A program made the position numbers and the translations under genes. Source: a virus. From it: a stretch of 60,478 bases of DNA. Location of the stretch: positions 1 to 60,478 of IMG/VR virus record IMGVR_UViG_3300010354_000096, one strand, 5' to 3'. Below the pieces are notes generated by a model. It searched no databases, was not told the DNA's origin, and saw only the letters and a list, made by a program, of their open reading frames with translations. Below, piece by piece: positions 1-60,478 of the stretch. How positions within the stretch are numbered: position 1 is the stretch's first letter; each line of letters starts with the position of its first letter.

Positions 1-1
1 A

Positions 2-454
2 AAATCTATTGGTTTATCTGATTCAGTTGCTTTGTTAGAACAACAAAAATTAGTATTAGAAAATTCAACATTTACTTCTGAAATAGGTCCATTACTTTAT
101 TTAAGTAGGTTAACAGGAAAACCGATGGATATTATTGTGAATTGGTTTATACTCATTCTTGTTTCGGTATTTGATCCATTGGCTGTGAGTTTGGTTATCG
201 CTGCAAATCATCTTAAACATAAAGAAAAAGAACAAACATTGGTTGTAAATAAAGTAGAATCACAAATTACAGACGCAGTAACTACACCTGTATTTACAAA
301 TGAAGTTACTGAAGTTATTGATACAGAAGAAGTTGAAGAAAAAAAAGACTTGGAAACTGAGGAAGAAATGAGTATATTTGTTGATAGTTTGGAACAAAAT
401 CAATTTTATCAAGAAACCCCCAATCATGGTTACAGACGGGGGATTTCTGTATAA
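2..454 (+). CDS. Membrane protein, C-terminal part (5' end outside window)
   Basis: The reading frame is open from base 2 with no stop upstream, so this is the end of a longer gene; a TTG at 32 could start translation but has no ribosome-binding site and I do not prefer it. A hydrophobic stretch of about 30 residues, including FILILVSVFDPLAVSLVIAA, looks like a membrane segment. It is followed by a charged, Glu/Lys-rich tail ending NHGYRRGISV. Segments resembling FDPLAV-x-L-x-IAAN recur in large phage membrane or coiled-coil proteins, but I cannot name the family. The stop codon lies just after a strong GC-rich hairpin. Function unknown. Confidence 0.6.
   Translation, partial: KSIGLSDSVALLEQQKLVLENSTFTSEIGPLLYLSRLTGKPMDIIVNWFILILVSVFDPLAVSLVIAANHLKHKEKEQTLVVNKVESQITDAVTTPVFTNEVTEVIDTEEVEEKKDLETEEEMSIFVDSLEQNQFYQETPNHGYRRGISV
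412..448 (+). other. GC-rich hairpin at the end of the first gene
   Basis: Arms AGAAACCCCC (412-421) and GGGGG-A-TTTCT (438-448) pair over ten base pairs with one bulged A (443) and a 16-base loop. This is exceptional in such AT-rich DNA. It overlaps the last codons of the membrane-protein gene and sits 35 bases before the ClpP-like gene. Downstream sequence is A-rich rather than T-rich, so it is not a classical intrinsic terminator for the + strand; an mRNA-processing or stabilising stem is as likely. Confidence 0.45.
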
Positions 455-482
455 AAAATAAAAAATATAATAGGAGTTAGTT

Positions 483-1136
483 ATGGAAGATTTGTATGAC
501 GGAAATATTGAAGATACACATAGAGTTATAAAGAAAGAGAAATCTGATGAAGATATTCCATTAAGATGGAAAGAAGCAACTACTCAAATGGATTACGGTA
601 TTGACGTAAATGCTTCAAGTGTTCTTTTGTTTGGTGAAATTATGGACGGTACTCTTTATGATTTAATTACTCGTATTAGAGCAATTATACACATGAGAGA
701 AGACGATAAAAAAAATGACCCAATAAATCTTGTTATTAATTCAACAGGTGGTTCTGTATACGAAGCGTTGGGTATAATTGACTATATTCAAAGTTTAGAT
801 GTTAGAGTAAACACAATTGTACGTGGATGTGCAATGTCCGCTGCTGCTCTTATTCTATGTGCAAGAACAGGTGTTCGTGCGGCATCTAAAAACAGTACAA
901 TAATGTTCCATGAAATGTCATCTGATATTTACGGTAAATCTTCTGATATGAAAGCAAATGTTCAACACATGGAAAAGTTAGAAGATATTCTTTTAGATAT
1001 TATGTACACAAACTCCAAAAAAGATGTTGAATGGTGGAAAACAACTACAATTAAAGATTTTTACATTACACCAGTAGAAGCATTGGAATTGGGTGTAATA
1101 GATACTATTATTCAGCCAAAACATCAGAGGAGATAA
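483..1136 (+). CDS. ClpP-like serine protease (family S14)
   Basis: A 217-residue protein with the ClpP fold signature. The catalytic triad reads as Ser119 in GCAMSAAA, His143 in IMFHEMS and Asp192 in IKDFYITPVEALELG, matching Ser97, His122 and Asp171 of E. coli ClpP. The oxyanion/strand motif NSTGGSVYEALGIID is also present (residues 86-100). Length is close to bacterial ClpP (about 200), with a charged extension of some 30 residues at the N-terminus. The ATG at 483 has AGGAG eight bases upstream. It stands 3 bases before a small membrane-anchored gene and just ahead of the late sigma factor. It may act as a prohead-maturation protease (ClpP-fold proteases do this in other phages), or as a host or phage protein-turnover subunit; no Clp ATPase is visible here. 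Confidence 0.88.
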   Translation: MEDLYDGNIEDTHRVIKKEKSDEDIPLRWKEATTQMDYGIDVNASSVLLFGEIMDGTLYDLITRIRAIIHMREDDKKNDPINLVINSTGGSVYEALGIIDYIQSLDVRVNTIVRGCAMSAAALILCARTGVRAASKNSTIMFHEMSSDIYGKSSDMKANVQHMEKLEDILLDIMYTNSKKDVEWWKTTTIKDFYITPVEALELGVIDTIIQPKHQRR

Positions 1137-1139
1137 GTT

Positions 1140-1508
1140 ATGGTTATTTTAGTTTATGTAACTATTGTATTGTTAATTGGTTCTATTTACATAAATGTGA
1201 ATCTTTTAAGAAAATTTGAAAAGATGGAAGAAATGGCAGAAAATTCGGTAGATGAATTAACGAAGAATGAAAAGTTCTTAGCAGAATTAAAGAATAGAGT
1301 ATTATCACAGCAATCTTATTTAAGACAATTGGATAGGATTGGTTCATTTGAAGCAGATGATGAAACAGGCTACTTCTTTAAAGAAATGAAAGATATTGTG
1401 AATGATATTACAGTTTACTTCGGTGAAGAACCAATGGGTGATGAAAAAACAAGTATTCTTGAAAAACAAAAATTTGATGCAAAATTTGAAAAGGATTATT
1501 ACGCATGA
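1140..1508 (+). CDS. Small N-terminally membrane-anchored protein
   Basis: 122 residues. The first 23 or so residues (VILVYVTIVLLIGSIYIN core) form one membrane segment. The rest is a helical, charged domain with a predicted coiled coil (residues 25-60) and the conserved-looking stretch FEADDETGYFFKEMKDI (residues 74-90). I recall similar small proteins next to gp55-type sigma factors in T4-like phages, but no function is known to me. GGAG lies seven bases before the ATG, and the gene overlaps the sigma-factor start by four bases (ATGA), implying coupled translation. Confidence 0.6.
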   Translation: MVILVYVTIVLLIGSIYINVNLLRKFEKMEEMAENSVDELTKNEKFLAELKNRVLSQQSYLRQLDRIGSFEADDETGYFFKEMKDIVNDITVYFGEEPMGDEKTSILEKQKFDAKFEKDYYA

Positions 1509-2233
1509 GTATAACAAAAGTAAAACAAACTATATATTTTACTCAAGAAACAGAAGATGCAATTGTTGAGTACAATACTACAGAAGATGATATACAACGC
1601 AATATAATATACACTAAAAAAATTCATCCTGCATTTTATAAACTTGCTGAAATAATGATTCATAGATTCAAGTTTTATAATTTTGATGTTTCACATGAAG
1701 ACGTTAAACACGAAGTGGTTGCTTTTTTACATGAAAAAATTCATAAATATAAAGCAGAAAGTGGTAAAGCGTTTTCTTATTTTTCTATTGTTGCTAAGAA
1801 TTATCTAATTGCGGAAAACAATAAAAACTATTATCACTTCAAACGTAGTCAGGGAATGGAAACAATTGATAGTGAAAGAAATATAGTTAATGAAAAAATA
1901 CGCAAAGATTTAATAGAAGAAAAAAAAGATTTTATTGATTTGTTTACGGATGTAGTGGAGAAATATTTACCATTAATATTTACCAAAAAAAGAGATGTAC
2001 AAGTTGCTGATTCAATTTTATATTTGTTTAGAACCCGTGAAAATATAGAAAACTATAATAAAAAAGCAATATATATTCTTGTTCGTGAAAGAACAGGAAT
2101 AAGTTCACAATATATTACAAACGTTATAAATAGAATAAAATACATTTATATAAAATTATATAGAGAATACCGAAACGGTACTAACATAACAAATTTATCT
2201 TGGTATAAATTGCAAGACATTATTAACAACTAA
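1505..2233 (+). CDS. Late-transcription RNA polymerase sigma factor (T4 gp55-like)
   Basis: 242 residues, rather longer than T4 gp55 (185). The central block (about residues 55-115) resembles sigma region 2: HPAFYKLAEIMIHRFKFYNF, then an acidic-helix stretch HEDVKHEVVAFLHEKIHKY, then GKAFSYFSIVAKNYLI, the segment typical of T4-like gp55 proteins. The C-terminal third is basic and helical and could contact the sliding clamp or the core polymerase. In T4, gp55 directs host RNA polymerase to late promoters. A recurring ATATTTATAT box ahead of structural genes in this window is the obvious candidate target. The start overlaps the previous gene by four bases. Confidence 0.8.
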   Translation: MSITKVKQTIYFTQETEDAIVEYNTTEDDIQRNIIYTKKIHPAFYKLAEIMIHRFKFYNFDVSHEDVKHEVVAFLHEKIHKYKAESGKAFSYFSIVAKNYLIAENNKNYYHFKRSQGMETIDSERNIVNEKIRKDLIEEKKDFIDLFTDVVEKYLPLIFTKKRDVQVADSILYLFRTRENIENYNKKAIYILVRERTGISSQYITNVINRIKYIYIKLYREYRNGTNITNLSWYKLQDIINN

Positions 2234-2234
2234 C

Positions 2235-2248
2235 ATATTTATTTATAT
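2235..2248 (+). promoter_or_regulatory. Possible late-promoter box, very close to a start codon
   Basis: ATATTTATTTATAT contains two overlapping copies of the ATATTTAT-type box seen before other structural genes. It abuts the ATG at 2247, so a transcript from it would be leaderless or serve the genes downstream. Weak call. Confidence 0.25.
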
Positions 2249-2636
2249 GAGCTTTGATCAAGAATTGTTTGGAAATAAAAAGTTTTCTGATTTGCTGAAA
2301 GATATTTACGATAATCAGAAAAAAAAGGAACGGCAACTAAATTTATTAATTGCAGACCTAAAACCACTTATAACAAACATAAGTGATGCTGGTATGTTAG
2401 TTCCTTCTATCAAAGACTTAATGGAAGTGTCAGTTAAGAATGATGAACATTTAGTTAAATTGGCAGCGGTTATACAACGTGCTACAAGTAATAAACAAGA
2501 GGAAACTTCCTCGTTCTTGACTGATGAAGAAAAAGAAGCCTTATTAAAAGGAATTCAGGAAATTCAAGAAGAACAAGAGGAAAACAACATTGGCACAAAA
2601 CCCACAAAAGACGATTCTGAATGGTCAGGAATATGA
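2247..2636 (+). CDS. Small hypothetical protein before the baseplate hub gene
   Basis: 129 residues, mostly helical and highly charged. Residues 1-80 carry regularly spaced hydrophobic positions (LLKDIYDNQKKKERQLNLLI). The C-terminal 40 residues are Glu/Gln-rich and end in a polar tail. There is no recognisable catalytic motif. The last 47 bases overlap the start of the baseplate hub/spike gene in another frame, which suggests coupled expression and a role in hub or tail assembly. Function not recognised. Confidence 0.55.
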   Translation: MSFDQELFGNKKFSDLLKDIYDNQKKKERQLNLLIADLKPLITNISDAGMLVPSIKDLMEVSVKNDEHLVKLAAVIQRATSNKQEETSSFLTDEEKEALLKGIQEIQEEQEENNIGTKPTKDDSEWSGI

Positions 2637-4905
2637 GAATATTCCAGCAGAAGTTGTTACCGTAGATTTTGATGGTAAAAATAAAGAAAAGTTATATACA
2701 ATTTATTGTAGGTTTTTGGGAGCTTATGGCTCACAAACACAAACTAATGTTATTGCTGCAAGACCATTAGATGCTAATATAAAAAATATTCCAGTAAAGG
2801 GTGAAGTTGTTATGCTCTTAAAGGGGCCAACCGCTTATAATAGTGCACTTAAAACTGGACAAGAATATTATTATACAAATCCAATTTCAATACAAAGTTC
2901 TGTTCACCATAACGGTATTCCTGGTGTAACTGATTTTCAAAGACAAGTTTCCACATCAAATGTAACTACACGAAAAAATGCAGAAGACGGCGCATACAAT
3001 AAAGTAGAATCACGTTTAGAAACAGGTAAAACGATAGATCCAGGTTTTCCAGAAAGGTTAGACGTTTATCCTATACAACCTTACCCTGGTGATATTATTC
3101 TTGAGGGTAGATGGGGAAACTCAATTAGATTGGGCTCTACCGTTGATGAAAGAAGAGTATATCCACAGCGACCACTTTGGAAAAAAGGCTTAGGTGAAAC
3201 AGGAAATCCAATATTAATAATTTCAAATGGTACAAACCCACCACAAAAACCTTTTAATGAATTTATTCTCGAAGATCCAAATACCGATGATTCATCGATA
3301 TGGATGACTTCTGGACAGGCTTTTTCATTCACACCAGCATCAGATGTAGCAGCATCTACTGCAAATCGTAGTGTTAATTTGTACGTGGATAATGTGAATG
3401 CTGGTAATCAGATTTTAATATCATCCGATAGAATATTATTAAACGCTAAAAAACAAGAACTTATGGGTTTTAGTAGTGAAGGTATTGGATTTTCTTCACA
3501 AAAAGCAATAGCTTTAGATGGTGGTATTGTTGTTGAAATGGAAGCACCACGTATAAATTTGGGTTTAAACGCAGTATCTCCTGTTTTGTTAGGTGATAAA
3601 ACATTACAATGGCTTGGAGATTTATGTGATTCTTTAGCAAATTTATGCTCATCTATAAGTAAACAAACACATCTAACAGGTACAGGTGAATCACTTCCAC
3701 CAACAAACGCACCAGATTTTAATAAAATTAAATCCGATATAAAATCACTCCGTTCTTCATTAAAATCACTTCCAAGTAATCAAGTATTTGTTTGTGAAAA
3801 TCCTGGCGGTCCTACAAAAGCAGAAATGGATAAAGCTAAGGAAAGAGCAGCAAGCGGTGGTGGATATGTTGAAACTAATAAAGTTGGTGGAGATAAACCG
3901 GATATATTAGCAGGAGCAGAATTGGAGCAACCAGTGGTTAATGTTGTAACTATAATTAGTGAATTGACTAATATTGAAAAAGAGAAAAAAGCTATATTAG
4001 AAGAAATTTCTAAATCATCGGGTGCTACTCTAACACCTGCAAGTGAAATGGGTATGAGTAATGCAGAAGCAGAAGACGCTGCTGAACGTGGAGATTTTGC
4101 AACTGGTTCTAATGCAACTGGTTCTAATGCAACTGGTTCTAATGCAACTGGTTCTAATGCAACTGGTTCTAATGCAACTGGTTCTAATACACCACCACAG
4201 GGTGCTCAAATTCCAGGTAGTGTTTCTTCAAATTATCCAAATGGTTTAACATACGAACAATTAGGATTAGAACCTACTAAGATGAAAAATGTTGGAGGTA
4301 GATGGAATTATGACGGTGACATTAATTTAGCAGCAAAAACAAACCCAATTACAAAAACAAGGTTTAATGAAATACCTATACCGTTTGGTATTGTGTTGGG
4401 TAGCTTCATTTGTAATGGAATGGATCTTACATCATTGAATAATGCACCAACCGAAGTTGGCGATAAGTTTGATTGTTCAGGTAATAAATTAGAATCTTTA
4501 CAAGGTGGCCCTAAAAAAGCTAAAAATTATATATGTAAACAATCAGAATTGAAAACTTTATCAGGTGGACCAACTGAGGTAACAAGTACATTTGATTGTT
4601 CCAATAACAGATTGGATAGTTTAGTTGGTGGTCCAACTAAAGTTGGTTTTGCTTACCGCTTGGATGGAAACATAAAGATAACTTCATTGAGAGGTATTTC
4701 TGCAAATGGTACATCAAATCCATTAAACCAATTACAATGTGACAATTGTTCATTAACCGATGTAACGATATTTGCAGGAGTAAATGAAATAAAAACAAAA
4801 ACATTCAACGGTCAATACCAACAAGAAGCAGCAGATGGTACAGAAATCAAACTTGACGCTACAATAATAAAAGAAATTACAGGTGCAACGAAAATATACG
4901 TTTAA
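2590..4905 (+). CDS. Baseplate hub / central spike protein (gp5-like) with C-terminal leucine-rich module
   Basis: 771 residues, starting at TTG 2590 inside the preceding gene. Residues 15-110 look like an OB-fold region (VVTVDFDGKNKEKLYTIYCR). Residues about 155-260 carry the block YPIQPYPGDIILEGRWGNSI, then ILIISNGTNPP and DSSIWMTSGQ, which I recognise from gp5-type hub/spike proteins of marine T4-like phages. No lysozyme domain is visible in this chain; lytic domains sit in two genes downstream. A (ATGSN)6 linker (residues 504-533) leads to a C-terminal module (about 549-771) of repeats of the form FDCSxNxLxSLxGGPxxV, a BspA/leucine-rich-like fold. The same module ends two other virion proteins here. 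The spike assignment is good; the ligand of the repeat module is unknown. Confidence 0.75.
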   Translation: MAQNPQKTILNGQEYENIPAEVVTVDFDGKNKEKLYTIYCRFLGAYGSQTQTNVIAARPLDANIKNIPVKGEVVMLLKGPTAYNSALKTGQEYYYTNPISIQSSVHHNGIPGVTDFQRQVSTSNVTTRKNAEDGAYNKVESRLETGKTIDPGFPERLDVYPIQPYPGDIILEGRWGNSIRLGSTVDERRVYPQRPLWKKGLGETGNPILIISNGTNPPQKPFNEFILEDPNTDDSSIWMTSGQAFSFTPASDVAASTANRSVNLYVDNVNAGNQILISSDRILLNAKKQELMGFSSEGIGFSSQKAIALDGGIVVEMEAPRINLGLNAVSPVLLGDKTLQWLGDLCDSLANLCSSISKQTHLTGTGESLPPTNAPDFNKIKSDIKSLRSSLKSLPSNQVFVCENPGGPTKAEMDKAKERAASGGGYVETNKVGGDKPDILAGAELEQPVVNVVTIISELTNIEKEKKAILEEISKSSGATLTPASEMGMSNAEAEDAAERGDFATGSNATGSNATGSNATGSNATGSNATGSNTPPQGAQIPGSVSSNYPNGLTYEQLGLEPTKMKNVGGRWNYDGDINLAAKTNPITKTRFNEIPIPFGIVLGSFICNGMDLTSLNNAPTEVGDKFDCSGNKLESLQGGPKKAKNYICKQSELKTLSGGPTEVTSTFDCSNNRLDSLVGGPTKVGFAYRLDGNIKITSLRGISANGTSNPLNQLQCDNCSLTDVTIFAGVNEIKTKTFNGQYQQEAADGTEIKLDATIIKEITGATKIYV
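4099..4188 (+). repeat. Perfect 15-base tandem repeat, six copies
   Basis: GCAACTGGTTCTAAT is repeated six times without a mismatch, encoding (Ala-Thr-Gly-Ser-Asn)6 in the linker before the leucine-rich module of the hub/spike protein. Unit length is a multiple of three, so copy-number change alters linker length without a frameshift. Confidence 0.95.
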
Positions 4906-4918
4906 TTGGAGATAAAAT

Positions 4919-7087
4919 TTGGCTGGTTTTTCCGCATATTCAATAACAGCAAATGACTTTGTATTCTTAAAATGCTCAAAAGCAGTAGAAGAGAGTGGAT
5001 TTACATTACCACAAAATTTTAAGTTTATAGAATGTCCTGATGATCCGCATACAACAGAAGAGGCAGCAAAACATAGAAAATTAGCAAAAGTATATTCAAT
5101 AGCAAAGATATATTGCTCTGGTTTTGAATTAGAGTTAACCGATAAAACAAGAAAATACTTAAACGGTTATGAATATATAGGAGATGATAAATGTCCTATA
5201 GTAATTTTAGAAAAAGATAAAGCACCTGCAGATGGAGAAAAACCTGCACCAACTGAAAACATTAATGCAAAGAAAATGTTTGAATCCACAACAAATTCTC
5301 CATTAACGTATGAATATGCACTAGCGGATACACGAACAGCGGTGTATGACGGTTTTACACAAAGTGTCAAAGACTCTATACTTAGTGGAAAAATAAATGT
5401 TGATGCATTAAAAGACTCTGCTTTAGGCGCATTAAAAGACGCTGCTCCTGGAGTTTTACAAACATTAGCAACTAGTCTTGGTGTTGATGCAAAAACATTA
5501 TCTACAATAACAAGTGTTATTGATTTTGTAGGTAGTGATAATCTCATTAATGGTGATATTGATGCTATTAAGAAAAAATTATTAGAACAATTAGAATTAA
5601 AAAATTTAGTAGAAGTTGCATCTAAACCAGAGATTACTGATATATTATCTAAAACTTTAAACGTTGGTAAAGATGCGTTAACTAATTTATTTAGTTCTTC
5701 AAAAAACATAAAAACATTATCTGATATAAAGACCATTGAAACATATACATCAACTGATGATGTTTTTAAGATAAGAATTATTGATGAAAATTATTTAGAT
5801 ACAAGACAATCGTTGGATTTAATAGTATCCGCATCGGTATTATTTTATTCAGAAGATGAAAAGGACAGAATAGAAGGAGAAAGAATAGCTAAAGGTCTTT
5901 CTAAAGAATTTTTATCGTTACTTCAACCAATAAATACAACGGTTAGAGATGATGCAAGTCCAGATCAAAAAGTTATTTCTAAAGGAACTTGGCTAACAAC
6001 ATTTAATAAAATTGATTATCGTATTCAAAAAGTTGCTGCTATAGGATTGGGATTTGGTATAGAAGAAGACGGTGTTACAAAACTTCAACAATACATAGAC
6101 AATTTGAATAAATATCAACAATTGAATGAGAAATCTGACGAACTACGAGAAGGACTAAAAGAGCATACTGAAACATTAGAAGAAGAAAATAGATATAATC
6201 CAGACGCAGAAAAAGATTATAAAGAAAAACATGGTCTTACTGATAAACAGTATGATGATGCGTTGGGTATAGTGTATGACAGAAATAATAATAACCAATC
6301 TGACATAGAGTGTTTTCAGGATTCAGATCCATCGGAAGAAGAACCAGATATAAACGATCCAGTTTATGTTATGGGACTTGATCCTGCATTAGCAGTAAAA
6401 GATTCTTTAGGAAATGTAATTTCATATAACGGTGACATTACATTAACTGGAAAAAGAAGTGGTATGGATTTTAGAGGCGACGATTCTCCTGATAATTTAC
6501 CATTAACATCCATACCATTTAAAATTAAAAATGTTAACGGTAAATTTATATGTAAGAATATGAGATTAACAAGTTTAGTAAATGCACCAGATGTAGTAGA
6601 AGGTGATTTTGATTGTTCTGGTAACGAATTACAATCTTTAGATTTTGGTCCAACATCTGTTGGTGGAAATTATTTTGCTAATAAAAATAAATTAGAAAAT
6701 TTAGATGGACTTCCAAGTTCAATAGGACAAAATTTGAATTTATCTGAAAATAGAATAAGTAGTTTAGAAAATTTAGGTTGTGGAAAATCATCAACAACAT
6801 CTGGTTGTCCAACTACTGTTTTTGGTGATGTTAATTTATCTGATAACGATTTAAAATCATTAAATAATGCAAATTTGAATATTCGTGGTACACTTGATGT
6901 TAGTAAGAATGAATTAACAAATGAAACTATGTTTGAAGGAATAACTGAAGGTTTGGGTGGAAAGAATGAAAAATGGAATTCTGATATAAGAGTTAAAAAA
7001 TTCATTGGTATTAACCAAACAAACTCAGTTAAATTAAATACTAATTTAATTCAAACTAAATTACAAATTGATAATATTATAGTTTGA
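4919..7087 (+). CDS. Baseplate hub-region virion protein with C-terminal leucine-rich module
   Basis: 722 residues from a TTG start preceded by GGAG nine bases upstream; the TTG-GCT start matches the TTG-GCA start of the gene before. Residues 1-110 are a compact domain that I do not recognise. Residues about 150-270 are Ala/Leu/Lys-rich amphipathic helix, followed by a mixed domain to about residue 480. Residues about 480-722 carry the leucine-rich module (GDFDCSGNELQSLDFGP, then LNLSENRISSLENLGCG), ending in IIV. The position between the hub/spike and the wall hydrolases suggests a tail-tip, hub or tape-associated component. Function not established. Confidence 0.6.
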   Translation: MAGFSAYSITANDFVFLKCSKAVEESGFTLPQNFKFIECPDDPHTTEEAAKHRKLAKVYSIAKIYCSGFELELTDKTRKYLNGYEYIGDDKCPIVILEKDKAPADGEKPAPTENINAKKMFESTTNSPLTYEYALADTRTAVYDGFTQSVKDSILSGKINVDALKDSALGALKDAAPGVLQTLATSLGVDAKTLSTITSVIDFVGSDNLINGDIDAIKKKLLEQLELKNLVEVASKPEITDILSKTLNVGKDALTNLFSSSKNIKTLSDIKTIETYTSTDDVFKIRIIDENYLDTRQSLDLIVSASVLFYSEDEKDRIEGERIAKGLSKEFLSLLQPINTTVRDDASPDQKVISKGTWLTTFNKIDYRIQKVAAIGLGFGIEEDGVTKLQQYIDNLNKYQQLNEKSDELREGLKEHTETLEEENRYNPDAEKDYKEKHGLTDKQYDDALGIVYDRNNNNQSDIECFQDSDPSEEEPDINDPVYVMGLDPALAVKDSLGNVISYNGDITLTGKRSGMDFRGDDSPDNLPLTSIPFKIKNVNGKFICKNMRLTSLVNAPDVVEGDFDCSGNELQSLDFGPTSVGGNYFANKNKLENLDGLPSSIGQNLNLSENRISSLENLGCGKSSTTSGCPTTVFGDVNLSDNDLKSLNNANLNIRGTLDVSKNELTNETMFEGITEGLGGKNEKWNSDIRVKKFIGINQTNSVKLNTNLIQTKLQIDNIIV

Positions 7088-7102
7088 TAATTGGAGAAAA
7101 TA

Positions 7103-8113
7103 ATGGCGTTACCTGCTGTAGAAGAAGTAGAAATAGAAGAAGAATTGGATGGAACAAAAGTTGAAATTAAAAATAAAATTCAATTAATAGAAGGCATAAT
7201 AGAAGATCCTGAAGATTTAAACGGATTACAAGAACAGGCAGAAGATTGGAGTGATGTAAAGGTTGGTGTTTATATTATAAAACAAGCAGAAACACCTGGT
7301 GAAAAAAGAGACGGAATAAGTGGAGGTGGTAACAGTCCATGTATTCAAGCAGGTGCAACTACTCCTGTAAATACTCCTGTAACAAGCACACCCAAGGAAA
7401 AAGAAGAATCTTCAGCAGATGCAGCAGCATCTATTAATCCTAATAATACTGGAATTAAGATAGGTGTTAATACTTCTGGCTTAAACGAACTACAAGTTGA
7501 AATTGTAAATACAGCATTGGAGTGGTTAAAGAAAGGAGTACCTGGACAAAAATGGGAAGATGCAGGAGGGCGTGGACCTTTAGTTGACGAATTGAAAAGA
7601 CAATTTGGATGGAAACCCGGAACAGATGCTTGGTGTGCTATGTTTTGTTCGGTTGTTATCAGAGACGCTATGGCAAAGGTACAAGCAAAGGGTATAGCTA
7701 CTAAAGATCAAAAGAAAGCAAAACAGCCAGATAATTTTTTAATGATCGCAGGTGCTAGATTATTGGTTTATTCAAACAGTAAACCCCCATTACTTGGTGG
7801 TGCTTCGTCTACTACTCCAGAAATTGGGGCAATCTTTCACACACCACCTGCACCTGGTGCTGATGGTTCGGGTCATGTTGGTATAGTTGTTGGAATTGAT
7901 GGTCCAAATGGACAAGTTATTACGTGTGAGGGTAATGCAAGTGATAGAGTTTGTCTGCACGTATCTAATGCTGCAAAAGTAAAAACAATGAGATTTGCAT
8001 ATCCAGGTAGACTTCCTCATTCTGGTAAATCAAGAGGAAGTGATACATTGAAAGAAATTCCAGATTTATTAAAAACTGCATATTTAGTTGGTGGTAAATA
8101 TAAAACACGTTAA
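7103..8113 (+). CDS. CHAP-domain peptidoglycan hydrolase, tail-associated
   Basis: 336 residues. I take ATG 7103, since GGAG at 7093-7096 is a proper ribosome-binding site for it; an upstream in-frame TTG at 7091 would swallow that site. Residues 1-110 are an acidic N-terminal region with a Thr/Pro/Ser-rich linker. Residues about 125-310 form a CHAP (cysteine, histidine amidohydrolase/peptidase) domain: Cys178 in DAWCAMFCSVV, His258 in GSGHVGIVVGI and Glu276 in ITCEGNASDRV. Such enzymes cut the peptide stem or cross-bridge of peptidoglycan. Lying between baseplate genes rather than beside a holin, it is probably a virion-borne enzyme used in entry. Confidence 0.82.
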   Translation: MALPAVEEVEIEEELDGTKVEIKNKIQLIEGIIEDPEDLNGLQEQAEDWSDVKVGVYIIKQAETPGEKRDGISGGGNSPCIQAGATTPVNTPVTSTPKEKEESSADAAASINPNNTGIKIGVNTSGLNELQVEIVNTALEWLKKGVPGQKWEDAGGRGPLVDELKRQFGWKPGTDAWCAMFCSVVIRDAMAKVQAKGIATKDQKKAKQPDNFLMIAGARLLVYSNSKPPLLGGASSTTPEIGAIFHTPPAPGADGSGHVGIVVGIDGPNGQVITCEGNASDRVCLHVSNAAKVKTMRFAYPGRLPHSGKSRGSDTLKEIPDLLKTAYLVGGKYKTR

Positions 8114-8115
8114 GT

Positions 8116-8125
8116 ATATTTATAA
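8116..8125 (+). promoter_or_regulatory. Candidate late-promoter box
   Basis: ATATTTATAA lies in the 47-base gap, about 35 bases before ATG 8161. It matches the ATATTTATAT box shared by gaps ahead of structural genes in this window. Inferred to be read by the gp55-like sigma factor. Confidence 0.45.
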
Positions 8126-8160
8126 TATATGTTATTTGATTAATTTATAGAGAAATATAA

Positions 8161-11100
8161 ATGGCAGGTCCATTAGAACCGAGAGTAGAACTTAGAAGTA
8201 AATGGGGTAGATTCAAATCCTCAAAGAAAGCGTTAAATGCACCACTTGTGTTTTGTTGTGGTGGAATACCATTAGGAGTGGATTTTGGTTGTGAAGGTAA
8301 AGCATGCGTTGCACTTCCTGGTGAATATATGTGGCCAGAAAATGAAGATGGAAGTCCTGGAAGTCCATCTGCTTCAGCTAAATATAACGGGTATTCTATT
8401 TTAACGGATTTTAATGTTTATACACCAATGTATACATCTGGTGGAAAGGGTTCAACCGGCAACCACTGGAAAGGTTATGACGCTAACACATTTGCGAGAG
8501 AATCTTGGAATGAGTTACAATCAATACTAACTAGATATGGAATAAAACCTTCTAAAAAAATAATTGTGGGTTTTTCTGGTGGTGTTGCTTTTGTAACAAG
8601 AAATATTCCAACTTTTGGTGGTAGTTGGAAATATTGGGATACTATTTTACTTGCAGGTGCATGGGCTCCAGATATAGGTGATGAAAAACCAATACAAACT
8701 GCTAAAAAACAAAATCCAAATACATACTACTTTTCAGGTGGTCCAGCAGCAGGTGCAGATAATTTCGATAATCCAGGTTATGATGCTACCGCACAACTTT
8801 TTGGTAAAGATTTCATAAAACAAAAAAAACCAAACCACATGGTATTAGTTCCTGTTACTGCTCAATGGATTAAAGATAATATTCAAGTTAGTTCTACGGG
8901 TGAAGCAGCAACACCGAGTGGTGCAGCAACATCAACAGGAACAGGTGGCACACCAAATCCAACATCAACATCAGCAGGAACGGGTGGTACGGCAACACCA
9001 ACAAAAAAAACAGTAACAACCACAACTTTACAAACTACTGGACCAGGTTGGTTAAAACCAGGAAATATTGTTGCAGATGAAAAAGGTTTAAAATTTTTAA
9101 AACAATATGAGGGCATTCGTTATCAAGTTTATGATGATAAGGGTGGTAAAATTATAAGTGATTATTCACAAGCAAGAGGTTATCCAACTATTGGAATTGG
9201 TCATTTGATTGGTGCCGGTGAGAGAGATTTTTATTCAAAGTATCTCGGTGGACGAGAAAAGATGACAGAAGCTGAGGTTTTAGCATTAAAGAAAAAAGAT
9301 ATACCAAGATTCGCTAAACCATTGAATGACAGATTGAAAGAGCCAGTTACACAGAATATGTTTAACGCAATGCTTTCTCTTGGGTTCAATACCGGTATGA
9401 ATGGTGCTGCTATAAAAAAAGCAATAGCAGCTGTAAATGCAAAAGACTATGAAGGAGCAGCAAACGCTATTGCAAATGGTCCAAAAACATCAAAGGGTGT
9501 GGTTATGGAAGGACTTAGAAAGAGAAGAAACGCAGAATATGAAATGTTTAAAGAAGGTATGCCAAGTTCTCCACCAACAGCTCAAAACACTTCTGGACCA
9601 AGTGAAACGGTAACATCCGAAGTTGTAGAAGAAAATGGAACTAATGCACAAGTAGCAACCGCTTCAAATGATTGTAATGATTTACAAAAAGAAGATGCAA
9701 AATTAAAATCAAACGAATCACCTGAAGGTGCAAAAGAAGAAGAAGTTGCAAAAGATCCATTACCACCACCAAAAGATGAAACTCCTGTGAGTTTGGACGG
9801 AAAATATAACCATAGATTTTATATTTTACCAACTAAAGAGGCTAAACCATTGACTTTAGCGGAGATGGTTGATAAAAAACAAAAATATTATAAAAGATAT
9901 TGGGCATGGAGAACTGAAGAAAACCCAGGATATGGGGTTGTTGCAAATGAAAATAAATTAGTATCGGATGATGGAAAAAATTTAATAACTGGATTAGTTC
10001 CTTATTGGCCACCACATAGTGGCTCGTTTGATGATATAAAAGAACCAACAGTAAAAGGAAAATGGTTGGAATTAATAAAAGGACAAAAAGAGATTCAATC
10101 GTTTTTAGACATTCCAATTTTATTAAATGCTTATGATGTTGGTGTGTATAACGATAATATAGGATATGTTTTTGAAGCTGGTAATGAATTACATATGACA
10201 TTACTAGAAAAGGTGTTTTTAACAAACAAGGGTTCTCAGATTGGAATTGGTAACGCTGTAAACACAACAATAACTGATAAGAAAAATCAAGATTCAAGTT
10301 GGAGAGAGTGGCCAAAATGGTCTGGTATATGGGTTGACCATTGTTTAAAAAAATCGGGATACTCTCTACACGGTGATATAAATGTGAACATAAACACTTA
10401 CCATGAAAAAGTTTTAAGTGCGGGTAAATTAATAAATTATCCTGGTAACAAAGAGTGGAAGTGGAAAGACTTAAAAGCAGCTGGTATGCAAGACCTTGTT
10501 TTCAAGCCAAGTAAAATTTGGTATGATACCGCAAACTTAAATTCAGATGAGTTACTAAAAGATAGTGGAGATATTGCAATATTCATAGTTGATTACCATA
10601 TAAAGAAAGACGGTACATTAACTGAGAGAGGGCAAAAATTATTAGATAAGATAATTTCTTTAAATTGGAAATTGGGTGTTGTTTCTGCGGTTAAAAGTCA
10701 TACGGCACAATCAAACCAATTATATGCAGAGGTTTTAGTTTATCTTGATAAAACTGGTAAAATGGTTACATTTGGTGGTAATACAACTCCACGTGGTGCT
10801 GATTCTATTCCAGGTGGTGGTCCATACCATATTGCTATAAAAGAAACAAACTTCAAAGATTTTGCAATATTAGCAGGTGATAATTGGGTAAATGGTGCGG
10901 TATTTGTTTCTAATGTAAAATCTGCACCCGAAGGTCATAGAGTCGGTGGTTTAGATTCTAAAATTTATACAACTGATATATTCAAAGATTATTACAAAAG
11001 AGTAGATAATGAAAAAGGAAAACTAACAGGTAGAATGTATAATTTCTTATTACCTTATATTGACCAAAAACCTGCTGCACCTGCTCCTGCAAAAATAGAA

Positions 11101-11790
11101 CCATCCGAATCAAATGAAGGAAAAAATACAAAACTAGCTATAGTGAGGGGAGAGGACGGTGGTAGCGATGGAAATGGCGGAACAATTCTTACAGAAAGAC
11201 CTGAAGCTGTTGCAGCAGGTTTGATAGGACTTATACCAGGTGAATCGAAGCAATATCTGAGATTATCTGCGTTACCTGATTTTAATGCAATGAAAGCTGC
11301 TGCTAAAGCAGCAGGATTTTCAATTACAAGCAACGCAGATCCAACAAGAACAGTTGACGATCAGGTGAGGATTTGGAAAAAAGACAGAGGTAAAAAGGGT
11401 GGACCTCCCGTATTCTGGCCACATGAATGGTTAACACCGTCTACTCCCAAATATGGGCCAATTATGAAATTTGGACGTGATAGTTTAACTTCGGGTGGTG
11501 AGCCGGGTCAGGTTGCACCACCACTTGGATACCATACTAAATACGGGAAAGAATACAGAGAAGGGTCTTATCATCAGAAAGGTAGAGCAATTGACGTTGC
11601 AGGAGGAGGTACGGGCGAAACAGCAAAAGCACTGGGTTTATCAGGCGATTATAAAAAATATCAAGAAAAATATCAGGGTCCTGCACAAAAATGGATTCGT
11701 GAAAATGGTCAAAAATATAACTGGTTTTCGTATTGGAACGAAATATGGCATTTTAATTATAAATTTAGTGGTAATGTAAAACCGTCATAA
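8161..11790 (+). CDS. Multidomain tail lysin: hydrolase-like, GH24 muramidase, unknown middle, M15 peptidase
   Basis: 1209 residues. Residues 25-245 hold an alpha/beta-hydrolase-like region with a nucleophile-elbow motif IIVGFSGGVAF (Ser139) and a late His226 (KPNHMVLVPV); this assignment is tentative. A Thr/Gly/Pro linker (245-295) follows. Residues 305-466 are a T4-lysozyme-type GH24 muramidase: Glu317 (QYEGIR), Asp325/326 (VYDDKGG) and Thr343 (YPTIGIGHLI) match the Glu-Asp-Thr triad, ending with GLRKRRNAEYEMFKEG. Residues about 540-1000 have no clear family, though GHR and WVDHCLKKSG blocks look enzyme-like. Residues 1090-1205 are a VanY/M15-type zinc peptidase: His1138 and Asp1145 in SYHQKGRAIDVAG, and Glu1194 and His1197 in NEIWHFNYKF. 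Together with the upstream CHAP gene it would cut both glycan and peptide of the wall during injection. Confidence 0.82.
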   Translation: MAGPLEPRVELRSKWGRFKSSKKALNAPLVFCCGGIPLGVDFGCEGKACVALPGEYMWPENEDGSPGSPSASAKYNGYSILTDFNVYTPMYTSGGKGSTGNHWKGYDANTFARESWNELQSILTRYGIKPSKKIIVGFSGGVAFVTRNIPTFGGSWKYWDTILLAGAWAPDIGDEKPIQTAKKQNPNTYYFSGGPAAGADNFDNPGYDATAQLFGKDFIKQKKPNHMVLVPVTAQWIKDNIQVSSTGEAATPSGAATSTGTGGTPNPTSTSAGTGGTATPTKKTVTTTTLQTTGPGWLKPGNIVADEKGLKFLKQYEGIRYQVYDDKGGKIISDYSQARGYPTIGIGHLIGAGERDFYSKYLGGREKMTEAEVLALKKKDIPRFAKPLNDRLKEPVTQNMFNAMLSLGFNTGMNGAAIKKAIAAVNAKDYEGAANAIANGPKTSKGVVMEGLRKRRNAEYEMFKEGMPSSPPTAQNTSGPSETVTSEVVEENGTNAQVATASNDCNDLQKEDAKLKSNESPEGAKEEEVAKDPLPPPKDETPVSLDGKYNHRFYILPTKEAKPLTLAEMVDKKQKYYKRYWAWRTEENPGYGVVANENKLVSDDGKNLITGLVPYWPPHSGSFDDIKEPTVKGKWLELIKGQKEIQSFLDIPILLNAYDVGVYNDNIGYVFEAGNELHMTLLEKVFLTNKGSQIGIGNAVNTTITDKKNQDSSWREWPKWSGIWVDHCLKKSGYSLHGDINVNINTYHEKVLSAGKLINYPGNKEWKWKDLKAAGMQDLVFKPSKIWYDTANLNSDELLKDSGDIAIFIVDYHIKKDGTLTERGQKLLDKIISLNWKLGVVSAVKSHTAQSNQLYAEVLVYLDKTGKMVTFGGNTTPRGADSIPGGGPYHIAIKETNFKDFAILAGDNWVNGAVFVSNVKSAPEGHRVGGLDSKIYTTDIFKDYYKRVDNEKGKLTGRMYNFLLPYIDQKPAAPAPAKIEPSESNEGKNTKLAIVRGEDGGSDGNGGTILTERPEAVAAGLIGLIPGESKQYLRLSALPDFNAMKAAAKAAGFSITSNADPTRTVDDQVRIWKKDRGKKGGPPVFWPHEWLTPSTPKYGPIMKFGRDSLTSGGEPGQVAPPLGYHTKYGKEYREGSYHQKGRAIDVAGGGTGETAKALGLSGDYKKYQEKYQGPAQKWIRENGQKYNWFSYWNEIWHFNYKFSGNVKPS

Positions 11791-11851
11791 AAGATTTATA
11801 TAATAAAGATACTTCTTGGTTTCCTTAAATTACTGAAAATATATAAAAATG

Positions 11852-11861
11852 ATATTTATAT
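11852..11861 (+). promoter_or_regulatory. Candidate late-promoter box
   Basis: Exact ATATTTATAT in the 115-base gap, 44 bases before ATG 11906. The gap holds nothing else I can identify. It would drive the baseplate-wedge cluster (11906 onward). Confidence 0.5.
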
Positions 11862-11905
11862 TTTTAGAGAGGTTATTATTAAAAATTATTTGAGTAGGTA
11901 TTCAG

Positions 11906-12340
11906 ATGGAATCAAATCAGTTTTTTAAGAAAATCCGAGAGATAATCAGAGAAGAAATAGATTACGCTTTGGATAAAAAATTAAATACTCCACCAGTAAG
12001 TAAAAAAAGTCAAAAAGAGGCTATTGAACATGGTTTGTCTTTAATAAACCAATATAGAGATAAACCAAAACCAACTGTAAAACCAAAACAAACTAAAACA
12101 GGCTATGGTTCTGTACAAGATATTTTAGCAGAAACTCGTAGAACATTACAAGAAAGTGCTGAGATGGATGATGAATTTCACTTTACTTCACAAGATGCTC
12201 AAGGTTTTGGTATGAGAGGAAATAATAGTGTAATTCCTAAAGGTTATGAATCAGAGCAAGTATCTGAAGATGTTATGAAAGCGTTGACTCGCGATTATTC
12301 TGCACTTGTTAAAAAAATGGATGAAAAAAAAGGGAGATAA
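11906..12340 (+). CDS. Hypothetical protein preceding gp25
   Basis: 144 residues, basic and polar. The first 28 residues form an amphipathic helix (FFKKIREIIREEIDYALDKK). A Lys/Pro-rich segment follows (about residues 50-66), then a second helical region and a C-terminal basic helix. There are no catalytic motifs. It ends 3 bases before gp25 and probably belongs to the same transcript, so a role in baseplate assembly is likely, but I do not recognise it. Confidence 0.55.
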   Translation: MESNQFFKKIREIIREEIDYALDKKLNTPPVSKKSQKEAIEHGLSLINQYRDKPKPTVKPKQTKTGYGSVQDILAETRRTLQESAEMDDEFHFTSQDAQGFGMRGNNSVIPKGYESEQVSEDVMKALTRDYSALVKKMDEKKGR

Positions 12341-12343
12341 TAC

Positions 12344-12838
12344 GTGGCAACATTTAGAAGAAAAAGAGAATTTGTAAATCCTAATAATCCTAATATAAAC
12401 TTAGGTAAACCAATTGGAATTTTAATTCCATTTAATGCTGCATCAGGAATATTTAGGCAAAGTTTTACAAATACTCAACAAGTTTTATCTAACTTGAAAA
12501 ATCTTTTGTTGACCTCAAAAGGTGAACGCTATATGTTACCAACCTTTGGAACAGAAATTCGTACTGTATTGTTTGATAATATTTCAAGTGAGGAAGAATT
12601 TACAAGTAGATTGAATTCTGAAATAGAAACTGCAATTACAGAATGGATGCCGTTTTTAACAATAGTTCAATTGGAAACTATAATACCAGCTGTTGACCCA
12701 CGATTAGATGATCCAGGTCATGCGGTTTCTATAAAATTGGTTGTAAAAATTAGTGGTACAAACATTTATCTACCTATACAGATATTTATATCGGATACAG
12801 GAAACTTACAAATAAAAGAGGCAATCTATAATGGCTGA
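12344..12838 (+). CDS. Baseplate wedge protein gp25
   Basis: 164 residues from GTG 12344 (GGGAG 11 bases upstream). It belongs to the GPW/gp25 family: the block QQVLSNLKNLLLTSKGERYM then LPTFGTEIRTVLFDN (about residues 44-80) is the family core, followed by the helix that packs against the sheath-initiating end. T4 gp25 has 132 residues; the extra length here is mostly N-terminal. In T4 it links the baseplate wedge to the first sheath ring and is needed for triggered contraction. It overlaps the gp6 gene by eight bases, the classic gp25-gp6 order. Confidence 0.88.
   Translation: MATFRRKREFVNPNNPNINLGKPIGILIPFNAASGIFRQSFTNTQQVLSNLKNLLLTSKGERYMLPTFGTEIRTVLFDNISSEEEFTSRLNSEIETAITEWMPFLTIVQLETIIPAVDPRLDDPGHAVSIKLVVKISGTNIYLPIQIFISDTGNLQIKEAIYNG
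12782..12791 (+). promoter_or_regulatory. Possible internal late-promoter box before gp6
   Basis: Exact ATATTTATAT inside the end of the gp25 gene, 39 bases before the gp6 start, a distance similar to the intergenic copies. Because it is coding sequence (Ile-Phe-Ile) it may be chance. Confidence 0.25.
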
Positions 12839-14732
12839 TTTAGTTAAAAAAGACATTCGTTATCTTTCAAGAGATTTCTCTTCTTTGAAACAAAACCTTA
12901 TTGATTTTACAAAAAATTATTTCCCAAACACATATCAGGATTTTAATGAAACATCTCCAGGAATGATGTTTTTAGAAATGGCTGCGTATGTTGGTGATGT
13001 TTTGTCATACTATACTGATGTTACTTTACAAGAATCAATGATTTTACATTCAACTGAGCGTGTAAATATATTAAATATTGCACAATCACTTGGTTATATG
13101 CCAAAAAATAGAATTGCTGCTAATGTAAAACTTGATGTTTTTCAAATAGTTCCTGCTAAAACTATAACTTCTGATAGTGGAAGTCAAGTTGTACCAGATT
13201 ATTCATACGCATTCGCAATAGAACCTGGTATGGTAGTTGGTGCAACAACTAATTCTGATGTTGAATTTAGAACAGTTGATTTTGTTGATTTTAAATTTAG
13301 TAGCAACATAGATCCAACCGAAGTTACTCCGTTTGAAGTTGATGCAAATGGTGAAGTTTTATTTTGGTTATTAAAAAAATCTGTAAGAGCGGTTTCTGGT
13401 AAAGTAGAATATTTTGATTATGAATTTAAAGACCCAAAACCATACGATAGAGTTGTACTGAATAATCCAGATCTTATAGAAATTTTATATAGTATTGATG
13501 AAGATAATAACACTTGGTATAATGTACCGTACCTCGCTGCTGACACTATATTTAACCCAGTTATAAACATTGCAAGAAACGATGTTGAACTTTCAGCGTA
13601 TAGAGATGAAACTCCTTATCTTCTTAAATTAAAGAAAGTTTCAAGAAGATTTACAGTAAGGACAGTTGATCAAGGGATATATGAAATACAGTTTGGTGCA
13701 GGTGTTGCTGATTTGGATGATGAGGAATTAATTCCAAATCCAGATTTAATTGGAAGTTCTTTAACTGGTATTGAGAGTTCTGTTTCTTTGGATATAGACC
13801 CATCTAATTTTTTATATACTAAAACATATGGACTTGCTCCAAATAATACTACAATTAGAATTTATTATACAACCGGTAAGGGTATGGCAGATAATGTTTC
13901 TAGTGATACACTTACGAGAATTTTAAGCAGAAGTATTTTACTCGATGAAATTGGTCTTGATAATATTTTATATACTCAAATAATTGCAAGTTTGGCAGTT
14001 ACAAATCCAAAGCCTGCCATTGGTGGTAAACTTGGTGATGAAATTAATGAAATACGTAACAATGCTTTAGCTAATTTTGCTGCACAAAACAGAGCGGTAA
14101 CAAAAGAAGATTATATTATTAGAGCATATACATTACCTTCAAAATATGGTTCTATTGCAAAAGCGTATATTACAAAAGATACAAATTTAACAGTTGAATC
14201 GATATACAATACGGAAAGAATACAAAACAATTTAGCATTAAATTTTTATGTATTAGGATATGATGCTGATAATAAATTGACGGTTATTAATGATGCAACT
14301 AAAGAAAACTTAAAAACATATTTGAACTACCATAGAATATTAACGGATGCCATTAATATTCGTGACGCATATATAATTAATATCGGAATTGAGTTTGATA
14401 TAATAACTTTTCCAGATCAAAATAGTAATCAAGTTATATTAAGATGTATAAACAGATTAAAACAATATTTTGATATAAATAAATGGCAAATAAATCAACC
14501 TATTATAATTAGTAATATATTTACTGAATTAGATAGAATTGACGGTGTACAAACTGTTGTTGATGTTAGGTTAACAAACAAATATGATCAAACATTAGGA
14601 TACTCACCACATGCTTATAATTTACAAGAAGCAACAAGGAACGGAATTGTGTTTCCTTCCTTAGATCCTTCAATTTTTGAAATAAAATATCCAGATAATG
14701 ATATTATTGGTAGAGTGAGGGCATTCGGATGA
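12831..14732 (+). CDS. Baseplate wedge protein gp6
   Basis: 633 residues, close to T4 gp6 (660). The N-terminal region DIRYLSRDFSSLKQNLIDF and then ETSPGMMFLEMAAYVGDVLS (residues 8-60) is the family signature. The baseplate-J-like middle contains IRIYYTTGKGMADNVSS (near residues 345-360) and the conserved NRAVTKEDYIIRAYTLPSKYG (near 420-440). gp6 forms the inter-wedge ring that reorganises on contraction. The start overlaps gp25 by eight bases, and the stop overlaps the next gene by four. Confidence 0.9.
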   Translation: MADLVKKDIRYLSRDFSSLKQNLIDFTKNYFPNTYQDFNETSPGMMFLEMAAYVGDVLSYYTDVTLQESMILHSTERVNILNIAQSLGYMPKNRIAANVKLDVFQIVPAKTITSDSGSQVVPDYSYAFAIEPGMVVGATTNSDVEFRTVDFVDFKFSSNIDPTEVTPFEVDANGEVLFWLLKKSVRAVSGKVEYFDYEFKDPKPYDRVVLNNPDLIEILYSIDEDNNTWYNVPYLAADTIFNPVINIARNDVELSAYRDETPYLLKLKKVSRRFTVRTVDQGIYEIQFGAGVADLDDEELIPNPDLIGSSLTGIESSVSLDIDPSNFLYTKTYGLAPNNTTIRIYYTTGKGMADNVSSDTLTRILSRSILLDEIGLDNILYTQIIASLAVTNPKPAIGGKLGDEINEIRNNALANFAAQNRAVTKEDYIIRAYTLPSKYGSIAKAYITKDTNLTVESIYNTERIQNNLALNFYVLGYDADNKLTVINDATKENLKTYLNYHRILTDAINIRDAYIINIGIEFDIITFPDQNSNQVILRCINRLKQYFDINKWQINQPIIISNIFTELDRIDGVQTVVDVRLTNKYDQTLGYSPHAYNLQEATRNGIVFPSLDPSIFEIKYPDNDIIGRVRAFG

Positions 14733-15901
14733 TTTATACATTATACGCTCAAAAAGATACAACTATTTATGAACAGTTTGAAACTCTCAATACAGGATTG
14801 GATCAGTTGTTAGAATTATCTCACCAAAAAGCATCAACTGCATCATTTGTTTATAACAGTCGTATATTGATGAAGTTTGATATGAGTGAAATTGAAAGTA
14901 AAGTAAATGGTGGTAAAATTTCACAAAATGCAAAATATTATTTATCATTACGTTCTGCTGATGTTAGAGAAATACCACAAGAATATGTTGTTTACGCTTA
15001 TCCATTAAGTTCTTCTTGGACTAATGGAACTGGTAGATATTTTAATAATCCAATAACTACAGATGGCGTTTCTTGGAAATATTCTAATTCAAAAATAACT
15101 GGAACTCAATGGGATATTCCACCTACTATTGAAAATTACGAATGGGATTCTATTTCTCAAACTTGGGTTGACGCTAACCTTTTATTTGGTGTGAATCTTT
15201 CGGCTTTTGTTACTTCTTCATACAGTTCTAAAGAAGGTGGTGGAACATGGTGGGATTATGATAATGTAGAATGTACACAATCTTTCTCTTATGAATCTTC
15301 CGATGTTTACATGGACATTACACAAATAGCTAAAAAGTGGATAACTGGTTCTGGTAAATTTGTTAATGACGGTATGATTATAAAGTTTAGTGATGAACTT
15401 GAAAATTCAGGTGAAAGTTTAACAAGTTTAAAATTTTTTAGTACAGATAGTAATACAATATATGTTCCAAGATTACACGTTGTATGGGATGATTCTATAT
15501 TTATTACTGGTAGTTTAACTCAAGTTAATATTGATGGATTAACACCTAATATTAAATTAAAAAAGTTTTATTCTCAAAATGAAAAACCAAAAATAAAAAT
15601 ACACGCTAATAAAAGATTTCCACAAAAAAATTATACAACTGAAGCGTATCATTTAACAAACTATTATTTACCTTCTTCATCTTATTATGAAGTAAGAGAC
15701 GCACACACAGATGAAATAATATTACCGTTTGATTATACTGGTTCTAAAATAAGTTGTGACGGTACAAGTAGTTACTTTAATTTATGGATGAATTCTTTTC
15801 AACCAGAAAGATTTTATAGAATAGTATTAAAAGTAGAAACATCGGGTGGAGATAATGTTCAGATATTTGATAACAATTATTACTTTAAGGTTACGAGATA
15901 A
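14729..15901 (+). CDS. DNRLRE-like virion protein, likely baseplate-attached
   Basis: 390 residues, start overlapping gp6 by ATGA. The pattern is that of DNRLRE-type beta domains: SRILMKFDMSEIESKV, then PLSSSWTNGTGRYFN, then VYMDITQIAKKWITGSG and PRLHVVWDDS (residues 45-265). A second beta-rich domain (about 280-390) begins KPKIKIHANKRFPQ and ends in a strand-rich tail, YYFKVTR. DNRLRE domains occur in secreted and surface proteins with structural or carbohydrate-related roles. Position directly after gp6 points to a peripheral baseplate component. The exact function is not known. Confidence 0.6.
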   Translation: MIYTLYAQKDTTIYEQFETLNTGLDQLLELSHQKASTASFVYNSRILMKFDMSEIESKVNGGKISQNAKYYLSLRSADVREIPQEYVVYAYPLSSSWTNGTGRYFNNPITTDGVSWKYSNSKITGTQWDIPPTIENYEWDSISQTWVDANLLFGVNLSAFVTSSYSSKEGGGTWWDYDNVECTQSFSYESSDVYMDITQIAKKWITGSGKFVNDGMIIKFSDELENSGESLTSLKFFSTDSNTIYVPRLHVVWDDSIFITGSLTQVNIDGLTPNIKLKKFYSQNEKPKIKIHANKRFPQKNYTTEAYHLTNYYLPSSSYYEVRDAHTDEIILPFDYTGSKISCDGTSSYFNLWMNSFQPERFYRIVLKVETSGGDNVQIFDNNYYFKVTR

Positions 15902-15903
15902 TT

Positions 15904-17490
15904 ATGTTAGAACGTGATATATTGACTGGTGGGATAATAAGTTATACTGATGATAGTGAAATTCAAAATCAAGGAGTTCTTGACGTAGCAGTATTGGACG
16001 GAAGATACGTACGTAGCGATTTTTCTCGTATAATAGATACTACTTTTAAGTCTCTACCTGCTGCTGCAAAAGCAGAGAAGACGGTAATGGATAAGATAAA
16101 AAAAGCACAGGCTGATATAATGAAGCCAAATTCAGATGCAATACTTCCATTATCAATAGATACTTCAAAATTAACAGACGCACAATTAAAAGAATTAGCT
16201 AAACAAAATTTCTTATCAAATATATCCAATTTGATTAGTATGGACAGTAACACAACTACTGGTATGCAATATCAAATGAATCAAATGCAAGAACAATTGG
16301 CAACTAAAGATTCTATTATAAGTCAACAAATACAAACAATTTCAAAATTTGATGATGTTCTAACATCGGTTTCAGCAGAAAGAGCGTTGGCTGTTGCAAA
16401 AGCAGAAAGGTTACGTGAAGCGAATGTTTCATTACAAAGACAAGCCGATGAAAAATTATCAAGGATACAAAATGAAGTAGTTGCTCAAAGAAAACAAGCA
16501 GAACAATCAGCAAAAGAATTAAAAACTGCTTTGGTAGATAATATAAGTGCAACAAATACAAAACAAGATGTTGATATTGAACAAATTAAATTGCAAAATT
16601 TACAATTACAGCAAAATCTTCAAGATACAAATAAAGCTATATCCGATACAAAACAATCTATTATAGATTTACAAAATTCAGTAAATACTCCAACAAATGA
16701 TTCTGCTGGAACTACTCCAACGGACACACCACCACCAAGTGGACCAACTACTGATTCTACTATATTAACAGCACTTGGATTACAAGAATCAGACGTTTCA
16801 TATGGTAACGATGCAAATGGTAATAGAGTTATGAATGTGCTCAAAAGTGTAAAAGTATCTTCACAAGTAGTAAAAAATGGAGCACTTACAGTAAATTTTG
16901 GTGTTGTTAATGGAACATTTGATTGTTCTGGTCTTGGATTAACAACTTTAGCAGGAGCACCATCTAAGTGTTCTGAATTTAATTGTTCAAATAATTTGTT
17001 AACCTCATTACAAGGTTCACCACAAATTGTTTACGATGGAACCGTTGATTGTTCTAAAAATAAATTAAAGGATTTATTAGGTGGTCCACAAACTGGTGCT
17101 TTTACTAAATTAGTAGGTGATGTAGAAAATGCACAGCGTAATACTTTTTATAGATATGACTGTTCAAACAATTTATTGAACACTCTAAAGGGGTATCCTC
17201 AGACTGCTTCCGATTTAGGTGGAACTACTGATGTTACGGTGATAATGGCTGATTTTAATTGTTCAAACAATCAGTTTCTTTTTGTAATAGATGGTGTAAC
17301 TGCCACACCTGAAAAACAACCTATGAATAGATTTAATGCAAGTAATTGTATTCTTACTGATGAAACTTGGGGACGTTCTGACGTACGTTGGACAACCTTA
17401 GAATTTAATGGTGCAAATCAACAAAATGGAAAAAAATTAGATGCTAATAAGGTTAAACAATATACAAAAGCACAAACAGTTATAGTATAA
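15904..17490 (+). CDS. Coiled-coil virion protein with C-terminal leucine-rich module
   Basis: 528 residues. The N-terminus includes the phrase VLDVAVLDGRYVRSD, similar to short tail-protein attachment motifs. Residues about 120-262 are a long coiled coil (KAERLREANVSLQRQADEKL). A Thr/Pro-rich linker follows. Residues about 291-528 carry the leucine-rich module (GTFDCSGLGLTTLAGAP; FNCSNNLLTSLQGSP), ending TVIV. This is the same architecture as the C-termini of the two hub-region proteins. It probably forms a trimeric stalk with the repeat module displayed at one end. Function unproven. Confidence 0.6.
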   Translation: MLERDILTGGIISYTDDSEIQNQGVLDVAVLDGRYVRSDFSRIIDTTFKSLPAAAKAEKTVMDKIKKAQADIMKPNSDAILPLSIDTSKLTDAQLKELAKQNFLSNISNLISMDSNTTTGMQYQMNQMQEQLATKDSIISQQIQTISKFDDVLTSVSAERALAVAKAERLREANVSLQRQADEKLSRIQNEVVAQRKQAEQSAKELKTALVDNISATNTKQDVDIEQIKLQNLQLQQNLQDTNKAISDTKQSIIDLQNSVNTPTNDSAGTTPTDTPPPSGPTTDSTILTALGLQESDVSYGNDANGNRVMNVLKSVKVSSQVVKNGALTVNFGVVNGTFDCSGLGLTTLAGAPSKCSEFNCSNNLLTSLQGSPQIVYDGTVDCSKNKLKDLLGGPQTGAFTKLVGDVENAQRNTFYRYDCSNNLLNTLKGYPQTASDLGGTTDVTVIMADFNCSNNQFLFVIDGVTATPEKQPMNRFNASNCILTDETWGRSDVRWTTLEFNGANQQNGKKLDANKVKQYTKAQTVIV

Positions 17491-17504
17491 CATAGGATAT
17501 TTTA

Positions 17505-20500
17505 ATGTCAAATTTTAATTATACAAATATAGACTCAATACTTTCAGCAACGAATCCTATTCGTGGTACGCGGTTTAAATTAACTTCTATACGAAGAAAA
17601 TTAGTCGTGCCTGTTATTAGTGATCCAGAAGAACAATATTTTGGTAGGGAATCATCACTTGAATTACACGTATTTTTACCAAACACTACTTATGTTGATA
17701 ACTCTTCTTTGTATGATGTTCCATTTAAAATAGAGTCAAGAACTGAGCGTGTTACCATAGGTACTTCTACCGAAACAGTTACAAGAAAGTATGTTTTAAT
17801 CGATGTACATGACCATATTCAAAATTTATTACAGTTACCGCCGGATAATTATAAAATTGTTTATAACTTTTTTAGAAATCTTATCGGTGGTGCTACTGAT
17901 GAAAACGGAAGATTATTTATAGCAGAAATTTCACAAGATAGACGTGAATTAAAATTAGCACTTAAATATCCAGAAAATACTGCTGCGAAGACTTCATTAG
18001 AGCAATTTGTGTTGAGTTATTTAGGTTCAACACGGTATTTACCATCTGTTGTATTAAATTTTGGTGAAAATTTAATAGTTGATGTTATAAATGTTACAAA
18101 CGATGGAGATAACACATACTTTTATGTAAAATTATATGATGCACTCCCACCTGAAATTGATTTATATTATGAATGTTGGCTAGGAAGTCAGATTCTAAAA
18201 CCTTGGATAGATAATGTAGTAGTTAGAAGTCAAGAAGCAATTGATAAAATTCCTTATATCAAGGGACCAAATTTTGAAGTTGACTATGATTATTGGGTAA
18301 ATACCGAAACTGGATATAAGTCTTGGAATGATTTGTTGTCAACCAACGTACAAACCTCTCAAGAAATTCTAAATAGATATGTTAATGATACTGGTTCTAG
18401 TGTAAAATTAAATGTAGATTATAGAGACTTTGCCAACTTCGTATTTTATTCTTCAGCAGAAGATAGAAGTGCTAATTTCTTTTATAAACTTGGATTAATT
18501 GAAACATATAATACACAACTTTTACTATTGGATACCTATACTGGTTCCGTTAGTGCAAACGTTGTTAACGTTAAAAATTTACGAAATAAAGTAGAACAGG
18601 GTTTTGATGATTTTGAAAAATGGTTGTATTATGAAACAACTGCAAGTAATTTTTATACTAGTCAATCTGCTGCAACAATAACCCCTTATCCAAAATATCA
18701 AGTTGATCCAACTTCTAGCGATTATCATATTTTAACAAAAGAAGGTAAATATAAATTATATTCTGTTTTATCCGATACTGGTATTGATTGGTATAATGAC
18801 TTAGTTGACTCTGGACTTGAATATGATTTGAAAAATTATAATTCATTGCAAAAAGCAATACCAGAATACATATTAGATGATGGCCAGAGTGAGCAATTCA
18901 GAACATTTGTAAACATGATTGGTCAGCATTTTGACATTTTATATTTGTATACCGATCATATATTAAAGAAAAACACAAGAAAAGAAAATCCAAAAGATGG
19001 ACTTTCTCAAGATTTAGTTTATGAAACAACAAAAAATTTAGGTTGGACACTTTCAAGTGGAACTCAAACAAAGGATCTTTGGGAATACGCACTTGGATTG
19101 AGTGGAAGTGGTGAACCTATTTGGACAGGTAAAACAACAATAAATAAATACCTTTCAAAATCAGAAGAAAATAGAACAAAAGAAGTTTGGAGAAGGATAT
19201 TAAATACTCTTCCGTATGTATACAAAAGCAAAGGAACTTCAAGGAGTATAAAGGCTTTACTTTCTGCATATGGAATTCCTTCAACTATTCTTTCAATTCG
19301 TGAATATGGTGGACCAGATAATGCAGACTTTGGTGAAATTCCAAGAGCAGAATGGGATAAACAAACATATTATCTTGGGTTTTTAGGAAGTAAGCAACAA
19401 CCAAAAACAAATCAATATGTGCAAGTTCCTTGGGAAAAAGTAAACAACGCTAATAGTCAATGGCAGTATCCTGATACTTTAACTTTCCGTTGGAAAATGC
19501 ATAATGCAAAATACTATCCATACCATGATAATAAAGTTCAAACTATTTTACAAAAACAATCTGGCAGTAGATTAGATTGGTATGTAACAATTGCAAACGA
19601 TGGAACTGATTATGACAAAGGTAGTTTGACTTTCCACATGAGAGGTGAAGATGTTACTACAACTGGCGGTTGGTCAAAAATATCAGCAGGGTTTAATCAT
19701 ACAAGTGGTGTAAAATCAGATGGTACATTGTGGACATGGGGTCAAAACACTCATGGTCAATTAGGAGACAACACAGTTTCACATCGTTCTTCACCTGTTC
19801 AAGTTGGTTCTGATTATAACTGGTCATACGTTACTACTGGTGATTACTATACAATTGCTATTAAAACAGATGGAACTTTGTGGGCATGGGGACAAAATAC
19901 TTATGGTGAACTTGGACAAAGTGATACAGTTTCACGTTCATCGCCAGTACAAATTGGAACACTTGCAAACTGGTCAAAAGTTGATGGTGGTAATAACCAT
20001 GTTTTAGCAACAAAAACAGACGGTACACTATGGGCATGGGGTTTTAACGGAAATGGTGAATTAGGAAATAGTACAACAATTTCTCGTTCATCACCTGTAC
20101 AAATTGGAACTTTGTCTACTTGGTCTTCTGTGACTGCCGGTTCAAACCATGGATTTGCAATAAAGAATGATAATACGCTATGGGGTTGGGGTAGAGGTGC
20201 ATTTGGAGAATTAGGTGATAATACAACTAACAATTCTTCTTCACCAATACAAATAGGAACAAGTTTCTCAACAGTTTCAGCAGGTGGTTATTATACATTA
20301 GCAGTTAAAACTGATGGTACACTATGGGGATGGGGTTATAATAACAAATACCAACTTGGACTTGCAAACACAACAACATATTCATCACCTGTTCAAATTG
20401 GTACTGGATATGCTTCTGTATCCGCTGGTCCAGATTCTGGTGGGTTGAATTATGCAACTTCATTAGCAGTTAAAACAAATGGTACTTTATGGGGTTGGGG

Positions 20501-22607
20501 TAACAATTCTGATGGACAAGTAGGTACTGATATTAATGTTGGTTCATCAGTAACTTCACCTGTTCAAGTTGGTACTGATACAGATTGGAGTATAACCGCT
20601 GCTGGCATAGCTCATGGAGTTGCATTAAAAACAAATACTACACTTTGGAGTTGGGGTAATAATGGTAATGGACAAGTTGGTGATAATACTACTATAAATC
20701 GTTCTTCACCTGTTCAAATTGGTTCATTAATAACTACAACAGTAGAATCTTATAAATCTGCTTCAATTTCAGACCAATACCTTTATGATGATGTTCCGCT
20801 AAATATTATGTTACAAAGAAGAGTATCAACTGATTTAACTTCTTCAAATCAAACATATGATTTTATTCTTAAAACTGGAAAATACGGTAAAATAGTAATA
20901 GAACAATCAGCAAGTATTGTTATAAGTGGAAGTGTGAGTGGTAGTTACAACAGAGCATGGTCTGATAATGGACAATTATATATTGGTTCTGGTTCAAATC
21001 CACAAACAAGTAATATACTTTCTGGTTCTATTTTTGAATTAAGATATTGGTCAACCATATTAAACACTTCTTCTTTTGATAATCATGTGTTAGCACCGAG
21101 GGCGTATAATTCTAATAACCCAACTGGTTCTTTCTATGATTTACAAGGACAATGGCAATTTTGGAAAAAGTTTGATTCTGCTGCTACTACCAGTTTTATA
21201 AGTAGTCATCCAGATCAAACAAAGAAAACATTTTATTCTTCTTCCAAAACAGCGTATCTGAATCAATTTAATAGTTCATCATTTGATTCTTCCCTTGAAA
21301 CGTATAATATGGAAGTTGCTACAATAGCAAATAATACACCATTTACTGAAAAAGTTAGAATAGATTCTGCTTCATTACAAGATACTTTACAGTTTGAAAA
21401 GTCGGTTACTGTAACTGAGTTTGATAAGTATTCAATTGACTCAAGTAAATTAATGGTTGCGTTTTCTCCACAGCATATAATAAATGAAGATATTTATGAA
21501 TCGATAGGTTATACTGCTTTGGATGATTATTTTGGTGGTTATGATTCTGTTAATTTAGAAGAATATCCAGACTTAAAGTTTCTAGCAAAAGAATATTGGA
21601 AAAAATATTCAAATAAAAATGATTTTACAGCGTATATCGATTTAATAGCAAAATTTGATTTTAGTATATTTGACCAAATACGTCAAGTTTTACCATTACG
21701 TGTAAATGAAATTTTAGGATTAGTAGTTGAGCCAAATATTTTAGAAAGATCTAAAGTAAGAACAACAAGAGATTTCGCAGCAGAAAAATCAGATAGTGTA
21801 GAAACAAATGATATTTCAACATTAGGTTCACCTGCATTAAAATTAAATAAAGTTAAATCAACTGTTACTATTGGGTTTGATGAAAATTATGATAGTGAAT
21901 TTTTAGAATACGGTGGTGAATTTGAAATTGGAAACACATTTGAAACGGAACTACATGATATTGAGGGTGAAAAGAATTTTAATTATTTAACTACTTCTAA
22001 TTTAAGTAAAACGAGTGGGAGTGTATTTATACCTAAAAAAACTTTTACGAATGAGCATAACAAATTAAAAACCTTTTTAACTGGTTCTAAAATAAAATCA
22101 TTCGTTGCTAATGTAAAAGGAGTTGATGCTAATGTTAATCTTAAACCAACAGTTTCAACAAAAGCGGTAGATGGGAAAACTACATTCTGGTATACACCTG
22201 ACATAGTTGGTACAATTTCAACAATACCAATTCCATCTGAGTACGTTAATACCACAACAACAATTACACCAAATGAAACTGAGCAAACTACAGGAACATT
22301 TGATCAAATTAATACTCCAATTAAAATTGGTGGACATTATCAAACACCTGAGCCAGTTTATTCTACCATGGAAGAGTATATAAACAATCAACCGAGTTCT
22401 TATATTTTTGTTGATACTGATTATGTTAATCCAGATGATTTAAGAACCGCTCAACAAAATTATATGTTTGCCGGTTGTAAACTTGAAGGTAATAGTGGCG
22501 AAGGAGTTAATGATGTAGCTTATCCAGCGGTAACACCAGATGGTGGTGCAATAGTTGAAGTGCTTTCAACTGACATTCTTGAAGATGTTCCGTTCATTAT
22601 AGAATAA
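17505..22607 (+). CDS. Large baseplate/tail protein carrying an inserted RCC1 propeller
   Basis: 1700 residues. The N-terminal 200 residues are beta-rich. The segment about 500-620 includes RRILNTLPYVYKSKGTSRS and IKALLSAYGIPSTI, resembling the conserved helix of P2 gpI-like tail proteins. From about 640 a lectin-like (LamG/concanavalin-type) domain begins (TLTFRWKMHN; LDWYVTIANDGTDYDKGSLT). It is interrupted after FHMRGED by seven RCC1 repeats (residues about 723-1078) and resumes with SDQYLYDDVPLNIMLQRRVS, then GQLYIGSGSN and FELRYWSTILNTSS. The last 500 residues hold helical and beta segments. By position and size it may occupy the place of gp7 or a similar wedge protein, but direct homology is not evident to me. 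Confidence 0.6.
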   Translation: MSNFNYTNIDSILSATNPIRGTRFKLTSIRRKLVVPVISDPEEQYFGRESSLELHVFLPNTTYVDNSSLYDVPFKIESRTERVTIGTSTETVTRKYVLIDVHDHIQNLLQLPPDNYKIVYNFFRNLIGGATDENGRLFIAEISQDRRELKLALKYPENTAAKTSLEQFVLSYLGSTRYLPSVVLNFGENLIVDVINVTNDGDNTYFYVKLYDALPPEIDLYYECWLGSQILKPWIDNVVVRSQEAIDKIPYIKGPNFEVDYDYWVNTETGYKSWNDLLSTNVQTSQEILNRYVNDTGSSVKLNVDYRDFANFVFYSSAEDRSANFFYKLGLIETYNTQLLLLDTYTGSVSANVVNVKNLRNKVEQGFDDFEKWLYYETTASNFYTSQSAATITPYPKYQVDPTSSDYHILTKEGKYKLYSVLSDTGIDWYNDLVDSGLEYDLKNYNSLQKAIPEYILDDGQSEQFRTFVNMIGQHFDILYLYTDHILKKNTRKENPKDGLSQDLVYETTKNLGWTLSSGTQTKDLWEYALGLSGSGEPIWTGKTTINKYLSKSEENRTKEVWRRILNTLPYVYKSKGTSRSIKALLSAYGIPSTILSIREYGGPDNADFGEIPRAEWDKQTYYLGFLGSKQQPKTNQYVQVPWEKVNNANSQWQYPDTLTFRWKMHNAKYYPYHDNKVQTILQKQSGSRLDWYVTIANDGTDYDKGSLTFHMRGEDVTTTGGWSKISAGFNHTSGVKSDGTLWTWGQNTHGQLGDNTVSHRSSPVQVGSDYNWSYVTTGDYYTIAIKTDGTLWAWGQNTYGELGQSDTVSRSSPVQIGTLANWSKVDGGNNHVLATKTDGTLWAWGFNGNGELGNSTTISRSSPVQIGTLSTWSSVTAGSNHGFAIKNDNTLWGWGRGAFGELGDNTTNNSSSPIQIGTSFSTVSAGGYYTLAVKTDGTLWGWGYNNKYQLGLANTTTYSSPVQIGTGYASVSAGPDSGGLNYATSLAVKTNGTLWGWGNNSDGQVGTDINVGSSVTSPVQVGTDTDWSITAAGIAHGVALKTNTTLWSWGNNGNGQVGDNTTINRSSPVQIGSLITTTVESYKSASISDQYLYDDVPLNIMLQRRVSTDLTSSNQTYDFILKTGKYGKIVIEQSASIVISGSVSGSYNRAWSDNGQLYIGSGSNPQTSNILSGSIFELRYWSTILNTSSFDNHVLAPRAYNSNNPTGSFYDLQGQWQFWKKFDSAATTSFISSHPDQTKKTFYSSSKTAYLNQFNSSSFDSSLETYNMEVATIANNTPFTEKVRIDSASLQDTLQFEKSVTVTEFDKYSIDSSKLMVAFSPQHIINEDIYESIGYTALDDYFGGYDSVNLEEYPDLKFLAKEYWKKYSNKNDFTAYIDLIAKFDFSIFDQIRQVLPLRVNEILGLVVEPNILERSKVRTTRDFAAEKSDSVETNDISTLGSPALKLNKVKSTVTIGFDENYDSEFLEYGGEFEIGNTFETELHDIEGEKNFNYLTTSNLSKTSGSVFIPKKTFTNEHNKLKTFLTGSKIKSFVANVKGVDANVNLKPTVSTKAVDGKTTFWYTPDIVGTISTIPIPSEYVNTTTTITPNETEQTTGTFDQINTPIKIGGHYQTPEPVYSTMEEYINNQPSSYIFVDTDYVNPDDLRTAQQNYMFAGCKLEGNSGEGVNDVAYPAVTPDGGAIVEVLSTDILEDVPFIIE
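19671..20738 (+). repeat. Seven RCC1 repeats inside the baseplate/tail gene
   Basis: Seven consecutive units of about 50 residues, each W-S-x-V-x-x-G ... KTDGTLWxWGxNxxGxLG ... SSPVQIG. Seven is the number of blades in an RCC1 beta-propeller, so this is one complete propeller. The units closely match those of the giant protein at 47597. Confidence 0.92.
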
Positions 22608-22647
22608 ATAAATAATAAAAAAAATATTGAAAATACTATTGTTTTTC

Positions 22648-22657
22648 ATATTTATAT
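22648..22657 (+). promoter_or_regulatory. Candidate late-promoter box
   Basis: Exact ATATTTATAT in the 128-base gap, 78 bases before ATG 22736. It is the longest leader among the boxes and includes a small hairpin. Confidence 0.5.
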
Positions 22658-22667
22658 AAAAAAACAT

Positions 22668-22685
22668 ACCCATCGTTTCGTGGGT
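22668..22685 (+). other. Leader hairpin upstream of a tail gene
   Basis: ACCCA-T-CG-TTT-CG-TGGGT folds into a seven-pair stem with one bulged T and a three-base loop. It lies just downstream of the candidate late box and 50 bases before the ATG at 22736. There is no T-run, so a leader stabiliser is likelier than a terminator. Confidence 0.35.
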
Positions 22686-22735
22686 TACATTGATTTGTCA
22701 TATTGAGAATATAATTATATAAAAAGGAGTATGGT

Positions 22736-23500
22736 ATGGGTTATTTAAGTAATAATGGTACAGTAACCGTTGACGCAATTCTTACTAAAAAAGGAAGAGA
22801 ACTTTTAGCAAAAGGTGATGGTAAGTTTAGAATCACACAATTTGCTCTTGCAGATGATGAAATTGATTATGATTTATGGAATCCGAATCATGGGGGTGGT
22901 TCAGCATATTACGGAGTTGTTATTGAAAATACGCCAATTACAGAAGCAGTTCCTGATGAAACTCAATCAATGAAATATAAATTAATTTCTTTACCAAAAG
23001 GAACAATCTCAATTCCGTTTTTACAAACAGATGTGGGTACTACTTCATTTTCATTTAATAACGCAAATGGAGAAACTATCGCTGGTGGTGGTGCTAACTT
23101 AGGTTATAAAGAAGTTAAAATATTAACACAACAATATACTGGTATACCTGGTGAATACACCCCACCTGGTGAACAAACATACACGGTTACTATATTAGAC
23201 ACAACATATATGGATCTTTGGGTTTCTGCTCCTGCAAATGTTGTAGCATCTACAATGTCTGGTAATTCTAAAACTATATCACGAGTTCCAGAAACAAGTT
23301 TAGGTGGTAGCAATGGTTTAAATATTTTTGTTTATGGAAAAGATAAACTTGGTACTGGTACAAAAAGTACAAAAGTTATTGTTACAAATGAACAATTTGG
23401 TTCAAGACTTGTTTTGAATTTTACATATTCATGGACTAGTAAAAACGATAATAGTAGAAATTTATCTGCTTTACAGACAGCAGGTAATTATAAGGCATAA
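22736..23500 (+). CDS. Virion protein of the LTKKGRELLAKGDG type
   Basis: 254 residues, ATG preceded by AAGGAG with close spacing. The N-terminus GTVTVDAILTKKGRELLAKG, then KFRITQFALADDEIDYDLW, is a block I recall from conserved structural proteins of large T4-like phages, with no assigned function. The remainder is beta-rich, with Gly and Pro, including an Ig-like stretch at about 140-240 (QTYTVTILDTTYMDLWVSAP). Its own candidate promoter and strong ribosome-binding site suggest high expression, as for an abundant tail or baseplate component. Confidence 0.6.
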   Translation: MGYLSNNGTVTVDAILTKKGRELLAKGDGKFRITQFALADDEIDYDLWNPNHGGGSAYYGVVIENTPITEAVPDETQSMKYKLISLPKGTISIPFLQTDVGTTSFSFNNANGETIAGGGANLGYKEVKILTQQYTGIPGEYTPPGEQTYTVTILDTTYMDLWVSAPANVVASTMSGNSKTISRVPETSLGGSNGLNIFVYGKDKLGTGTKSTKVIVTNEQFGSRLVLNFTYSWTSKNDNSRNLSALQTAGNYKA

Positions 23501-23539
23501 ATGGTTTTTAAAATAAAAAAAAGATAGGAAATTAAAGAT

Positions 23540-24805
23540 ATGGCGCAAATATTTTTCCCAATAACAACTATATCAGATCCATCCAATAATTATGGTTCTA
23601 CGGTTTATACAAATACACCAACACGGCCACTTTGGGGTTCTAATATTGGGTTTACATTAAACAATTTTTATACAAGTTCTTTACAAACAGCAACTTCTAA
23701 ACAATATTATTATGAGGTATGGGCATCCGCCTCGTTAACTTGTAATGATGAAAGAATGTTTGCAGTAGCATATGGAAATATAAGTGGATCTGGTTCATCA
23801 TACGATGCAGATGATACTTCATTGACTGGTGATACACCAACACGTGCTATATATAATCAGTACAGATTGCTTTGTTTGGATGGTGATGAAAATGGTTTAT
23901 TGTTATCTAGTTCAATTGCAGATATAACTGCATTTGCAGAATCAGGTGTGGTTGGTGGTTCGATCGTACCACTTAAACATTTTTATGCACTTTCAATTAA
24001 TCGTGATAGATTTGGTGATAAATTAGATCCAGGTAATTTCCAATTAAATATTGCAGAATTGAATGGTGCTAATTTTGAAATGCAATATCATACTGGAAGT
24101 AATGTTACTGTAAAATCTGGTGGTAAAGTAATTAAGTTAATTGATGATTCTGGTGATATTAGTAATAACGCATTAGAATATAATGAACTTATTGATGATC
24201 CAAAGGCATTATCAAAACCAAGAGCACTTGTAAGTGGAAGTCTTTCAAACGGAATTTATAATAATGGTTCTGTGGATACCGCTTTTAATGGTAGAGAAAT
24301 TTATGGAATGGTATATCCAAGTTTGGGTGTAGTATTATTGTCTGCTGATAAATTAAATTTGTCTGCTTCATTCAACAGTTTTACAGCAAGTAACGCTAAT
24401 GGTGATAATGCGTATAAGTTATTTACAGCAATTTCTGGTGCTTATGCAACTCATACCTACGGTTTCCAAGCTAGGTCAATTGATATAAAAAAATCTCAAC
24501 AATATTATGTTAGTGTAATGCCAACCCAAGAAGGGTTTGGAACATCAAATCCAACATGGGTATTACCACCTGATAGTGAAGACCCATATGTACCGGGTGG
24601 AACTGTTACTGGCTTAATAAAATATTCTGATATGCGATGGAAAGGTGATCCTAATACTGGTACACCTGGACAAACCGTTGTTTACGTAACTTCTATTGGT
24701 TTATATGATGATAATAAAAATTTATTAGCGGTTGCTAAACTAAATGAACCAATAAAACATGAGAATAACGATATGTTATCTGTTACAGTTAAATTGGAGT
24801 ATTAA
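23540..24805 (+). CDS. Virion structural protein, paralogue 1 of 5
   Basis: 421 residues, beta-rich. It shares with four following genes an N-terminal block (RMFAVAYGNISGSGSSYDA, then TRAIYNQYRLLCLDG), a middle block (GMVYPSLGVVLLSADKLNLS; AYKLFTAISGAY) and the C-terminal block TSIGLYDDNKNLLAVAKLNE. The C-terminal block occurs in structural proteins of large T4-like phages. Its place after the baseplate genes suggests a baseplate-rim or fibre-socket component. ATG at 23540 follows an A-rich leader. Confidence 0.65.
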   Translation: MAQIFFPITTISDPSNNYGSTVYTNTPTRPLWGSNIGFTLNNFYTSSLQTATSKQYYYEVWASASLTCNDERMFAVAYGNISGSGSSYDADDTSLTGDTPTRAIYNQYRLLCLDGDENGLLLSSSIADITAFAESGVVGGSIVPLKHFYALSINRDRFGDKLDPGNFQLNIAELNGANFEMQYHTGSNVTVKSGGKVIKLIDDSGDISNNALEYNELIDDPKALSKPRALVSGSLSNGIYNNGSVDTAFNGREIYGMVYPSLGVVLLSADKLNLSASFNSFTASNANGDNAYKLFTAISGAYATHTYGFQARSIDIKKSQQYYVSVMPTQEGFGTSNPTWVLPPDSEDPYVPGGTVTGLIKYSDMRWKGDPNTGTPGQTVVYVTSIGLYDDNKNLLAVAKLNEPIKHENNDMLSVTVKLEY

Positions 24806-24807
24806 TA

Positions 24808-25932
24808 ATGGCTATACTTCCAACAAACATGATTATGTCTAGTTTAGATAGAACTACAACTACTGGAAATAGCGGTTTTAATGGTGGATTGAGTTTCAAG
24901 ACTTTTGATGCTTCTGCAATTAATAATTATCAAAGACAAGTTGTAACAGCACCTCTTTGGTCAGGTGGACAAGCAAGTTTACGTAATATATACACGAGTT
25001 CTGCACAGTCTGTAAATGAGAAAAGATATTATTATGATGTTTATAATAGTCAATCAAATGTACAAGGTGCTGCGGTTCAATTCTCTGTTGCGTATGGTGA
25101 TTTGAATGGAAGTGGCTCATCCACTGGTTCAACTGGTACAAATGTATACGATTACCCAACAAAAGCAATATATTCACAATATCGTCAATTGTTGTTAGAA
25201 CCAAACGTTCCACTATTTACATTTGAAAACGGTGAAACATCAGAATATGTTTATGTTATTAATGTTAACCGTAGTAGATACAAGGACAGAATAGATACTA
25301 ATACATGGCAACTTTCTTTGGCAGAATTAAACACTACTGGTGCGGTTTCTTCTTCAAATAAAATTGTTACACTCATAGACGATGCAACTGCTTCAACTAC
25401 AGAGTTAGCAACACAAGGTGGTCGAGTATTTAATATACGAAGTGGAAGTCTTTTAAACGGAATTTATACAGCAGATACAACACCATGGGGATTGTTTTAT
25501 CCAGATAACGGTATAATAGTTTTGAATGGTAAAGCATTAGACACTTCTGCTTCTTTTGCAACTCATAGAAGTCCTGCAACTGCTAGTGGTGATGATTCGG
25601 CTAAAAAATTATTTACGGCAATTAGTGGAGCAATGACGATTAGTTCAACAACTGGTTCATTCACCGCTAAAACAAGTGAAATGTATGCAAGTACATATTA
25701 TTTCGCAAGACTTAATAATGATGAATTTAACTATACAAGTAATCCAAGTTTTTATTCTGGTAGTACAAATATAGTTAAATGGGCAGGAATGTACGATAAC
25801 CCAAGAACGTATGTAACATCTATTGGTTTATATAATGATAATTTTGAATTATTAGCGGTAGCTAAATTAAATCAACCAATAGCAAAAACATTCGATAAAG
25901 AAGTTTCAATAAAAATAAAATTAGATTTCTAA
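24808..25932 (+). CDS. Virion structural protein, paralogue 2 of 5
   Basis: 374 residues, starting two bases after the previous stop. It has the same fold blocks as paralogue 1: VQFSVAYGDLNGSGSSTGS, TKAIYSQYRQLLLEP, GLFYPDNGIIVLNGKALDT, KKLFTAISGA and the C-terminal TSIGLYNDNFELLAVAKLNQ. The first 40 residues differ from the paralogues, so attachment partners may vary while the core is kept. Confidence 0.65.
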   Translation: MAILPTNMIMSSLDRTTTTGNSGFNGGLSFKTFDASAINNYQRQVVTAPLWSGGQASLRNIYTSSAQSVNEKRYYYDVYNSQSNVQGAAVQFSVAYGDLNGSGSSTGSTGTNVYDYPTKAIYSQYRQLLLEPNVPLFTFENGETSEYVYVINVNRSRYKDRIDTNTWQLSLAELNTTGAVSSSNKIVTLIDDATASTTELATQGGRVFNIRSGSLLNGIYTADTTPWGLFYPDNGIIVLNGKALDTSASFATHRSPATASGDDSAKKLFTAISGAMTISSTTGSFTAKTSEMYASTYYFARLNNDEFNYTSNPSFYSGSTNIVKWAGMYDNPRTYVTSIGLYNDNFELLAVAKLNQPIAKTFDKEVSIKIKLDF

Positions 25933-25939
25933 GGTAAAC

Positions 25940-28900
25940 ATGGATCAATACTACTTCCCCAATGAAATAGAGCAGATACGAGCTGCGTATCTGGCATTTT
26001 TACAAAAAGATTATTTACTGTTATATAGCGCAATTGATGCACTTAACTTAGCATCGAATGATATTCGTGCTAGATATGCTAACCAACAGACTGAACCATA
26101 TCAACGTCCAGTTACTATTTGGAATAATTTAATAAGTCTTTTTACCATTTACGCTGATTATTTAACAGCATCAAACGGTGGAACAAGTATATCTTTCTAT
26201 GATTGGTCTGATATAGAATATGCGGATTATGGTGGTATTAAACCTTCTTCAAGAGTAGAGAAAATATACACTACATTAGAAGGCTCACAAGGATTCGCAT
26301 CAGATAAGTACGGACAATTATGGTCTATGTATTTTGGACCTGGTCCATTAGGAGCTTCTTCTATAAAAGATTATATGAAAATTCCAGTTCAACAATCTGG
26401 TACTGGTACTTCATCTGGTCAAGGATTGAGTGGTGGTACTCCAGTTACTAATACAGGTGCTACTCCATGTCTACCTACTGATTGGCATTGGCAATTCAGA
26501 CCAAAGATAGTTGCACTTCCAGAACCAGAATTAATTAATGGATTTGTTCCAGTTGGAAATAAAATAGCTTTAGAATATACATTGTATAAATGTTGTCCAA
26601 AGTTTAGTGCAAATGAATATCCAGTTAAGTTGCAAGGTGCAACCGATCAATTTGTTGTTAGAATACCAGCAAGGTTACTTGCAAACGCAGAACCATGTTC
26701 AGATAAAGACCCAAATCCTGGTAAAATAACATATAAGAGATACTTTGATATTAGAGATATTGTAGAAAAGTTATATACTTCTTTAGATATAATTCACAAT
26801 GATGGTACTAATCCGCCATTTCTTTTATTACAATATATGCTTGGAAATACAAACATATATCCAGCTAGTGTTGATTTGTGTAAGACAGCAACTTACACCA
26901 CAGGAAAAAATTATAAAATACCGTTTGGTGATTTTGGGAATGGTACTATTAAATATTTGACTTGGGGAAGCAGTGTACGTAGTATGCAAGATTACTATCC
27001 TGGTTATTTAAGTAAAGATTTTACAGATGTTATAAATGTTGCAACTCAAGTTATAGACAATCCTAACAATATTATATTAGAAAGATTTTTGTCTGATGCA
27101 GGATTTGGATCAGTTAACTTATTGAACAGTACAACATTAACAGACCCATCGGTATCTGTTATAAAAACATTCAATGAATCAGTAGGTGGTGGTACATTAT
27201 TAATATCCGCTCAACCGCAAGGTTACGCAGAAAAATGTGCTGATGTTACTATAACACCTCCAAAAGATCCAGTTGGAAGTGTTACTGTGGATTCTTGTCT
27301 TTCTCCATATAATTCAGCAAATAAATTCCAATGGTCATTGGAATTAGAAGACACACCTGTTTTTCAAGACATATACGATTTTAGAAATGATTATGATGAT
27401 AATACTAAATTATTCAGAGATTTAGAATTATTATACCCAACTACTCTTGCTGATAATGCAGCGGTTGTTATACGCAATAGAGGACGTTTCATTTTTGAAG
27501 ATAACATAAATATTCAAAAAACATCGATGAACAAAGTGGAAAGAAAATCCATTTCAAGTAATCCATGTTATACCGCAACTGCAGAAACGTTTAGATTAGA
27601 AATAAAAAGAAAAAGAAAAAGATATATTAAAGTAAAATGTGGTGCAGCGGAAACAACTGGAACAAATGGTTCACTTGGTATAAATGTTGTATACTTCGCT
27701 GAAAACGCAATGAGTGATCCAAAGTTTGCACCACCAACTATTACAACTGATATAGATGATTATTTGCGTGCAAACAATTTTACCTCTAAAGATTCTCTCG
27801 GTGGTGACAGCGGTCAAATTACTCGTGGTAAACTTGCAACATATTTAGCAGTTCAGAAATACGGAAAAAATAATGTATATAAAGAAGATTCTGGACCAAA
27901 AGCAGGTCAATTATACATTTTTGAAGAAGGTTATTATCCGTTATATAGTAGCGATAGAACAAGAGATTTTGTTTCTGAAATATCAGATGTTAATACAATA
28001 GAATTTACTAAAAATAATACTGGATGTATTCCAGACGATTATTGTATTGATAAAGGCTGGGTGCCAGATCCAACTGATTTGTGTGGTTGCGTTGAAGTAA
28101 ATGTTCAAGAATGTTATGATGTTTATCCTGCACTTGAATATTTAGACGCTAATAGAATTAAAAGAACAATACCTGAGAGATTAATATTAAAAGTATTTCC
28201 GTTTAATATTGATTATCCGTTCTTAACAAAAGGACAACGAGTAGTTAGTACAAGAAGAGCTAGTTCTGCAATATGTAATCCAAGTATTGCTAAATTATAT
28301 CATCCATTACTTTATGGTGGTGATATTCTACCTGGTGTATCTAAGAATCAAGTGTACGGTATATTCAATGGTTCTTCTTCTCTTGATTGCTATTATACAA
28401 GTTCAACTCAAACTACAGCGTCAAAACAAATATATTATGATGTACTTGGATGTAATACCTGTGATGTAACTCCTTTTTATGCAGTAGCATACGGACATTA
28501 TGAAGGTTCTGGTTCTATAGGATATAATTACGATTATAGTGACAGTTCTGCCAAAGCAATATACTCACAGTTTAGATTGTTAGGAATGGAAGCAACACAA
28601 TCAAGATTTATGTTCTTAGATTCTGGATCAGCAAATACTCCAAAAGATATTTATGTTATAAACTATTATAGAAATGGACTTTCACATAAATTAGATTTAG
28701 GTAATTTTGAAATAAACTTAGCTGAATTGAACGGTACTGCGTATCCAAACAATTATTATACAGGTAGTAATGTTCAAGTAAGTTCTTCTAATAAAGTTTT
28801 ATCACTCATTGATAATTCTGGTGATGGAGATGATAATAGATTTTGTACAGAAGACCCAACAGATTATTACGATATTGTTAGTGGAAGCCTTACAAAAGGA

Positions 28901-29377
28901 ATTCATTCAACATCTACTGGCAGTAATGTAACAACTTACGGTAAAATATTTCCAAATATTGGCGTTATAGTATTGGATGGTAGCAAGTTAAATACATACT
29001 TGAATTTTAATTCTGTTAGTGGAAGTAACGTTGTAGGTGATAACGCTTGGAAAATACACACTGCAATAAGTGGAGCAGCGGTATTAAATAAACCAATGAT
29101 TGGTAGAACGGTAAAACAAAAAACAACTAACCATTATTTTATAAGAATACCTGTTGAAGAAGCTAATTACAGTACAAATCCAACATATCTTACAGATGAT
29201 ACAACTAAAATCGGACATTTGAAATATGATTGCTTTATTGATAACCCAATTACATATATAACAACGGTTGGTTTATACGATGATACCAATGAATTACTTG
29301 CTATTGCTAAATTAAATAAGCCAATACAAAAATCATACGAAAATGATATTCTAATAAAAATAAGATTAAATTGGTAA
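25940..29377 (+). CDS. Large virion protein ending in the shared domain, paralogue 3 of 5
   Basis: 1145 residues. Residues 1-790 are unique: a helical N-terminus (IRAAYLAFLQKDYLLLYSAI), a Gly/Ser/Thr linker near 150-170, and several domains with paired cysteines (DYCIDKGWVPDPTDLCGCVE near 700-720). Residues about 794-1145 repeat the paralogue fold (PFYAVAYGHYEGSGSIG, AKAIYSQFRLLGME, GKIFPNIGVIVLDGSKLN and TTVGLYDDTNELLAIAKLNK). I read it as a fusion of an anchoring region to the common domain. Function beyond virion structure is unknown. Confidence 0.6.
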   Translation: MDQYYFPNEIEQIRAAYLAFLQKDYLLLYSAIDALNLASNDIRARYANQQTEPYQRPVTIWNNLISLFTIYADYLTASNGGTSISFYDWSDIEYADYGGIKPSSRVEKIYTTLEGSQGFASDKYGQLWSMYFGPGPLGASSIKDYMKIPVQQSGTGTSSGQGLSGGTPVTNTGATPCLPTDWHWQFRPKIVALPEPELINGFVPVGNKIALEYTLYKCCPKFSANEYPVKLQGATDQFVVRIPARLLANAEPCSDKDPNPGKITYKRYFDIRDIVEKLYTSLDIIHNDGTNPPFLLLQYMLGNTNIYPASVDLCKTATYTTGKNYKIPFGDFGNGTIKYLTWGSSVRSMQDYYPGYLSKDFTDVINVATQVIDNPNNIILERFLSDAGFGSVNLLNSTTLTDPSVSVIKTFNESVGGGTLLISAQPQGYAEKCADVTITPPKDPVGSVTVDSCLSPYNSANKFQWSLELEDTPVFQDIYDFRNDYDDNTKLFRDLELLYPTTLADNAAVVIRNRGRFIFEDNINIQKTSMNKVERKSISSNPCYTATAETFRLEIKRKRKRYIKVKCGAAETTGTNGSLGINVVYFAENAMSDPKFAPPTITTDIDDYLRANNFTSKDSLGGDSGQITRGKLATYLAVQKYGKNNVYKEDSGPKAGQLYIFEEGYYPLYSSDRTRDFVSEISDVNTIEFTKNNTGCIPDDYCIDKGWVPDPTDLCGCVEVNVQECYDVYPALEYLDANRIKRTIPERLILKVFPFNIDYPFLTKGQRVVSTRRASSAICNPSIAKLYHPLLYGGDILPGVSKNQVYGIFNGSSSLDCYYTSSTQTTASKQIYYDVLGCNTCDVTPFYAVAYGHYEGSGSIGYNYDYSDSSAKAIYSQFRLLGMEATQSRFMFLDSGSANTPKDIYVINYYRNGLSHKLDLGNFEINLAELNGTAYPNNYYTGSNVQVSSSNKVLSLIDNSGDGDDNRFCTEDPTDYYDIVSGSLTKGIHSTSTGSNVTTYGKIFPNIGVIVLDGSKLNTYLNFNSVSGSNVVGDNAWKIHTAISGAAVLNKPMIGRTVKQKTTNHYFIRIPVEEANYSTNPTYLTDDTTKIGHLKYDCFIDNPITYITTVGLYDDTNELLAIAKLNKPIQKSYENDILIKIRLNW

Positions 29378-29392
29378 TTTTAAGAGGGTTTT

Positions 29393-29785
29393 ATGGAAGA
29401 ACAATTTGTTATCGAGAATATCAATGACATTCTACATCAAATAAGACAATATGTTTTATTAAAAGTTACAGAGCTAGATATACTTGGAATAGACATTAAT
29501 AATCAAATATTTGAACCGAATGTTAATGAAATGGAACTGAGAAATTCTATTAATAGAGAAATTAATCGTGTTGCTGTAGATGCTACGTTAAAAATATTGG
29601 AAAAAGATTGGTTTTATGTTCCAGACGATTTTAATGCAGATGATATGTTGTTAATACTTGAAGACGCTTATCAAGATATTTTAGCAACTGACAGGGATTT
29701 TACCAACTATATAAAAGAAACTGGTGATGATTCCGTATTATCAAAGGATCAATTCGTTGGATTAAAATTTTTAGATTGGTTATAA
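29393..29785 (+). CDS. Small acidic hypothetical protein between structural paralogues
   Basis: 130 residues, helical and acidic, rich in Asp, Glu, Ile and Leu. The middle contains NSINREINRVAVDATLKILE and the C-terminus ends VGLKFLDWL. GAGGG lies eight bases before the ATG and the gene ends 3 bases before the next, so it is co-expressed with the virion genes. It could be an assembly factor or a minor component; no family recognised. Confidence 0.5.
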   Translation: MEEQFVIENINDILHQIRQYVLLKVTELDILGIDINNQIFEPNVNEMELRNSINREINRVAVDATLKILEKDWFYVPDDFNADDMLLILEDAYQDILATDRDFTNYIKETGDDSVLSKDQFVGLKFLDWL

Positions 29786-29788
29786 GAT

Positions 29789-31072
29789 ATGATAAAGTCA
29801 TTTGATGTAAATAGATATATTATTACTCTATTAAAAGAATATGTTGAATTTATAAGAGCAGAAGGGTTTCCTAAGTTTGAAGATATTGGTGTTGTAGATG
29901 AAACTACTCCAACATCACCAAGACCTATACTTAGGTTTATAAATAACGGACCAGAAAAACCAAACACTTCTCTGATTTTTAAACGTTTGGATTTGAATGC
30001 CGATGTATCTGAACCAATAAAAGAATGGAGAACAACTGGATTATTTAGTTGTAATAATAGTGAAAGAATAAATACTTTTGTAAGTGGAACTGTGAGTTCA
30101 GACCATGAAAAATATTTCATGTCTATTTACAATAAACCAACTACACACCCAAATAGTTACCATGAATTTGATTTAACATACGCTCATATAAGTGGTTCAG
30201 GTTCTTCATATGAAGTAACTGTACTTACAGAACCGAGTGAATTATTACCTGCAAAAACAATGTTTCGTAAATATATGTTAGATTGTTTTGATACAGTTGA
30301 AGGTAAGTTTCCATTTAAGAATAATAAAAACGGAAATTATTTTTACGCAATACATTTTAATAGAAATTCATTTAAAGATAGATTAGATATTGGTAATTTT
30401 CAATTAACTTTAGCACCGATTTCTGTTACAGCTTCAGCAGCACCTGGTATAATTCCTGGTGAAACATTTCCTGATCCTTCTTCTTCTGTTATTTATACAC
30501 TAATAGATGATTCAATTGATGGTAAGGAATATGTTACTTATACTGAAGAATTAAAAGATTATTATTATTTAGTTTCTGGTTCTTTAAATGATGGTATTTA
30601 TGGAGAAAGTGAAAATGATGCGTGGGGTGTTGTTTTCCCAAGAAAAGGATTAATAATTCTTGATGGTGTTGTTCTCGATCAATCATGTTCTTTTAATACA
30701 GTTACCGCTTCTATTGATGGTGACAATATAAAGAAACTATTTTATTCTATTAGCGGTTCAGTAACACAAAATGCAGTTAGAACTGAAACTGGTTCATGGT
30801 GGGGAAGAGGTTCGAGCGAGTATATGACAGAAACTTATTTTTGTAGAGCATTACCATCAGAAATGAATTTTTCAAATAATCCAACGTATGTTTCTGGTTC
30901 TAATAAAGAATTGAAATATTTAACTATGAGAGACGAACCACAAACTTATATAACTTCTATTGGTTTATATAACAAGCAAAAAGAACTATTGGCTATTGGT
31001 AAATTAGAAAAACCATTACTTAAAAAGTATAATACAGAGTGTAATTTTCACGTTAGAATAAGGTTAAATTAA
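29789..31072 (+). CDS. Virion structural protein, paralogue 4 of 5
   Basis: 427 residues. N-terminal helix (NRYIITLLKEYVEFIRAEGF), then the shared fold: YHEFDLTYAHISGSGSSYEV, FRKYMLDCFDTVEG, GVVFPRKGLIILDGVVLD, KKLFYSISGSV and the C-terminal ITSIGLYNKQKELLAIGKLE. It abuts paralogue 5 by one base. Confidence 0.62.
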   Translation: MIKSFDVNRYIITLLKEYVEFIRAEGFPKFEDIGVVDETTPTSPRPILRFINNGPEKPNTSLIFKRLDLNADVSEPIKEWRTTGLFSCNNSERINTFVSGTVSSDHEKYFMSIYNKPTTHPNSYHEFDLTYAHISGSGSSYEVTVLTEPSELLPAKTMFRKYMLDCFDTVEGKFPFKNNKNGNYFYAIHFNRNSFKDRLDIGNFQLTLAPISVTASAAPGIIPGETFPDPSSSVIYTLIDDSIDGKEYVTYTEELKDYYYLVSGSLNDGIYGESENDAWGVVFPRKGLIILDGVVLDQSCSFNTVTASIDGDNIKKLFYSISGSVTQNAVRTETGSWWGRGSSEYMTETYFCRALPSEMNFSNNPTYVSGSNKELKYLTMRDEPQTYITSIGLYNKQKELLAIGKLEKPLLKKYNTECNFHVRIRLN

Positions 31073-31073
31073 A

Positions 31074-32789
31074 GTGGCATTTCAATTTGGAAATAATATA
31101 AGTTTCGCTTGGAAACAATTAAAAGCAGGTGATTACACAGTAAGACATTTTCAAGCAAATAAAAAATGGAAATTTAGTACAATTTCTACTGATGGTGAAT
31201 ACTATGAAAATCAAGGTATAGCTATTTACCGTGCATTATATCCAGAAAACAATAAATACTTCGGTAATGTATTAAATTTATCATCAGATATGTACCGTAA
31301 TACATACACTTCCCAAAGTATTGACCCTAAGCAATTATGGTATTCACTCGACCACAATCATTATACAGTTTATTCTGATTACAGAATGTATGATTATTCA
31401 CTTGATGAAAAATACAAAGGTTATCTATGTGAAACTAGTTCTGTTTTTATGTTACCAATGAAAAATTTTGGTGAAGGTATAAAGAAAGGTTCTTTTTTTA
31501 TAAATAATTATAATACAAATCCTTCTTACAGTTATACAGTAGTAGATGATTCTTACGGTAATTTAATCGATAACACATTCGATACTACAAAATTTGTTAA
31601 TGAATCATACTGTTTGTTAAATGTGGGATTTAATGAAAAATATAGAGAATACAAATATAAAAATAATAAATCAATTTATGTATTAGATTCCTCTGCTCAT
31701 AACAATATTATAGGCATAACTAATACTAAAAAAATTACATATCATCCTGGTATTCCAACAACAGATACGGCAGAATCAACTGGTGTTTCTGCTGCACTTC
31801 ACGGAACATATTTGACAGTTGATAACTATGAAAAGTTTAATTTTAATCGTTCCAATAATTTTGCATTTAGTTTTTGGTTAAATGTACCAGCAAGTCAATC
31901 AATAGAAATATACGATCACAATTACTTATTTAACAAAAATAGAATAAAAATGTTACAAGTAGGTGATGATGTTATTGAAACTGGTTCATATTCTAATAGA
32001 TTTCCATTTGATATTTCATTAACAAATAGAACTGCTACAAATCCTTACTCAATTGTTTTCAAGCAAAATTCAGATATTGAAAATATGCAAGTAACATCAA
32101 GTATGTTAGCAACAGGAAGTTGGAATCATATAGTTTGTCAGAAAACAGGTAGCACATATCAAATATGGGTAAATGGTGCATTGAATTCTACAACTAATAA
32201 AATAATGACTAAGACTGTTAATAATGACCATAAATTTTATATAGCAGGTGACGGCACTAATGATAAAGTTTTATCTGGTTCATTAGACGAAATTAGAATT
32301 TATAATAAAGGTTTGACTTCAGATGAAGTTACTCATTTGTATAATAATAGTTCAGTAAACGGTTACGCATACCAAACAGCAAGAGTAGGTAATGTATTCT
32401 ATAATGAAGGTTTAGTTGTTATTTCCGATCCAAGACCCAAATATAAAAACGCACTTCTCGGAGCAAGTGGTTCTTATGATTATAGTGGTTTAACCAATGG
32501 ATTTAATGGTGAATATAAAAGTACAACTACTTTTTTTGAACATGAAATTATCTGTAAAATTCGTAAACATGAATATAATTTTACACAAAATCCCTCCATA
32601 TTTTCAGACATAAATTTTTCACCTTCATTAGTTGATACAAATGTAACACACAAAGATTTTAATCCGTATATAACTACCATTGGGTTGTATAATGAAGATA
32701 GAGACTTAATAGCAATTGCAAAATTGGCTAACCCGTTGATAAAGCGCGATGATGTTGATATGAATATTATTGTACGATTTGATATGTAA
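31074..32789 (+). CDS. Virion structural protein with LamG lectin domain, paralogue 5 of 5
   Basis: 571 residues from GTG 31074. The N- and C-terminal thirds match the paralogue fold, ending TTIGLYNEDRDLIAIAKLAN. Between them, at residues about 238-419, is a LamG/concanavalin-type domain: FNFNRSNNFAFSFWLNVPAS, then TGSWNHIVCQKTGSTYQIWV, then SGSLDEIRIYNKGLTSDEVT, the standard order of that fold. It probably binds carbohydrate on the cell surface. The stop codon shares its last base with the start of the endonuclease gene. Confidence 0.68.
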   Translation: MAFQFGNNISFAWKQLKAGDYTVRHFQANKKWKFSTISTDGEYYENQGIAIYRALYPENNKYFGNVLNLSSDMYRNTYTSQSIDPKQLWYSLDHNHYTVYSDYRMYDYSLDEKYKGYLCETSSVFMLPMKNFGEGIKKGSFFINNYNTNPSYSYTVVDDSYGNLIDNTFDTTKFVNESYCLLNVGFNEKYREYKYKNNKSIYVLDSSAHNNIIGITNTKKITYHPGIPTTDTAESTGVSAALHGTYLTVDNYEKFNFNRSNNFAFSFWLNVPASQSIEIYDHNYLFNKNRIKMLQVGDDVIETGSYSNRFPFDISLTNRTATNPYSIVFKQNSDIENMQVTSSMLATGSWNHIVCQKTGSTYQIWVNGALNSTTNKIMTKTVNNDHKFYIAGDGTNDKVLSGSLDEIRIYNKGLTSDEVTHLYNNSSVNGYAYQTARVGNVFYNEGLVVISDPRPKYKNALLGASGSYDYSGLTNGFNGEYKSTTTFFEHEIICKIRKHEYNFTQNPSIFSDINFSPSLVDTNVTHKDFNPYITTIGLYNEDRDLIAIAKLANPLIKRDDVDMNIIVRFDM

Positions 32790-33196
32790 TGAAAAGAAAT
32801 GCAGTAGCAATAAAACATGGTTTCAGAAGTGGATTGGAAGACAATATAAATGATTCACTTCAAGAATCGAAAAAACAATTCGGTTATGAAACTGATAAAA
32901 TATCCTATATACAACCAGCAACAAAACACAATTATACTCCTGATTTTGTTCTTACTAAGAAAACAGGTGAGAAACTTTATATTGAATCAAAAGGTCGCTG
33001 GGTAAAAACTGACAGATTAAAATTTGATTTAATATTTGAACAATATTCAGAGATAGATATACGGTTTGTATTTCAAAATCCCAATGCAAAGTTATATAAA
33101 GGAAGTAAAACCACATACGCTCAGTATTGTGATAAGAAGGGTTGGAGATGGGCAAAGAAAGATATTCCAAAAGAATGGTTGGATGAGTGTTTGTAA
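32789..33196 (+). CDS. T7 endonuclease I-like Holliday junction resolvase
   Basis: 135 residues, about the length of T7 gp3 (149). Catalytic residues align with T7 endonuclease I: Glu17 in FRSGLEDNI, Asp52 in HNYTPDFVLT, and Glu66 and Lys68 in LYIESKGRW. Such enzymes resolve branched DNA in recombination and before packaging; T4 itself uses the unrelated endonuclease VII, so a T7-type resolvase in a T4-like genome is a swap of modules. The A of ATG 32789 is the last base of the preceding stop. A host-type promoter for the next gene overlaps the end of this one. Confidence 0.85.
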   Translation: MKRNAVAIKHGFRSGLEDNINDSLQESKKQFGYETDKISYIQPATKHNYTPDFVLTKKTGEKLYIESKGRWVKTDRLKFDLIFEQYSEIDIRFVFQNPNAKLYKGSKTTYAQYCDKKGWRWAKKDIPKEWLDECL

Positions 33197-33221
33197 TTGT
33201 CACAAATTTTTATTATATTTG
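33190..33221 (+). promoter_or_regulatory. Bacteroidota-type promoter for primase/SbcCD
   Basis: TTTG (33190-33193) is separated by exactly 20 bases from TATATTTG (33214-33221), a perfect match to the Bacteroidota pattern TTTG-N19-21-TAnnTTTG. Transcription would begin near 33228-33230, giving a leader of about 25 bases to ATG 33253. Confidence 0.7.
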
Positions 33222-33224
33222 TGA
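33200..33224. promoter_or_regulatory. Perfect inverted repeat over the -7 box (operator candidate)
   Basis: TCACAAAT (33200-33207) and ATTTGTGA (33217-33224) are perfect 8-base inverted arms with a 9-base centre. The right arm covers the -7 element and the left arm sits in the spacer, a classic place for a repressor. Confidence 0.5.
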
Positions 33225-33252
33225 TATAAACTATTCTATAAAAAGTGTTGTT

Positions 33253-34209
33253 ATGATAAATTATGATTTACTCAATTTGTTAGAAAAAGTTCTTGGTAAG
33301 GGACGAAAAACTTCTGGCAATAACTACTCTTTTTTCTCTCCGTTCATTTCCCATTATAAACCAAAATTAGAAATAGATTTAAGTGCATCGAACGATGGAC
33401 AGAATGTATGGCATTGTTGGGTGAGTAACGCTAAGGGTAGAAATATATCTTTACTATTCAAGAAGTTAAAAGTTGATCGGTCTTACTATACAGACTTAGA
33501 TAAAATTCTAAAGACTAAAAAACTTTATGTTTCTAATAAACAAGAAGCAAAAGAAACTGTATTGAGTCTTCCAACCGAAACCATTAAACTATATGAATAT
33601 GGAAAGATAAAAGATATTCAAACAAAAATGCAATTAAAACAGGCAATAGAATACTTGAAGAAGCGTGGAATTAGTAGAACTGATATAATACGATATGATA
33701 TTGGTTATTGCCCAAACGGTTCTTACTCTGGTAGAATAATTGTCCCATCGTATAATGATAATTTCAATTTGAATTTTTTTGTTTCTCGTTCTATTTTTGA
33801 TGAAGATACATTAAAATACAAAAATCCAAAATGGAGTAAAGATGTTATTGGTTTTGATTCGTTCATTAATTGGGATGAACCTATAACTTTAGTTGAGGGT
33901 GTATTCGATGCAATTAGTGCAAGATACAATGCTATACCACTTTTCGGTAAACTAATGTCAGATACATTAAAAGAAAAAATATTATTGCGTAAACCACCAA
34001 AGGTAATTGTTGCTTTGGATAATGACGCTAAGAAAGATACATTGAATATTTCAAGTTATTTGGTTGCAAACGGAATAAATGTTTCTATTGTAAACTTAGA
34101 ACAAAAAGATGTAAACGAAGTTGGATTTAAAGAATTCACTTCTATTAAAAGAAACAGTAAAAATACAGATACATACGATATTATTAAACAAAGGATTTTA
34201 AATGCTTAA
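33253..34209 (+). CDS. DNA primase, TOPRIM family (T4 gp61/DnaG-like)
   Basis: 318 residues from ATG 33253. The frame is open for 22 codons further upstream, but that stretch contains the promoter and the inverted repeat, so I reject the longer start. Residues 20-70 sit where DnaG-type primases carry a zinc finger (YSFFSPFISHYKPKLEI; NVWHCWVSNAKG), but the cysteine ligands are mostly gone. Residues 130-180 resemble the DnaG linker (GISRTDIIRYDIGYCP; GRIIVPSYND). The TOPRIM core has Glu215 in LVEGVFDAISA and Asp256/Asp258 in VALDNDAKKD, the metal-binding set. It would make RNA primers with a replicative helicase encoded elsewhere. It overlaps the next gene by eight bases. Confidence 0.82.
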   Translation: MINYDLLNLLEKVLGKGRKTSGNNYSFFSPFISHYKPKLEIDLSASNDGQNVWHCWVSNAKGRNISLLFKKLKVDRSYYTDLDKILKTKKLYVSNKQEAKETVLSLPTETIKLYEYGKIKDIQTKMQLKQAIEYLKKRGISRTDIIRYDIGYCPNGSYSGRIIVPSYNDNFNLNFFVSRSIFDEDTLKYKNPKWSKDVIGFDSFINWDEPITLVEGVFDAISARYNAIPLFGKLMSDTLKEKILLRKPPKVIVALDNDAKKDTLNISSYLVANGINVSIVNLEQKDVNEVGFKEFTSIKRNSKNTDTYDIIKQRILNA

Positions 34210-37200
34210 CTTACATAGAGTTATACACATCGCTGATATACATATTAGAAATTATAAACGCCATGAAGAATATGAAATAGTATTCAATCGATTATACGAT
34301 TATTGCCGTGAAACTGTTAGTAAACATAAAAATACTTTGATTTATGTTGCGGGTGATATTGTTCATGCAAAAACAGATATGAGTCCAGAGTTAGTAGAAA
34401 TGACGAGAAATTTTTTATTAAATTTATCTAAAATAGCAACTACTTTTTTTATAGCAGGAAACCACGATTGTAACTTAAACAATAAAGATAGAATGGATTC
34501 TTTAACTCCAATTTTCAATACGTTTAATAACAATAATAACTTATTCTACTTCAAAGAAACTGGCGTTTACCCAATGGGTAATGTAGACTTTGTAGTAAAT
34601 TCAGTATTCGATGATACTAAAAATTTCATTAAAGCATCCGATTTGGAAGATAACGGTAGAAAGAAAATTGTTCTTTATCATGGTGCAATTAATGCAGCGG
34701 AAACTGATACTGGTATGAAGTTACATAATACCGATGTTACTCTTGATTTATTTGAAGGGTTTGATTATGGATTTTTTGGTGATATTCACAGATTTCAATA
34801 TTTAGATTCAAACAAAAGATTTGCTTATCCAGGTTCACTTATACAGCAAAACTTTGGGGAAGATTTAAAACACGGTGTAATTGAATGGGACTTAACTAAG
34901 GGAACATCGAAGTTTGTAGAAATAAAAAATGATTTTGCTTACCACACATTAGAGGTTGAAGATGGAAAAATCAAAAATTTACCGCAAGAATTTTCAAAAA
35001 ATAATTACGTACGTTTACGTTCAATTAATACATCTAATTCGGACATTCATAAAGTCATTACCGAGTTAAAATCATTAGCGAACATTCTTGATGTTAAAGT
35101 ACAAAGAGTTGGTTCTTCTTCTGATAATAACACAAGCTCTCAGAATAAGTTGGGTGATATTAGAGATATTGCATATCAGAACACTTTAATTTCTAATTAC
35201 ATCAAAACTAACAACTTACCAGCTGATTCTAAATTATTAGAACGCATTTATGAAATTAATAGAAATGTAAATAAGCAAGTTGATGATAGTGATGTTGTTA
35301 GAAATTTAGTTTGGACTCCAAACTATTTTAAGTTTGAAAATATGTTTTCATACGGTGAGGGGAACGTTGTAAACTTTGATTCTATGAATGGTGTTTATGG
35401 TTTATTTGCACCGAATGCAAGTGGAAAATCTTCTGTGTTAGACGCTCTTATGTATTGTATTTTTGATAAATGTTCAAGAACATACAGAGCTATTCAAGTA
35501 ATGAATAACAAAAAAGATAACTTCAACTGTAAACTTAGCTTTAATATTGGTGAGCGTAATTATTTCATTGAAAGGGTTGCAACTAAGGACAAAAAGGGTG
35601 CTGTTAAGGTGGTGGTAAACTTTTGGTACTTAGATGGTGAGAACAAAGTTTCACTCAATGGTGAGGACAGAGACGATACAAACCGTATAATTAGAAAGTA
35701 TTTGGGGACATACGATGACTTTATTTTAACCGCAATGTCTGTTCAGGGCAATAATACTAACTTTGTTGATAAAGCACAACGTGAACGTAAAGACTTACTT
35801 GCTCAGTTTTTAGATTTAGAATTGTTTGAAGAATTACACACGATAGCAAATGATGATTCAAAAGGTGTAAGTACACTTATTAAAGAGTTTAGTAAGCAAG
35901 ATTATTCAACAAAAATATTAAGTGCAGAATCAAAACGTGATGAAGCAAAGACAATTTTATTGAATTTGAATTCTGAAAAATCTGAAATTGAAGAAAAAAT
36001 AGAAGGGTTCAATAATATAATTAGAGAAAATGAAAATAAATTAATACAAGTAGATTCTAATTTATCTCCTAACTCTTTACAAACACTTTTAGAAAAAGAA
36101 ATTTCAATTGATAGAAAAATAGATGAAACAATTCGCGGTATGAAATCGCTTGAATACGAATTGAAAGGTGCAAATGAAAGTCTTGATAGATACACACTAA
36201 TTCTTTCTGAGTTCAACAAAGAAGATTTATTAGAGCGTAGAAAGATGGTTGACGAAATTAGATTGAAACTTTCTAAGAATGAATCTGATTTGAGAAATAT
36301 AAAACTTCAAATTCAACATTGCGAAGATAAAGTAGATAATTTAAAGAATCATCAGTACGATCCAAAGTGTAAATTCTGTGTTGGTAATGTGTTTGTTCAA
36401 GATGCAAAGAAAGCTGAATCAAATTTAGTTGGATTAAATAAAGATAAAGATGATTTAGTTGCTGAAATTGAATTACTTGAAAAAGAATTCAAGAAAAATT
36501 CTAATGTTTATACTGAGTTGGATAGATTACAGAAGTCAGAAAACGATCAACATTTTCATCAAAAAACGGTATTTAATTTAGAAAAAAATATTTATAGTAA
36601 TAAAGAAACATTGAAAGGATTTGAAGAAGATTTAGTAAATGTTCAAAATAGAATATTAAAATTTAAAGAAAATGAAGAATCTATTAAAACAAATTCTTTA
36701 TTGATGGAAACTATAGAAGAATCTAAGAACTCTAAATCAATGTTTACTAAAGAGTTGAAGCAAATTGAAACAAAGATTATAGATTATAGTGGTGATATTA
36801 AAGTACAAGAAAGAATAATAAACGATTGTAATGAATCGATTGAAAAATTAAAAGAACTTGAAACTGAATATCTAGCTTATGATTATTATTTGAAATGTGT
36901 AAATAGAAACGGTATTCCGTACGCACTCATTGGTGACGCTTTACCGAAGATACAAGCAGAAACAAATAATATTTTATCTCAAATCGTTGATTTTCAAGTG
37001 ATTTTTGAGACAGATGGTAAGAGTATTAATACTTATATAGTATATGATGATGATAACTTTTGGCCATTGGAATTGACGAGTGGAATGGAAAAATTTATTT
37101 CATCGATAGCAATTAGAGCAGCACTTATAAATGTCTGTTCTTTGCCAAGACCAAACTTTATAGCGATTGATGAAGGACTTGGTACATTGGATTCAGGAGT

Positions 37201-37348
37201 TTTAACAAGTTTCTCTATGTTTTTAGAGTACCTTAAAACTCAATTTGATTTCGTCATATTAATATCGCACATTGATGTGGTTAGAGATATGGTGGATAAC
37301 CAGATTGAAATCAAAAAAGAGAATGGATTTTCAAAAATAGAAGGATAA
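34202..37348 (+). CDS. Fused SbcD-SbcC (Mre11-Rad50; T4 gp47-gp46) recombination nuclease
   Basis: 1048 residues combining two proteins that are separate in T4 (339 and 560 residues). Residues 1-270 are the Mre11/SbcD phosphoesterase: Asp12 and His14 (IADIHI), Asp52 (AGDIVH), Asn87-His88-Asp89 (AGNHD), LYHGAIN and GFFGDIH. From about residue 375 the Rad50/SbcC ATPase begins, with Walker A FAPNASGKSSVLDAL (about 400-415), coiled coils from 565 to 900, a zinc hook with Cys723 and Cys726 (DPKCKFCVGN), the ABC signature ELTSGMEKFIS (near 960), and Walker B FIAIDEGLGTLDSG with LISHID at the end. All motifs are intact. It should process DNA ends for recombination-dependent replication. No stop or frameshift lies between the halves. 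Confidence 0.92.
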   Translation: MLNLHRVIHIADIHIRNYKRHEEYEIVFNRLYDYCRETVSKHKNTLIYVAGDIVHAKTDMSPELVEMTRNFLLNLSKIATTFFIAGNHDCNLNNKDRMDSLTPIFNTFNNNNNLFYFKETGVYPMGNVDFVVNSVFDDTKNFIKASDLEDNGRKKIVLYHGAINAAETDTGMKLHNTDVTLDLFEGFDYGFFGDIHRFQYLDSNKRFAYPGSLIQQNFGEDLKHGVIEWDLTKGTSKFVEIKNDFAYHTLEVEDGKIKNLPQEFSKNNYVRLRSINTSNSDIHKVITELKSLANILDVKVQRVGSSSDNNTSSQNKLGDIRDIAYQNTLISNYIKTNNLPADSKLLERIYEINRNVNKQVDDSDVVRNLVWTPNYFKFENMFSYGEGNVVNFDSMNGVYGLFAPNASGKSSVLDALMYCIFDKCSRTYRAIQVMNNKKDNFNCKLSFNIGERNYFIERVATKDKKGAVKVVVNFWYLDGENKVSLNGEDRDDTNRIIRKYLGTYDDFILTAMSVQGNNTNFVDKAQRERKDLLAQFLDLELFEELHTIANDDSKGVSTLIKEFSKQDYSTKILSAESKRDEAKTILLNLNSEKSEIEEKIEGFNNIIRENENKLIQVDSNLSPNSLQTLLEKEISIDRKIDETIRGMKSLEYELKGANESLDRYTLILSEFNKEDLLERRKMVDEIRLKLSKNESDLRNIKLQIQHCEDKVDNLKNHQYDPKCKFCVGNVFVQDAKKAESNLVGLNKDKDDLVAEIELLEKEFKKNSNVYTELDRLQKSENDQHFHQKTVFNLEKNIYSNKETLKGFEEDLVNVQNRILKFKENEESIKTNSLLMETIEESKNSKSMFTKELKQIETKIIDYSGDIKVQERIINDCNESIEKLKELETEYLAYDYYLKCVNRNGIPYALIGDALPKIQAETNNILSQIVDFQVIFETDGKSINTYIVYDDDNFWPLELTSGMEKFISSIAIRAALINVCSLPRPNFIAIDEGLGTLDSGVLTSFSMFLEYLKTQFDFVILISHIDVVRDMVDNQIEIKKENGFSKIEG

Positions 37349-37367
37349 AAAACGTGGTTGAAATGAA

Positions 37368-40300
37368 ATGATTGAAAAGAAAAGATTTAAGCGTGATTTT
37401 ATAAATGTAAAAACAAGATATACAGAAACAAATAACAATTCTGCTAATATTTTGAATATTACTTTCATGCCAGAATTATTTACGGCAGGTAAAAATCTTT
37501 TCAGATTCAAGCCAAATCCCATGTTTATATCGGAAAAATTTCCAATTAATATTGAAATTTTGGATGCAAACGGAAAACCAATTTATCACGAAGTTTTAAG
37601 AAAAAAAGAAAGAGATAAATCAATAAATGTTGCCGTATATATTTATGATTCAACATTAATTGGTGGTTGTAGTATAACACTTCTTTGTACTGTTTACAGA
37701 GACTTAAACGGTATTTTATTACCAAAAAATGCAGTTACTAAATACAACTACAAATATATACACACACTCTCCGTTGATAAAACTAAAGTTAACGATAGTG
37801 AAATTATATTTGCAAAAGAACCAAAAATAACATTAGAAGAAAAGAAATTTTCAGTAGTAGAAGAAAAATTTACTAATCAAAAGCCAAGTGGTTCAATTGG
37901 TTTTGCAAAGTATTCATTAAAAGATTCTGTTCCAACTTTAACTAATTTTTCTAATAATTTTAGAAAAGAATTTGAAGGTGGTAAGATATTTTTTCCAACA
38001 CTTTCTTCAACAAGATTCCCAAACGTTGCAACCGCTTCGTTTGAATATTCATCATCAATAGTAGCGGTTATTAACCCAAATCAGTTAATACTAAAAGATT
38101 CAGTTTATTTTAGTGGTACAGATGGTGCATACAGACCAGTTTCTTCAATTGAAAATCAAGAATATAACATAAGTTATAACAACATAGCAGATAGTAGAAC
38201 AGTAACACAAAATGTAAAGTCGTATGCTAAACTTGATATTTCAAACCTTGAAACAGAAGTGGGTAATATTTCAAGTATAAAAGTTTCTGTAAAAAGTCCA
38301 AACAGATCAGCTCAAACGTATGAATTTGATGTTAATAAAAATAATTTGTTGGTAGATTCAGATTCTAATTTAATTGAAAATCCGATTGGTACATTTTCAA
38401 AAAGTGCTAGTTTGGATTTTGCAGGTGTTCCAACTACTTCTTCACTAAATACATATAACTTTTGGAAAACTGTTTCAGTTAATGGTGCACCTACTGCAAT
38501 TATAGGTTCTAGCTCTTATCAAACTTCACAATATGTTTTTGATTCTATATCAATAATTCCATCAGCAACAATGTCTGGTTCTCAAGAAATTATTCTTGAA
38601 CAAACAGGTTCTGCTGCAACTCAATTTTATAAAGATACTGTATATAAAGTAGCGTTTGATTACTATAACACAGATAACGTATTAGATACACGTGAGAAAA
38701 AAATTGCTGTTTATGCAAGTGGTAGTGCTTTCCGCAATAACACGGAATATGGGAGGTATTTAGGTAAAGTCCCAACCTACACAGGTGCGGAATCAGTTAA
38801 AAAAGATTTTGAATTAAGAATACCAGTTGATGAGAATGGTACTGGTGTTCTTAGATTTATGATGAGAGATGGTGCTAAAATTTCTAATATTCGTGTATCA
38901 TCGGATTCAGTTTATGGATTTACTCCAAATAGAGCTAGTGTATATGTTCCAATCGACCAATCATACAAAAATGAATACTTGGATTTTAAAATTCAGTATT
39001 TTAATAATACATTAAAAGAATCACAAGTTTCTTCTTCCGTTCAAGGTGTTTTCTTTGAAGGTGGTAATCAATACATTTACGGTGATGATAATATAATAAC
39101 TGGTTCTACATTTATTTCTTCATATACCGCAAGTGGTATTGAATTATTCAGTAATATATCTGGTTCATATTCTGGTTCTGCTATACAATCATATGGTTAT
39201 AATGGTATTGAAGTTGCTAAATTATATCAAACAACTGCTTCTAATTTTGGTTGGGGATTAACTGACGGAAACCCTTACTTTAGTTCCAGTTATCAGAAAA
39301 CTTCTATACAGATGATAAACGAAGCTGGAAACCTTATTGATTTTAGAGCAAATTCTGCTTCTTTTGATTTTGTTTTGGGTGGAGTTTCTTCTTCATTTTT
39401 CTTAGGAACAACGGGTTCTATTAACTCTAATTTTGGAGAAGGTGGAACACCAACTACTTATGCTAGTTATTCAGCAATTCAATCGTTTGTAAAATGGGAT
39501 GGAAGTAGAGTTGGATTAGGTGGGCCGATTGTAACAAATTTAGAATTTCAAAAATCACAAGATCCAGATAAAACTGGACAATATGTTTCTTCTTCCTTTT
39601 TGTTTGTTAGTACATCGAATACTCCACTCGGTGTTGATTTGTACTTTAGGCAAGACGGTAATTTAACAAAATTAAAATGGTTCGAGGCAGCGTTAAATTC
39701 TGGTATTTTATACGGTGGTTCACTCTCATATAGTGGAAACAATTTATATGTAAAAGGAGGTTCTGGTGTAATTGTTAATCATAACGCATCATTGATAACT
39801 GAAGTTAGTCCAATAATTTCATACGTTCAATGGAATGATATTACCGCAAGTATGACTAACATAGCAACTTCACAGAACACTTTTGTCTATATTGACGCAG
39901 CAGGAAATTTACAACAACAAACTTCAACTTTTACACCAACTCAATATCATAATTATCTTCCATTGGGTAGAGTTTCACACTATGATTATGCTAACATTAA
40001 TGGTGTTGCGAGTTTAGTTGAAACTACGTATGACGCAAACGGTCAACAGAGTGAATTTATAAGAGGATTTGGTCCATTAAAATTAAGTGGTATGAGTGTT
40101 TCTGGACAGACAGGAACACTAAGACTTAATGTTTCAAATGGTACATCCTTTAACTTGGGTGGATTTTATCAGCAAAATCCTGAAATGCCGAGTACATATG
40201 ACTCACCAACATATAATACATCAAGTATTATACGAATTTATAAAACAGCAACTGGATTTAATTTTGATAATAATGCAGGTTCTTATTATACTACAATAGA

Positions 40301-41732
40301 TCCAACACAATACGATGATGGGTCTGGAGTATTACAACCAGTTGGTAATAATAATTGGTCAGTTCAACGTGTATTCTTCAATCCATTATCTGGTCGTTCT
40401 CATGTATATTATGGTCAAGCAAAATATACAACCTTACAAAATGCAATTAACGCTATTTCATCAGAACCATTTACTGAAAGTGATATTACTGCAAAATCTT
40501 ATACATTTGTTGGTTATTTGGCGGTTTTAGCTCAAACAACAAATTTAACAAACACTTCCGAAAACACAATAGTACAAGCTGGATTATTTAGGAATATTGG
40601 TGGTGGAGGCGGTGGAGGTGGTACAGGTGGTTCAACTACATTAGCAGCACTTACTGATGTTTCACTTGGTTCTCTTACGAATAATGAAGTTTTGAAATAT
40701 AATTCTACAAGTGGTAAGTGGGAAAACTCAACGGTTACAACTGCTTCATATTCTATAAATGCAGTAACCGCTTCATATCTTCTAAACGGTGGTGCTAATA
40801 TAAAAGCAGATATTGTTTCAGGTGCTTCATTTGGAGGAACACCAAAAACTGCTTCTGTAGTATTTCCTTCTGCGTATGAAGATAATTTTTATGCGGTAAG
40901 TATATCAGCAGAATCTGCTCGTGCGTGGACAATTGAATCAAAGACATTATCTGGTTTCACTATAAACTCAAATGCTTCGGATACTATTTCTGGTAATGTG
41001 TATTGGATGACGATGCCAAAATCTTCTTCATTCATTGCAACAAGAGATATTGTAACTTCAGCATCTTATGCAGCAACCGCGTCATACTATGGTGGAACAG
41101 CAGCAACTGCTTCATGGGCAATTAATTTTACAGGAGTAGCAGTATCTGCTCTAACATCAACCTCAGCATCTTATGCAGCAACTGCATCTGTACTATCAAA
41201 TAGTGGTGGTAATATAACTATAACAGGTGGTACTACTTACGATAATTTATATTTTGGTGGTACTGCATCACAATCAATTGAAGCATCTGTTGACGGTGTT
41301 GATAAAGGTGCTGTTAATTTATATTTTGGAACAGCAGCAGATTCAAGAACTTATAGATTTGCATGGCAAAATGATAGAAATGTTGTTTTATACGGTACAG
41401 GTAATATTGCACTTTGGAACACGGGCACTGCTACATCGGATTATATACTAAAAAGAAATATAAAACCAACGGAAATGAATGGAATTGAAACATTAAAGAA
41501 ATTAAATGTGATAGATTTTGAATGGAAAGACGGCACGTCGCTTTACGATGAAGGAAAAACCCATACTGGATTTGTTGCTCAAGAAGTTGAAACTATAATA
41601 CCAGACGCAATTTATTCTCCAAGTGGTAGTACAAAATTATTACACAAAGAAGAATTAGTTCCAACTTTGGTAAAAGCGTTACAAGAGGCGGTACAAAGAA
41701 TAGAAGAATTAGAAAAAAAGTTATTACTTTAA
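37368..41732 (+). CDS. Tail fibre/spike with S74 self-cleaving C-terminal chaperone
   Basis: 1454 residues, beta-rich, Ser/Thr-rich. Residues 1-150 are a distinct N-terminal domain (probable attachment). The middle contains Ser-rich fibre repeats. Residues about 1140-1225 form a lectin-like domain (WTIESKTLSGFTINS) shared with the next fibre, flanked by TASY-type shaft repeats. The C-terminus from Ser1357 is an intramolecular chaperone of peptidase family S74: SDYILKRNIKPTE with Ser1357 and Lys1362 as the expected dyad, then FEWKDG, HTGFVAQEVETIIPDAI and a final coiled coil QRIEELEKKL. This domain assists trimer folding and then cuts itself off just before the Ser. The gene starts 19 bases after SbcCD. 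Confidence 0.85.
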   Translation: MIEKKRFKRDFINVKTRYTETNNNSANILNITFMPELFTAGKNLFRFKPNPMFISEKFPINIEILDANGKPIYHEVLRKKERDKSINVAVYIYDSTLIGGCSITLLCTVYRDLNGILLPKNAVTKYNYKYIHTLSVDKTKVNDSEIIFAKEPKITLEEKKFSVVEEKFTNQKPSGSIGFAKYSLKDSVPTLTNFSNNFRKEFEGGKIFFPTLSSTRFPNVATASFEYSSSIVAVINPNQLILKDSVYFSGTDGAYRPVSSIENQEYNISYNNIADSRTVTQNVKSYAKLDISNLETEVGNISSIKVSVKSPNRSAQTYEFDVNKNNLLVDSDSNLIENPIGTFSKSASLDFAGVPTTSSLNTYNFWKTVSVNGAPTAIIGSSSYQTSQYVFDSISIIPSATMSGSQEIILEQTGSAATQFYKDTVYKVAFDYYNTDNVLDTREKKIAVYASGSAFRNNTEYGRYLGKVPTYTGAESVKKDFELRIPVDENGTGVLRFMMRDGAKISNIRVSSDSVYGFTPNRASVYVPIDQSYKNEYLDFKIQYFNNTLKESQVSSSVQGVFFEGGNQYIYGDDNIITGSTFISSYTASGIELFSNISGSYSGSAIQSYGYNGIEVAKLYQTTASNFGWGLTDGNPYFSSSYQKTSIQMINEAGNLIDFRANSASFDFVLGGVSSSFFLGTTGSINSNFGEGGTPTTYASYSAIQSFVKWDGSRVGLGGPIVTNLEFQKSQDPDKTGQYVSSSFLFVSTSNTPLGVDLYFRQDGNLTKLKWFEAALNSGILYGGSLSYSGNNLYVKGGSGVIVNHNASLITEVSPIISYVQWNDITASMTNIATSQNTFVYIDAAGNLQQQTSTFTPTQYHNYLPLGRVSHYDYANINGVASLVETTYDANGQQSEFIRGFGPLKLSGMSVSGQTGTLRLNVSNGTSFNLGGFYQQNPEMPSTYDSPTYNTSSIIRIYKTATGFNFDNNAGSYYTTIDPTQYDDGSGVLQPVGNNNWSVQRVFFNPLSGRSHVYYGQAKYTTLQNAINAISSEPFTESDITAKSYTFVGYLAVLAQTTNLTNTSENTIVQAGLFRNIGGGGGGGGTGGSTTLAALTDVSLGSLTNNEVLKYNSTSGKWENSTVTTASYSINAVTASYLLNGGANIKADIVSGASFGGTPKTASVVFPSAYEDNFYAVSISAESARAWTIESKTLSGFTINSNASDTISGNVYWMTMPKSSSFIATRDIVTSASYAATASYYGGTAATASWAINFTGVAVSALTSTSASYAATASVLSNSGGNITITGGTTYDNLYFGGTASQSIEASVDGVDKGAVNLYFGTAADSRTYRFAWQNDRNVVLYGTGNIALWNTGTATSDYILKRNIKPTEMNGIETLKKLNVIDFEWKDGTSLYDEGKTHTGFVAQEVETIIPDAIYSPSGSTKLLHKEELVPTLVKALQEAVQRIEELEKKLLL

Positions 41733-41740
41733 AATAGTTG

Positions 41741-41750
41741 ATATTTATAT
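41741..41750 (+). promoter_or_regulatory. Candidate late-promoter box
   Basis: Exact ATATTTATAT in the 40-base gap, 22 bases before TTG 41773. Confidence 0.5.
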
Positions 41751-41772
41751 TGGAATTAATGAGAGAAAATAA

Positions 41773-44493
41773 TTGCCAAGTATGCAAAGAGATTTAACCA
41801 ACCTGTACATATCTGAATCGTATTACAGGCTGCTTCAAACTGACCCAACTGATGATAGAACGGTTTTGGATGGAACTGGGTCTCTTGTCACGTACTTAGC
41901 TGTATCTGGAACTGTTGACGCATATTCTTTCAAAGGAGACGGTTCTCAGCTAACTAACATTTCAAACGCTGCACTTTCAGGTGGTATAGTATCCTCCTCA
42001 ACACAAACCATACAGCATTTGATTGGAACAAATATAATATCTGGTTCAGGACAAAGAAGTATTCTTGGACTTGCAACAACTGATTCACCTACATTTAACA
42101 ACCTTGTATTAACTGGTGACTTAACTGCTAGACAACTTATAGTTTCTTCTTCGGTAATAAGTGTAACACAGTCTTATAGTAGTGGTTCTACTGTATTTGG
42201 TAATACATTAGATGATACACATAGATTTACTGGTTCATTATTTTTAACTGGATCTAGTACATTTACTGGTCAACAAATTCTTCAAAGTACAAAAGTAACG
42301 TCTGAATATTTACTTAGAGCAAAAGGAAGTGGATCTGGTTCACAACTTGCTATCGGTGTTAGTAGTGATTCTAACTTCGGTATAACAAACGATATACTGA
42401 CTTACGATGGAAGTGCTTACGGAAAATATACGTTATCCGCTAATAATATACACTTTAATGTATCGAGTGGTGCTTTTAGTCAATTGGACGCATTAAAAAT
42501 AGATGGTGACGGTAAAACAACAATTCATCAGCTTTTTACTGATAACTTTATAAATACACCTGGTATTGAAAATACAGACCACAATGGTTTTGCTAAAGTT
42601 AATTGGCATAACGGTGATGGTTACTTTGCAGATGTTATAGTAGAAAGAGCAGGAATAAGTATAGATACAGGTGATGGCGATACTACATATCAATGGGTGT
42701 TTAGTAATAGTGGCTCTTTAAAACTTCCTACTTCTGCTAGTGATGGTATACTTAATCCAGATGGAAGTGTTTGGACTGCATCAATGGCAGTTACAGCTTC
42801 TTACGCATTAAATGCAACATTTGATTCGAGTTCACTTGCAACAATAAATTCAAATATATTTACTGGTAATCAAATTGTAAACGGTAATGTATTTGTTGAC
42901 GGAACACTAACTGCAAGAACTTATGTAGTTTCTTCTTCCGTGGTAAACTATGAAACTATATCTGTATCTGGTTCAACCAGATTTGGTGATACAAATGATG
43001 ATACGCATTTGTTTACAGGTTCTTTATTTTTAACGGGTTCATTATCCGTAACAAGCGGTATAACAGGTTCATTACGAGGAGTAGCAACTACTGCATCTTA
43101 TGTTCTAAACGCAGTTAGTTCTTCATTTGCAACAAACTCAATGACTGCTTCATACTATGGTGGAACAGTAACTTCAGCATCATTTGCAACTAATTCGATG
43201 ACTGCTTCTTATGTTCTTAGTTCTGTGAGTTCTTCATTTGCAACGAATTCACTTACAGCATCTCTAGCAACAACCGCGTCTTATGCACTTAATTCTGTAA
43301 CCGCGTCTTATGTGCTTAATTCTGTAAGTTCTTCTGTTTCTAATAACACTAACTTATTTGATGGATTTGGTACTAATTCATTTGCTAAGACAGGTTCAAA
43401 TACTTTTAATGCAAATCAAGTAATAAGCGGTTCTTTAACAATTACTCAAAACTTAACTGTTTTTGGTTCATCTTCATTAACTTATGTTACCGCTTCTCAA
43501 TTAGCAGTAAGTACGTCTTTTATATCAGTTAACGTTTTTGAACCGGCTCAGAGATTTGGTGGTTTGATAGTATATGATAGTGGTTCTTCTCAATCAACTG
43601 CTTCGTTAGCATGGGATAGTTTACATAATCATTGGGTATATCAAAATGCAAGTGATGGCGGATATTCTGGTGGTATGTTTATAGCAGGTCCAAAGAATAC
43701 AGGCTCTCTTGGTCAAGAACTAACATTAACCACAAACTTTGTTCCAAAAGCACAGGGTGGTGATCATATAACTGATTCCAATATTAGTGATAACGGTACA
43801 ATTGTAAGTATAAATTCAAATACAACAATAACTGGTTCATTATTAGTAACAAGTGGTATAACAGGTTCATTACAAGGTGTAGCAACTACTGCTTCATACT
43901 ATGGTGGAACTGTAACCTCAGCGTCATTCGCAACTAATTCGATGACTGCTTCTTATGTGTTGAACGCGGTAAGTTCATCATTTGCATCAACATCTGTAAC
44001 AGCGTCGTATGTTCTAAATTCTGTGAGTTCATCATTTGCATTAACTGCATCTTATGCTAATAATGTTTCTGCAACTGCTTCATATTCATTACAATCATTG
44101 AGTTCATCATTTGCATCAACTTCTTTAACTGCATCTTATTATGGTGGAACTGTATTATCAGCATCATTTGCACAAACAGCTTCTTATTTAGCAGGAACAA
44201 TTGCATCTGCATCTTACGCATTAACTGCATCTTACGTTATCGGTGGTGCTGCTAGTTCAAATGTAAAGGGTGGATATGTATCTTCTGGATCTTTTACGGG
44301 TACACCAAAAATATCTTCTGTAACATTTGGAAGCGCATTTTCGGATAATAATTATACTGTTACTGTAACTGGTGAAGATATGAGATTATGGTCAATAGAA
44401 TCAAAAACTGCAGCTGGATTTACAATTAATACAAATTCAAATGTTGATTTAACTAATTCAGTTTATTGGATTGCAACAACATTTAGTTCGTAA
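41773..44493 (+). CDS. Tail fibre with TASY-repeat shaft and lectin-like tip
   Basis: 906 residues from TTG 41773, with AGAGAAAA upstream. The N-terminus MPSMQRDLTNLYISESYYRL looks like an attachment domain. Residues 60-430 have beta-type fibre repeats, with two copies of a segment like GSTxFGxTxDDTHxFTGSLF (near 140 and 400). Residues about 430-830 are dominated by TASYVLNxVSSSFATNSMTASYYGGT units. The last 85 residues (about 820-906) match the lectin-like domain of the preceding fibre (LWSIESKTAAGFTINTNSN), probably the receptor-binding tip. No S74 domain is present. Confidence 0.75.
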   Translation: MPSMQRDLTNLYISESYYRLLQTDPTDDRTVLDGTGSLVTYLAVSGTVDAYSFKGDGSQLTNISNAALSGGIVSSSTQTIQHLIGTNIISGSGQRSILGLATTDSPTFNNLVLTGDLTARQLIVSSSVISVTQSYSSGSTVFGNTLDDTHRFTGSLFLTGSSTFTGQQILQSTKVTSEYLLRAKGSGSGSQLAIGVSSDSNFGITNDILTYDGSAYGKYTLSANNIHFNVSSGAFSQLDALKIDGDGKTTIHQLFTDNFINTPGIENTDHNGFAKVNWHNGDGYFADVIVERAGISIDTGDGDTTYQWVFSNSGSLKLPTSASDGILNPDGSVWTASMAVTASYALNATFDSSSLATINSNIFTGNQIVNGNVFVDGTLTARTYVVSSSVVNYETISVSGSTRFGDTNDDTHLFTGSLFLTGSLSVTSGITGSLRGVATTASYVLNAVSSSFATNSMTASYYGGTVTSASFATNSMTASYVLSSVSSSFATNSLTASLATTASYALNSVTASYVLNSVSSSVSNNTNLFDGFGTNSFAKTGSNTFNANQVISGSLTITQNLTVFGSSSLTYVTASQLAVSTSFISVNVFEPAQRFGGLIVYDSGSSQSTASLAWDSLHNHWVYQNASDGGYSGGMFIAGPKNTGSLGQELTLTTNFVPKAQGGDHITDSNISDNGTIVSINSNTTITGSLLVTSGITGSLQGVATTASYYGGTVTSASFATNSMTASYVLNAVSSSFASTSVTASYVLNSVSSSFALTASYANNVSATASYSLQSLSSSFASTSLTASYYGGTVLSASFAQTASYLAGTIASASYALTASYVIGGAASSNVKGGYVSSGSFTGTPKISSVTFGSAFSDNNYTVTVTGEDMRLWSIESKTAAGFTINTNSNVDLTNSVYWIATTFSS
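43066..44250 (+). repeat. TASY-type shaft repeats (first array)
   Basis: Degenerate coding repeats for TASYVLNAVSSSFA / TNSMTASYYGGTVTSASFA occur in two blocks, about 43080-43340 and 43870-44250. The DNA is close enough to the arrays at 46246-47085 and near 41050-41190 to allow recombination among fibres. Confidence 0.75.
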
Positions 44494-44496
44494 CTC

Positions 44497-44506
44497 ATAT
44501 TTATAT
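44497..44506 (+). promoter_or_regulatory. Candidate late-promoter box
   Basis: Exact ATATTTATAT in the 49-base gap, 36 bases before ATG 44543. Confidence 0.5.
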
Positions 44507-44542
44507 TATGAAAGATTTAAAAATAAATTTGGATAGATAACA

Positions 44543-45829
44543 ATGTCAACATTTTATACTAACACGGCTAGTATTGATAATCTTATAGTAACATCGTCTG
44601 CAATACTATCTGGTAGTGTAACTGTATATGGTTCATTAACTGCAACTGCTTCGTATAGCACAACTGCAAGTTTTGCATTAAGTTCACCTGCTGTATATGA
44701 CTTCGGATCATTTGCAACCCCAACTGATGTTGGTGGTGGTGGTAATTTCGGTATTGTAACCGATGGTGATAAAGGAGATATTACAGTATCGAGTTCTGGA
44801 AGTATTTGGACTATTGATAATGATGCCGTAACTTATGCAAAAATACAAAATGTAACTACATCATCCGTATTACTCGGCCGTGCTACTGCTGGTGCCGGTG
44901 ATATTGAAGAAATATCACTTGGAAGTGGATTAACACTTTCTGGATCTACTTTATCAGCAGCCGGTGGTGGTGGTGGTAGTGGTGCTCAAATTCAAATAGA
45001 TACTATTACAAGTACAAGCACTTGGACAAAGCCCGCGTGGGCAAAGTATTTTAGAGTATATTTAGTTGGCGGTGCCGGTGCAGGTGGATCAGGTGCAAGA
45101 CGAGCCACTACATCTGCTAGATATGGAGGCGGAGGAGGTGCTCCCGCGTCATCCGTATGGATTGAATTAACTGATACACAGATAACAGGTAGTAGTGTAT
45201 CTGTAACTATTGGAGCAGGTGGAATATCTGGTTCATCTGTAACTACTGACGATACAAATGGTAATAATGGGGGCAATGGTGGTGCTACTAGTTTTGGATC
45301 ATTCGCAGCTACTTATACTGCTAACGGTGGTAGTGGTGGGACAACTTCTGCAGGAAGTAGAGGTTCTGCAGTTTCAGTAATTGGTAATTACGGTCCATCT
45401 TCAACATTAGGTGGTCAAAATGGTTCTAATACAAGTCCAGGAACAGTATCAGGATTATCTAATCAGACATTGAGTTATACTGGTAATTTTGGAGGTGCAG
45501 GTGGAGCAGGCGCTGCTGGGAGTAGCACTACAACTGCTGCAGGTGGGACTTATGATTATTGGTCTCCGATTCTCCCGAGTGTTGCGGTTTCATCAGGCGG
45601 AACCAATGGTGGTGATGGAAATGATGGTGTTTCATTTACTTATGGTTATTTTACCGTAGGAACACCAGGTGGTGGTGGTTCATATAAAACAGGACAGGCT
45701 ACCGGCAGAGGTGGTGATGCTTCTTATGGAGCAGGTGGTGGAGGTGGCGCAGCTTCTGACAATGGCTTTGCTAGTGGTCGAGGTGGTAATGGTGGCAATG
45801 GTATTTGTATAGTTGTAAGTATAGGATAA
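44543..45829 (+). CDS. Tail fibre with glycine-rich tip domain
   Basis: 428 residues. The first 150 form a short fibre with Ser/Thr-rich repeats (SGSVTVYGSLTATASYSTTA) and the widespread fibre phrase TSSVLLGRATAGAGDIEEIS. From about residue 150 to the end is a glycine-rich domain (YLVGGAGAGGSGARR; GAGGAGAAGSS; YGAGGGGGAASDNG; GGNGGNGICIVVSIG). Glycine-rich tip domains of this kind occur in fibre adhesins such as the gp38-type tips of T4-like phages, where they form packed polyproline-II helices with variable loops that contact the receptor. Local base composition is richer in G than in neighbouring genes because of Gly codons. Confidence 0.78.
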   Translation: MSTFYTNTASIDNLIVTSSAILSGSVTVYGSLTATASYSTTASFALSSPAVYDFGSFATPTDVGGGGNFGIVTDGDKGDITVSSSGSIWTIDNDAVTYAKIQNVTTSSVLLGRATAGAGDIEEISLGSGLTLSGSTLSAAGGGGGSGAQIQIDTITSTSTWTKPAWAKYFRVYLVGGAGAGGSGARRATTSARYGGGGGAPASSVWIELTDTQITGSSVSVTIGAGGISGSSVTTDDTNGNNGGNGGATSFGSFAATYTANGGSGGTTSAGSRGSAVSVIGNYGPSSTLGGQNGSNTSPGTVSGLSNQTLSYTGNFGGAGGAGAAGSSTTTAAGGTYDYWSPILPSVAVSSGGTNGGDGNDGVSFTYGYFTVGTPGGGGSYKTGQATGRGGDASYGAGGGGGAASDNGFASGRGGNGGNGICIVVSIG

Positions 45830-45833
45830 AAAT

Positions 45834-46064
45834 ATGAGATATGCTTTAATAAATGAAAATGGTTCGGTAGAAAATATAGTTATATGGGACGGTGTTTCAG
45901 AAGTACAATGGCCAGATGGATGTACTGTTGTACTCGCTACACAAGAACATGAAACGGAATTTAGTCAAAAAAATACACCAACTCAAACGGAACAATTACC
46001 ATTATCTGATGAAGAAATGGAATTACTTAGAAGTTTGTTAAATAGGATAAATCCTAATGGTTAA
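45834..46064 (+). CDS. Short tail-fibre assembly/accessory protein
   Basis: 76 residues, four bases after the glycine-rich fibre. The N-terminus MRYALINENGSVENIVIWDG and CTVVLATQE is the small beta motif common at the start of tail-fibre assembly (Tfa-like) and short phage accessory proteins. The C-terminus is a helix (LSDEEMELLRSLLNRI). By position it may chaperone or cap the adjacent fibre. Confidence 0.55.
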   Translation: MRYALINENGSVENIVIWDGVSEVQWPDGCTVVLATQEHETEFSQKNTPTQTEQLPLSDEEMELLRSLLNRINPNG

Positions 46065-46072
46065 CGATAAAA

Positions 46073-46082
46073 TTATTTATAT
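46073..46082 (+). promoter_or_regulatory. Candidate late-promoter box (variant)
   Basis: TTATTTATAT in the 39-base gap, 21 bases before ATG 46104. It differs from the common box at one position. Confidence 0.38.
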
Positions 46083-46103
46083 TGAATTTATACGAGTGTT
46101 TGT

Positions 46104-47588
46104 ATGCCACTAAGATTAAGACGAGGTACGGATTCAGCCAGAACAAGTATAACACCTGTTCAAGGTGAGCCCATATACACCACGGATACTAAAAAATTAT
46201 TTATAGGTGACGGAACAACTGCGGGTGGTGTTGAGGTTGGTGGAACACCCATAAGTTCATCTTATGCAACTACTGCATCTTATGTACTAAATTCTGTGAG
46301 TTCTTCATTTGCATCAACATCTGCAACCGCATCTTATGTTCTAAATTCTGCAACCGCATCTTATGTTCTGAACGCAGTAAGTTCTTCGTTTGCAACAACC
46401 TCAACAACGGCAACAACAGCATCTTATGTTTTACAAGCAGTAAGTTCATCATTTGCAACTAATTCGATGACTGCTTCATATTTTGGTGGAACTGTAACAT
46501 CAGCATCATTTGCTCAAACAGCATCTTATGTTCTTAATGCGGTTAGTTCATCTTTCTCTACAAATTCTATGACCGCTTCATACTACGGTGGAGGAGTAAC
46601 ATCAGCATCATTCGCAACAACTTCTGTAACCGCATCTTACGTATTGAACTCAGTTAGTTCTTCACGTGCAACAACAGCAGGGAGTGCATCAGTAGCAACT
46701 ACGGCATCTTACGCAACAACTGTTGAATTTCCACTAAATAACGTAGCGGGTGCTTCGGGATTAACAAGTTTCTTTATTAATCAAGACCTTAATCAGGATC
46801 CATCTGGTAACAGAAATATAACATGGGCTGATTTATTAACGGATATTGCAGGTACAAATTTAGCAAGTGATGGTGATTCTATTAATTTGAATACAACAAT
46901 TACAGGTTTAACTTCTGTAACTTCAACCTCATTTACTGGCTCATTACAAGGAACTGCAACTACTGCTTCATATTTTGGTGGAACAGTAACATCAGCGTCA
47001 TTCGCAACAACTTCTGCAACCGCATCATATGTTCTAAACGCAATTAGTTCATCATACGCATTAACAGCATCTTATGCAGCAAATGCAGGTGGTGGTGGAG
47101 CAACTGTAACTAATCCTGGAAATAATTATGTTATAACATCAGACGGCTCATCGGGTGGTTTAGTTGGTGAAAGTAATCTTCTATTTGACGGTACAAATAT
47201 GACGATTACCGGTAGTATTTATATGACTGGTTCTTTATATAGGCCTACGTTAGTTGATTGGGAAGAAAAATATAGCTCACCATCAATATCAGGTGGTTCT
47301 TTAACATTGGATTTATTACAAGGAAATGTTTTTAGTGTAACTATTGATGCTCTTGTAGCAACATTGAGTATAACAAATCCACCTGCTCTAAATAATGCAG
47401 GTAGTTTTGTTTTAATTACAACAGGTAATGGAAGTCCTTATCCATTTGTATGGTCAAACGCAGTAACTTGGTCAGGTGGTTCAGCACCAACTCTTTCAAG
47501 TGGAAGTGGAAAAAAAGATATTTATGGATTTATTTCGTTGAATCAAGGAACTAATTGGTATGGTTTTATTGGTGTTCAAAATGTTTGA
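46104..47588 (+). CDS. Tail fibre with Mtd-N-type start and TASY shaft
   Basis: 494 residues. The N-terminus PLRLRRGTDSARTSITPVQG, then TKKLFIGDGTTAGGVEVGG, is the widespread fibre N-terminal module (as in Mtd-type and hyaluronidase-type fibres). Residues about 50-210 and 285-330 are TASY-type repeats. The C-terminal 110 residues form a beta domain, SFVLITTGNGSPYPFVWSN, VTWSGGSAPTLSSGSG, ending WYGFIGVQNV, a common fibre tip of unknown ligand. The stop is eight bases before the RCC1 giant. Confidence 0.72.
   Translation: MPLRLRRGTDSARTSITPVQGEPIYTTDTKKLFIGDGTTAGGVEVGGTPISSSYATTASYVLNSVSSSFASTSATASYVLNSATASYVLNAVSSSFATTSTTATTASYVLQAVSSSFATNSMTASYFGGTVTSASFAQTASYVLNAVSSSFSTNSMTASYYGGGVTSASFATTSVTASYVLNSVSSSRATTAGSASVATTASYATTVEFPLNNVAGASGLTSFFINQDLNQDPSGNRNITWADLLTDIAGTNLASDGDSINLNTTITGLTSVTSTSFTGSLQGTATTASYFGGTVTSASFATTSATASYVLNAISSSYALTASYAANAGGGGATVTNPGNNYVITSDGSSGGLVGESNLLFDGTNMTITGSIYMTGSLYRPTLVDWEEKYSSPSISGGSLTLDLLQGNVFSVTIDALVATLSITNPPALNNAGSFVLITTGNGSPYPFVWSNAVTWSGGSAPTLSSGSGKKDIYGFISLNQGTNWYGFIGVQNV
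46246..47085 (+). repeat. TASY-type shaft repeats (second array)
   Basis: Repeats coding for TASYVLNSVSSSFATTS-like units, dense at 46255-46710 and again at about 46960-47085. Very similar to the array in the fibre at 41773. Confidence 0.75.
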
Positions 47589-47596
47589 GGTTAAAA

Positions 47597-50500
47597 ATGA
47601 TTAAAAATGTTTTACTACACGTTTCAAGATCTTATACTCCTTATGTAAAATCAAGGTTAATATATGGAAACGGTCTTGCTAGTTATGGTGAATTGGATAA
47701 TGATACGCTTTTATATACTATGAATCAAGTAGATGGTAATGCAACAACTGTATCTGCCAGTATTACAAGTCATACTACCAACGCTGCTTTATTTGTTAAA
47801 TCTAATAATTCATTATGGGGATTTGGTGGCCAACCTTCATACGAGTTGGGTGATGGTACAACCACTACTCGCTCATCTCCTGTTCAAATAGGAACACTTA
47901 CCAATTGGAAATCGGTATCAGTTGGGTATTCACATACAATAGCAGTTAAAACAGATGGTACTCTTTGGAATTGGGGACATTCTTCTTCTTTATCAAGTTT
48001 ACCAATTATTTTACGCAGCTCACCGATTCAAGTAGGTGGTGACACTAATTGGACATTTGCTACGGCAGGTGACAGTTATTCAATGGCAATTAAAACCGAT
48101 GGTACTCTTTGGGGTTGGGGTAGTAATGCGTCTGGTTCATTAGGAAATGGTCAATCTGCATTTACATTTGGTAAAGTAGTATATGGAGATAGTTATGTAT
48201 CTGCTTCTGCTGGTGAATCCCATACCCTTGCTATTAAATCTGATGGAACATTGTGGGGATTTGGCGATGATAGTAGTGGTAGATTGGGTCAAGTACAATC
48301 ATCTAATTTTTTTAATAAAGTATCTATGCCGTATGGTACAATAGTATCAGCATCTGCAACCTGGGCAACATTGTCAGGAAACAATATTTTTGTTATTGCA
48401 ATAAATTCTGATGGAACAATGTGGGGTTGGGGAGCTAATGGAAATTATAACTTAGGAGATGGTACTATTACAAATAAATCACTACCGATTCAAATAACCA
48501 CAAGTAATAAATGGACAGACGTTAAAACTGGAAATTCACATACTATTGCAATACAATCAGACGGTACGCTATGGGGTTGGGGTACTAATAATGGAGGTAA
48601 ATTAGGTGACGGAACAACTACTACTCGTTCTTTACCAGTGCAAATTCCAGGTACAAGTAATTGGACTAAAATAGCAGTTGGAGGAGATAATAGTAATGCT
48701 ATTCGTTCCGATGGTACACTATGGGGATGGGGTGCAAACAATGTTGGACAAATAGGTGATGGTACAGTTGTGTCACGTTCATCACCTGTTCAAATAGGTA
48801 CATTAACTGACTGGTCAAAGGTAGATGCAGGACTTTCACATACAATGGCAATTAAAACCGATGGTACACTATGGGGTTGGGGATTAAATACAAGTGGACA
48901 ATTAGGTGATACTTCATTAGTTAATCGTTCAAGTCCAGTTCAGATTGGTACTCTTACTAATTGGAGTAAAGTGTATGGTGGCTCTTCTTGGACGATGGCA
49001 ATAAAAACTGATGGTACACTATGGGGTTGGGGTGGTAATGCAGACGGTAATTTAGGCGATGATACATCGGTTTCACGTTCTTCACCTGTTCAAATAGGTA
49101 CTCTAACTAATTGGGCAAATGTTTCTACTCGTGGTTATGTATTTACTATTGCAACAAAGACCGACGGTACTCTTTGGGCGTGGGGAAATGATTCAAATAG
49201 CTATTATTTAGTTGGTAATATGTTTTCTGTTACTCGCTCGTCACCCGTTCAGTTGGGTACATTGACAAATTGGACAAATGTTTTTGGTGGACAAGCCATT
49301 TCTTTACCTTTAAGTTCGGACGGTTTATATGCAGTAGCAGGTAGTAATTTTTTAGGTACTGGTTATAAAGTTACAATACTTAACGTTAGTTCACCTGTAC
49401 AAATTGGAGATAATAAAAATTGGCGAAATGTTTCAACAACAAGATTGTCTGTTCTTGCTTTAAAAACCAATGGTACATTATGGGCATGGGGTAGTAATAC
49501 AGCTGGTATTTTAGGAACTAATAATACAACCCAATATACTTCGCCAGTTCAAGTGGGCACACTCACAAATTGGAACTTTGTATCTAATGGGTATTCACAT
49601 ACAATGGCAATTAAAACCGATGGTACACTATGGGGTTGGGGTAGTAATTTTAGAGGAAATATCGGTGATGGTCAATCGTATGGTAGTATAAATAAAATTA
49701 ATGTTCAAATAGTAACTCCAACTGAATATGATACGAGCACTAACCATACGTTAGTTGTTAGAAACGATTATACACTATGGGCATGGGGATTAAATACAAC
49801 TGGTCAATTAGGTGATAATTCATTTATTGCTCGTTCAAGTCCAATTCAAATTGGAACTGATACTAATTGGTCAACTGTTTCTACTGGCGGTGGATTTTCT
49901 CATGGTATTAGAACAGACGGTACACTTTGGAGTTGGGGTACTGGTGGATCTGGTGTACTTGGTGATGGGACTGTTGTTGCTAAACTCTCTCCTGTTCAAA
50001 TTGGCACATTAACTAATTGGAGTAAAGTATCAAGCAACACAAACAATTCATTTGCAATAAAAACAGATGGTACACTTTGGGCGTGGGGATTTAATGGAAG
50101 TGGTTATACATTAGGATTATTTACTGATACCGCTAATCGTTCAAGTCCAACACAAGTTGGAACTGGTAACACATGGTCATCTGTATCTGCTGGTCTTTCA
50201 CACGGTATGGCGATTAAGTCCGATAACACACTATGGGGTTGGGGTTTTAATAGTAATGGACAAATAGGTGATAATAGTGTCAGTACAAGATTTTCTCCAA
50301 TTCAAATAGGTACATTAACTAACTGGGCATCAGTAGCATCTGGTCAATCACATACTATGGCGGTAAAGACTGACGGTACACTATGGGGATGGGGAATTAA
50401 TAACCTTGGACAAGTAGGTGATACTACTACTGTGTCACGTTCAAGTCCAGTTCAAATTGGGACATTAACTAATTGGTCAAAGGTTGCAGCTGGTACAAAT

Positions 50501-53500
50501 GTCACACACGCTGTTAAAACTGATGGTACATTATGGGCATGGGGTGATGGTTCTTCTTATACATTTGGTGCAGGTAATGCTATATCTACATCACGTTCAT
50601 CACCAGTTCAAGTTGGTGTTCTTACAAATTGGACAAATGTAAAAAATACACGAGATCACGTTGTAGCTATTAATAATAATGAATTATATGAAGCAGGTAA
50701 TAATATAACAGGTTGGTCATCCGATAAATCATCACCAGTTCAAGTTGGAAGTGGTAATGATTGGACGTATGTAGATGCTGGTAATGATTACACTATGGCT
50801 GTAAAATCGAATGGTACATTATGGGCATGGGGCTTAAATACGGATGGTAATTTGGGCGATGGTACAATTCTTCCAAAAGATTCACCTGTTCAAATTGGAA
50901 CTCTAACTAATTGGGCAAAAGTTTCAACAGGAAGATTACTTAACAGAGGAACTCTTGCTTTAAAAACCGATGGAACTCTATGGGCATGGGGGCAAGCTGC
51001 TTCTGGACAATTAGGCACAAATAATCTAACCTCATATTCTTCACCAGTTCAAATTGGTACACTTACAAATTGGTCTAATATTAGTATGGGTTATGGGTGG
51101 GCTTTTGCAACAAAAAATGACGGTACTTTATGGGGCTGGGGGCAGAATTCTATTGGAGAATTAGGAAATGGATTACCAACTGCAGTTTCATCACCTGTTC
51201 AAATAGGGGGTGCAACAAATTGGTCATTTGCTTATGCTGGTGTTAATTTACATAGTATTGCTGTGAAAACAAATGGAGAACTGTATAGTACAGGTGCAAA
51301 CAATAACAATTTACTGTTACTTGGCCGTTCAACTACACAAGAAGTAATTCCAATTAAAATTGGAACTGATACAAATTGGTCAAAGGTGTATGCAGGACAA
51401 TGGGATACATTTGGTATTAAAACCGATGGAACTCTATGGGCTTGGGGTAAAAATTCTGGTGGTAAATTGGGATTGGGTGATACGACTTCAAGAAATTCAC
51501 CAGTTCAAGTTGGAACTGATACTTGGTTGAAAGTTGTAAACGCTATAAGTCATACAGTTGGTTTAAAATCGGATAATAGTCTTTATGTGTGGGGTACTGA
51601 TAATCAAGGGTCTCTTGGTAGAGGTGCTGTTAATTTAACTCGTTTTACTCCAATAGATGAAGCAGGGTGGTCTGACATAACTGCAGGTGGTTTATCATAT
51701 ACAATGGGTATTAAAACTAATGGTACACTATGGGCTTGGGGTGGTAACAATAGTTCAGGCCAATTAGGTACAAATAACACAACCACATATGCTTCACCTG
51801 TTCAAATTGGAACTCTAACTAATTGGTCAAAGGTTGTAGCTGGACAGCAACACACAACTGCAATAAAAACAGATGGTACACTATGGGGTTGGGGTTGGAA
51901 TTCAACCGGACAAGTAGGTGATAATACTACTGTGACACGTTCAAGTCCAGTTCAAATTGGAACAGATACAAATTGGGCAACAGTTGATACATACGAAAGT
52001 AGTACAATGGCTATTAAAACCAATTGGACACTATGGGGTTGGGGATTAAATACAAGTGGACAATTAGGTGATACTTCATTAGTTAATCGTTCAAGTCCAG
52101 TTCAGATTGGTACTCTTACTAATTGGTCAACTGTTTCTGTTGGCGCAAATGGCGGAGTAGCGGTTAAAACAGATGGTACTTTGTGGAGTTGGGGGAGTGG
52201 TTTATATGGTGCATTAGGTGATAATACAACTGCTGATAAATCTTCGCCTGTTCAAATTGGAACTCTAACCAACTGGGCTAGTTGTGCACGAGCAACATAT
52301 TCTTCATTAGCAGTTAAAACCGATGGTACACTATGGGCATGGGGTATGAATTGGAATGCCCAACTTGGTATTGATCAACATTACAACGCATTTGGTGAGG
52401 TGTCAGGTACTACTCAAGTAACTGCTGCATCAACTGGTGAAGGAACTGCAAGTCATTATATAAAAACAGACGGTACGCTATGGGGTTGGGGAGTAAATAA
52501 TGGTAATGGTGTAGTTGGTGATAATACAAATGCTACTAAATCATCTCCAGTACAAATCGGTACAGATAATACATGGTCAAAAATAAAAGAAAATGCTCAT
52601 GTCATGGCGTTAAAAACCAATGGAACTCTTTGGAGTTGGGGTTATAACGGTAATGGAGAACTTGGACAAAATGATAAGGCAGCTCGTTCAAGTCCAGTTC
52701 AAGTTGGTACTGATATGAATTGGTATGATTTTGCTGTTGGTAGTGGCGGTGTTACGTTAGCGGTTAAAACCGATGGTACTCTTTGGAGTTGGGGTTATAA
52801 TTTTAATGGACAACTTGGACAGAATGATACAATATCTCGTTCAAGTCCAGTTCAAATAGGTACTTTAACTAATTGGAGTAAGGTTGCAACCGGTGGTAAT
52901 ATGGGTTTTGCAATAAAAACCGATGGTACACTATGGGGTTGGGGAATAAATAGTTCAGGTCAATTAGGTGATAATTCATTAATTGCTCGTTCATCGCCTG
53001 TTCAAATAGGTACATTAACTAATTGGTCATCGATTGCGGCAGGAGCAGGAACACATACCATTGCTGTAAAAACCGATGGAACTCTATGGACATGGGGACA
53101 AGGTACTTCTGGTCAATTAGGTAATGGTATTGATACAAATAATAGATCATTTCCAGTTCAAGTTGGTTTTGATACTAATTGGTCAAAAGTTTCTGCTGGT
53201 AACGCTTCTAGCTTTGCTATAAAGACAGACGGTAGTCTTTGGAGTTGGGGAAACTATATTCAAGTAGTAGGCGCAGCGTCTTCAAATCGCTCCTCACCTG
53301 TTCAAATTGGTGGCTCAAGTGATTGGTTAGAAATAATAGCAACAACTGATGGTAGTTCATATAATCAACCATTTTTAGCAATTAATACTTCTAATAAATT
53401 ATATACCGCAAGTGGAAATAATTTTTATGATTATGCATTACTGCGACCAATAACACGTTCAAGTCCAGTTCAGGTTGGAACTTTAACTAATTGGTCTGGT

Positions 53501-56110
53501 GTTGATATTGTAAACCATACAGTAGGTCTTAGTGGGTATAGCACGATTGCTTATAAAACAGATGGTACATTATGGGCATGGGGTGATAATCAAGTATATC
53601 ATCTTGGTACAGGAGAATCTACAACTGCATATAGGTCATCACCTGTGCAAATATCAAATGTATCAAACATTAATAAACTTAGTATTAATAAAACACATTC
53701 TTTAGCAAAGAATACTGCTGGTATTGTTTACTATACTGGTACTCAAGATTTAATAATTCGTGGTAATGTTACACCAAAATCCTCACCTGTTCAACTTTCA
53801 TCTGAGAGTTGGTCTGATATATCAGTATCGAATGCAAATTCTATGGCTGTAAAATCTAATGGTACACTATGGGGTTGGGGATTGAATCAAACATACGGTA
53901 CACTTGGTATTGATGGTGATGCAACTACGAATCGTTCAAGTCCAGTTCAAGTTGGTACTAAAACAAATTGGCGTATTGCAGGTAGTGGTTATCAATTTTC
54001 AATTGGAGTTGATAATTCTAATAATTTATTTAGTACAAATTATGGTGCTGTACTTATAAAATCGTCACCAATACAAATAACATCTGCTGTAAATTGGAGT
54101 TCATTGTCAGCGGGAAATTCATTCACTATGGGTGTAAAAACCGATGGTACGCTATGGGGTTGGGGACAAAATAATATAGGTCAATTAGGTGACAATACAG
54201 TCATACCACGTTCAAGTCCAATTCAAATAGGTACTCTAACTAATTGGTCAAAGGTTACTGCGGCACAATCACAAACCATAGCAGTTAAAACCGATGGTAC
54301 ACTATGGGCATGGGGATATAATGGACTTGGGGCTTTAGGAACTGGCAATACAACAAATCGTTCAAGTCCAGTTCAGATTGGTACTCTTACTAATTGGTCT
54401 GGTATATGGACTATGTGGGATTCAAGTTTTGCAATAAAAACAGATGGTACTTTATGGTCATGGGGTTATAATGGTTTTGGACAGTTAGGAACTGGTAATA
54501 CACTTGGACTTTCCTCTCCAGTTCAAGTTGGTACATTAACTAATTGGTCAAAGGTGTTTAACGGTCAATCATCACAAACCATGGCAATAAAAACCGATGG
54601 AACTCTGTGGGGTTGGGGTTATAATCTTTATGGTATGGTTGGTGATGGAACAACTACTAATCGTTCAAGTCCAGTTCAAATCGGTACTCTTACTACTTGG
54701 TCAGGTCTTGTAACAGGAAATAATCTTACAGTTGCCGTTAAAACTGATGGTACTCTTTGGAATTGGGGTGTTGGTGGAGTTTTTGGTAATGCAAAACTAA
54801 GTACAGCAAGGTCAAACCTTATGCAATTAAGTGAAAGGAATTGGCAATCAGTAGCTGCTTCAGGTGGTCATGTAATTGCTTTAGCAACCGATGGTACACT
54901 ATGGAGTTGGGGAAGTGTTAATAATGCTGGACAACTTGGACACGGTGAGTTAGTAATTAAGTCCGCTCCATTCCAAATTGGATTTCTTAATACATGGGCA
55001 AGTGTTGCTGCTGGTAATGGTATTAGTGGTGCAATAAAAACTGATGGTACATTGTGGACATGGGGACAGAATGGGTATGGTGGATTAGGAACTAATAACA
55101 CAGCGCTTCGTTCAAGTCCAGTTCAGATTGGTACTGATACTAATTGGTCTAAAATTTCTATGAGTGAATATGATACTATAGCAGTTAAAACCAATGGTAC
55201 TCTGTGGGCTTGGGGTTATAATTTTTATGGAGAATTAGGTGACGGAACAGCCGTGAGTAGATCATCACCAGTTCAAATTGGTACTGATACTAATTGGTAT
55301 GATGTTGCTACTGGTGTTTATTTTACTCTTGCAACAAAAACCGATGGTACTCTGTGGGCATGGGGATTAAATACTGCAGGTCAATTAGGACAGAATAATA
55401 CGGTAACTGCACGTTCAAGTCCAGTTCAAATTGGAACTCTGACTAATTGGTCAAAGATTACAGGTGGTACGTATAACGCCATGGCAATAAAAACCGATGG
55501 AACTCTTTGGGGTTGGGGTTATGGTGATTCTGGTAGATTGGGTACTAATGATACAATTAGTCGTTCCTCACCGGTTCAAATAGGTACTTTAACTAATTGG
55601 TCAAGTGTTTCTGCAGCAGTAACAAATCAAGTTCATGCTATTAAAACAGATGGTACACTATGGGCGTGGGGTATTAATACGAATGGTGCTTACGGTAACG
55701 GTGATACAATAACTCGTTCAAGTCCAGTTCAAATCGGTACTTTAACTAATTGGACTACAGTTTCTTCTGCTACGTCAAACGTAATGGTAATAAATTCAAG
55801 TTACAAAATGTACTCAGCTGGTGCAAACAATGGAAACTTGGGTTATTGGATTTATGACGGTAATAATAGGTCTTCTCCTATACAAGTTGGAGCTGATGCA
55901 AATTGGACAAGTGCTATGAGTGGTTTTAGTGGTGCTGATATTATAAGAACAGACGGTACACTATGGTCATGGGGTAATAACAATTTTTATGGACAAATAG
56001 GTGATGGGACTACAGTAAACAAATCATCACCAGTACAGGTTGGCTCACTTACTTTTTGGAAAACAATAAGTACAGGATATAATCACAGAGTGGGAATAGT
56101 TGAATATTAA
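47597..56110 (+). CDS. Giant RCC1-repeat protein, probable tail adhesin
   Basis: 2837 residues from ATG 47597, which has GAGG seven bases upstream; a longer frame from 47555 lies inside the previous gene and is rejected. After some 20 residues the whole chain is RCC1 units of about 50 residues: W-x-x-V-x-x-G-x-x-H-x-x-A-I-KTDGTLWGWGxNxxGQLGDxT-x-x-x-RSSPVQIGTLTN. By eye I count 55 whole units, plus a half-unit at the N-terminus (IYGNGLASYGELDND) and the complementary half at the C-terminus (WKTISTGYNHRVGIVEY), which makes 56 blades, or eight seven-bladed propellers. At least seven units are degenerate (for example ELYEAGNNI, KLYTASGNN). There is no signal peptide or membrane segment. The position at the end of the fibre cassette suggests a virion adhesin; binding partner unknown. 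Confidence 0.82.
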   Translation: MIKNVLLHVSRSYTPYVKSRLIYGNGLASYGELDNDTLLYTMNQVDGNATTVSASITSHTTNAALFVKSNNSLWGFGGQPSYELGDGTTTTRSSPVQIGTLTNWKSVSVGYSHTIAVKTDGTLWNWGHSSSLSSLPIILRSSPIQVGGDTNWTFATAGDSYSMAIKTDGTLWGWGSNASGSLGNGQSAFTFGKVVYGDSYVSASAGESHTLAIKSDGTLWGFGDDSSGRLGQVQSSNFFNKVSMPYGTIVSASATWATLSGNNIFVIAINSDGTMWGWGANGNYNLGDGTITNKSLPIQITTSNKWTDVKTGNSHTIAIQSDGTLWGWGTNNGGKLGDGTTTTRSLPVQIPGTSNWTKIAVGGDNSNAIRSDGTLWGWGANNVGQIGDGTVVSRSSPVQIGTLTDWSKVDAGLSHTMAIKTDGTLWGWGLNTSGQLGDTSLVNRSSPVQIGTLTNWSKVYGGSSWTMAIKTDGTLWGWGGNADGNLGDDTSVSRSSPVQIGTLTNWANVSTRGYVFTIATKTDGTLWAWGNDSNSYYLVGNMFSVTRSSPVQLGTLTNWTNVFGGQAISLPLSSDGLYAVAGSNFLGTGYKVTILNVSSPVQIGDNKNWRNVSTTRLSVLALKTNGTLWAWGSNTAGILGTNNTTQYTSPVQVGTLTNWNFVSNGYSHTMAIKTDGTLWGWGSNFRGNIGDGQSYGSINKINVQIVTPTEYDTSTNHTLVVRNDYTLWAWGLNTTGQLGDNSFIARSSPIQIGTDTNWSTVSTGGGFSHGIRTDGTLWSWGTGGSGVLGDGTVVAKLSPVQIGTLTNWSKVSSNTNNSFAIKTDGTLWAWGFNGSGYTLGLFTDTANRSSPTQVGTGNTWSSVSAGLSHGMAIKSDNTLWGWGFNSNGQIGDNSVSTRFSPIQIGTLTNWASVASGQSHTMAVKTDGTLWGWGINNLGQVGDTTTVSRSSPVQIGTLTNWSKVAAGTNVTHAVKTDGTLWAWGDGSSYTFGAGNAISTSRSSPVQVGVLTNWTNVKNTRDHVVAINNNELYEAGNNITGWSSDKSSPVQVGSGNDWTYVDAGNDYTMAVKSNGTLWAWGLNTDGNLGDGTILPKDSPVQIGTLTNWAKVSTGRLLNRGTLALKTDGTLWAWGQAASGQLGTNNLTSYSSPVQIGTLTNWSNISMGYGWAFATKNDGTLWGWGQNSIGELGNGLPTAVSSPVQIGGATNWSFAYAGVNLHSIAVKTNGELYSTGANNNNLLLLGRSTTQEVIPIKIGTDTNWSKVYAGQWDTFGIKTDGTLWAWGKNSGGKLGLGDTTSRNSPVQVGTDTWLKVVNAISHTVGLKSDNSLYVWGTDNQGSLGRGAVNLTRFTPIDEAGWSDITAGGLSYTMGIKTNGTLWAWGGNNSSGQLGTNNTTTYASPVQIGTLTNWSKVVAGQQHTTAIKTDGTLWGWGWNSTGQVGDNTTVTRSSPVQIGTDTNWATVDTYESSTMAIKTNWTLWGWGLNTSGQLGDTSLVNRSSPVQIGTLTNWSTVSVGANGGVAVKTDGTLWSWGSGLYGALGDNTTADKSSPVQIGTLTNWASCARATYSSLAVKTDGTLWAWGMNWNAQLGIDQHYNAFGEVSGTTQVTAASTGEGTASHYIKTDGTLWGWGVNNGNGVVGDNTNATKSSPVQIGTDNTWSKIKENAHVMALKTNGTLWSWGYNGNGELGQNDKAARSSPVQVGTDMNWYDFAVGSGGVTLAVKTDGTLWSWGYNFNGQLGQNDTISRSSPVQIGTLTNWSKVATGGNMGFAIKTDGTLWGWGINSSGQLGDNSLIARSSPVQIGTLTNWSSIAAGAGTHTIAVKTDGTLWTWGQGTSGQLGNGIDTNNRSFPVQVGFDTNWSKVSAGNASSFAIKTDGSLWSWGNYIQVVGAASSNRSSPVQIGGSSDWLEIIATTDGSSYNQPFLAINTSNKLYTASGNNFYDYALLRPITRSSPVQVGTLTNWSGVDIVNHTVGLSGYSTIAYKTDGTLWAWGDNQVYHLGTGESTTAYRSSPVQISNVSNINKLSINKTHSLAKNTAGIVYYTGTQDLIIRGNVTPKSSPVQLSSESWSDISVSNANSMAVKSNGTLWGWGLNQTYGTLGIDGDATTNRSSPVQVGTKTNWRIAGSGYQFSIGVDNSNNLFSTNYGAVLIKSSPIQITSAVNWSSLSAGNSFTMGVKTDGTLWGWGQNNIGQLGDNTVIPRSSPIQIGTLTNWSKVTAAQSQTIAVKTDGTLWAWGYNGLGALGTGNTTNRSSPVQIGTLTNWSGIWTMWDSSFAIKTDGTLWSWGYNGFGQLGTGNTLGLSSPVQVGTLTNWSKVFNGQSSQTMAIKTDGTLWGWGYNLYGMVGDGTTTNRSSPVQIGTLTTWSGLVTGNNLTVAVKTDGTLWNWGVGGVFGNAKLSTARSNLMQLSERNWQSVAASGGHVIALATDGTLWSWGSVNNAGQLGHGELVIKSAPFQIGFLNTWASVAAGNGISGAIKTDGTLWTWGQNGYGGLGTNNTALRSSPVQIGTDTNWSKISMSEYDTIAVKTNGTLWAWGYNFYGELGDGTAVSRSSPVQIGTDTNWYDVATGVYFTLATKTDGTLWAWGLNTAGQLGQNNTVTARSSPVQIGTLTNWSKITGGTYNAMAIKTDGTLWGWGYGDSGRLGTNDTISRSSPVQIGTLTNWSSVSAAVTNQVHAIKTDGTLWAWGINTNGAYGNGDTITRSSPVQIGTLTNWTTVSSATSNVMVINSSYKMYSAGANNGNLGYWIYDGNNRSSPIQVGADANWTSAMSGFSGADIIRTDGTLWSWGNNNFYGQIGDGTTVNKSSPVQVGSLTFWKTISTGYNHRVGIVEY
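48866..48964 (+). repeat. 99-base exact duplicate, copy 1
   Basis: Identical to 52028-52126 over 99 bases by direct comparison, within the RCC1 gene. It covers two-thirds of a blade (from TLWGWGLNTSGQLGD to the next NW). The flanks differ on both sides. Confidence 0.9.
52028..52126 (+). repeat. 99-base exact duplicate, copy 2
   Basis: Second copy of 48866-48964. Just before it the usual KTDGTLW reads KTNWTLW, as if the junction of a conversion or duplication fell there. Confidence 0.9.
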
Positions 56111-56120
56111 TAAAATAATA

Positions 56121-56152
56121 TTTGTATTCCTACTCTAAATTTTGTATATTTA
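56121..56152 (+). promoter_or_regulatory. Bacteroidota-type promoter for the sugar-enzyme operon
   Basis: TTTG (56121-56124), a spacer of exactly 20 bases, then TATATTTA (56145-56152), one mismatch from TAnnTTTG. It has the same geometry as the primase promoter. It would give a leader of about 30 bases to ATG 56192. Confidence 0.55.
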
Positions 56153-56191
56153 CAATCAATTTATTAAAAACAATAAAAAAAGGTTACGTTT

Positions 56192-57196
56192 ATGAGTAAA
56201 AAGGCTATGCATCCATTGGATTTGGCATTGGAAGCATCTATTAATGGTAATCCAGAAATTAGTGAAGACATTCTGAGAAATCAACCACAGAATGATACAC
56301 GAGTTTTATTCAATTTGGGTTGGCATGAAATGCGAAAAGGCAATATGAAGAAAGCGTTTGAACATTTCAACTACGGTAGATACATAAATGTGTTTGGTCT
56401 TCCTGCTTTACCAGGAAAAATTTGGAAAGATGAAGATTTGACTAATAAAACACTTCTTTTTAGATGCGAAGGTGGATATGGCGATCAAATTCTTAACTTT
56501 CGTTTTGCTAAACGATTTGAAGAGATGGGTGCAAAGGTATTAGTTTCATGTGCTCCAGAATTAAAAGAGTTATTTTCAAGACATGGATTTATTTGTGTTG
56601 ATAATGAAGTAGTTATGGGTTGCCACTATGATTATTGGATTCCTGCAATGTCCGCTGCCTATGTTTTAGATATGGAGTATGAGGATTTAGATGGAAAACC
56701 TTTTTTATTTACGAAAGAAAAAAGAAATTTATTTTCTAAGAAAGGAAATTTGAAAGTTGGTATTCGTTGGAGTGGTTCACCTGAGTTTGAAGATGAACAA
56801 CATAGAAGATTTAATCCAGAATTAATGATAGACTTACATGATGTTCCAAATACAACATTTTATTCTTTACAAAGAGATGAAAATTGTGTAGATGGACTTC
56901 CATTTGGCGATATGCGTGATCAAATGAAAACATGGGACGATACTGCTTCTATTATTGCGGGATGTGATGTAATAATTACTTCATGTACTTCAATCGCACA
57001 CCTTTCCGCTGCTATGGGAGTTCCAACTTGGATAGTTACACCGATTATGCCTTACTACACATGGGTAGTACCAGGTGATACTTCACGATGGTATGACTCA
57101 GTAAGATTATTCAGACAAGAAAAATATGGAGAATGGGAAGCACCATTCGCTAAAATCAGAGAAGAACTCACTAAATTAGCGGAAAACCACAAATGA
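56192..57196 (+). CDS. TPR-glycosyltransferase (GT9/heptosyltransferase-like)
   Basis: 334 residues. Residues 1-65 resemble a short TPR-like helical region (VLFNLGWHEMRKGNMKKAFE). The C-terminal half has the GT-B, glycosyltransferase family 9-like pattern: KVGIRWSGSPEFEDEQHR at about 188-206 and a nucleotide-sugar-binding segment DVIITSCTSIAHLSAAMGVP near 260-280. The N-terminal domain has RCEGGYGDQILNFRFAKRF (phosphate-loop-like). It would transfer a sugar from an activated donor; the acceptor could be virion fibres or host glycan. Its ATG follows AAAAAAAGG. It overlaps the next gene by four bases (ATGA). Confidence 0.72.
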   Translation: MSKKAMHPLDLALEASINGNPEISEDILRNQPQNDTRVLFNLGWHEMRKGNMKKAFEHFNYGRYINVFGLPALPGKIWKDEDLTNKTLLFRCEGGYGDQILNFRFAKRFEEMGAKVLVSCAPELKELFSRHGFICVDNEVVMGCHYDYWIPAMSAAYVLDMEYEDLDGKPFLFTKEKRNLFSKKGNLKVGIRWSGSPEFEDEQHRRFNPELMIDLHDVPNTTFYSLQRDENCVDGLPFGDMRDQMKTWDDTASIIAGCDVIITSCTSIAHLSAAMGVPTWIVTPIMPYYTWVVPGDTSRWYDSVRLFRQEKYGEWEAPFAKIREELTKLAENHK

Positions 57197-57771
57197 TGCC
57201 ACATTATTATCACTACATACATGGATGGTTTGTCCAAGAGAATGTATACACTCAGATGGTTGATTCTTGCAATGATACAGATAATTACCATTTTGTTGAA
57301 ATAGGTAGTTGGAAAGGAAGAAGTTCTTGCTTTATGGGTGTAGAAATACTAAATAGCGGTAAAAAAATTAAATTCGATTGTGTTGATACGTGGTTAGGTT
57401 CAGAAGAACATACAAATCCTAAATCTTCACACTATGAACCACTTCTTGAAATACCAGACGGACTTTACAATGAATTTATACATAACATTGAACCTATTAA
57501 TAAGGTTGTTAATCCGATAAGAATGACTTCGGTAGAAGCATCTAAACTATATGAAGATGAAAGTTTAGATTTTGTTTATATAGATGGTGCACACGATTAT
57601 GTTAGTGTGAAGCAAGATATTGAACATTGGTATCCGAAAGTAAAAAAAGGTGGTTATATTGCTGGCGATGATTTTGATATTTGGGCAGGTGTTCCTGCTG
57701 CGGTAAGAGAATGTTTTGGAAATGATTTTAATATAATAAGAGGTATAACATGGTTGAAAAAGAAAATTTAA
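57193..57771 (+). CDS. Class I SAM-dependent methyltransferase (Methyltransf_24-like)
   Basis: 192 residues. SAM-binding motif I is FVEIGSWKGRSSCFMG (about residues 35-50), with an acidic residue after strand 2 (KFDCVDTW) and the motif-IV-like segment LDFVYIDGAHDYVSVKQDI (about 127-145), followed by KKGGYIAGDDFD. These are typical of the small methyltransferases found with sugar-modifying genes. Start overlaps the glycosyltransferase stop; its end overlaps the next gene by 22 bases. It probably methylates the sugar or protein target of the flanking transferases. Confidence 0.78.
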   Translation: MMPHYYHYIHGWFVQENVYTQMVDSCNDTDNYHFVEIGSWKGRSSCFMGVEILNSGKKIKFDCVDTWLGSEEHTNPKSSHYEPLLEIPDGLYNEFIHNIEPINKVVNPIRMTSVEASKLYEDESLDFVYIDGAHDYVSVKQDIEHWYPKVKKGGYIAGDDFDIWAGVPAAVRECFGNDFNIIRGITWLKKKI

Positions 57772-58538
57772 GTGTTGATATTATATTAAGAACACATGAT
57801 TTTATAGATATTCACGCTTCTCCAAGTGGTAGATATTGTGGAACTGATAAAACAACTCTTATTTGTAAATGTGTAAAGTCCTTAGTGAAGTCAGCAAACA
57901 ATTACGATGGTAAAGTTAGATTTATTTGGCTTGATGACCATTCTTCACAATCAACCATTGATAAATTACACGTTATATTTTCAGAATCAAAACATGAAGT
58001 TGAATTTGTTCCGTTGGAATTACGTGGATGGAACGCTTCTGGTTATGAACAATTTGAAAGAGGAAGGGCTTCAGATGCAGATTTAGTTTATTTTGTGGAA
58101 GATGATTATTTACATTTTCCAACAGCAATAGAAGAAATGGTTGATGGGTATAGAGAGTTTAAAGAAAATCTTGGTTTAGAAGTTGCAATTCACCCGTTTG
58201 ATGATCCAGATAACTACTTACCACAATATATTGCGCCATGTAGAGTTGTTTTGGGTAAGAACAGAAGATTTAGAACAAATGAATATAGTACATTTGTATT
58301 TTTATGTTCACCTGAATTAATTAGAAAACATTGGAGTAGATTTTATACACTCGCAACAGAATATATGACTGAGTGGGGTGAGCACAATAAAATCCATGAA
58401 GGAACAACTATTAACCATATTTGGCGGTGGGAAGCAAAATTATTTACGCCAATACCATCACTTGCACTTCACATGGGCTTTGAAGAACAAAAAGACAAGT
58501 ACATTGATTGGGAAGAACTATGGAAATCGGTAGGTTAA
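57750..58538 (+). CDS. GT-A fold glycosyltransferase
   Basis: 262 residues. VDIILRTHDF (strand 1) and RFIWLDDHSSQSTIDKL (about 52-68) match the nucleotide-binding half of a GT2-type fold. VYFVEDDYLHFPTAIEEM (about 112-129) contains the acidic metal-binding motif (EDD in place of DxD). The C-terminal part includes THIGEGT-like KIHEGTTINHIW and a conserved-looking LALHMGFEEQ. It completes the glycosyltransferase-methyltransferase-glycosyltransferase unit. Donor and acceptor are not deducible. Confidence 0.68.
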   Translation: MVEKENLSVDIILRTHDFIDIHASPSGRYCGTDKTTLICKCVKSLVKSANNYDGKVRFIWLDDHSSQSTIDKLHVIFSESKHEVEFVPLELRGWNASGYEQFERGRASDADLVYFVEDDYLHFPTAIEEMVDGYREFKENLGLEVAIHPFDDPDNYLPQYIAPCRVVLGKNRRFRTNEYSTFVFLCSPELIRKHWSRFYTLATEYMTEWGEHNKIHEGTTINHIWRWEAKLFTPIPSLALHMGFEEQKDKYIDWEELWKSVG

Positions 58539-58540
58539 CT

Positions 58541-58550
58541 ATATTTATGG
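58541..58550 (+). promoter_or_regulatory. Candidate late-promoter box (variant)
   Basis: ATATTTATGG in the 45-base gap, 33 bases before ATG 58584. It matches the common box at eight of ten positions. Confidence 0.35.
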
Positions 58551-58583
58551 ATATAACTATTTCTATAACTTATTGGATTTAAG

Positions 58584-59075
58584 ATGCATTATGTACACGT
58601 AGAAAACGGTGAAATAAAAGGATTTCCAATGCCGTTGCCTAAATCTTGGGGTAATATATCAAACTTTGATTTACTCGATGACCAGTCATTACGTCAGTAC
58701 GGTTGGTATAAATACACATTTATTCCTGCACAACAAACTGAAACAAATTATACAGATGGTTCAACTGTTGTAATAACTGAAGAAGGTGTAATTGAATATC
58801 AACTTCTTAAAGAAAAAACCGAAGAACAAATTCAAAAAGAAATAGAAAGCCGTTGGGAAAATATTCGTTCTCAAAGAAATGTGTATTTGTTAGAGTCCGA
58901 TTGGACACAACTCGAAGATTCTCCATTATTAGCACAAGAAAAAGAAGAATGGAGAGTATATCGTCAAGCTTTGAGAGATATAACAAATTTTGCAACACCA
59001 GACGAAGTTGTATGGCCAACAAAACCATCTAATGAATTAAGAACTTCGGTACAACCGAATGGAGAAGTTTCTTGA
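58584..59075 (+). CDS. Tail-fibre assembly chaperone (Phage_tail_APC-like)
   Basis: 163 residues. The N-terminus MHYVHVENGEIKGFPMPLPK is the small beta module of fibre assembly proteins. The C-terminal half carries the family block: RSQRNVYLLESDWTQLEDSP, then EEWRVYRQALRDITNFATPD and VVWPTKP (about residues 92-155). Such proteins help fold or trimerise the fibre and are often encoded at the end of the fibre cluster. Its client could be any of the five large adhesins upstream. The stop overlaps the next TTG start by three bases, with a shared GGAG at 59061. Confidence 0.78.
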   Translation: MHYVHVENGEIKGFPMPLPKSWGNISNFDLLDDQSLRQYGWYKYTFIPAQQTETNYTDGSTVVITEEGVIEYQLLKEKTEEQIQKEIESRWENIRSQRNVYLLESDWTQLEDSPLLAQEKEEWRVYRQALRDITNFATPDEVVWPTKPSNELRTSVQPNGEVS

Positions 59076-60478
59076 AAAATAAAGTATTACAACTTATAAA
59101 AGAAATGAATCTTGCTATCTTCAATGAAAATGATTTGATAGATAAGCAGATTATTGTTTTATATCCAGGTACTTTTAATCCAATGGCTTTGCACCATAAA
59201 GAAGAATATGATAGATTGTGCCGTAAGTTTGGTTCAGATAATGTATACATTGTTACCGATGATATGCAAGATGCTATAAGAAAACCACTTACGTTTGCAG
59301 AAAAAAATGCTATAATGAAGCGTCATAATGTGAAGAATGTTATTAAAACAACAAATCCGTATAACCCACTCGAATTGTTGGAAGACTTCGATCCAACGCA
59401 TACCGTGGTTATATATGCCGTTGGGAAAGATAATATCGGTAAGTTAAATCAATTCAAACGGTTAACTAAGTATAATAAAGCATCTAATTTACCGTACAAA
59501 GATATTCAGAATCCTTATTTATATTATACAATTACAAATCATGTTGTTTATAATATACCTAGCTTTGGTCAAATGAATCAGGAAAATATTCAAAAGGCAT
59601 TGGGTGATAGAACAGCTAAATTAACAGAATTAAAATCTCGTTTTATTTCTATTTTTGGTTGGTTTGATGCTCAGATTTTTAATACAGTTATTGCAAGAAT
59701 GAATATAAAACGTGGTGAAATGATTGAAGTGAAAAAGAAAAAAGAAGGTGAGTTAAGACCACTTCACATGATAACAAGAAAGTTTTGGGATAAAGTATTT
59801 GAATCTGTTATAACAGAAGAAATAATAGCTTATCACAGAAGTTCAAAAAATTTTCATAAGTTTGATATATCAAATGTTAGTGTTGATAGTAATAAACAAA
59901 GGTATGGATATGGGCTTTATTTTTCTGATAATATACCACATAATCAGTACGGTGATTACTTATATAAAGTAAAACTTTTTAAAGATAAAAAAGATTATGT
60001 TTTGATAGATATGAAGAGTCCAGTTGAAGAAAATATAGTTAATAAAATTGTAGAAGCGTTAGATAGGTTGAATAAAAAATCTGATGAAGTTATTGAATTT
60101 GCATATAGTGGTTATCTTTTTTATAAAACGTTATCAAGAATTTTAGGTGGTGATAAATACGCTTCTTTATTTTTATTTAATAATGGCGTTGATGGTTTAA
60201 AAAATAGGATAAGTAATAATTGGAATGATTATATATTATTTAATGATGATTCTATAAATATTGAAGATATTAAATATGACAAAGTATTTGAAAATGTTAT
60301 AACAGAAGAAATAGAACAAATAAATGAAGTAGCAACATTACCAACTGGTTTATTGAAAGAAATAGAACCAGTTGCCGTAGAACTTTTTAAGGAAATTGCT
60401 GATTTAATACGATTAGATTCAAGTTTTCTTGGATTTAAGCGTATTTTGCTTCCTAGAGTAAAATCTGGATTTGAACAT
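59072..60478 (+). CDS. Nucleotidyltransferase fused to an ADP-ribosyltransferase-like domain (3' end outside window)
   Basis: The frame is open for 469 codons from TTG 59072 (GGAG eight bases upstream) to the last base, so the C-terminus is missing. Residues 25-165 resemble the cytidylyltransferase/NMNAT superfamily: VLYPGTFNPMALHHKEEYDR is the nucleotide-binding strand and a variant of the (T/H)xGH loop, with HTVVIYAVGKDN near 110-121. Residues 250-400 resemble the ADP-ribosyltransferase found in polyvalent phage proteins: AYHRSSKNFHKFD, QRYGYGLYFSDN, YGDYLYKVKL and NNGVDGL...WNDYILFNDDSINI. The 12-residue motif DKVFE[SN]VITEEI flanks this domain on both sides (240-251 and 403-414). I infer an enzyme packaged or made early for host takeover, analogous to T4 Alt; the ligand and activity are not shown. 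Confidence 0.65.
   Translation, partial: MKNKVLQLIKEMNLAIFNENDLIDKQIIVLYPGTFNPMALHHKEEYDRLCRKFGSDNVYIVTDDMQDAIRKPLTFAEKNAIMKRHNVKNVIKTTNPYNPLELLEDFDPTHTVVIYAVGKDNIGKLNQFKRLTKYNKASNLPYKDIQNPYLYYTITNHVVYNIPSFGQMNQENIQKALGDRTAKLTELKSRFISIFGWFDAQIFNTVIARMNIKRGEMIEVKKKKEGELRPLHMITRKFWDKVFESVITEEIIAYHRSSKNFHKFDISNVSVDSNKQRYGYGLYFSDNIPHNQYGDYLYKVKLFKDKKDYVLIDMKSPVEENIVNKIVEALDRLNKKSDEVIEFAYSGYLFYKTLSRILGGDKYASLFLFNNGVDGLKNRISNNWNDYILFNDDSINIEDIKYDKVFENVITEEIEQINEVATLPTGLLKEIEPVAVELFKEIADLIRLDSSFLGFKRILLPRVKSGFEH
59789..59824 (+). repeat. 36-base direct repeat, copy 1 (before the ART-like domain)
   Basis: Encodes DKVFESVITEEI. Matches 60278-60313 at 33 of 36 bases. Confidence 0.85.
60278..60313 (+). 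repeat. 36-base direct repeat, copy 2 (after the ART-like domain)
   Basis: Encodes DKVFENVITEEI. Both copies contain I-T-E, fitting the (L/I)-x-E cleavage rule of the T4 prohead protease. Confidence 0.85.

Follow-up and report, generated by a model that had tools for sequence, protein, structure and literature searches.

The results showed that the DNA stretch analysed here (the window, a 60,478-base viral contig of IMG/VR without end repeats) encodes a protein of 56 RCC1 blades, which very probably fold into eight consecutive seven-bladed propellers within one chain of 2837 amino acids, that related phage proteins carry their blades almost always in multiples of seven, and that the glycosyltransferase gene found just downstream adjoins an RCC1 gene in nearly every locus in which it was counted. 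Taken as a whole, these features are best explained, in a judgement slightly on the favourable side of even, by a multi-propeller adhesin of the tail locus which is glycosylated by the product of the neighbouring gene and varies by whole propellers. An earlier note on this DNA had described the repeat protein and proposed the eight propellers; the glycosyltransferase cassette, the stepwise sizes of the relatives, and a single RCC1 propeller in a second protein of the window were absent from it.

The open reading frame runs on the plus strand from an ATG at 47597 to a stop codon that ends at 56110, and its product, of the place and length given in the earlier note, has a mass of about 300 kDa. 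RCC1 repeats extend along nearly the entire chain: the Pfam RCC1 and RCC1-like families were both matched with E = 0, RCC1 in 35 stretches, and the scores were 1031 bits for PF00415 against a cut-off of 21.7 and 1571 bits for PF25390 against a cut-off of 150. Looped profile segmentation gave 55 whole units of about 50 amino acids plus two complementary terminal half-units, and the count of 56 given in the earlier note, a multiple of seven (8 x 7), was thus reproduced. A short leader (MIKNVLLHVSRSYTPYVKSR..., 47597 to 47662, plus strand), similar in the relatives (M..IKNIL...SK..P), precedes the first half-blade; the N-terminal half-unit is degenerate (RLIYGNG..., LIYGNGLASYGEL...), and the complementary C-terminal half-unit is WKTISTGYNHRVGI. 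The longest exact DNA repeat within the gene is shorter than 100 bp, and repeat collapse in a short-read assembly is therefore no obvious worry.

Within the 2837-residue protein, the degenerate units do not fall on any seven-unit register, as had been observed before, and units seven apart showed no significant extra likeness (p = 0.12). The reading as eight propellers instead follows from the ladder of multiples of seven in the relatives, from linkers that occur every seven units in two of them, from a set of seven units inserted in another protein, and from a predicted closed ring. In the first of the two proteins with linkers (L113), a Pro-rich linker separates the trailing from the leading half-unit after unit 7, and in the second (L037) long linkers stand after units 7, 14, 21, and 28, mostly at or near the half-unit junction. 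In proteins without linkers, the positions of inserts did not mark propeller boundaries. If the boundaries of the window protein are placed from the N-terminal half-unit and the seven-unit register, the propellers, all on the plus strand, would comprise residues 23-374 (47663 to 48718), 375-726 (48719 to 49774), 727-1074 (49775 to 50818), 1075-1428 (50819 to 51880), 1429-1778 (51881 to 52930), 1779-2136 (52931 to 54004), 2137-2485 (54005 to 55051), and 2486-2837 (55052 to 56107), the last of which would be closed by the C-terminal half-unit.

To express the register in numbers, the use of residues by blade position was compared, and a period of seven was found with z of about 7 over 27 proteins, and with z = 4.9 among 16 non-redundant proteins (0 of 300 shifts), for which moduli 5, 6, 8, and 9 gave 0.6 to 1.0. 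When the first and last propellers were left out, z fell to 1.7 (14 of 300 shifts), no better than modulus 9; the register is therefore seen mainly in the terminal propellers, and the internal boundaries listed above are putative. The AlphaFold model of residues 1-1200 was weak (mean pLDDT 61.9, pTM 0.41), and its best part, at about residues 292-642, was a closed seven-blade ring out of the N-terminal register. Segment 302-642 of this overall weak model matched UVR8 with Z 43.7 and 2.1 A over 331 residues, RCC1 itself (1a12) with Z 37, and BLIP-II (1jtd) with Z 27. The RCC1 ring fold is thus supported. The earlier interpretation stands in part: the eight propellers have good support, and the exact limits of the rings are not fixed by the model. 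The protein shares with the RCC1/BLIP-II lineage (UVR8, HERC RLDs, RCC1, and BLIP-II) the four-stranded blade of about 50 residues, seven per ring; what sets it apart is that it would hold eight rings per chain with hardly any linker, that it is encoded in a phage tail locus, and that its relatives are sized in sevens.

A 1700-residue tail protein of the same window (17505 to 22607) carries a set of exactly seven RCC1 units (residues 717-1075; 19653 to 20729, plus strand), that is, a single propeller. Homologues of 1345 residues (e.g., L220, L222-L224, and L270) do not have these seven units, and the alignment resumes on both sides of them; such a set of seven is therefore a module that can move in these phages. 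The RCC1 part of this protein carries the PHROG label "regulator of chromosome condensation" (DNA metabolism), which, together with the DNA condensation speculated for the RCC1-like proteins of phage phAPEC6 (PMC7247149), would speak for a DNA-condensing protein. We nevertheless consider this role extremely improbable, as the genes lie in tail-fibre loci adjoining tail chaperones in the window, in its relatives, and in named cyanophages. Moreover, BLIP-II and UVR8 are propellers of the RCC1 fold with unrelated roles.

To determine how blade numbers are distributed in the family, 31 viral loci were fetched with the RCC1 protein and, independently, 80 with the downstream glycosyltransferase, and the set was enlarged by further searches. 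One counting program was used for every complete open reading frame, with the N-terminal and C-terminal halves scored as one blade, and a first pass gave 7, 14, 21, 28, 35, 42, 49, and 56 blades. After fixed filters (no insertion of 20 residues or more, short flanks, and a score per unit of at least 60), 247 distinct complete frames were retained, of which 194 had 7 units, 18 had 14, four had 21, eight had 28, five had 35, three had 42, three had 49, and one had 98, leaving 11 with other counts. Inspection by hand of the off-ladder frames gave 56 units for L061, 21 for both L416 and L421, and probably 35 for L378, and the remaining exceptions were L120 and L369 with 6, L388 with 8, L022 with 97, and L455 with about 53. 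The apparent odd counts of L043 (19 units) and L045 (5 units) were rejected, their contigs or frames being broken on the 5' side. Altogether, about 46 to 47 of the 49 multi-propeller proteins, the window protein included, are multiples of seven; because the counted sequences share ancestry, this excess is stated without a single p-value, but the multiples recur across several lineages. Two of the proteins, of 5159 residues and 98 units (L011, 5884 to 21363) and of 5117 residues and 97 units (L022, 6172 to 21525), are nearly identical save for one 42-residue deletion corresponding to one unit, and both terminate in GGGFIKNI, followed by a methyltransferase-fused glycosyltransferase; the count of 97 is either a true exception or an assembly error. 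The relatives nearly always hold whole propellers, from one to eight in number and, in one protein, probably 14.

Blade number changes rapidly in comparison with the neighbouring gene. At least 17 changes are required among the 38 rows of the glycosyltransferase tree, and phages in which the neighbour gene is 94% to 98% identical carry 21, 35, 42, or 49 blades. For one pair of glycosyltransferases with 97.7% identity, the blade numbers are 35 and 21 and the RCC1 proteins are only 55% identical; for another pair with 97.4% identity, the numbers are 49 and 42 and the RCC1 proteins only 61% identical. The most similar blade pairs within proteins did not prefer seven-step distances (19 top pairs at offset 0 modulo 7 in comparison to 23.4 expected), and a seven-unit run common to L059 and L053 is displaced by 11 units. 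As similar blades show no preference for steps of seven, block copying alone fails to account for the counts; since single blades move in every register while the totals hold at multiples of seven, the data favour selection of closed rings over block duplication. The opposing possibility, that the chain forms a superhelix or rings of mixed blade number and that the multiples of seven come from duplication of whole-propeller blocks, would fit the AlphaFold ring lying in a register other than the N-terminal one and the few counts that are not multiples of seven, but we give it little credence, as blades show no seven-step similarity although the totals recur in several lineages, and the predicted ring closes at seven. 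That the propellers are seven-bladed, with 56 blades in the window protein, multiples of seven in the relatives, and exactly seven in the inserted set, is accordingly held with high confidence.

The location of the gene provides the evidence on its role. The RCC1 gene closes a run of fibre genes on the plus strand (37368 to 47588), consisting of an S74-chaperone fibre (37368 to 41732), the frame at 41773 to 44493, a Gly-rich fibre (44543 to 45829), and an Mtd_N fibre (46104 to 47588), and it is followed by the glycosyltransferase, a methyltransferase (Methyltransf_24/TylF-like, 192 amino acids, 57193 to 57771), a GT2-like glycosyltransferase with a weak Pfam match below the cut-off (262 amino acids, 57750 to 58538), and a tail assembly chaperone (Phage_tail_APC, 163 amino acids, 58584 to 59075), all on the plus strand. 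The remaining genes, among them those for baseplate wedge and hub-lysozyme proteins, belong to a tailed phage. The gene context suggests that the 56-blade protein may act as a tail adhesin, and a surface protein borne on the tail seems likely. Elsewhere in the window, a family of 73-nt direct repeats (D11) was found in five copies between 24682 and 32738, in successive large frames at 24682, 25809, 29254, 30946, and 32666, which suggests paralogous domains in these frames, and short repeats between 43028 and 47080 (families D9 and D10) encode TASYVLNAVSSSFA-like stretches in two fibre genes. The last frame (59072 to 60478) is truncated where the contig stops; its N-terminus gives a weak cytidylyltransferase-like match (E 0.026), and in 51 of 85 loci the frame is conserved close to the cassette.

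Within the tail locus, the propellers might also serve as a spacer or a surface coat, setting the length of an arm or forming a glycan-covered shield, with other fibres of the locus doing the binding. The near absence of linkers, the variation of propeller number among close relatives, the adjoining glycan enzymes, and the several fibre-like genes just upstream are all compatible with such a function. However, many relatives are single propellers of about 375 amino acids, often encoded by several genes side by side, which is unlike a spacer, and the RCC1 gene diverges much more quickly than the gene beside it, as a binding surface would; we therefore regard the spacer or coat as rather unlikely in comparison with the adhesin.

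The conserved partner gene (56192 to 57196, plus strand) encodes a probable glycosyltransferase of 334 amino acids with TPR repeats and a heptosyltransferase-like GT-B domain. The product shares 81% to 85% identity with its counterparts in the nearest relatives, and about 38% with the C-terminal portion of sulfotransferase fusions which adjoin RCC1 genes elsewhere. Its structure model was confident (pLDDT 92.7): a helical, TPR-like N-terminus precedes a GT-B domain of the heptosyltransferase type, which matched the GT9 structure 3tov with Z 16.8 and 2.9 A over 238 residues, followed by TibC (4rap, Z 16.1) and WaaF (1psw, Z 16.0), the next rows being at about 13 and below. As the Pfam Glyco_transf_9 score was 12.3 bits against a cut-off of 22, the enzyme is not filed as GT9. 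Searching the PDB sequences with the glycosyltransferase profile returned only designed TPR proteins with E 0.07 or worse, and NCBIfam gave no match for either the RCC1 protein or the glycosyltransferase. The columns D98 and H270 are invariant, in stretches which we take to resemble the heptosyltransferase signatures. In four loci (L017 at 3760 to 5529, L018, L019, and L026), a sulfotransferase domain forms the N-terminal part of a fusion with the RCC1-linked glycosyltransferase, and single-propeller RCC1 genes flank the fusion on both sides in L017, L018, and L026.

Pairing was counted over 167 distinct glycosyltransferase loci with at least 1 kb upstream. An RCC1 gene lies within 300 bp on the same strand in 153 of them, directly upstream in 150; the RCC1 gene is elsewhere in the locus in nine, and none was found in five. 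In the reverse direction, the glycosyltransferase is absent from some RCC1 loci. In the phage collection, the RCC1 protein was matched by 36 of 50,697 records, and four of the five records with the glycosyltransferase also carry RCC1, including the cultured cyanophages S-SRM01 and BUCT-ZZ01, where both stand beside tail-fibre genes. Of 80 homologues fetched from assemblies of bacteria and archaea, 13 adjoin RCC1 genes, all of them closer ones with at least 36% identity. The S-SRM01 locus (L120, 216625 to 235605) comprises three RCC1 genes, the TPR glycosyltransferase, a 2OG-Fe(II) oxygenase, a sulfotransferase, a beta-1,4-glycosyltransferase, and a nucleotide-sugar epimerase beside a long tail fibre gene.

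Such adjacency might merely reflect a common exchangeable tail or accessory region, the cassette acting on host surface sugars, phage DNA, or another fibre. Known glycosyltransferases of phages act on DNA, host serotype, and virions (PMC12619734), and the cassette does vary in content: in 85 loci with room for the companions, the methyltransferase was present in 25, the GT2-like enzyme in 38, and the tail chaperone in 63, a sulfotransferase or another methyltransferase accompanies the glycosyltransferase in other loci, and five glycosyltransferase loci have no RCC1 gene. Against this, the glycosyltransferase is the constant element, with the RCC1 gene next to it at the frequency given above, RCC1 genes stand on both sides of it in several loci, and the pairing extends to cultured cyanophages. 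A different target therefore appears unlikely, though less so than the spacer or coat, and whether the RCC1 protein itself is the acceptor we put at about an even chance.

A mechanism consistent with these observations would be as follows. Eight seven-bladed RCC1 propellers would stand in a row with almost no linkers, and each ring would probably close where a leading half-unit (LWGWG...SPVQIG strands) pairs with a trailing one (W..V..G..HT.AI strands). Most likely projecting from the tail, the protein would use its variable loops to bind structures of the host surface. Whole propellers would be gained and lost in the fast-changing phage family, which would alter reach and valency but preserve the seven-blade ring. 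Inside the infected cell, the downstream TPR glycosyltransferase most likely adds sugar to the propeller protein, in the manner in which TibC glycosylates TibA (PMC4358343, eLife 2014), and the methyl, sulfo, and second-sugar enzymes would elaborate the glycan, which could protect the long chain, tune binding, or mask the protein. TibC and the heptosyltransferases of AIDA-type autotransporters share with the window enzyme the GT-B fold and a gene adjoining that of a repeat-rich surface protein; the window enzyme differs in its N-terminal TPR, its phage origin, its identity of only 12%, and its proposed acceptor, a propeller instead of an autotransporter passenger. Phage-encoded enzymes likewise glycosylate the virion in mycobacteriophages (Freeman et al. 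2023, as cited in PMC12619734), where the targets named are capsid and tail tube rather than a propeller protein.

The separate elements of this proposal are already known. RCC1 repeats in phages have been described (PMC7247149), and RCC1-like proteins occur in jumbo phages and cyanophages (phAPEC6, 121Q, S-SRM01, and BUCT-ZZ01); in S-SRM01 and BUCT-ZZ01 their genes have tail-fibre genes and a TPR glycosyltransferase as neighbours, as in the window, and the proteins have no assigned function and one or two propellers each in comparison to eight in the window protein. Pereira and Lupas (2022, PMC9218822) identified RCC1/BLIP-II as a major group among highly repetitive propellers amplified from single blades; their survey gave a maximum of 47 blades, a number compatible with several combinations of rings, and they noted the lack of a counting system in amplification. 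The window family likewise places many similar blades in one chain, but has 56 (and 98) diverged blades and a natural ladder of sevens. Pairs of a glycosyltransferase and an adhesin are also known (PMC4358343). No account of a phage family of one to eight propellers in sevens with a near-obligate glycosyltransferase was found in the open-access papers searched, and those on RCC1 tail proteins contained no described tail adhesin of such architecture, in agreement with what the earlier note had supposed. Our broader proposal, offered tentatively and with somewhat less than even confidence, is that these phages possess a modular glycosylated receptor-binding system of no earlier description, in which a widespread family of tail adhesins varies its reach and valency by gain and loss of entire seven-blade propellers (one to eight, probably up to 14) and receives a sugar coat from a dedicated TPR glycosyltransferase, linked to it near-obligately, with blades shuffled in every register and the methyl, sulfo, and second-sugar enzymes variable.

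The family offers a natural experiment in how the number of repeats in a protein is controlled, since close relatives stand at 21, 35, 42, 49, and 56 blades with almost nothing between, and, as the totals remain multiples of seven despite recombination of blades in all registers, selection for closed rings becomes directly open to study. It also ties a specific glycosyltransferase to a large class of proteins from tail loci that catalogues still list as regulators of chromosome condensation, a link which the cultured cyanophages S-SRM01 and BUCT-ZZ01 make testable.

What the first reader, a model, noticed from the sequence alone, without database searches (positions are those of the whole stretch)
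59072..60478. Single-chain nucleotidyltransferase + ADP-ribosyltransferase-like enzyme
The sequence shows an N-terminal nucleotidyltransferase-type domain (PGTFNPMALHH) joined in one frame to a domain with the layout of polyvalent-protein ADP-ribosyltransferases (YHRSSKNFHKFD ... YGYGLYFSDN ... YGDYLYKVKL). If the first domain makes or exchanges NAD or a related dinucleotide and the second uses it, one phage protein would couple cofactor supply to target modification. T4 Alt/ModA show that ADP-ribosylation is a known phage takeover route; the fusion is what looks new.
Basis: partly seen in the sequence, partly recalled or inferred. Interest (0 to 1): 0.85.

Follow-up and report, generated by a model that had tools for sequence, protein, structure and literature searches.

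The report
Modular phage head-injected effector polyprotein
What looked like one phage enzyme that makes and uses NAD is more likely a chain of exchangeable parts (a nucleotidyltransferase-like front piece with a degraded active site, an ADP-ribosyltransferase and, in relatives, a zinc peptidase) joined by short repeated signals resembling those T4-type phages use to load proteins into the head and cut them apart there.

Summary
The ORF is real (59072-60478, TTG start) but is cut off by the contig end. Relatives give the full protein (~759 aa): nucleotidyltransferase (NT)-like domain, ADP-ribosyltransferase (ART), HExxH zincin. The ART fold is supported by an AlphaFold2 model (pLDDT 86) whose best matches are phage PolyVal ARTs, a cyanophage ejection protein, AcrIF11 and tankyrases. 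The NMNAT reading fails: (H/T)xGH is absent in all 78 homologs with the site readable, and the SSTxxR arginine is not conserved. The 163-codon ART module is flanked exactly by 36-bp direct repeats encoding DKVFE(S/N)VITEE, which has the spacing of T4's capsid-targeting/processing peptide (hydrophobic-x-x-hydrophobic-I-x-E). ORFs that continue past this point have (I/L)xE in 18/18 cases; ORFs that stop there, 0/63. In relatives the gene leads into terminase, portal, gp21-type prohead protease and capsid genes. Architectures vary: NT alone, NT+zincin, NT+ART, NT+ART+zincin; a Microcystis phage has NT+ligase-like. The same ART also exists as its own gene with a targeting-like N-terminus. Best explanation: a head-packaged, prohead-protease-processed polyvalent effector with swappable cassettes. 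Packaging and cleavage are inferred, not shown. New variant of a known kind.

The parts
59072..60478 (+). polyprotein ORF, 469 of about 759 codons; the 3' end lies beyond the contig
   Evidence: full length from relatives
59081..59104 (+). N-terminal capsid-targeting-like peptide KVLQLIKE (res. 4-11)
   Evidence: (L/F)(I/L)xE present in 79/79 homologs with a readable N-terminus; T4 rule
59141..59776 (+). nucleotidyltransferase-like domain (res. 24-235)
   Evidence: PF01467 15.2 bits (cut-off 21), phrog_395 E 0.002; Mel-JY01 homolog 21.1 bits; weak Foldseek matches to NadD/FAD synthetase/CoaD
59162..59197 (+). degenerate HxGH region YPGTFNPMALHH (res. 31-42)
59573..59602 (+). degenerate SSTxxR region MNQENIQKAL (res. 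168-177)
59789..59824 (+). direct repeat copy 1, DKVFESVITEEI; putative targeting peptide and (I/L)xE cut site
59819..60277 (+). ADP-ribosyltransferase module (H255, Y283; D386 candidate)
   Evidence: model pLDDT 85.7, fold matches, alignment
60278..60313 (+). direct repeat copy 2, DKVFENVITEEI
60314..60478 (+). start of the zincin module (with a further site INE at 60320-60328), truncated by the contig end
   Evidence: 100% identical to L006 over the 53 aa compared; HELIH is present in the relatives

Best explanation
The gene encodes a modular, head-packaged effector precursor of a T4-like phage. The N-terminal KVLQLIKE peptide and the repeated KVFE(S/N)VITE peptides work like T4 capsid-targeting sequences: they draw the precursor into the prohead core, and the phage's gp21-type protease cuts after (L/I)xE, releasing the NT-like piece, the ART and the zincin as separate head-internal proteins that enter the host with the DNA. 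The ART then ADP-ribosylates host targets early in infection (an Alt-like role by a PolyVal-type ART); the zincin acts on proteins. The near-identical 36-bp repeats also let cassettes be gained, lost or swapped. Shown: the ORF, the domains, the ART fold, the repeats, exact presence/absence of the ART module, the protease gene in relatives, the site pattern. Inferred: packaging, cleavage, injection, catalysis, targets.
For: (I/L)xE at the joint in 18/18 ORFs that continue and 0/63 that end there. Same spacing as the T4 CTS (positions 4, 7 targeting; 8, 10 processing). Peptidase_S77 (gp21-type) in 4 relative records at E 1e-30 to 1e-32. Syntenic position before TerL, portal, protease and capsid genes in relatives and in the isolate Mel-JY01. 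MCP has a conserved (L/I)xE near residue 60. 74%-identical ART as a separate gene with a CTS-like N-terminus (L039). N-terminal motif in 15/193 ORFs of relative G001 against 2.4 in shuffles (maximum 8 of 2000), including ART-PolyVal-like proteins, a SAM lyase and a zeta-toxin-like kinase. Exact ART-less and zincin-less forms and module-wise mosaicism. The Mel-JY01 homolog has IIAE|GG between the NT-like and ligase-like parts. ART fold.
Against: No virion or cleavage data. (L/I)xE is a short, low-information motif and the 18 loci are not independent. N-terminal motif enrichment is not clear in Mel-JY01 (6/219 against 2.4-2.9). The window contig itself holds no head genes. L009 ends right after the second repeat with no cargo behind it. 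The zincin could do the cutting instead.
Confidence: 0.62

Rival explanations
1. A polyvalent protein in the strict sense: packaged and injected as one uncut multidomain chain, or cut by its own zincin. The repeated linkers are only recombination scars or spacers.
For: ART plus zincin in one chain is the commonest polyvalent theme, and auto-processing by the zincin is proposed there (PMC5512222). The 36-bp repeats are almost identical at the DNA level, as expected for recombination joints.
Against: The joint acquires (I/L)xE only where cargo follows (18/18 against 0/63); the N-terminus and a separate ART gene carry the same kind of peptide; a gp21-type protease is present in relatives; NT+ART without zincin exists (L009).
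Confidence: 0.25
2. A late intracellular enzyme that is not packaged, acting on host or phage proteins during assembly.
For: The gene lies in the late structural region; no virion data exist.
Against: CTS-like N-terminus conserved in 79/79; similar ARTs are virion ejection proteins and about 44% of phage ARTs lie in contexts that suggest packaging (PMC9503650).
Confidence: 0.07
3. One reading: the NT domain makes NAD or a dinucleotide that the ART in the same chain uses.
For: NT-like domain and ART in one frame; weak fold similarity to NadD; the Mel-JY01 homolog keeps SGTxxR.
Against: (H/T)xGH absent in 78/78 and SSTxxR Arg not conserved; 63 of 81 NT homologs stand alone, others carry zincin without ART, and Mel-JY01 a ligase-like domain.
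Confidence: 0.03

Closest known systems
Phage polyvalent proteins with HYD-type ART and zincin domains (Iyer et al. 2017, PMC5512222)
   Same: ART with H in strand 1 and Y in strand 2, a zincin and a further domain in one chain of a phage structural region; ART fold matches PolyVal ARTs
   Different: Short, repeated CTS-like peptides at the joints, a degenerate nucleotidyltransferase front domain, and exact module gain or loss between 36-bp repeats; that paper proposes zincin or assemblin processing, not gp21-type sites
T4 Alt and internal proteins IPI-III with capsid-targeting sequences (PMC9026906)
   Same: h-x-x-h-(I/L)-x-E peptide, gp21-type protease, ART delivered early
   Different: T4 CTS peptides are N-terminal and single-cargo (Alt is also trimmed at its C-terminus); here they also sit between domains. 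ART is H-Y type, not R-S-E. Packaging not shown here
NMNAT/NadM/NadR nucleotidylyltransferases of phages (PMC9503650)
   Same: Nucleotidylyltransferase superfamily fold, weakly supported
   Different: No (H/T)xGH, no conserved SSTxxR, no Nudix or kinase partner
Microcystis phage Mel-JY01 'cytidylyltransferase like protein' WWT39297.1
   Same: Syntenic NT-like domain (45% identity) with a CTS-like N-terminus and further cargo behind
   Different: Cargo is ligase-like (TEKLDGLNLF, by eye), no ART; SGTxxR intact

Membership tests
ART-PolyVal / Tox-ART-HYD2 ADP-ribosyltransferase | ART fold | tested here: met
   model pLDDT 85.7; BFVD best match PolyVal ART E 7.9e-14, TM 0.73; PDB matches mostly ARTs
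ART-PolyVal / Tox-ART-HYD2 ADP-ribosyltransferase | H in strand 1 and Y in strand 2 | tested here: met
   H255 and Y283 invariant in 13 aligned ARTs, in model strands 6-12 and 37-40
ART-PolyVal / Tox-ART-HYD2 ADP-ribosyltransferase | D in strand 5 | tested here: inconclusive
   D386 lies in model strand 139-144 and is kept in close relatives; distant rows have N, E or D
ART-PolyVal / Tox-ART-HYD2 ADP-ribosyltransferase | Pfam PF18760 gathering score | tested here: not met
   no PF18760 match for the window protein; distant homologs L042 and L105 reach the cut-off
Polyvalent protein | several effector-type domains including ART and zincin in one chain, in a phage structural gene region | tested here: met
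   in full-length relatives; the window is truncated before HELIH
Polyvalent protein | delivered into the host by the virion | not testable with these tools
   no virion proteomics
T4-type CTS-bearing head internal protein | N-terminal hydrophobic-x-x-hydrophobic-(I/L)-x-E peptide | tested here: met
   79/79 readable homologs
T4-type CTS-bearing head internal protein | gp21-type (S77) prohead protease in the same phage | tested here: met
   4 of 5 relative records; window fragment does not cover the region
T4-type CTS-bearing head internal protein | found in heads, cut after (L/I)xE | not testable with these tools
   needs mass spectrometry
NMNAT / nucleotidylyltransferase enzyme | (H/T)xGH motif | tested here: not met
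   absent in 78/78
NMNAT / nucleotidylyltransferase enzyme | SSTxxR motif | tested here: not met
   Arg replaced in most homologs; intact only in Mel-JY01
NMNAT / nucleotidylyltransferase enzyme | fold | tested here: inconclusive
   low-confidence model, best match NadD E 0.027
T4 Alt/ModA family | R-S-E active site | tested here: not met
   H255/Y283 configuration instead
Zincin metallopeptidase | HExxH and a conserved downstream helix | tested here: met
   HELxH and SDxxEIGAHA kept at 27% identity in relatives; not present in the truncated window

The most novel reading that the evidence does not exclude
T4-like phages use internal CTS-like repeats as a combined loading tag, protease site and recombination joint, so that different effectors (ART, zincin, ligase) can be plugged in behind a worn-out nucleotidyltransferase carrier, packaged as one chain in fixed ratio, then cut apart in the head: a polyprotein cargo system for phage effectors.
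Probability: 0.4. Interest if true: 0.75.

Novelty: new variant of a known kind. Interest (0 to 1): 0.55.

Why it matters
Head-injected effectors are found mostly by similarity to known toxins. A short signal that marks, loads and separates cargo would allow effector repertoires of large phages to be read from sequence (relative G001 already shows a set: ART-like proteins, a SAM lyase, a zeta-toxin-like kinase), and it would make the question of how such cargo is loaded and exchanged directly testable.

Tried and rejected
NAD coupling (motifs absent). Membership in the R-S-E Alt family (H-Y instead). Chance ORF (conserved in many contigs). Assembly artefact of the fusion (same architecture in several contigs from different samples, plus precise ART-less and zincin-less forms). 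Full-length AlphaFold2 model: poor (pLDDT 53.5), used only as a weak hint for the NT fold. The genome-contig scan found no cellular homolog. PDB profile searches gave no significant hits for NT or zincin, and only E about 0.02 to cholix toxin for the ART. Three paper searches for a published effector polyprotein cut at CTS-like sites found none in the held library; most subscription papers are not covered. The N-terminal motif enrichment seen in G001 was not clearly reproduced in Mel-JY01.

Full report
Observation. The window is a 60,478-base virus record from a large T4-like phage; this stretch carries tail, baseplate and fibre genes. The ORF 59072-60478 runs off its end. Fifteen IMG/VR loci encode relatives, and several hold the missing 3' end: the full product is about 759 aa.

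Anatomy. Residues 1-240 are a nucleotidyltransferase-like (NT) domain, about 250-402 an ADP-ribosyltransferase (ART), and, in relatives, about 417-759 a domain with TIAHELIHYVQ and a downstream SDTMEIGAHAEEF, i.e. a zincin. These zincin residues persist in a 27%-identical homolog. The ART is flanked by two 36-bp direct repeats, 59789-59824 and 60278-60313, 92% identical and 489 nt apart. In L012 one repeat and the ART are missing exactly (596 against 759 aa, a difference of 163 codons).

ART. An alignment-based AlphaFold2 model of the module is confident (pLDDT 85.7). In the PDB the best matches are a cyanophage A4 pre-ejectosome protein, the diphtheria toxin catalytic domain, the anti-CRISPR protein 6kyf (AcrIF11, an ADP-ribosyltransferase; this from my own knowledge) and tankyrases; among viral models, PolyVal ARTs. 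H255 and Y283 are invariant and sit in strands 1 and 2; D386 is the candidate third residue in a later strand. This matches the H-Y-D layout given for polyvalent-protein ARTs (PMC5512222), but distant relatives vary at the third position. It is not of the R-S-E type of T4 Alt.

NT domain. Pfam, PHROGs and the low-confidence full-length model point to the nucleotidylyltransferase superfamily. The (H/T)xGH motif is replaced in all 78 homologs with the site readable, and the SSTxxR arginine is not kept. The isolate Mel-JY01 keeps SGTxxR, so an active ancestor is plausible. In 63 of 81 homologs the NT domain is the whole protein and most end in KVYNEIIK. Hence it is not a dedicated ART cofactor supplier; a binding or carrier role is more likely (inference).

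Joints. KVFESVITE has the spacing of the T4 capsid-targeting sequence, in which positions 4 and 7 target and 8 and 10 govern processing, gp21 cutting after L/I-X-E (PMC9026906; the peptide itself from my own knowledge). The (I/L)xE site occurs in 18 of 18 ORFs that run on past this point and in none of 63 that stop there. The protein's own N-terminus has the pattern in 79 of 79 readable cases. Relatives encode a gp21-type Peptidase_S77 protease at high significance, and in them the gene is followed by small genes, terminase, portal, protease and capsid genes, in the same order in Mel-JY01. The major capsid protein has an (L/I)xE site near residue 60 in G001 and Mel-JY01, where T4 gp23 loses a 65-residue propeptide.

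Wider pattern. A 74%-identical ART exists as a separate 180-aa gene with a CTS-like start in L039. In the 177-kb relative G001, 15 of 193 ORFs start with the motif against 2.4 expected from shuffles, including ART-PolyVal-like proteins, and a SAM lyase and a zeta-toxin-like kinase over Pfam cut-offs. The enrichment is not clear in Mel-JY01 (6 of 219). Modules have separate histories: the window against L006 is 66% identical in NT but 98% in ART; against L004, 95% and 72%. In Mel-JY01 the NT-like domain is followed by IIAE-GG and a ligase-like domain (the ligase call is by eye).

Mechanism. The most economical reading is a head-packaged precursor, drawn in by CTS-like peptides, cut by the prohead protease into separate effectors, and injected. 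Shown: domains, ART fold, repeats, exact cassette loss, site pattern, protease gene in relatives. Inferred: packaging, cleavage, injection, catalysis and targets. The main rival is an uncut or self-processing polyvalent protein whose linkers are only recombination scars.

Verdict. This is a new variant of a known kind (polyvalent / Alt-like head effectors), with a testable idea about how effector cassettes are loaded and swapped.

Noticed in passing
G001 (L021-L030), e.g. 11367-11873, 21865-22494, 129412-130200, 146011-148767, 156055-156702: Many ORFs begin with MIKLKDLLKE-like peptides: ART-PolyVal-like proteins, a PARP-like protein, a SAM lyase, a zeta-toxin-like kinase, a HAD-like protein. 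Looks like a set of head-targeted effectors.
   Followed up: partly
L039:4862-8342 (-): Array of short ORFs made almost wholly of NQVWNQV/DQVSNQV-type repeats, next to the stand-alone ART gene; nature unknown.
   Followed up: no
window 47555-56110 (+), also inside 17505-22607: 2851-aa fibre-region ORF made of dozens of RCC1-like repeats (SSPVQIGTLTNWSxVxxGxxHTxAIKTDGTLWxWG); copy number differs in relatives.
   Followed up: no
window 2590-4905, 4919-7087, 15904-17490 (+): Three neighbouring tail-region proteins end in the same leucine-rich-like domain (FDCSGNxLxSLxGGP).
   Followed up: no
window 56192-58538 (+): Three sugar- or methyl-transferase-like genes between the fibre and the polyprotein; this cassette differs between relatives (e.g. 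L008 against L003).
   Followed up: no
G001:151427-154228 (+): ORF resembling a Bacteroidota TonB-dependent receptor inside a phage contig that also carries GroEL/GroES-like genes (158276-160248).
   Followed up: no
G001:69751-70764 (-): Head-module protein with an N-terminal EEIIREE peptide and a C-terminal stretch resembling R-S-E type ARTs (VLYRTVEN...STSLNP); Pfam gives no match.
   Followed up: partly
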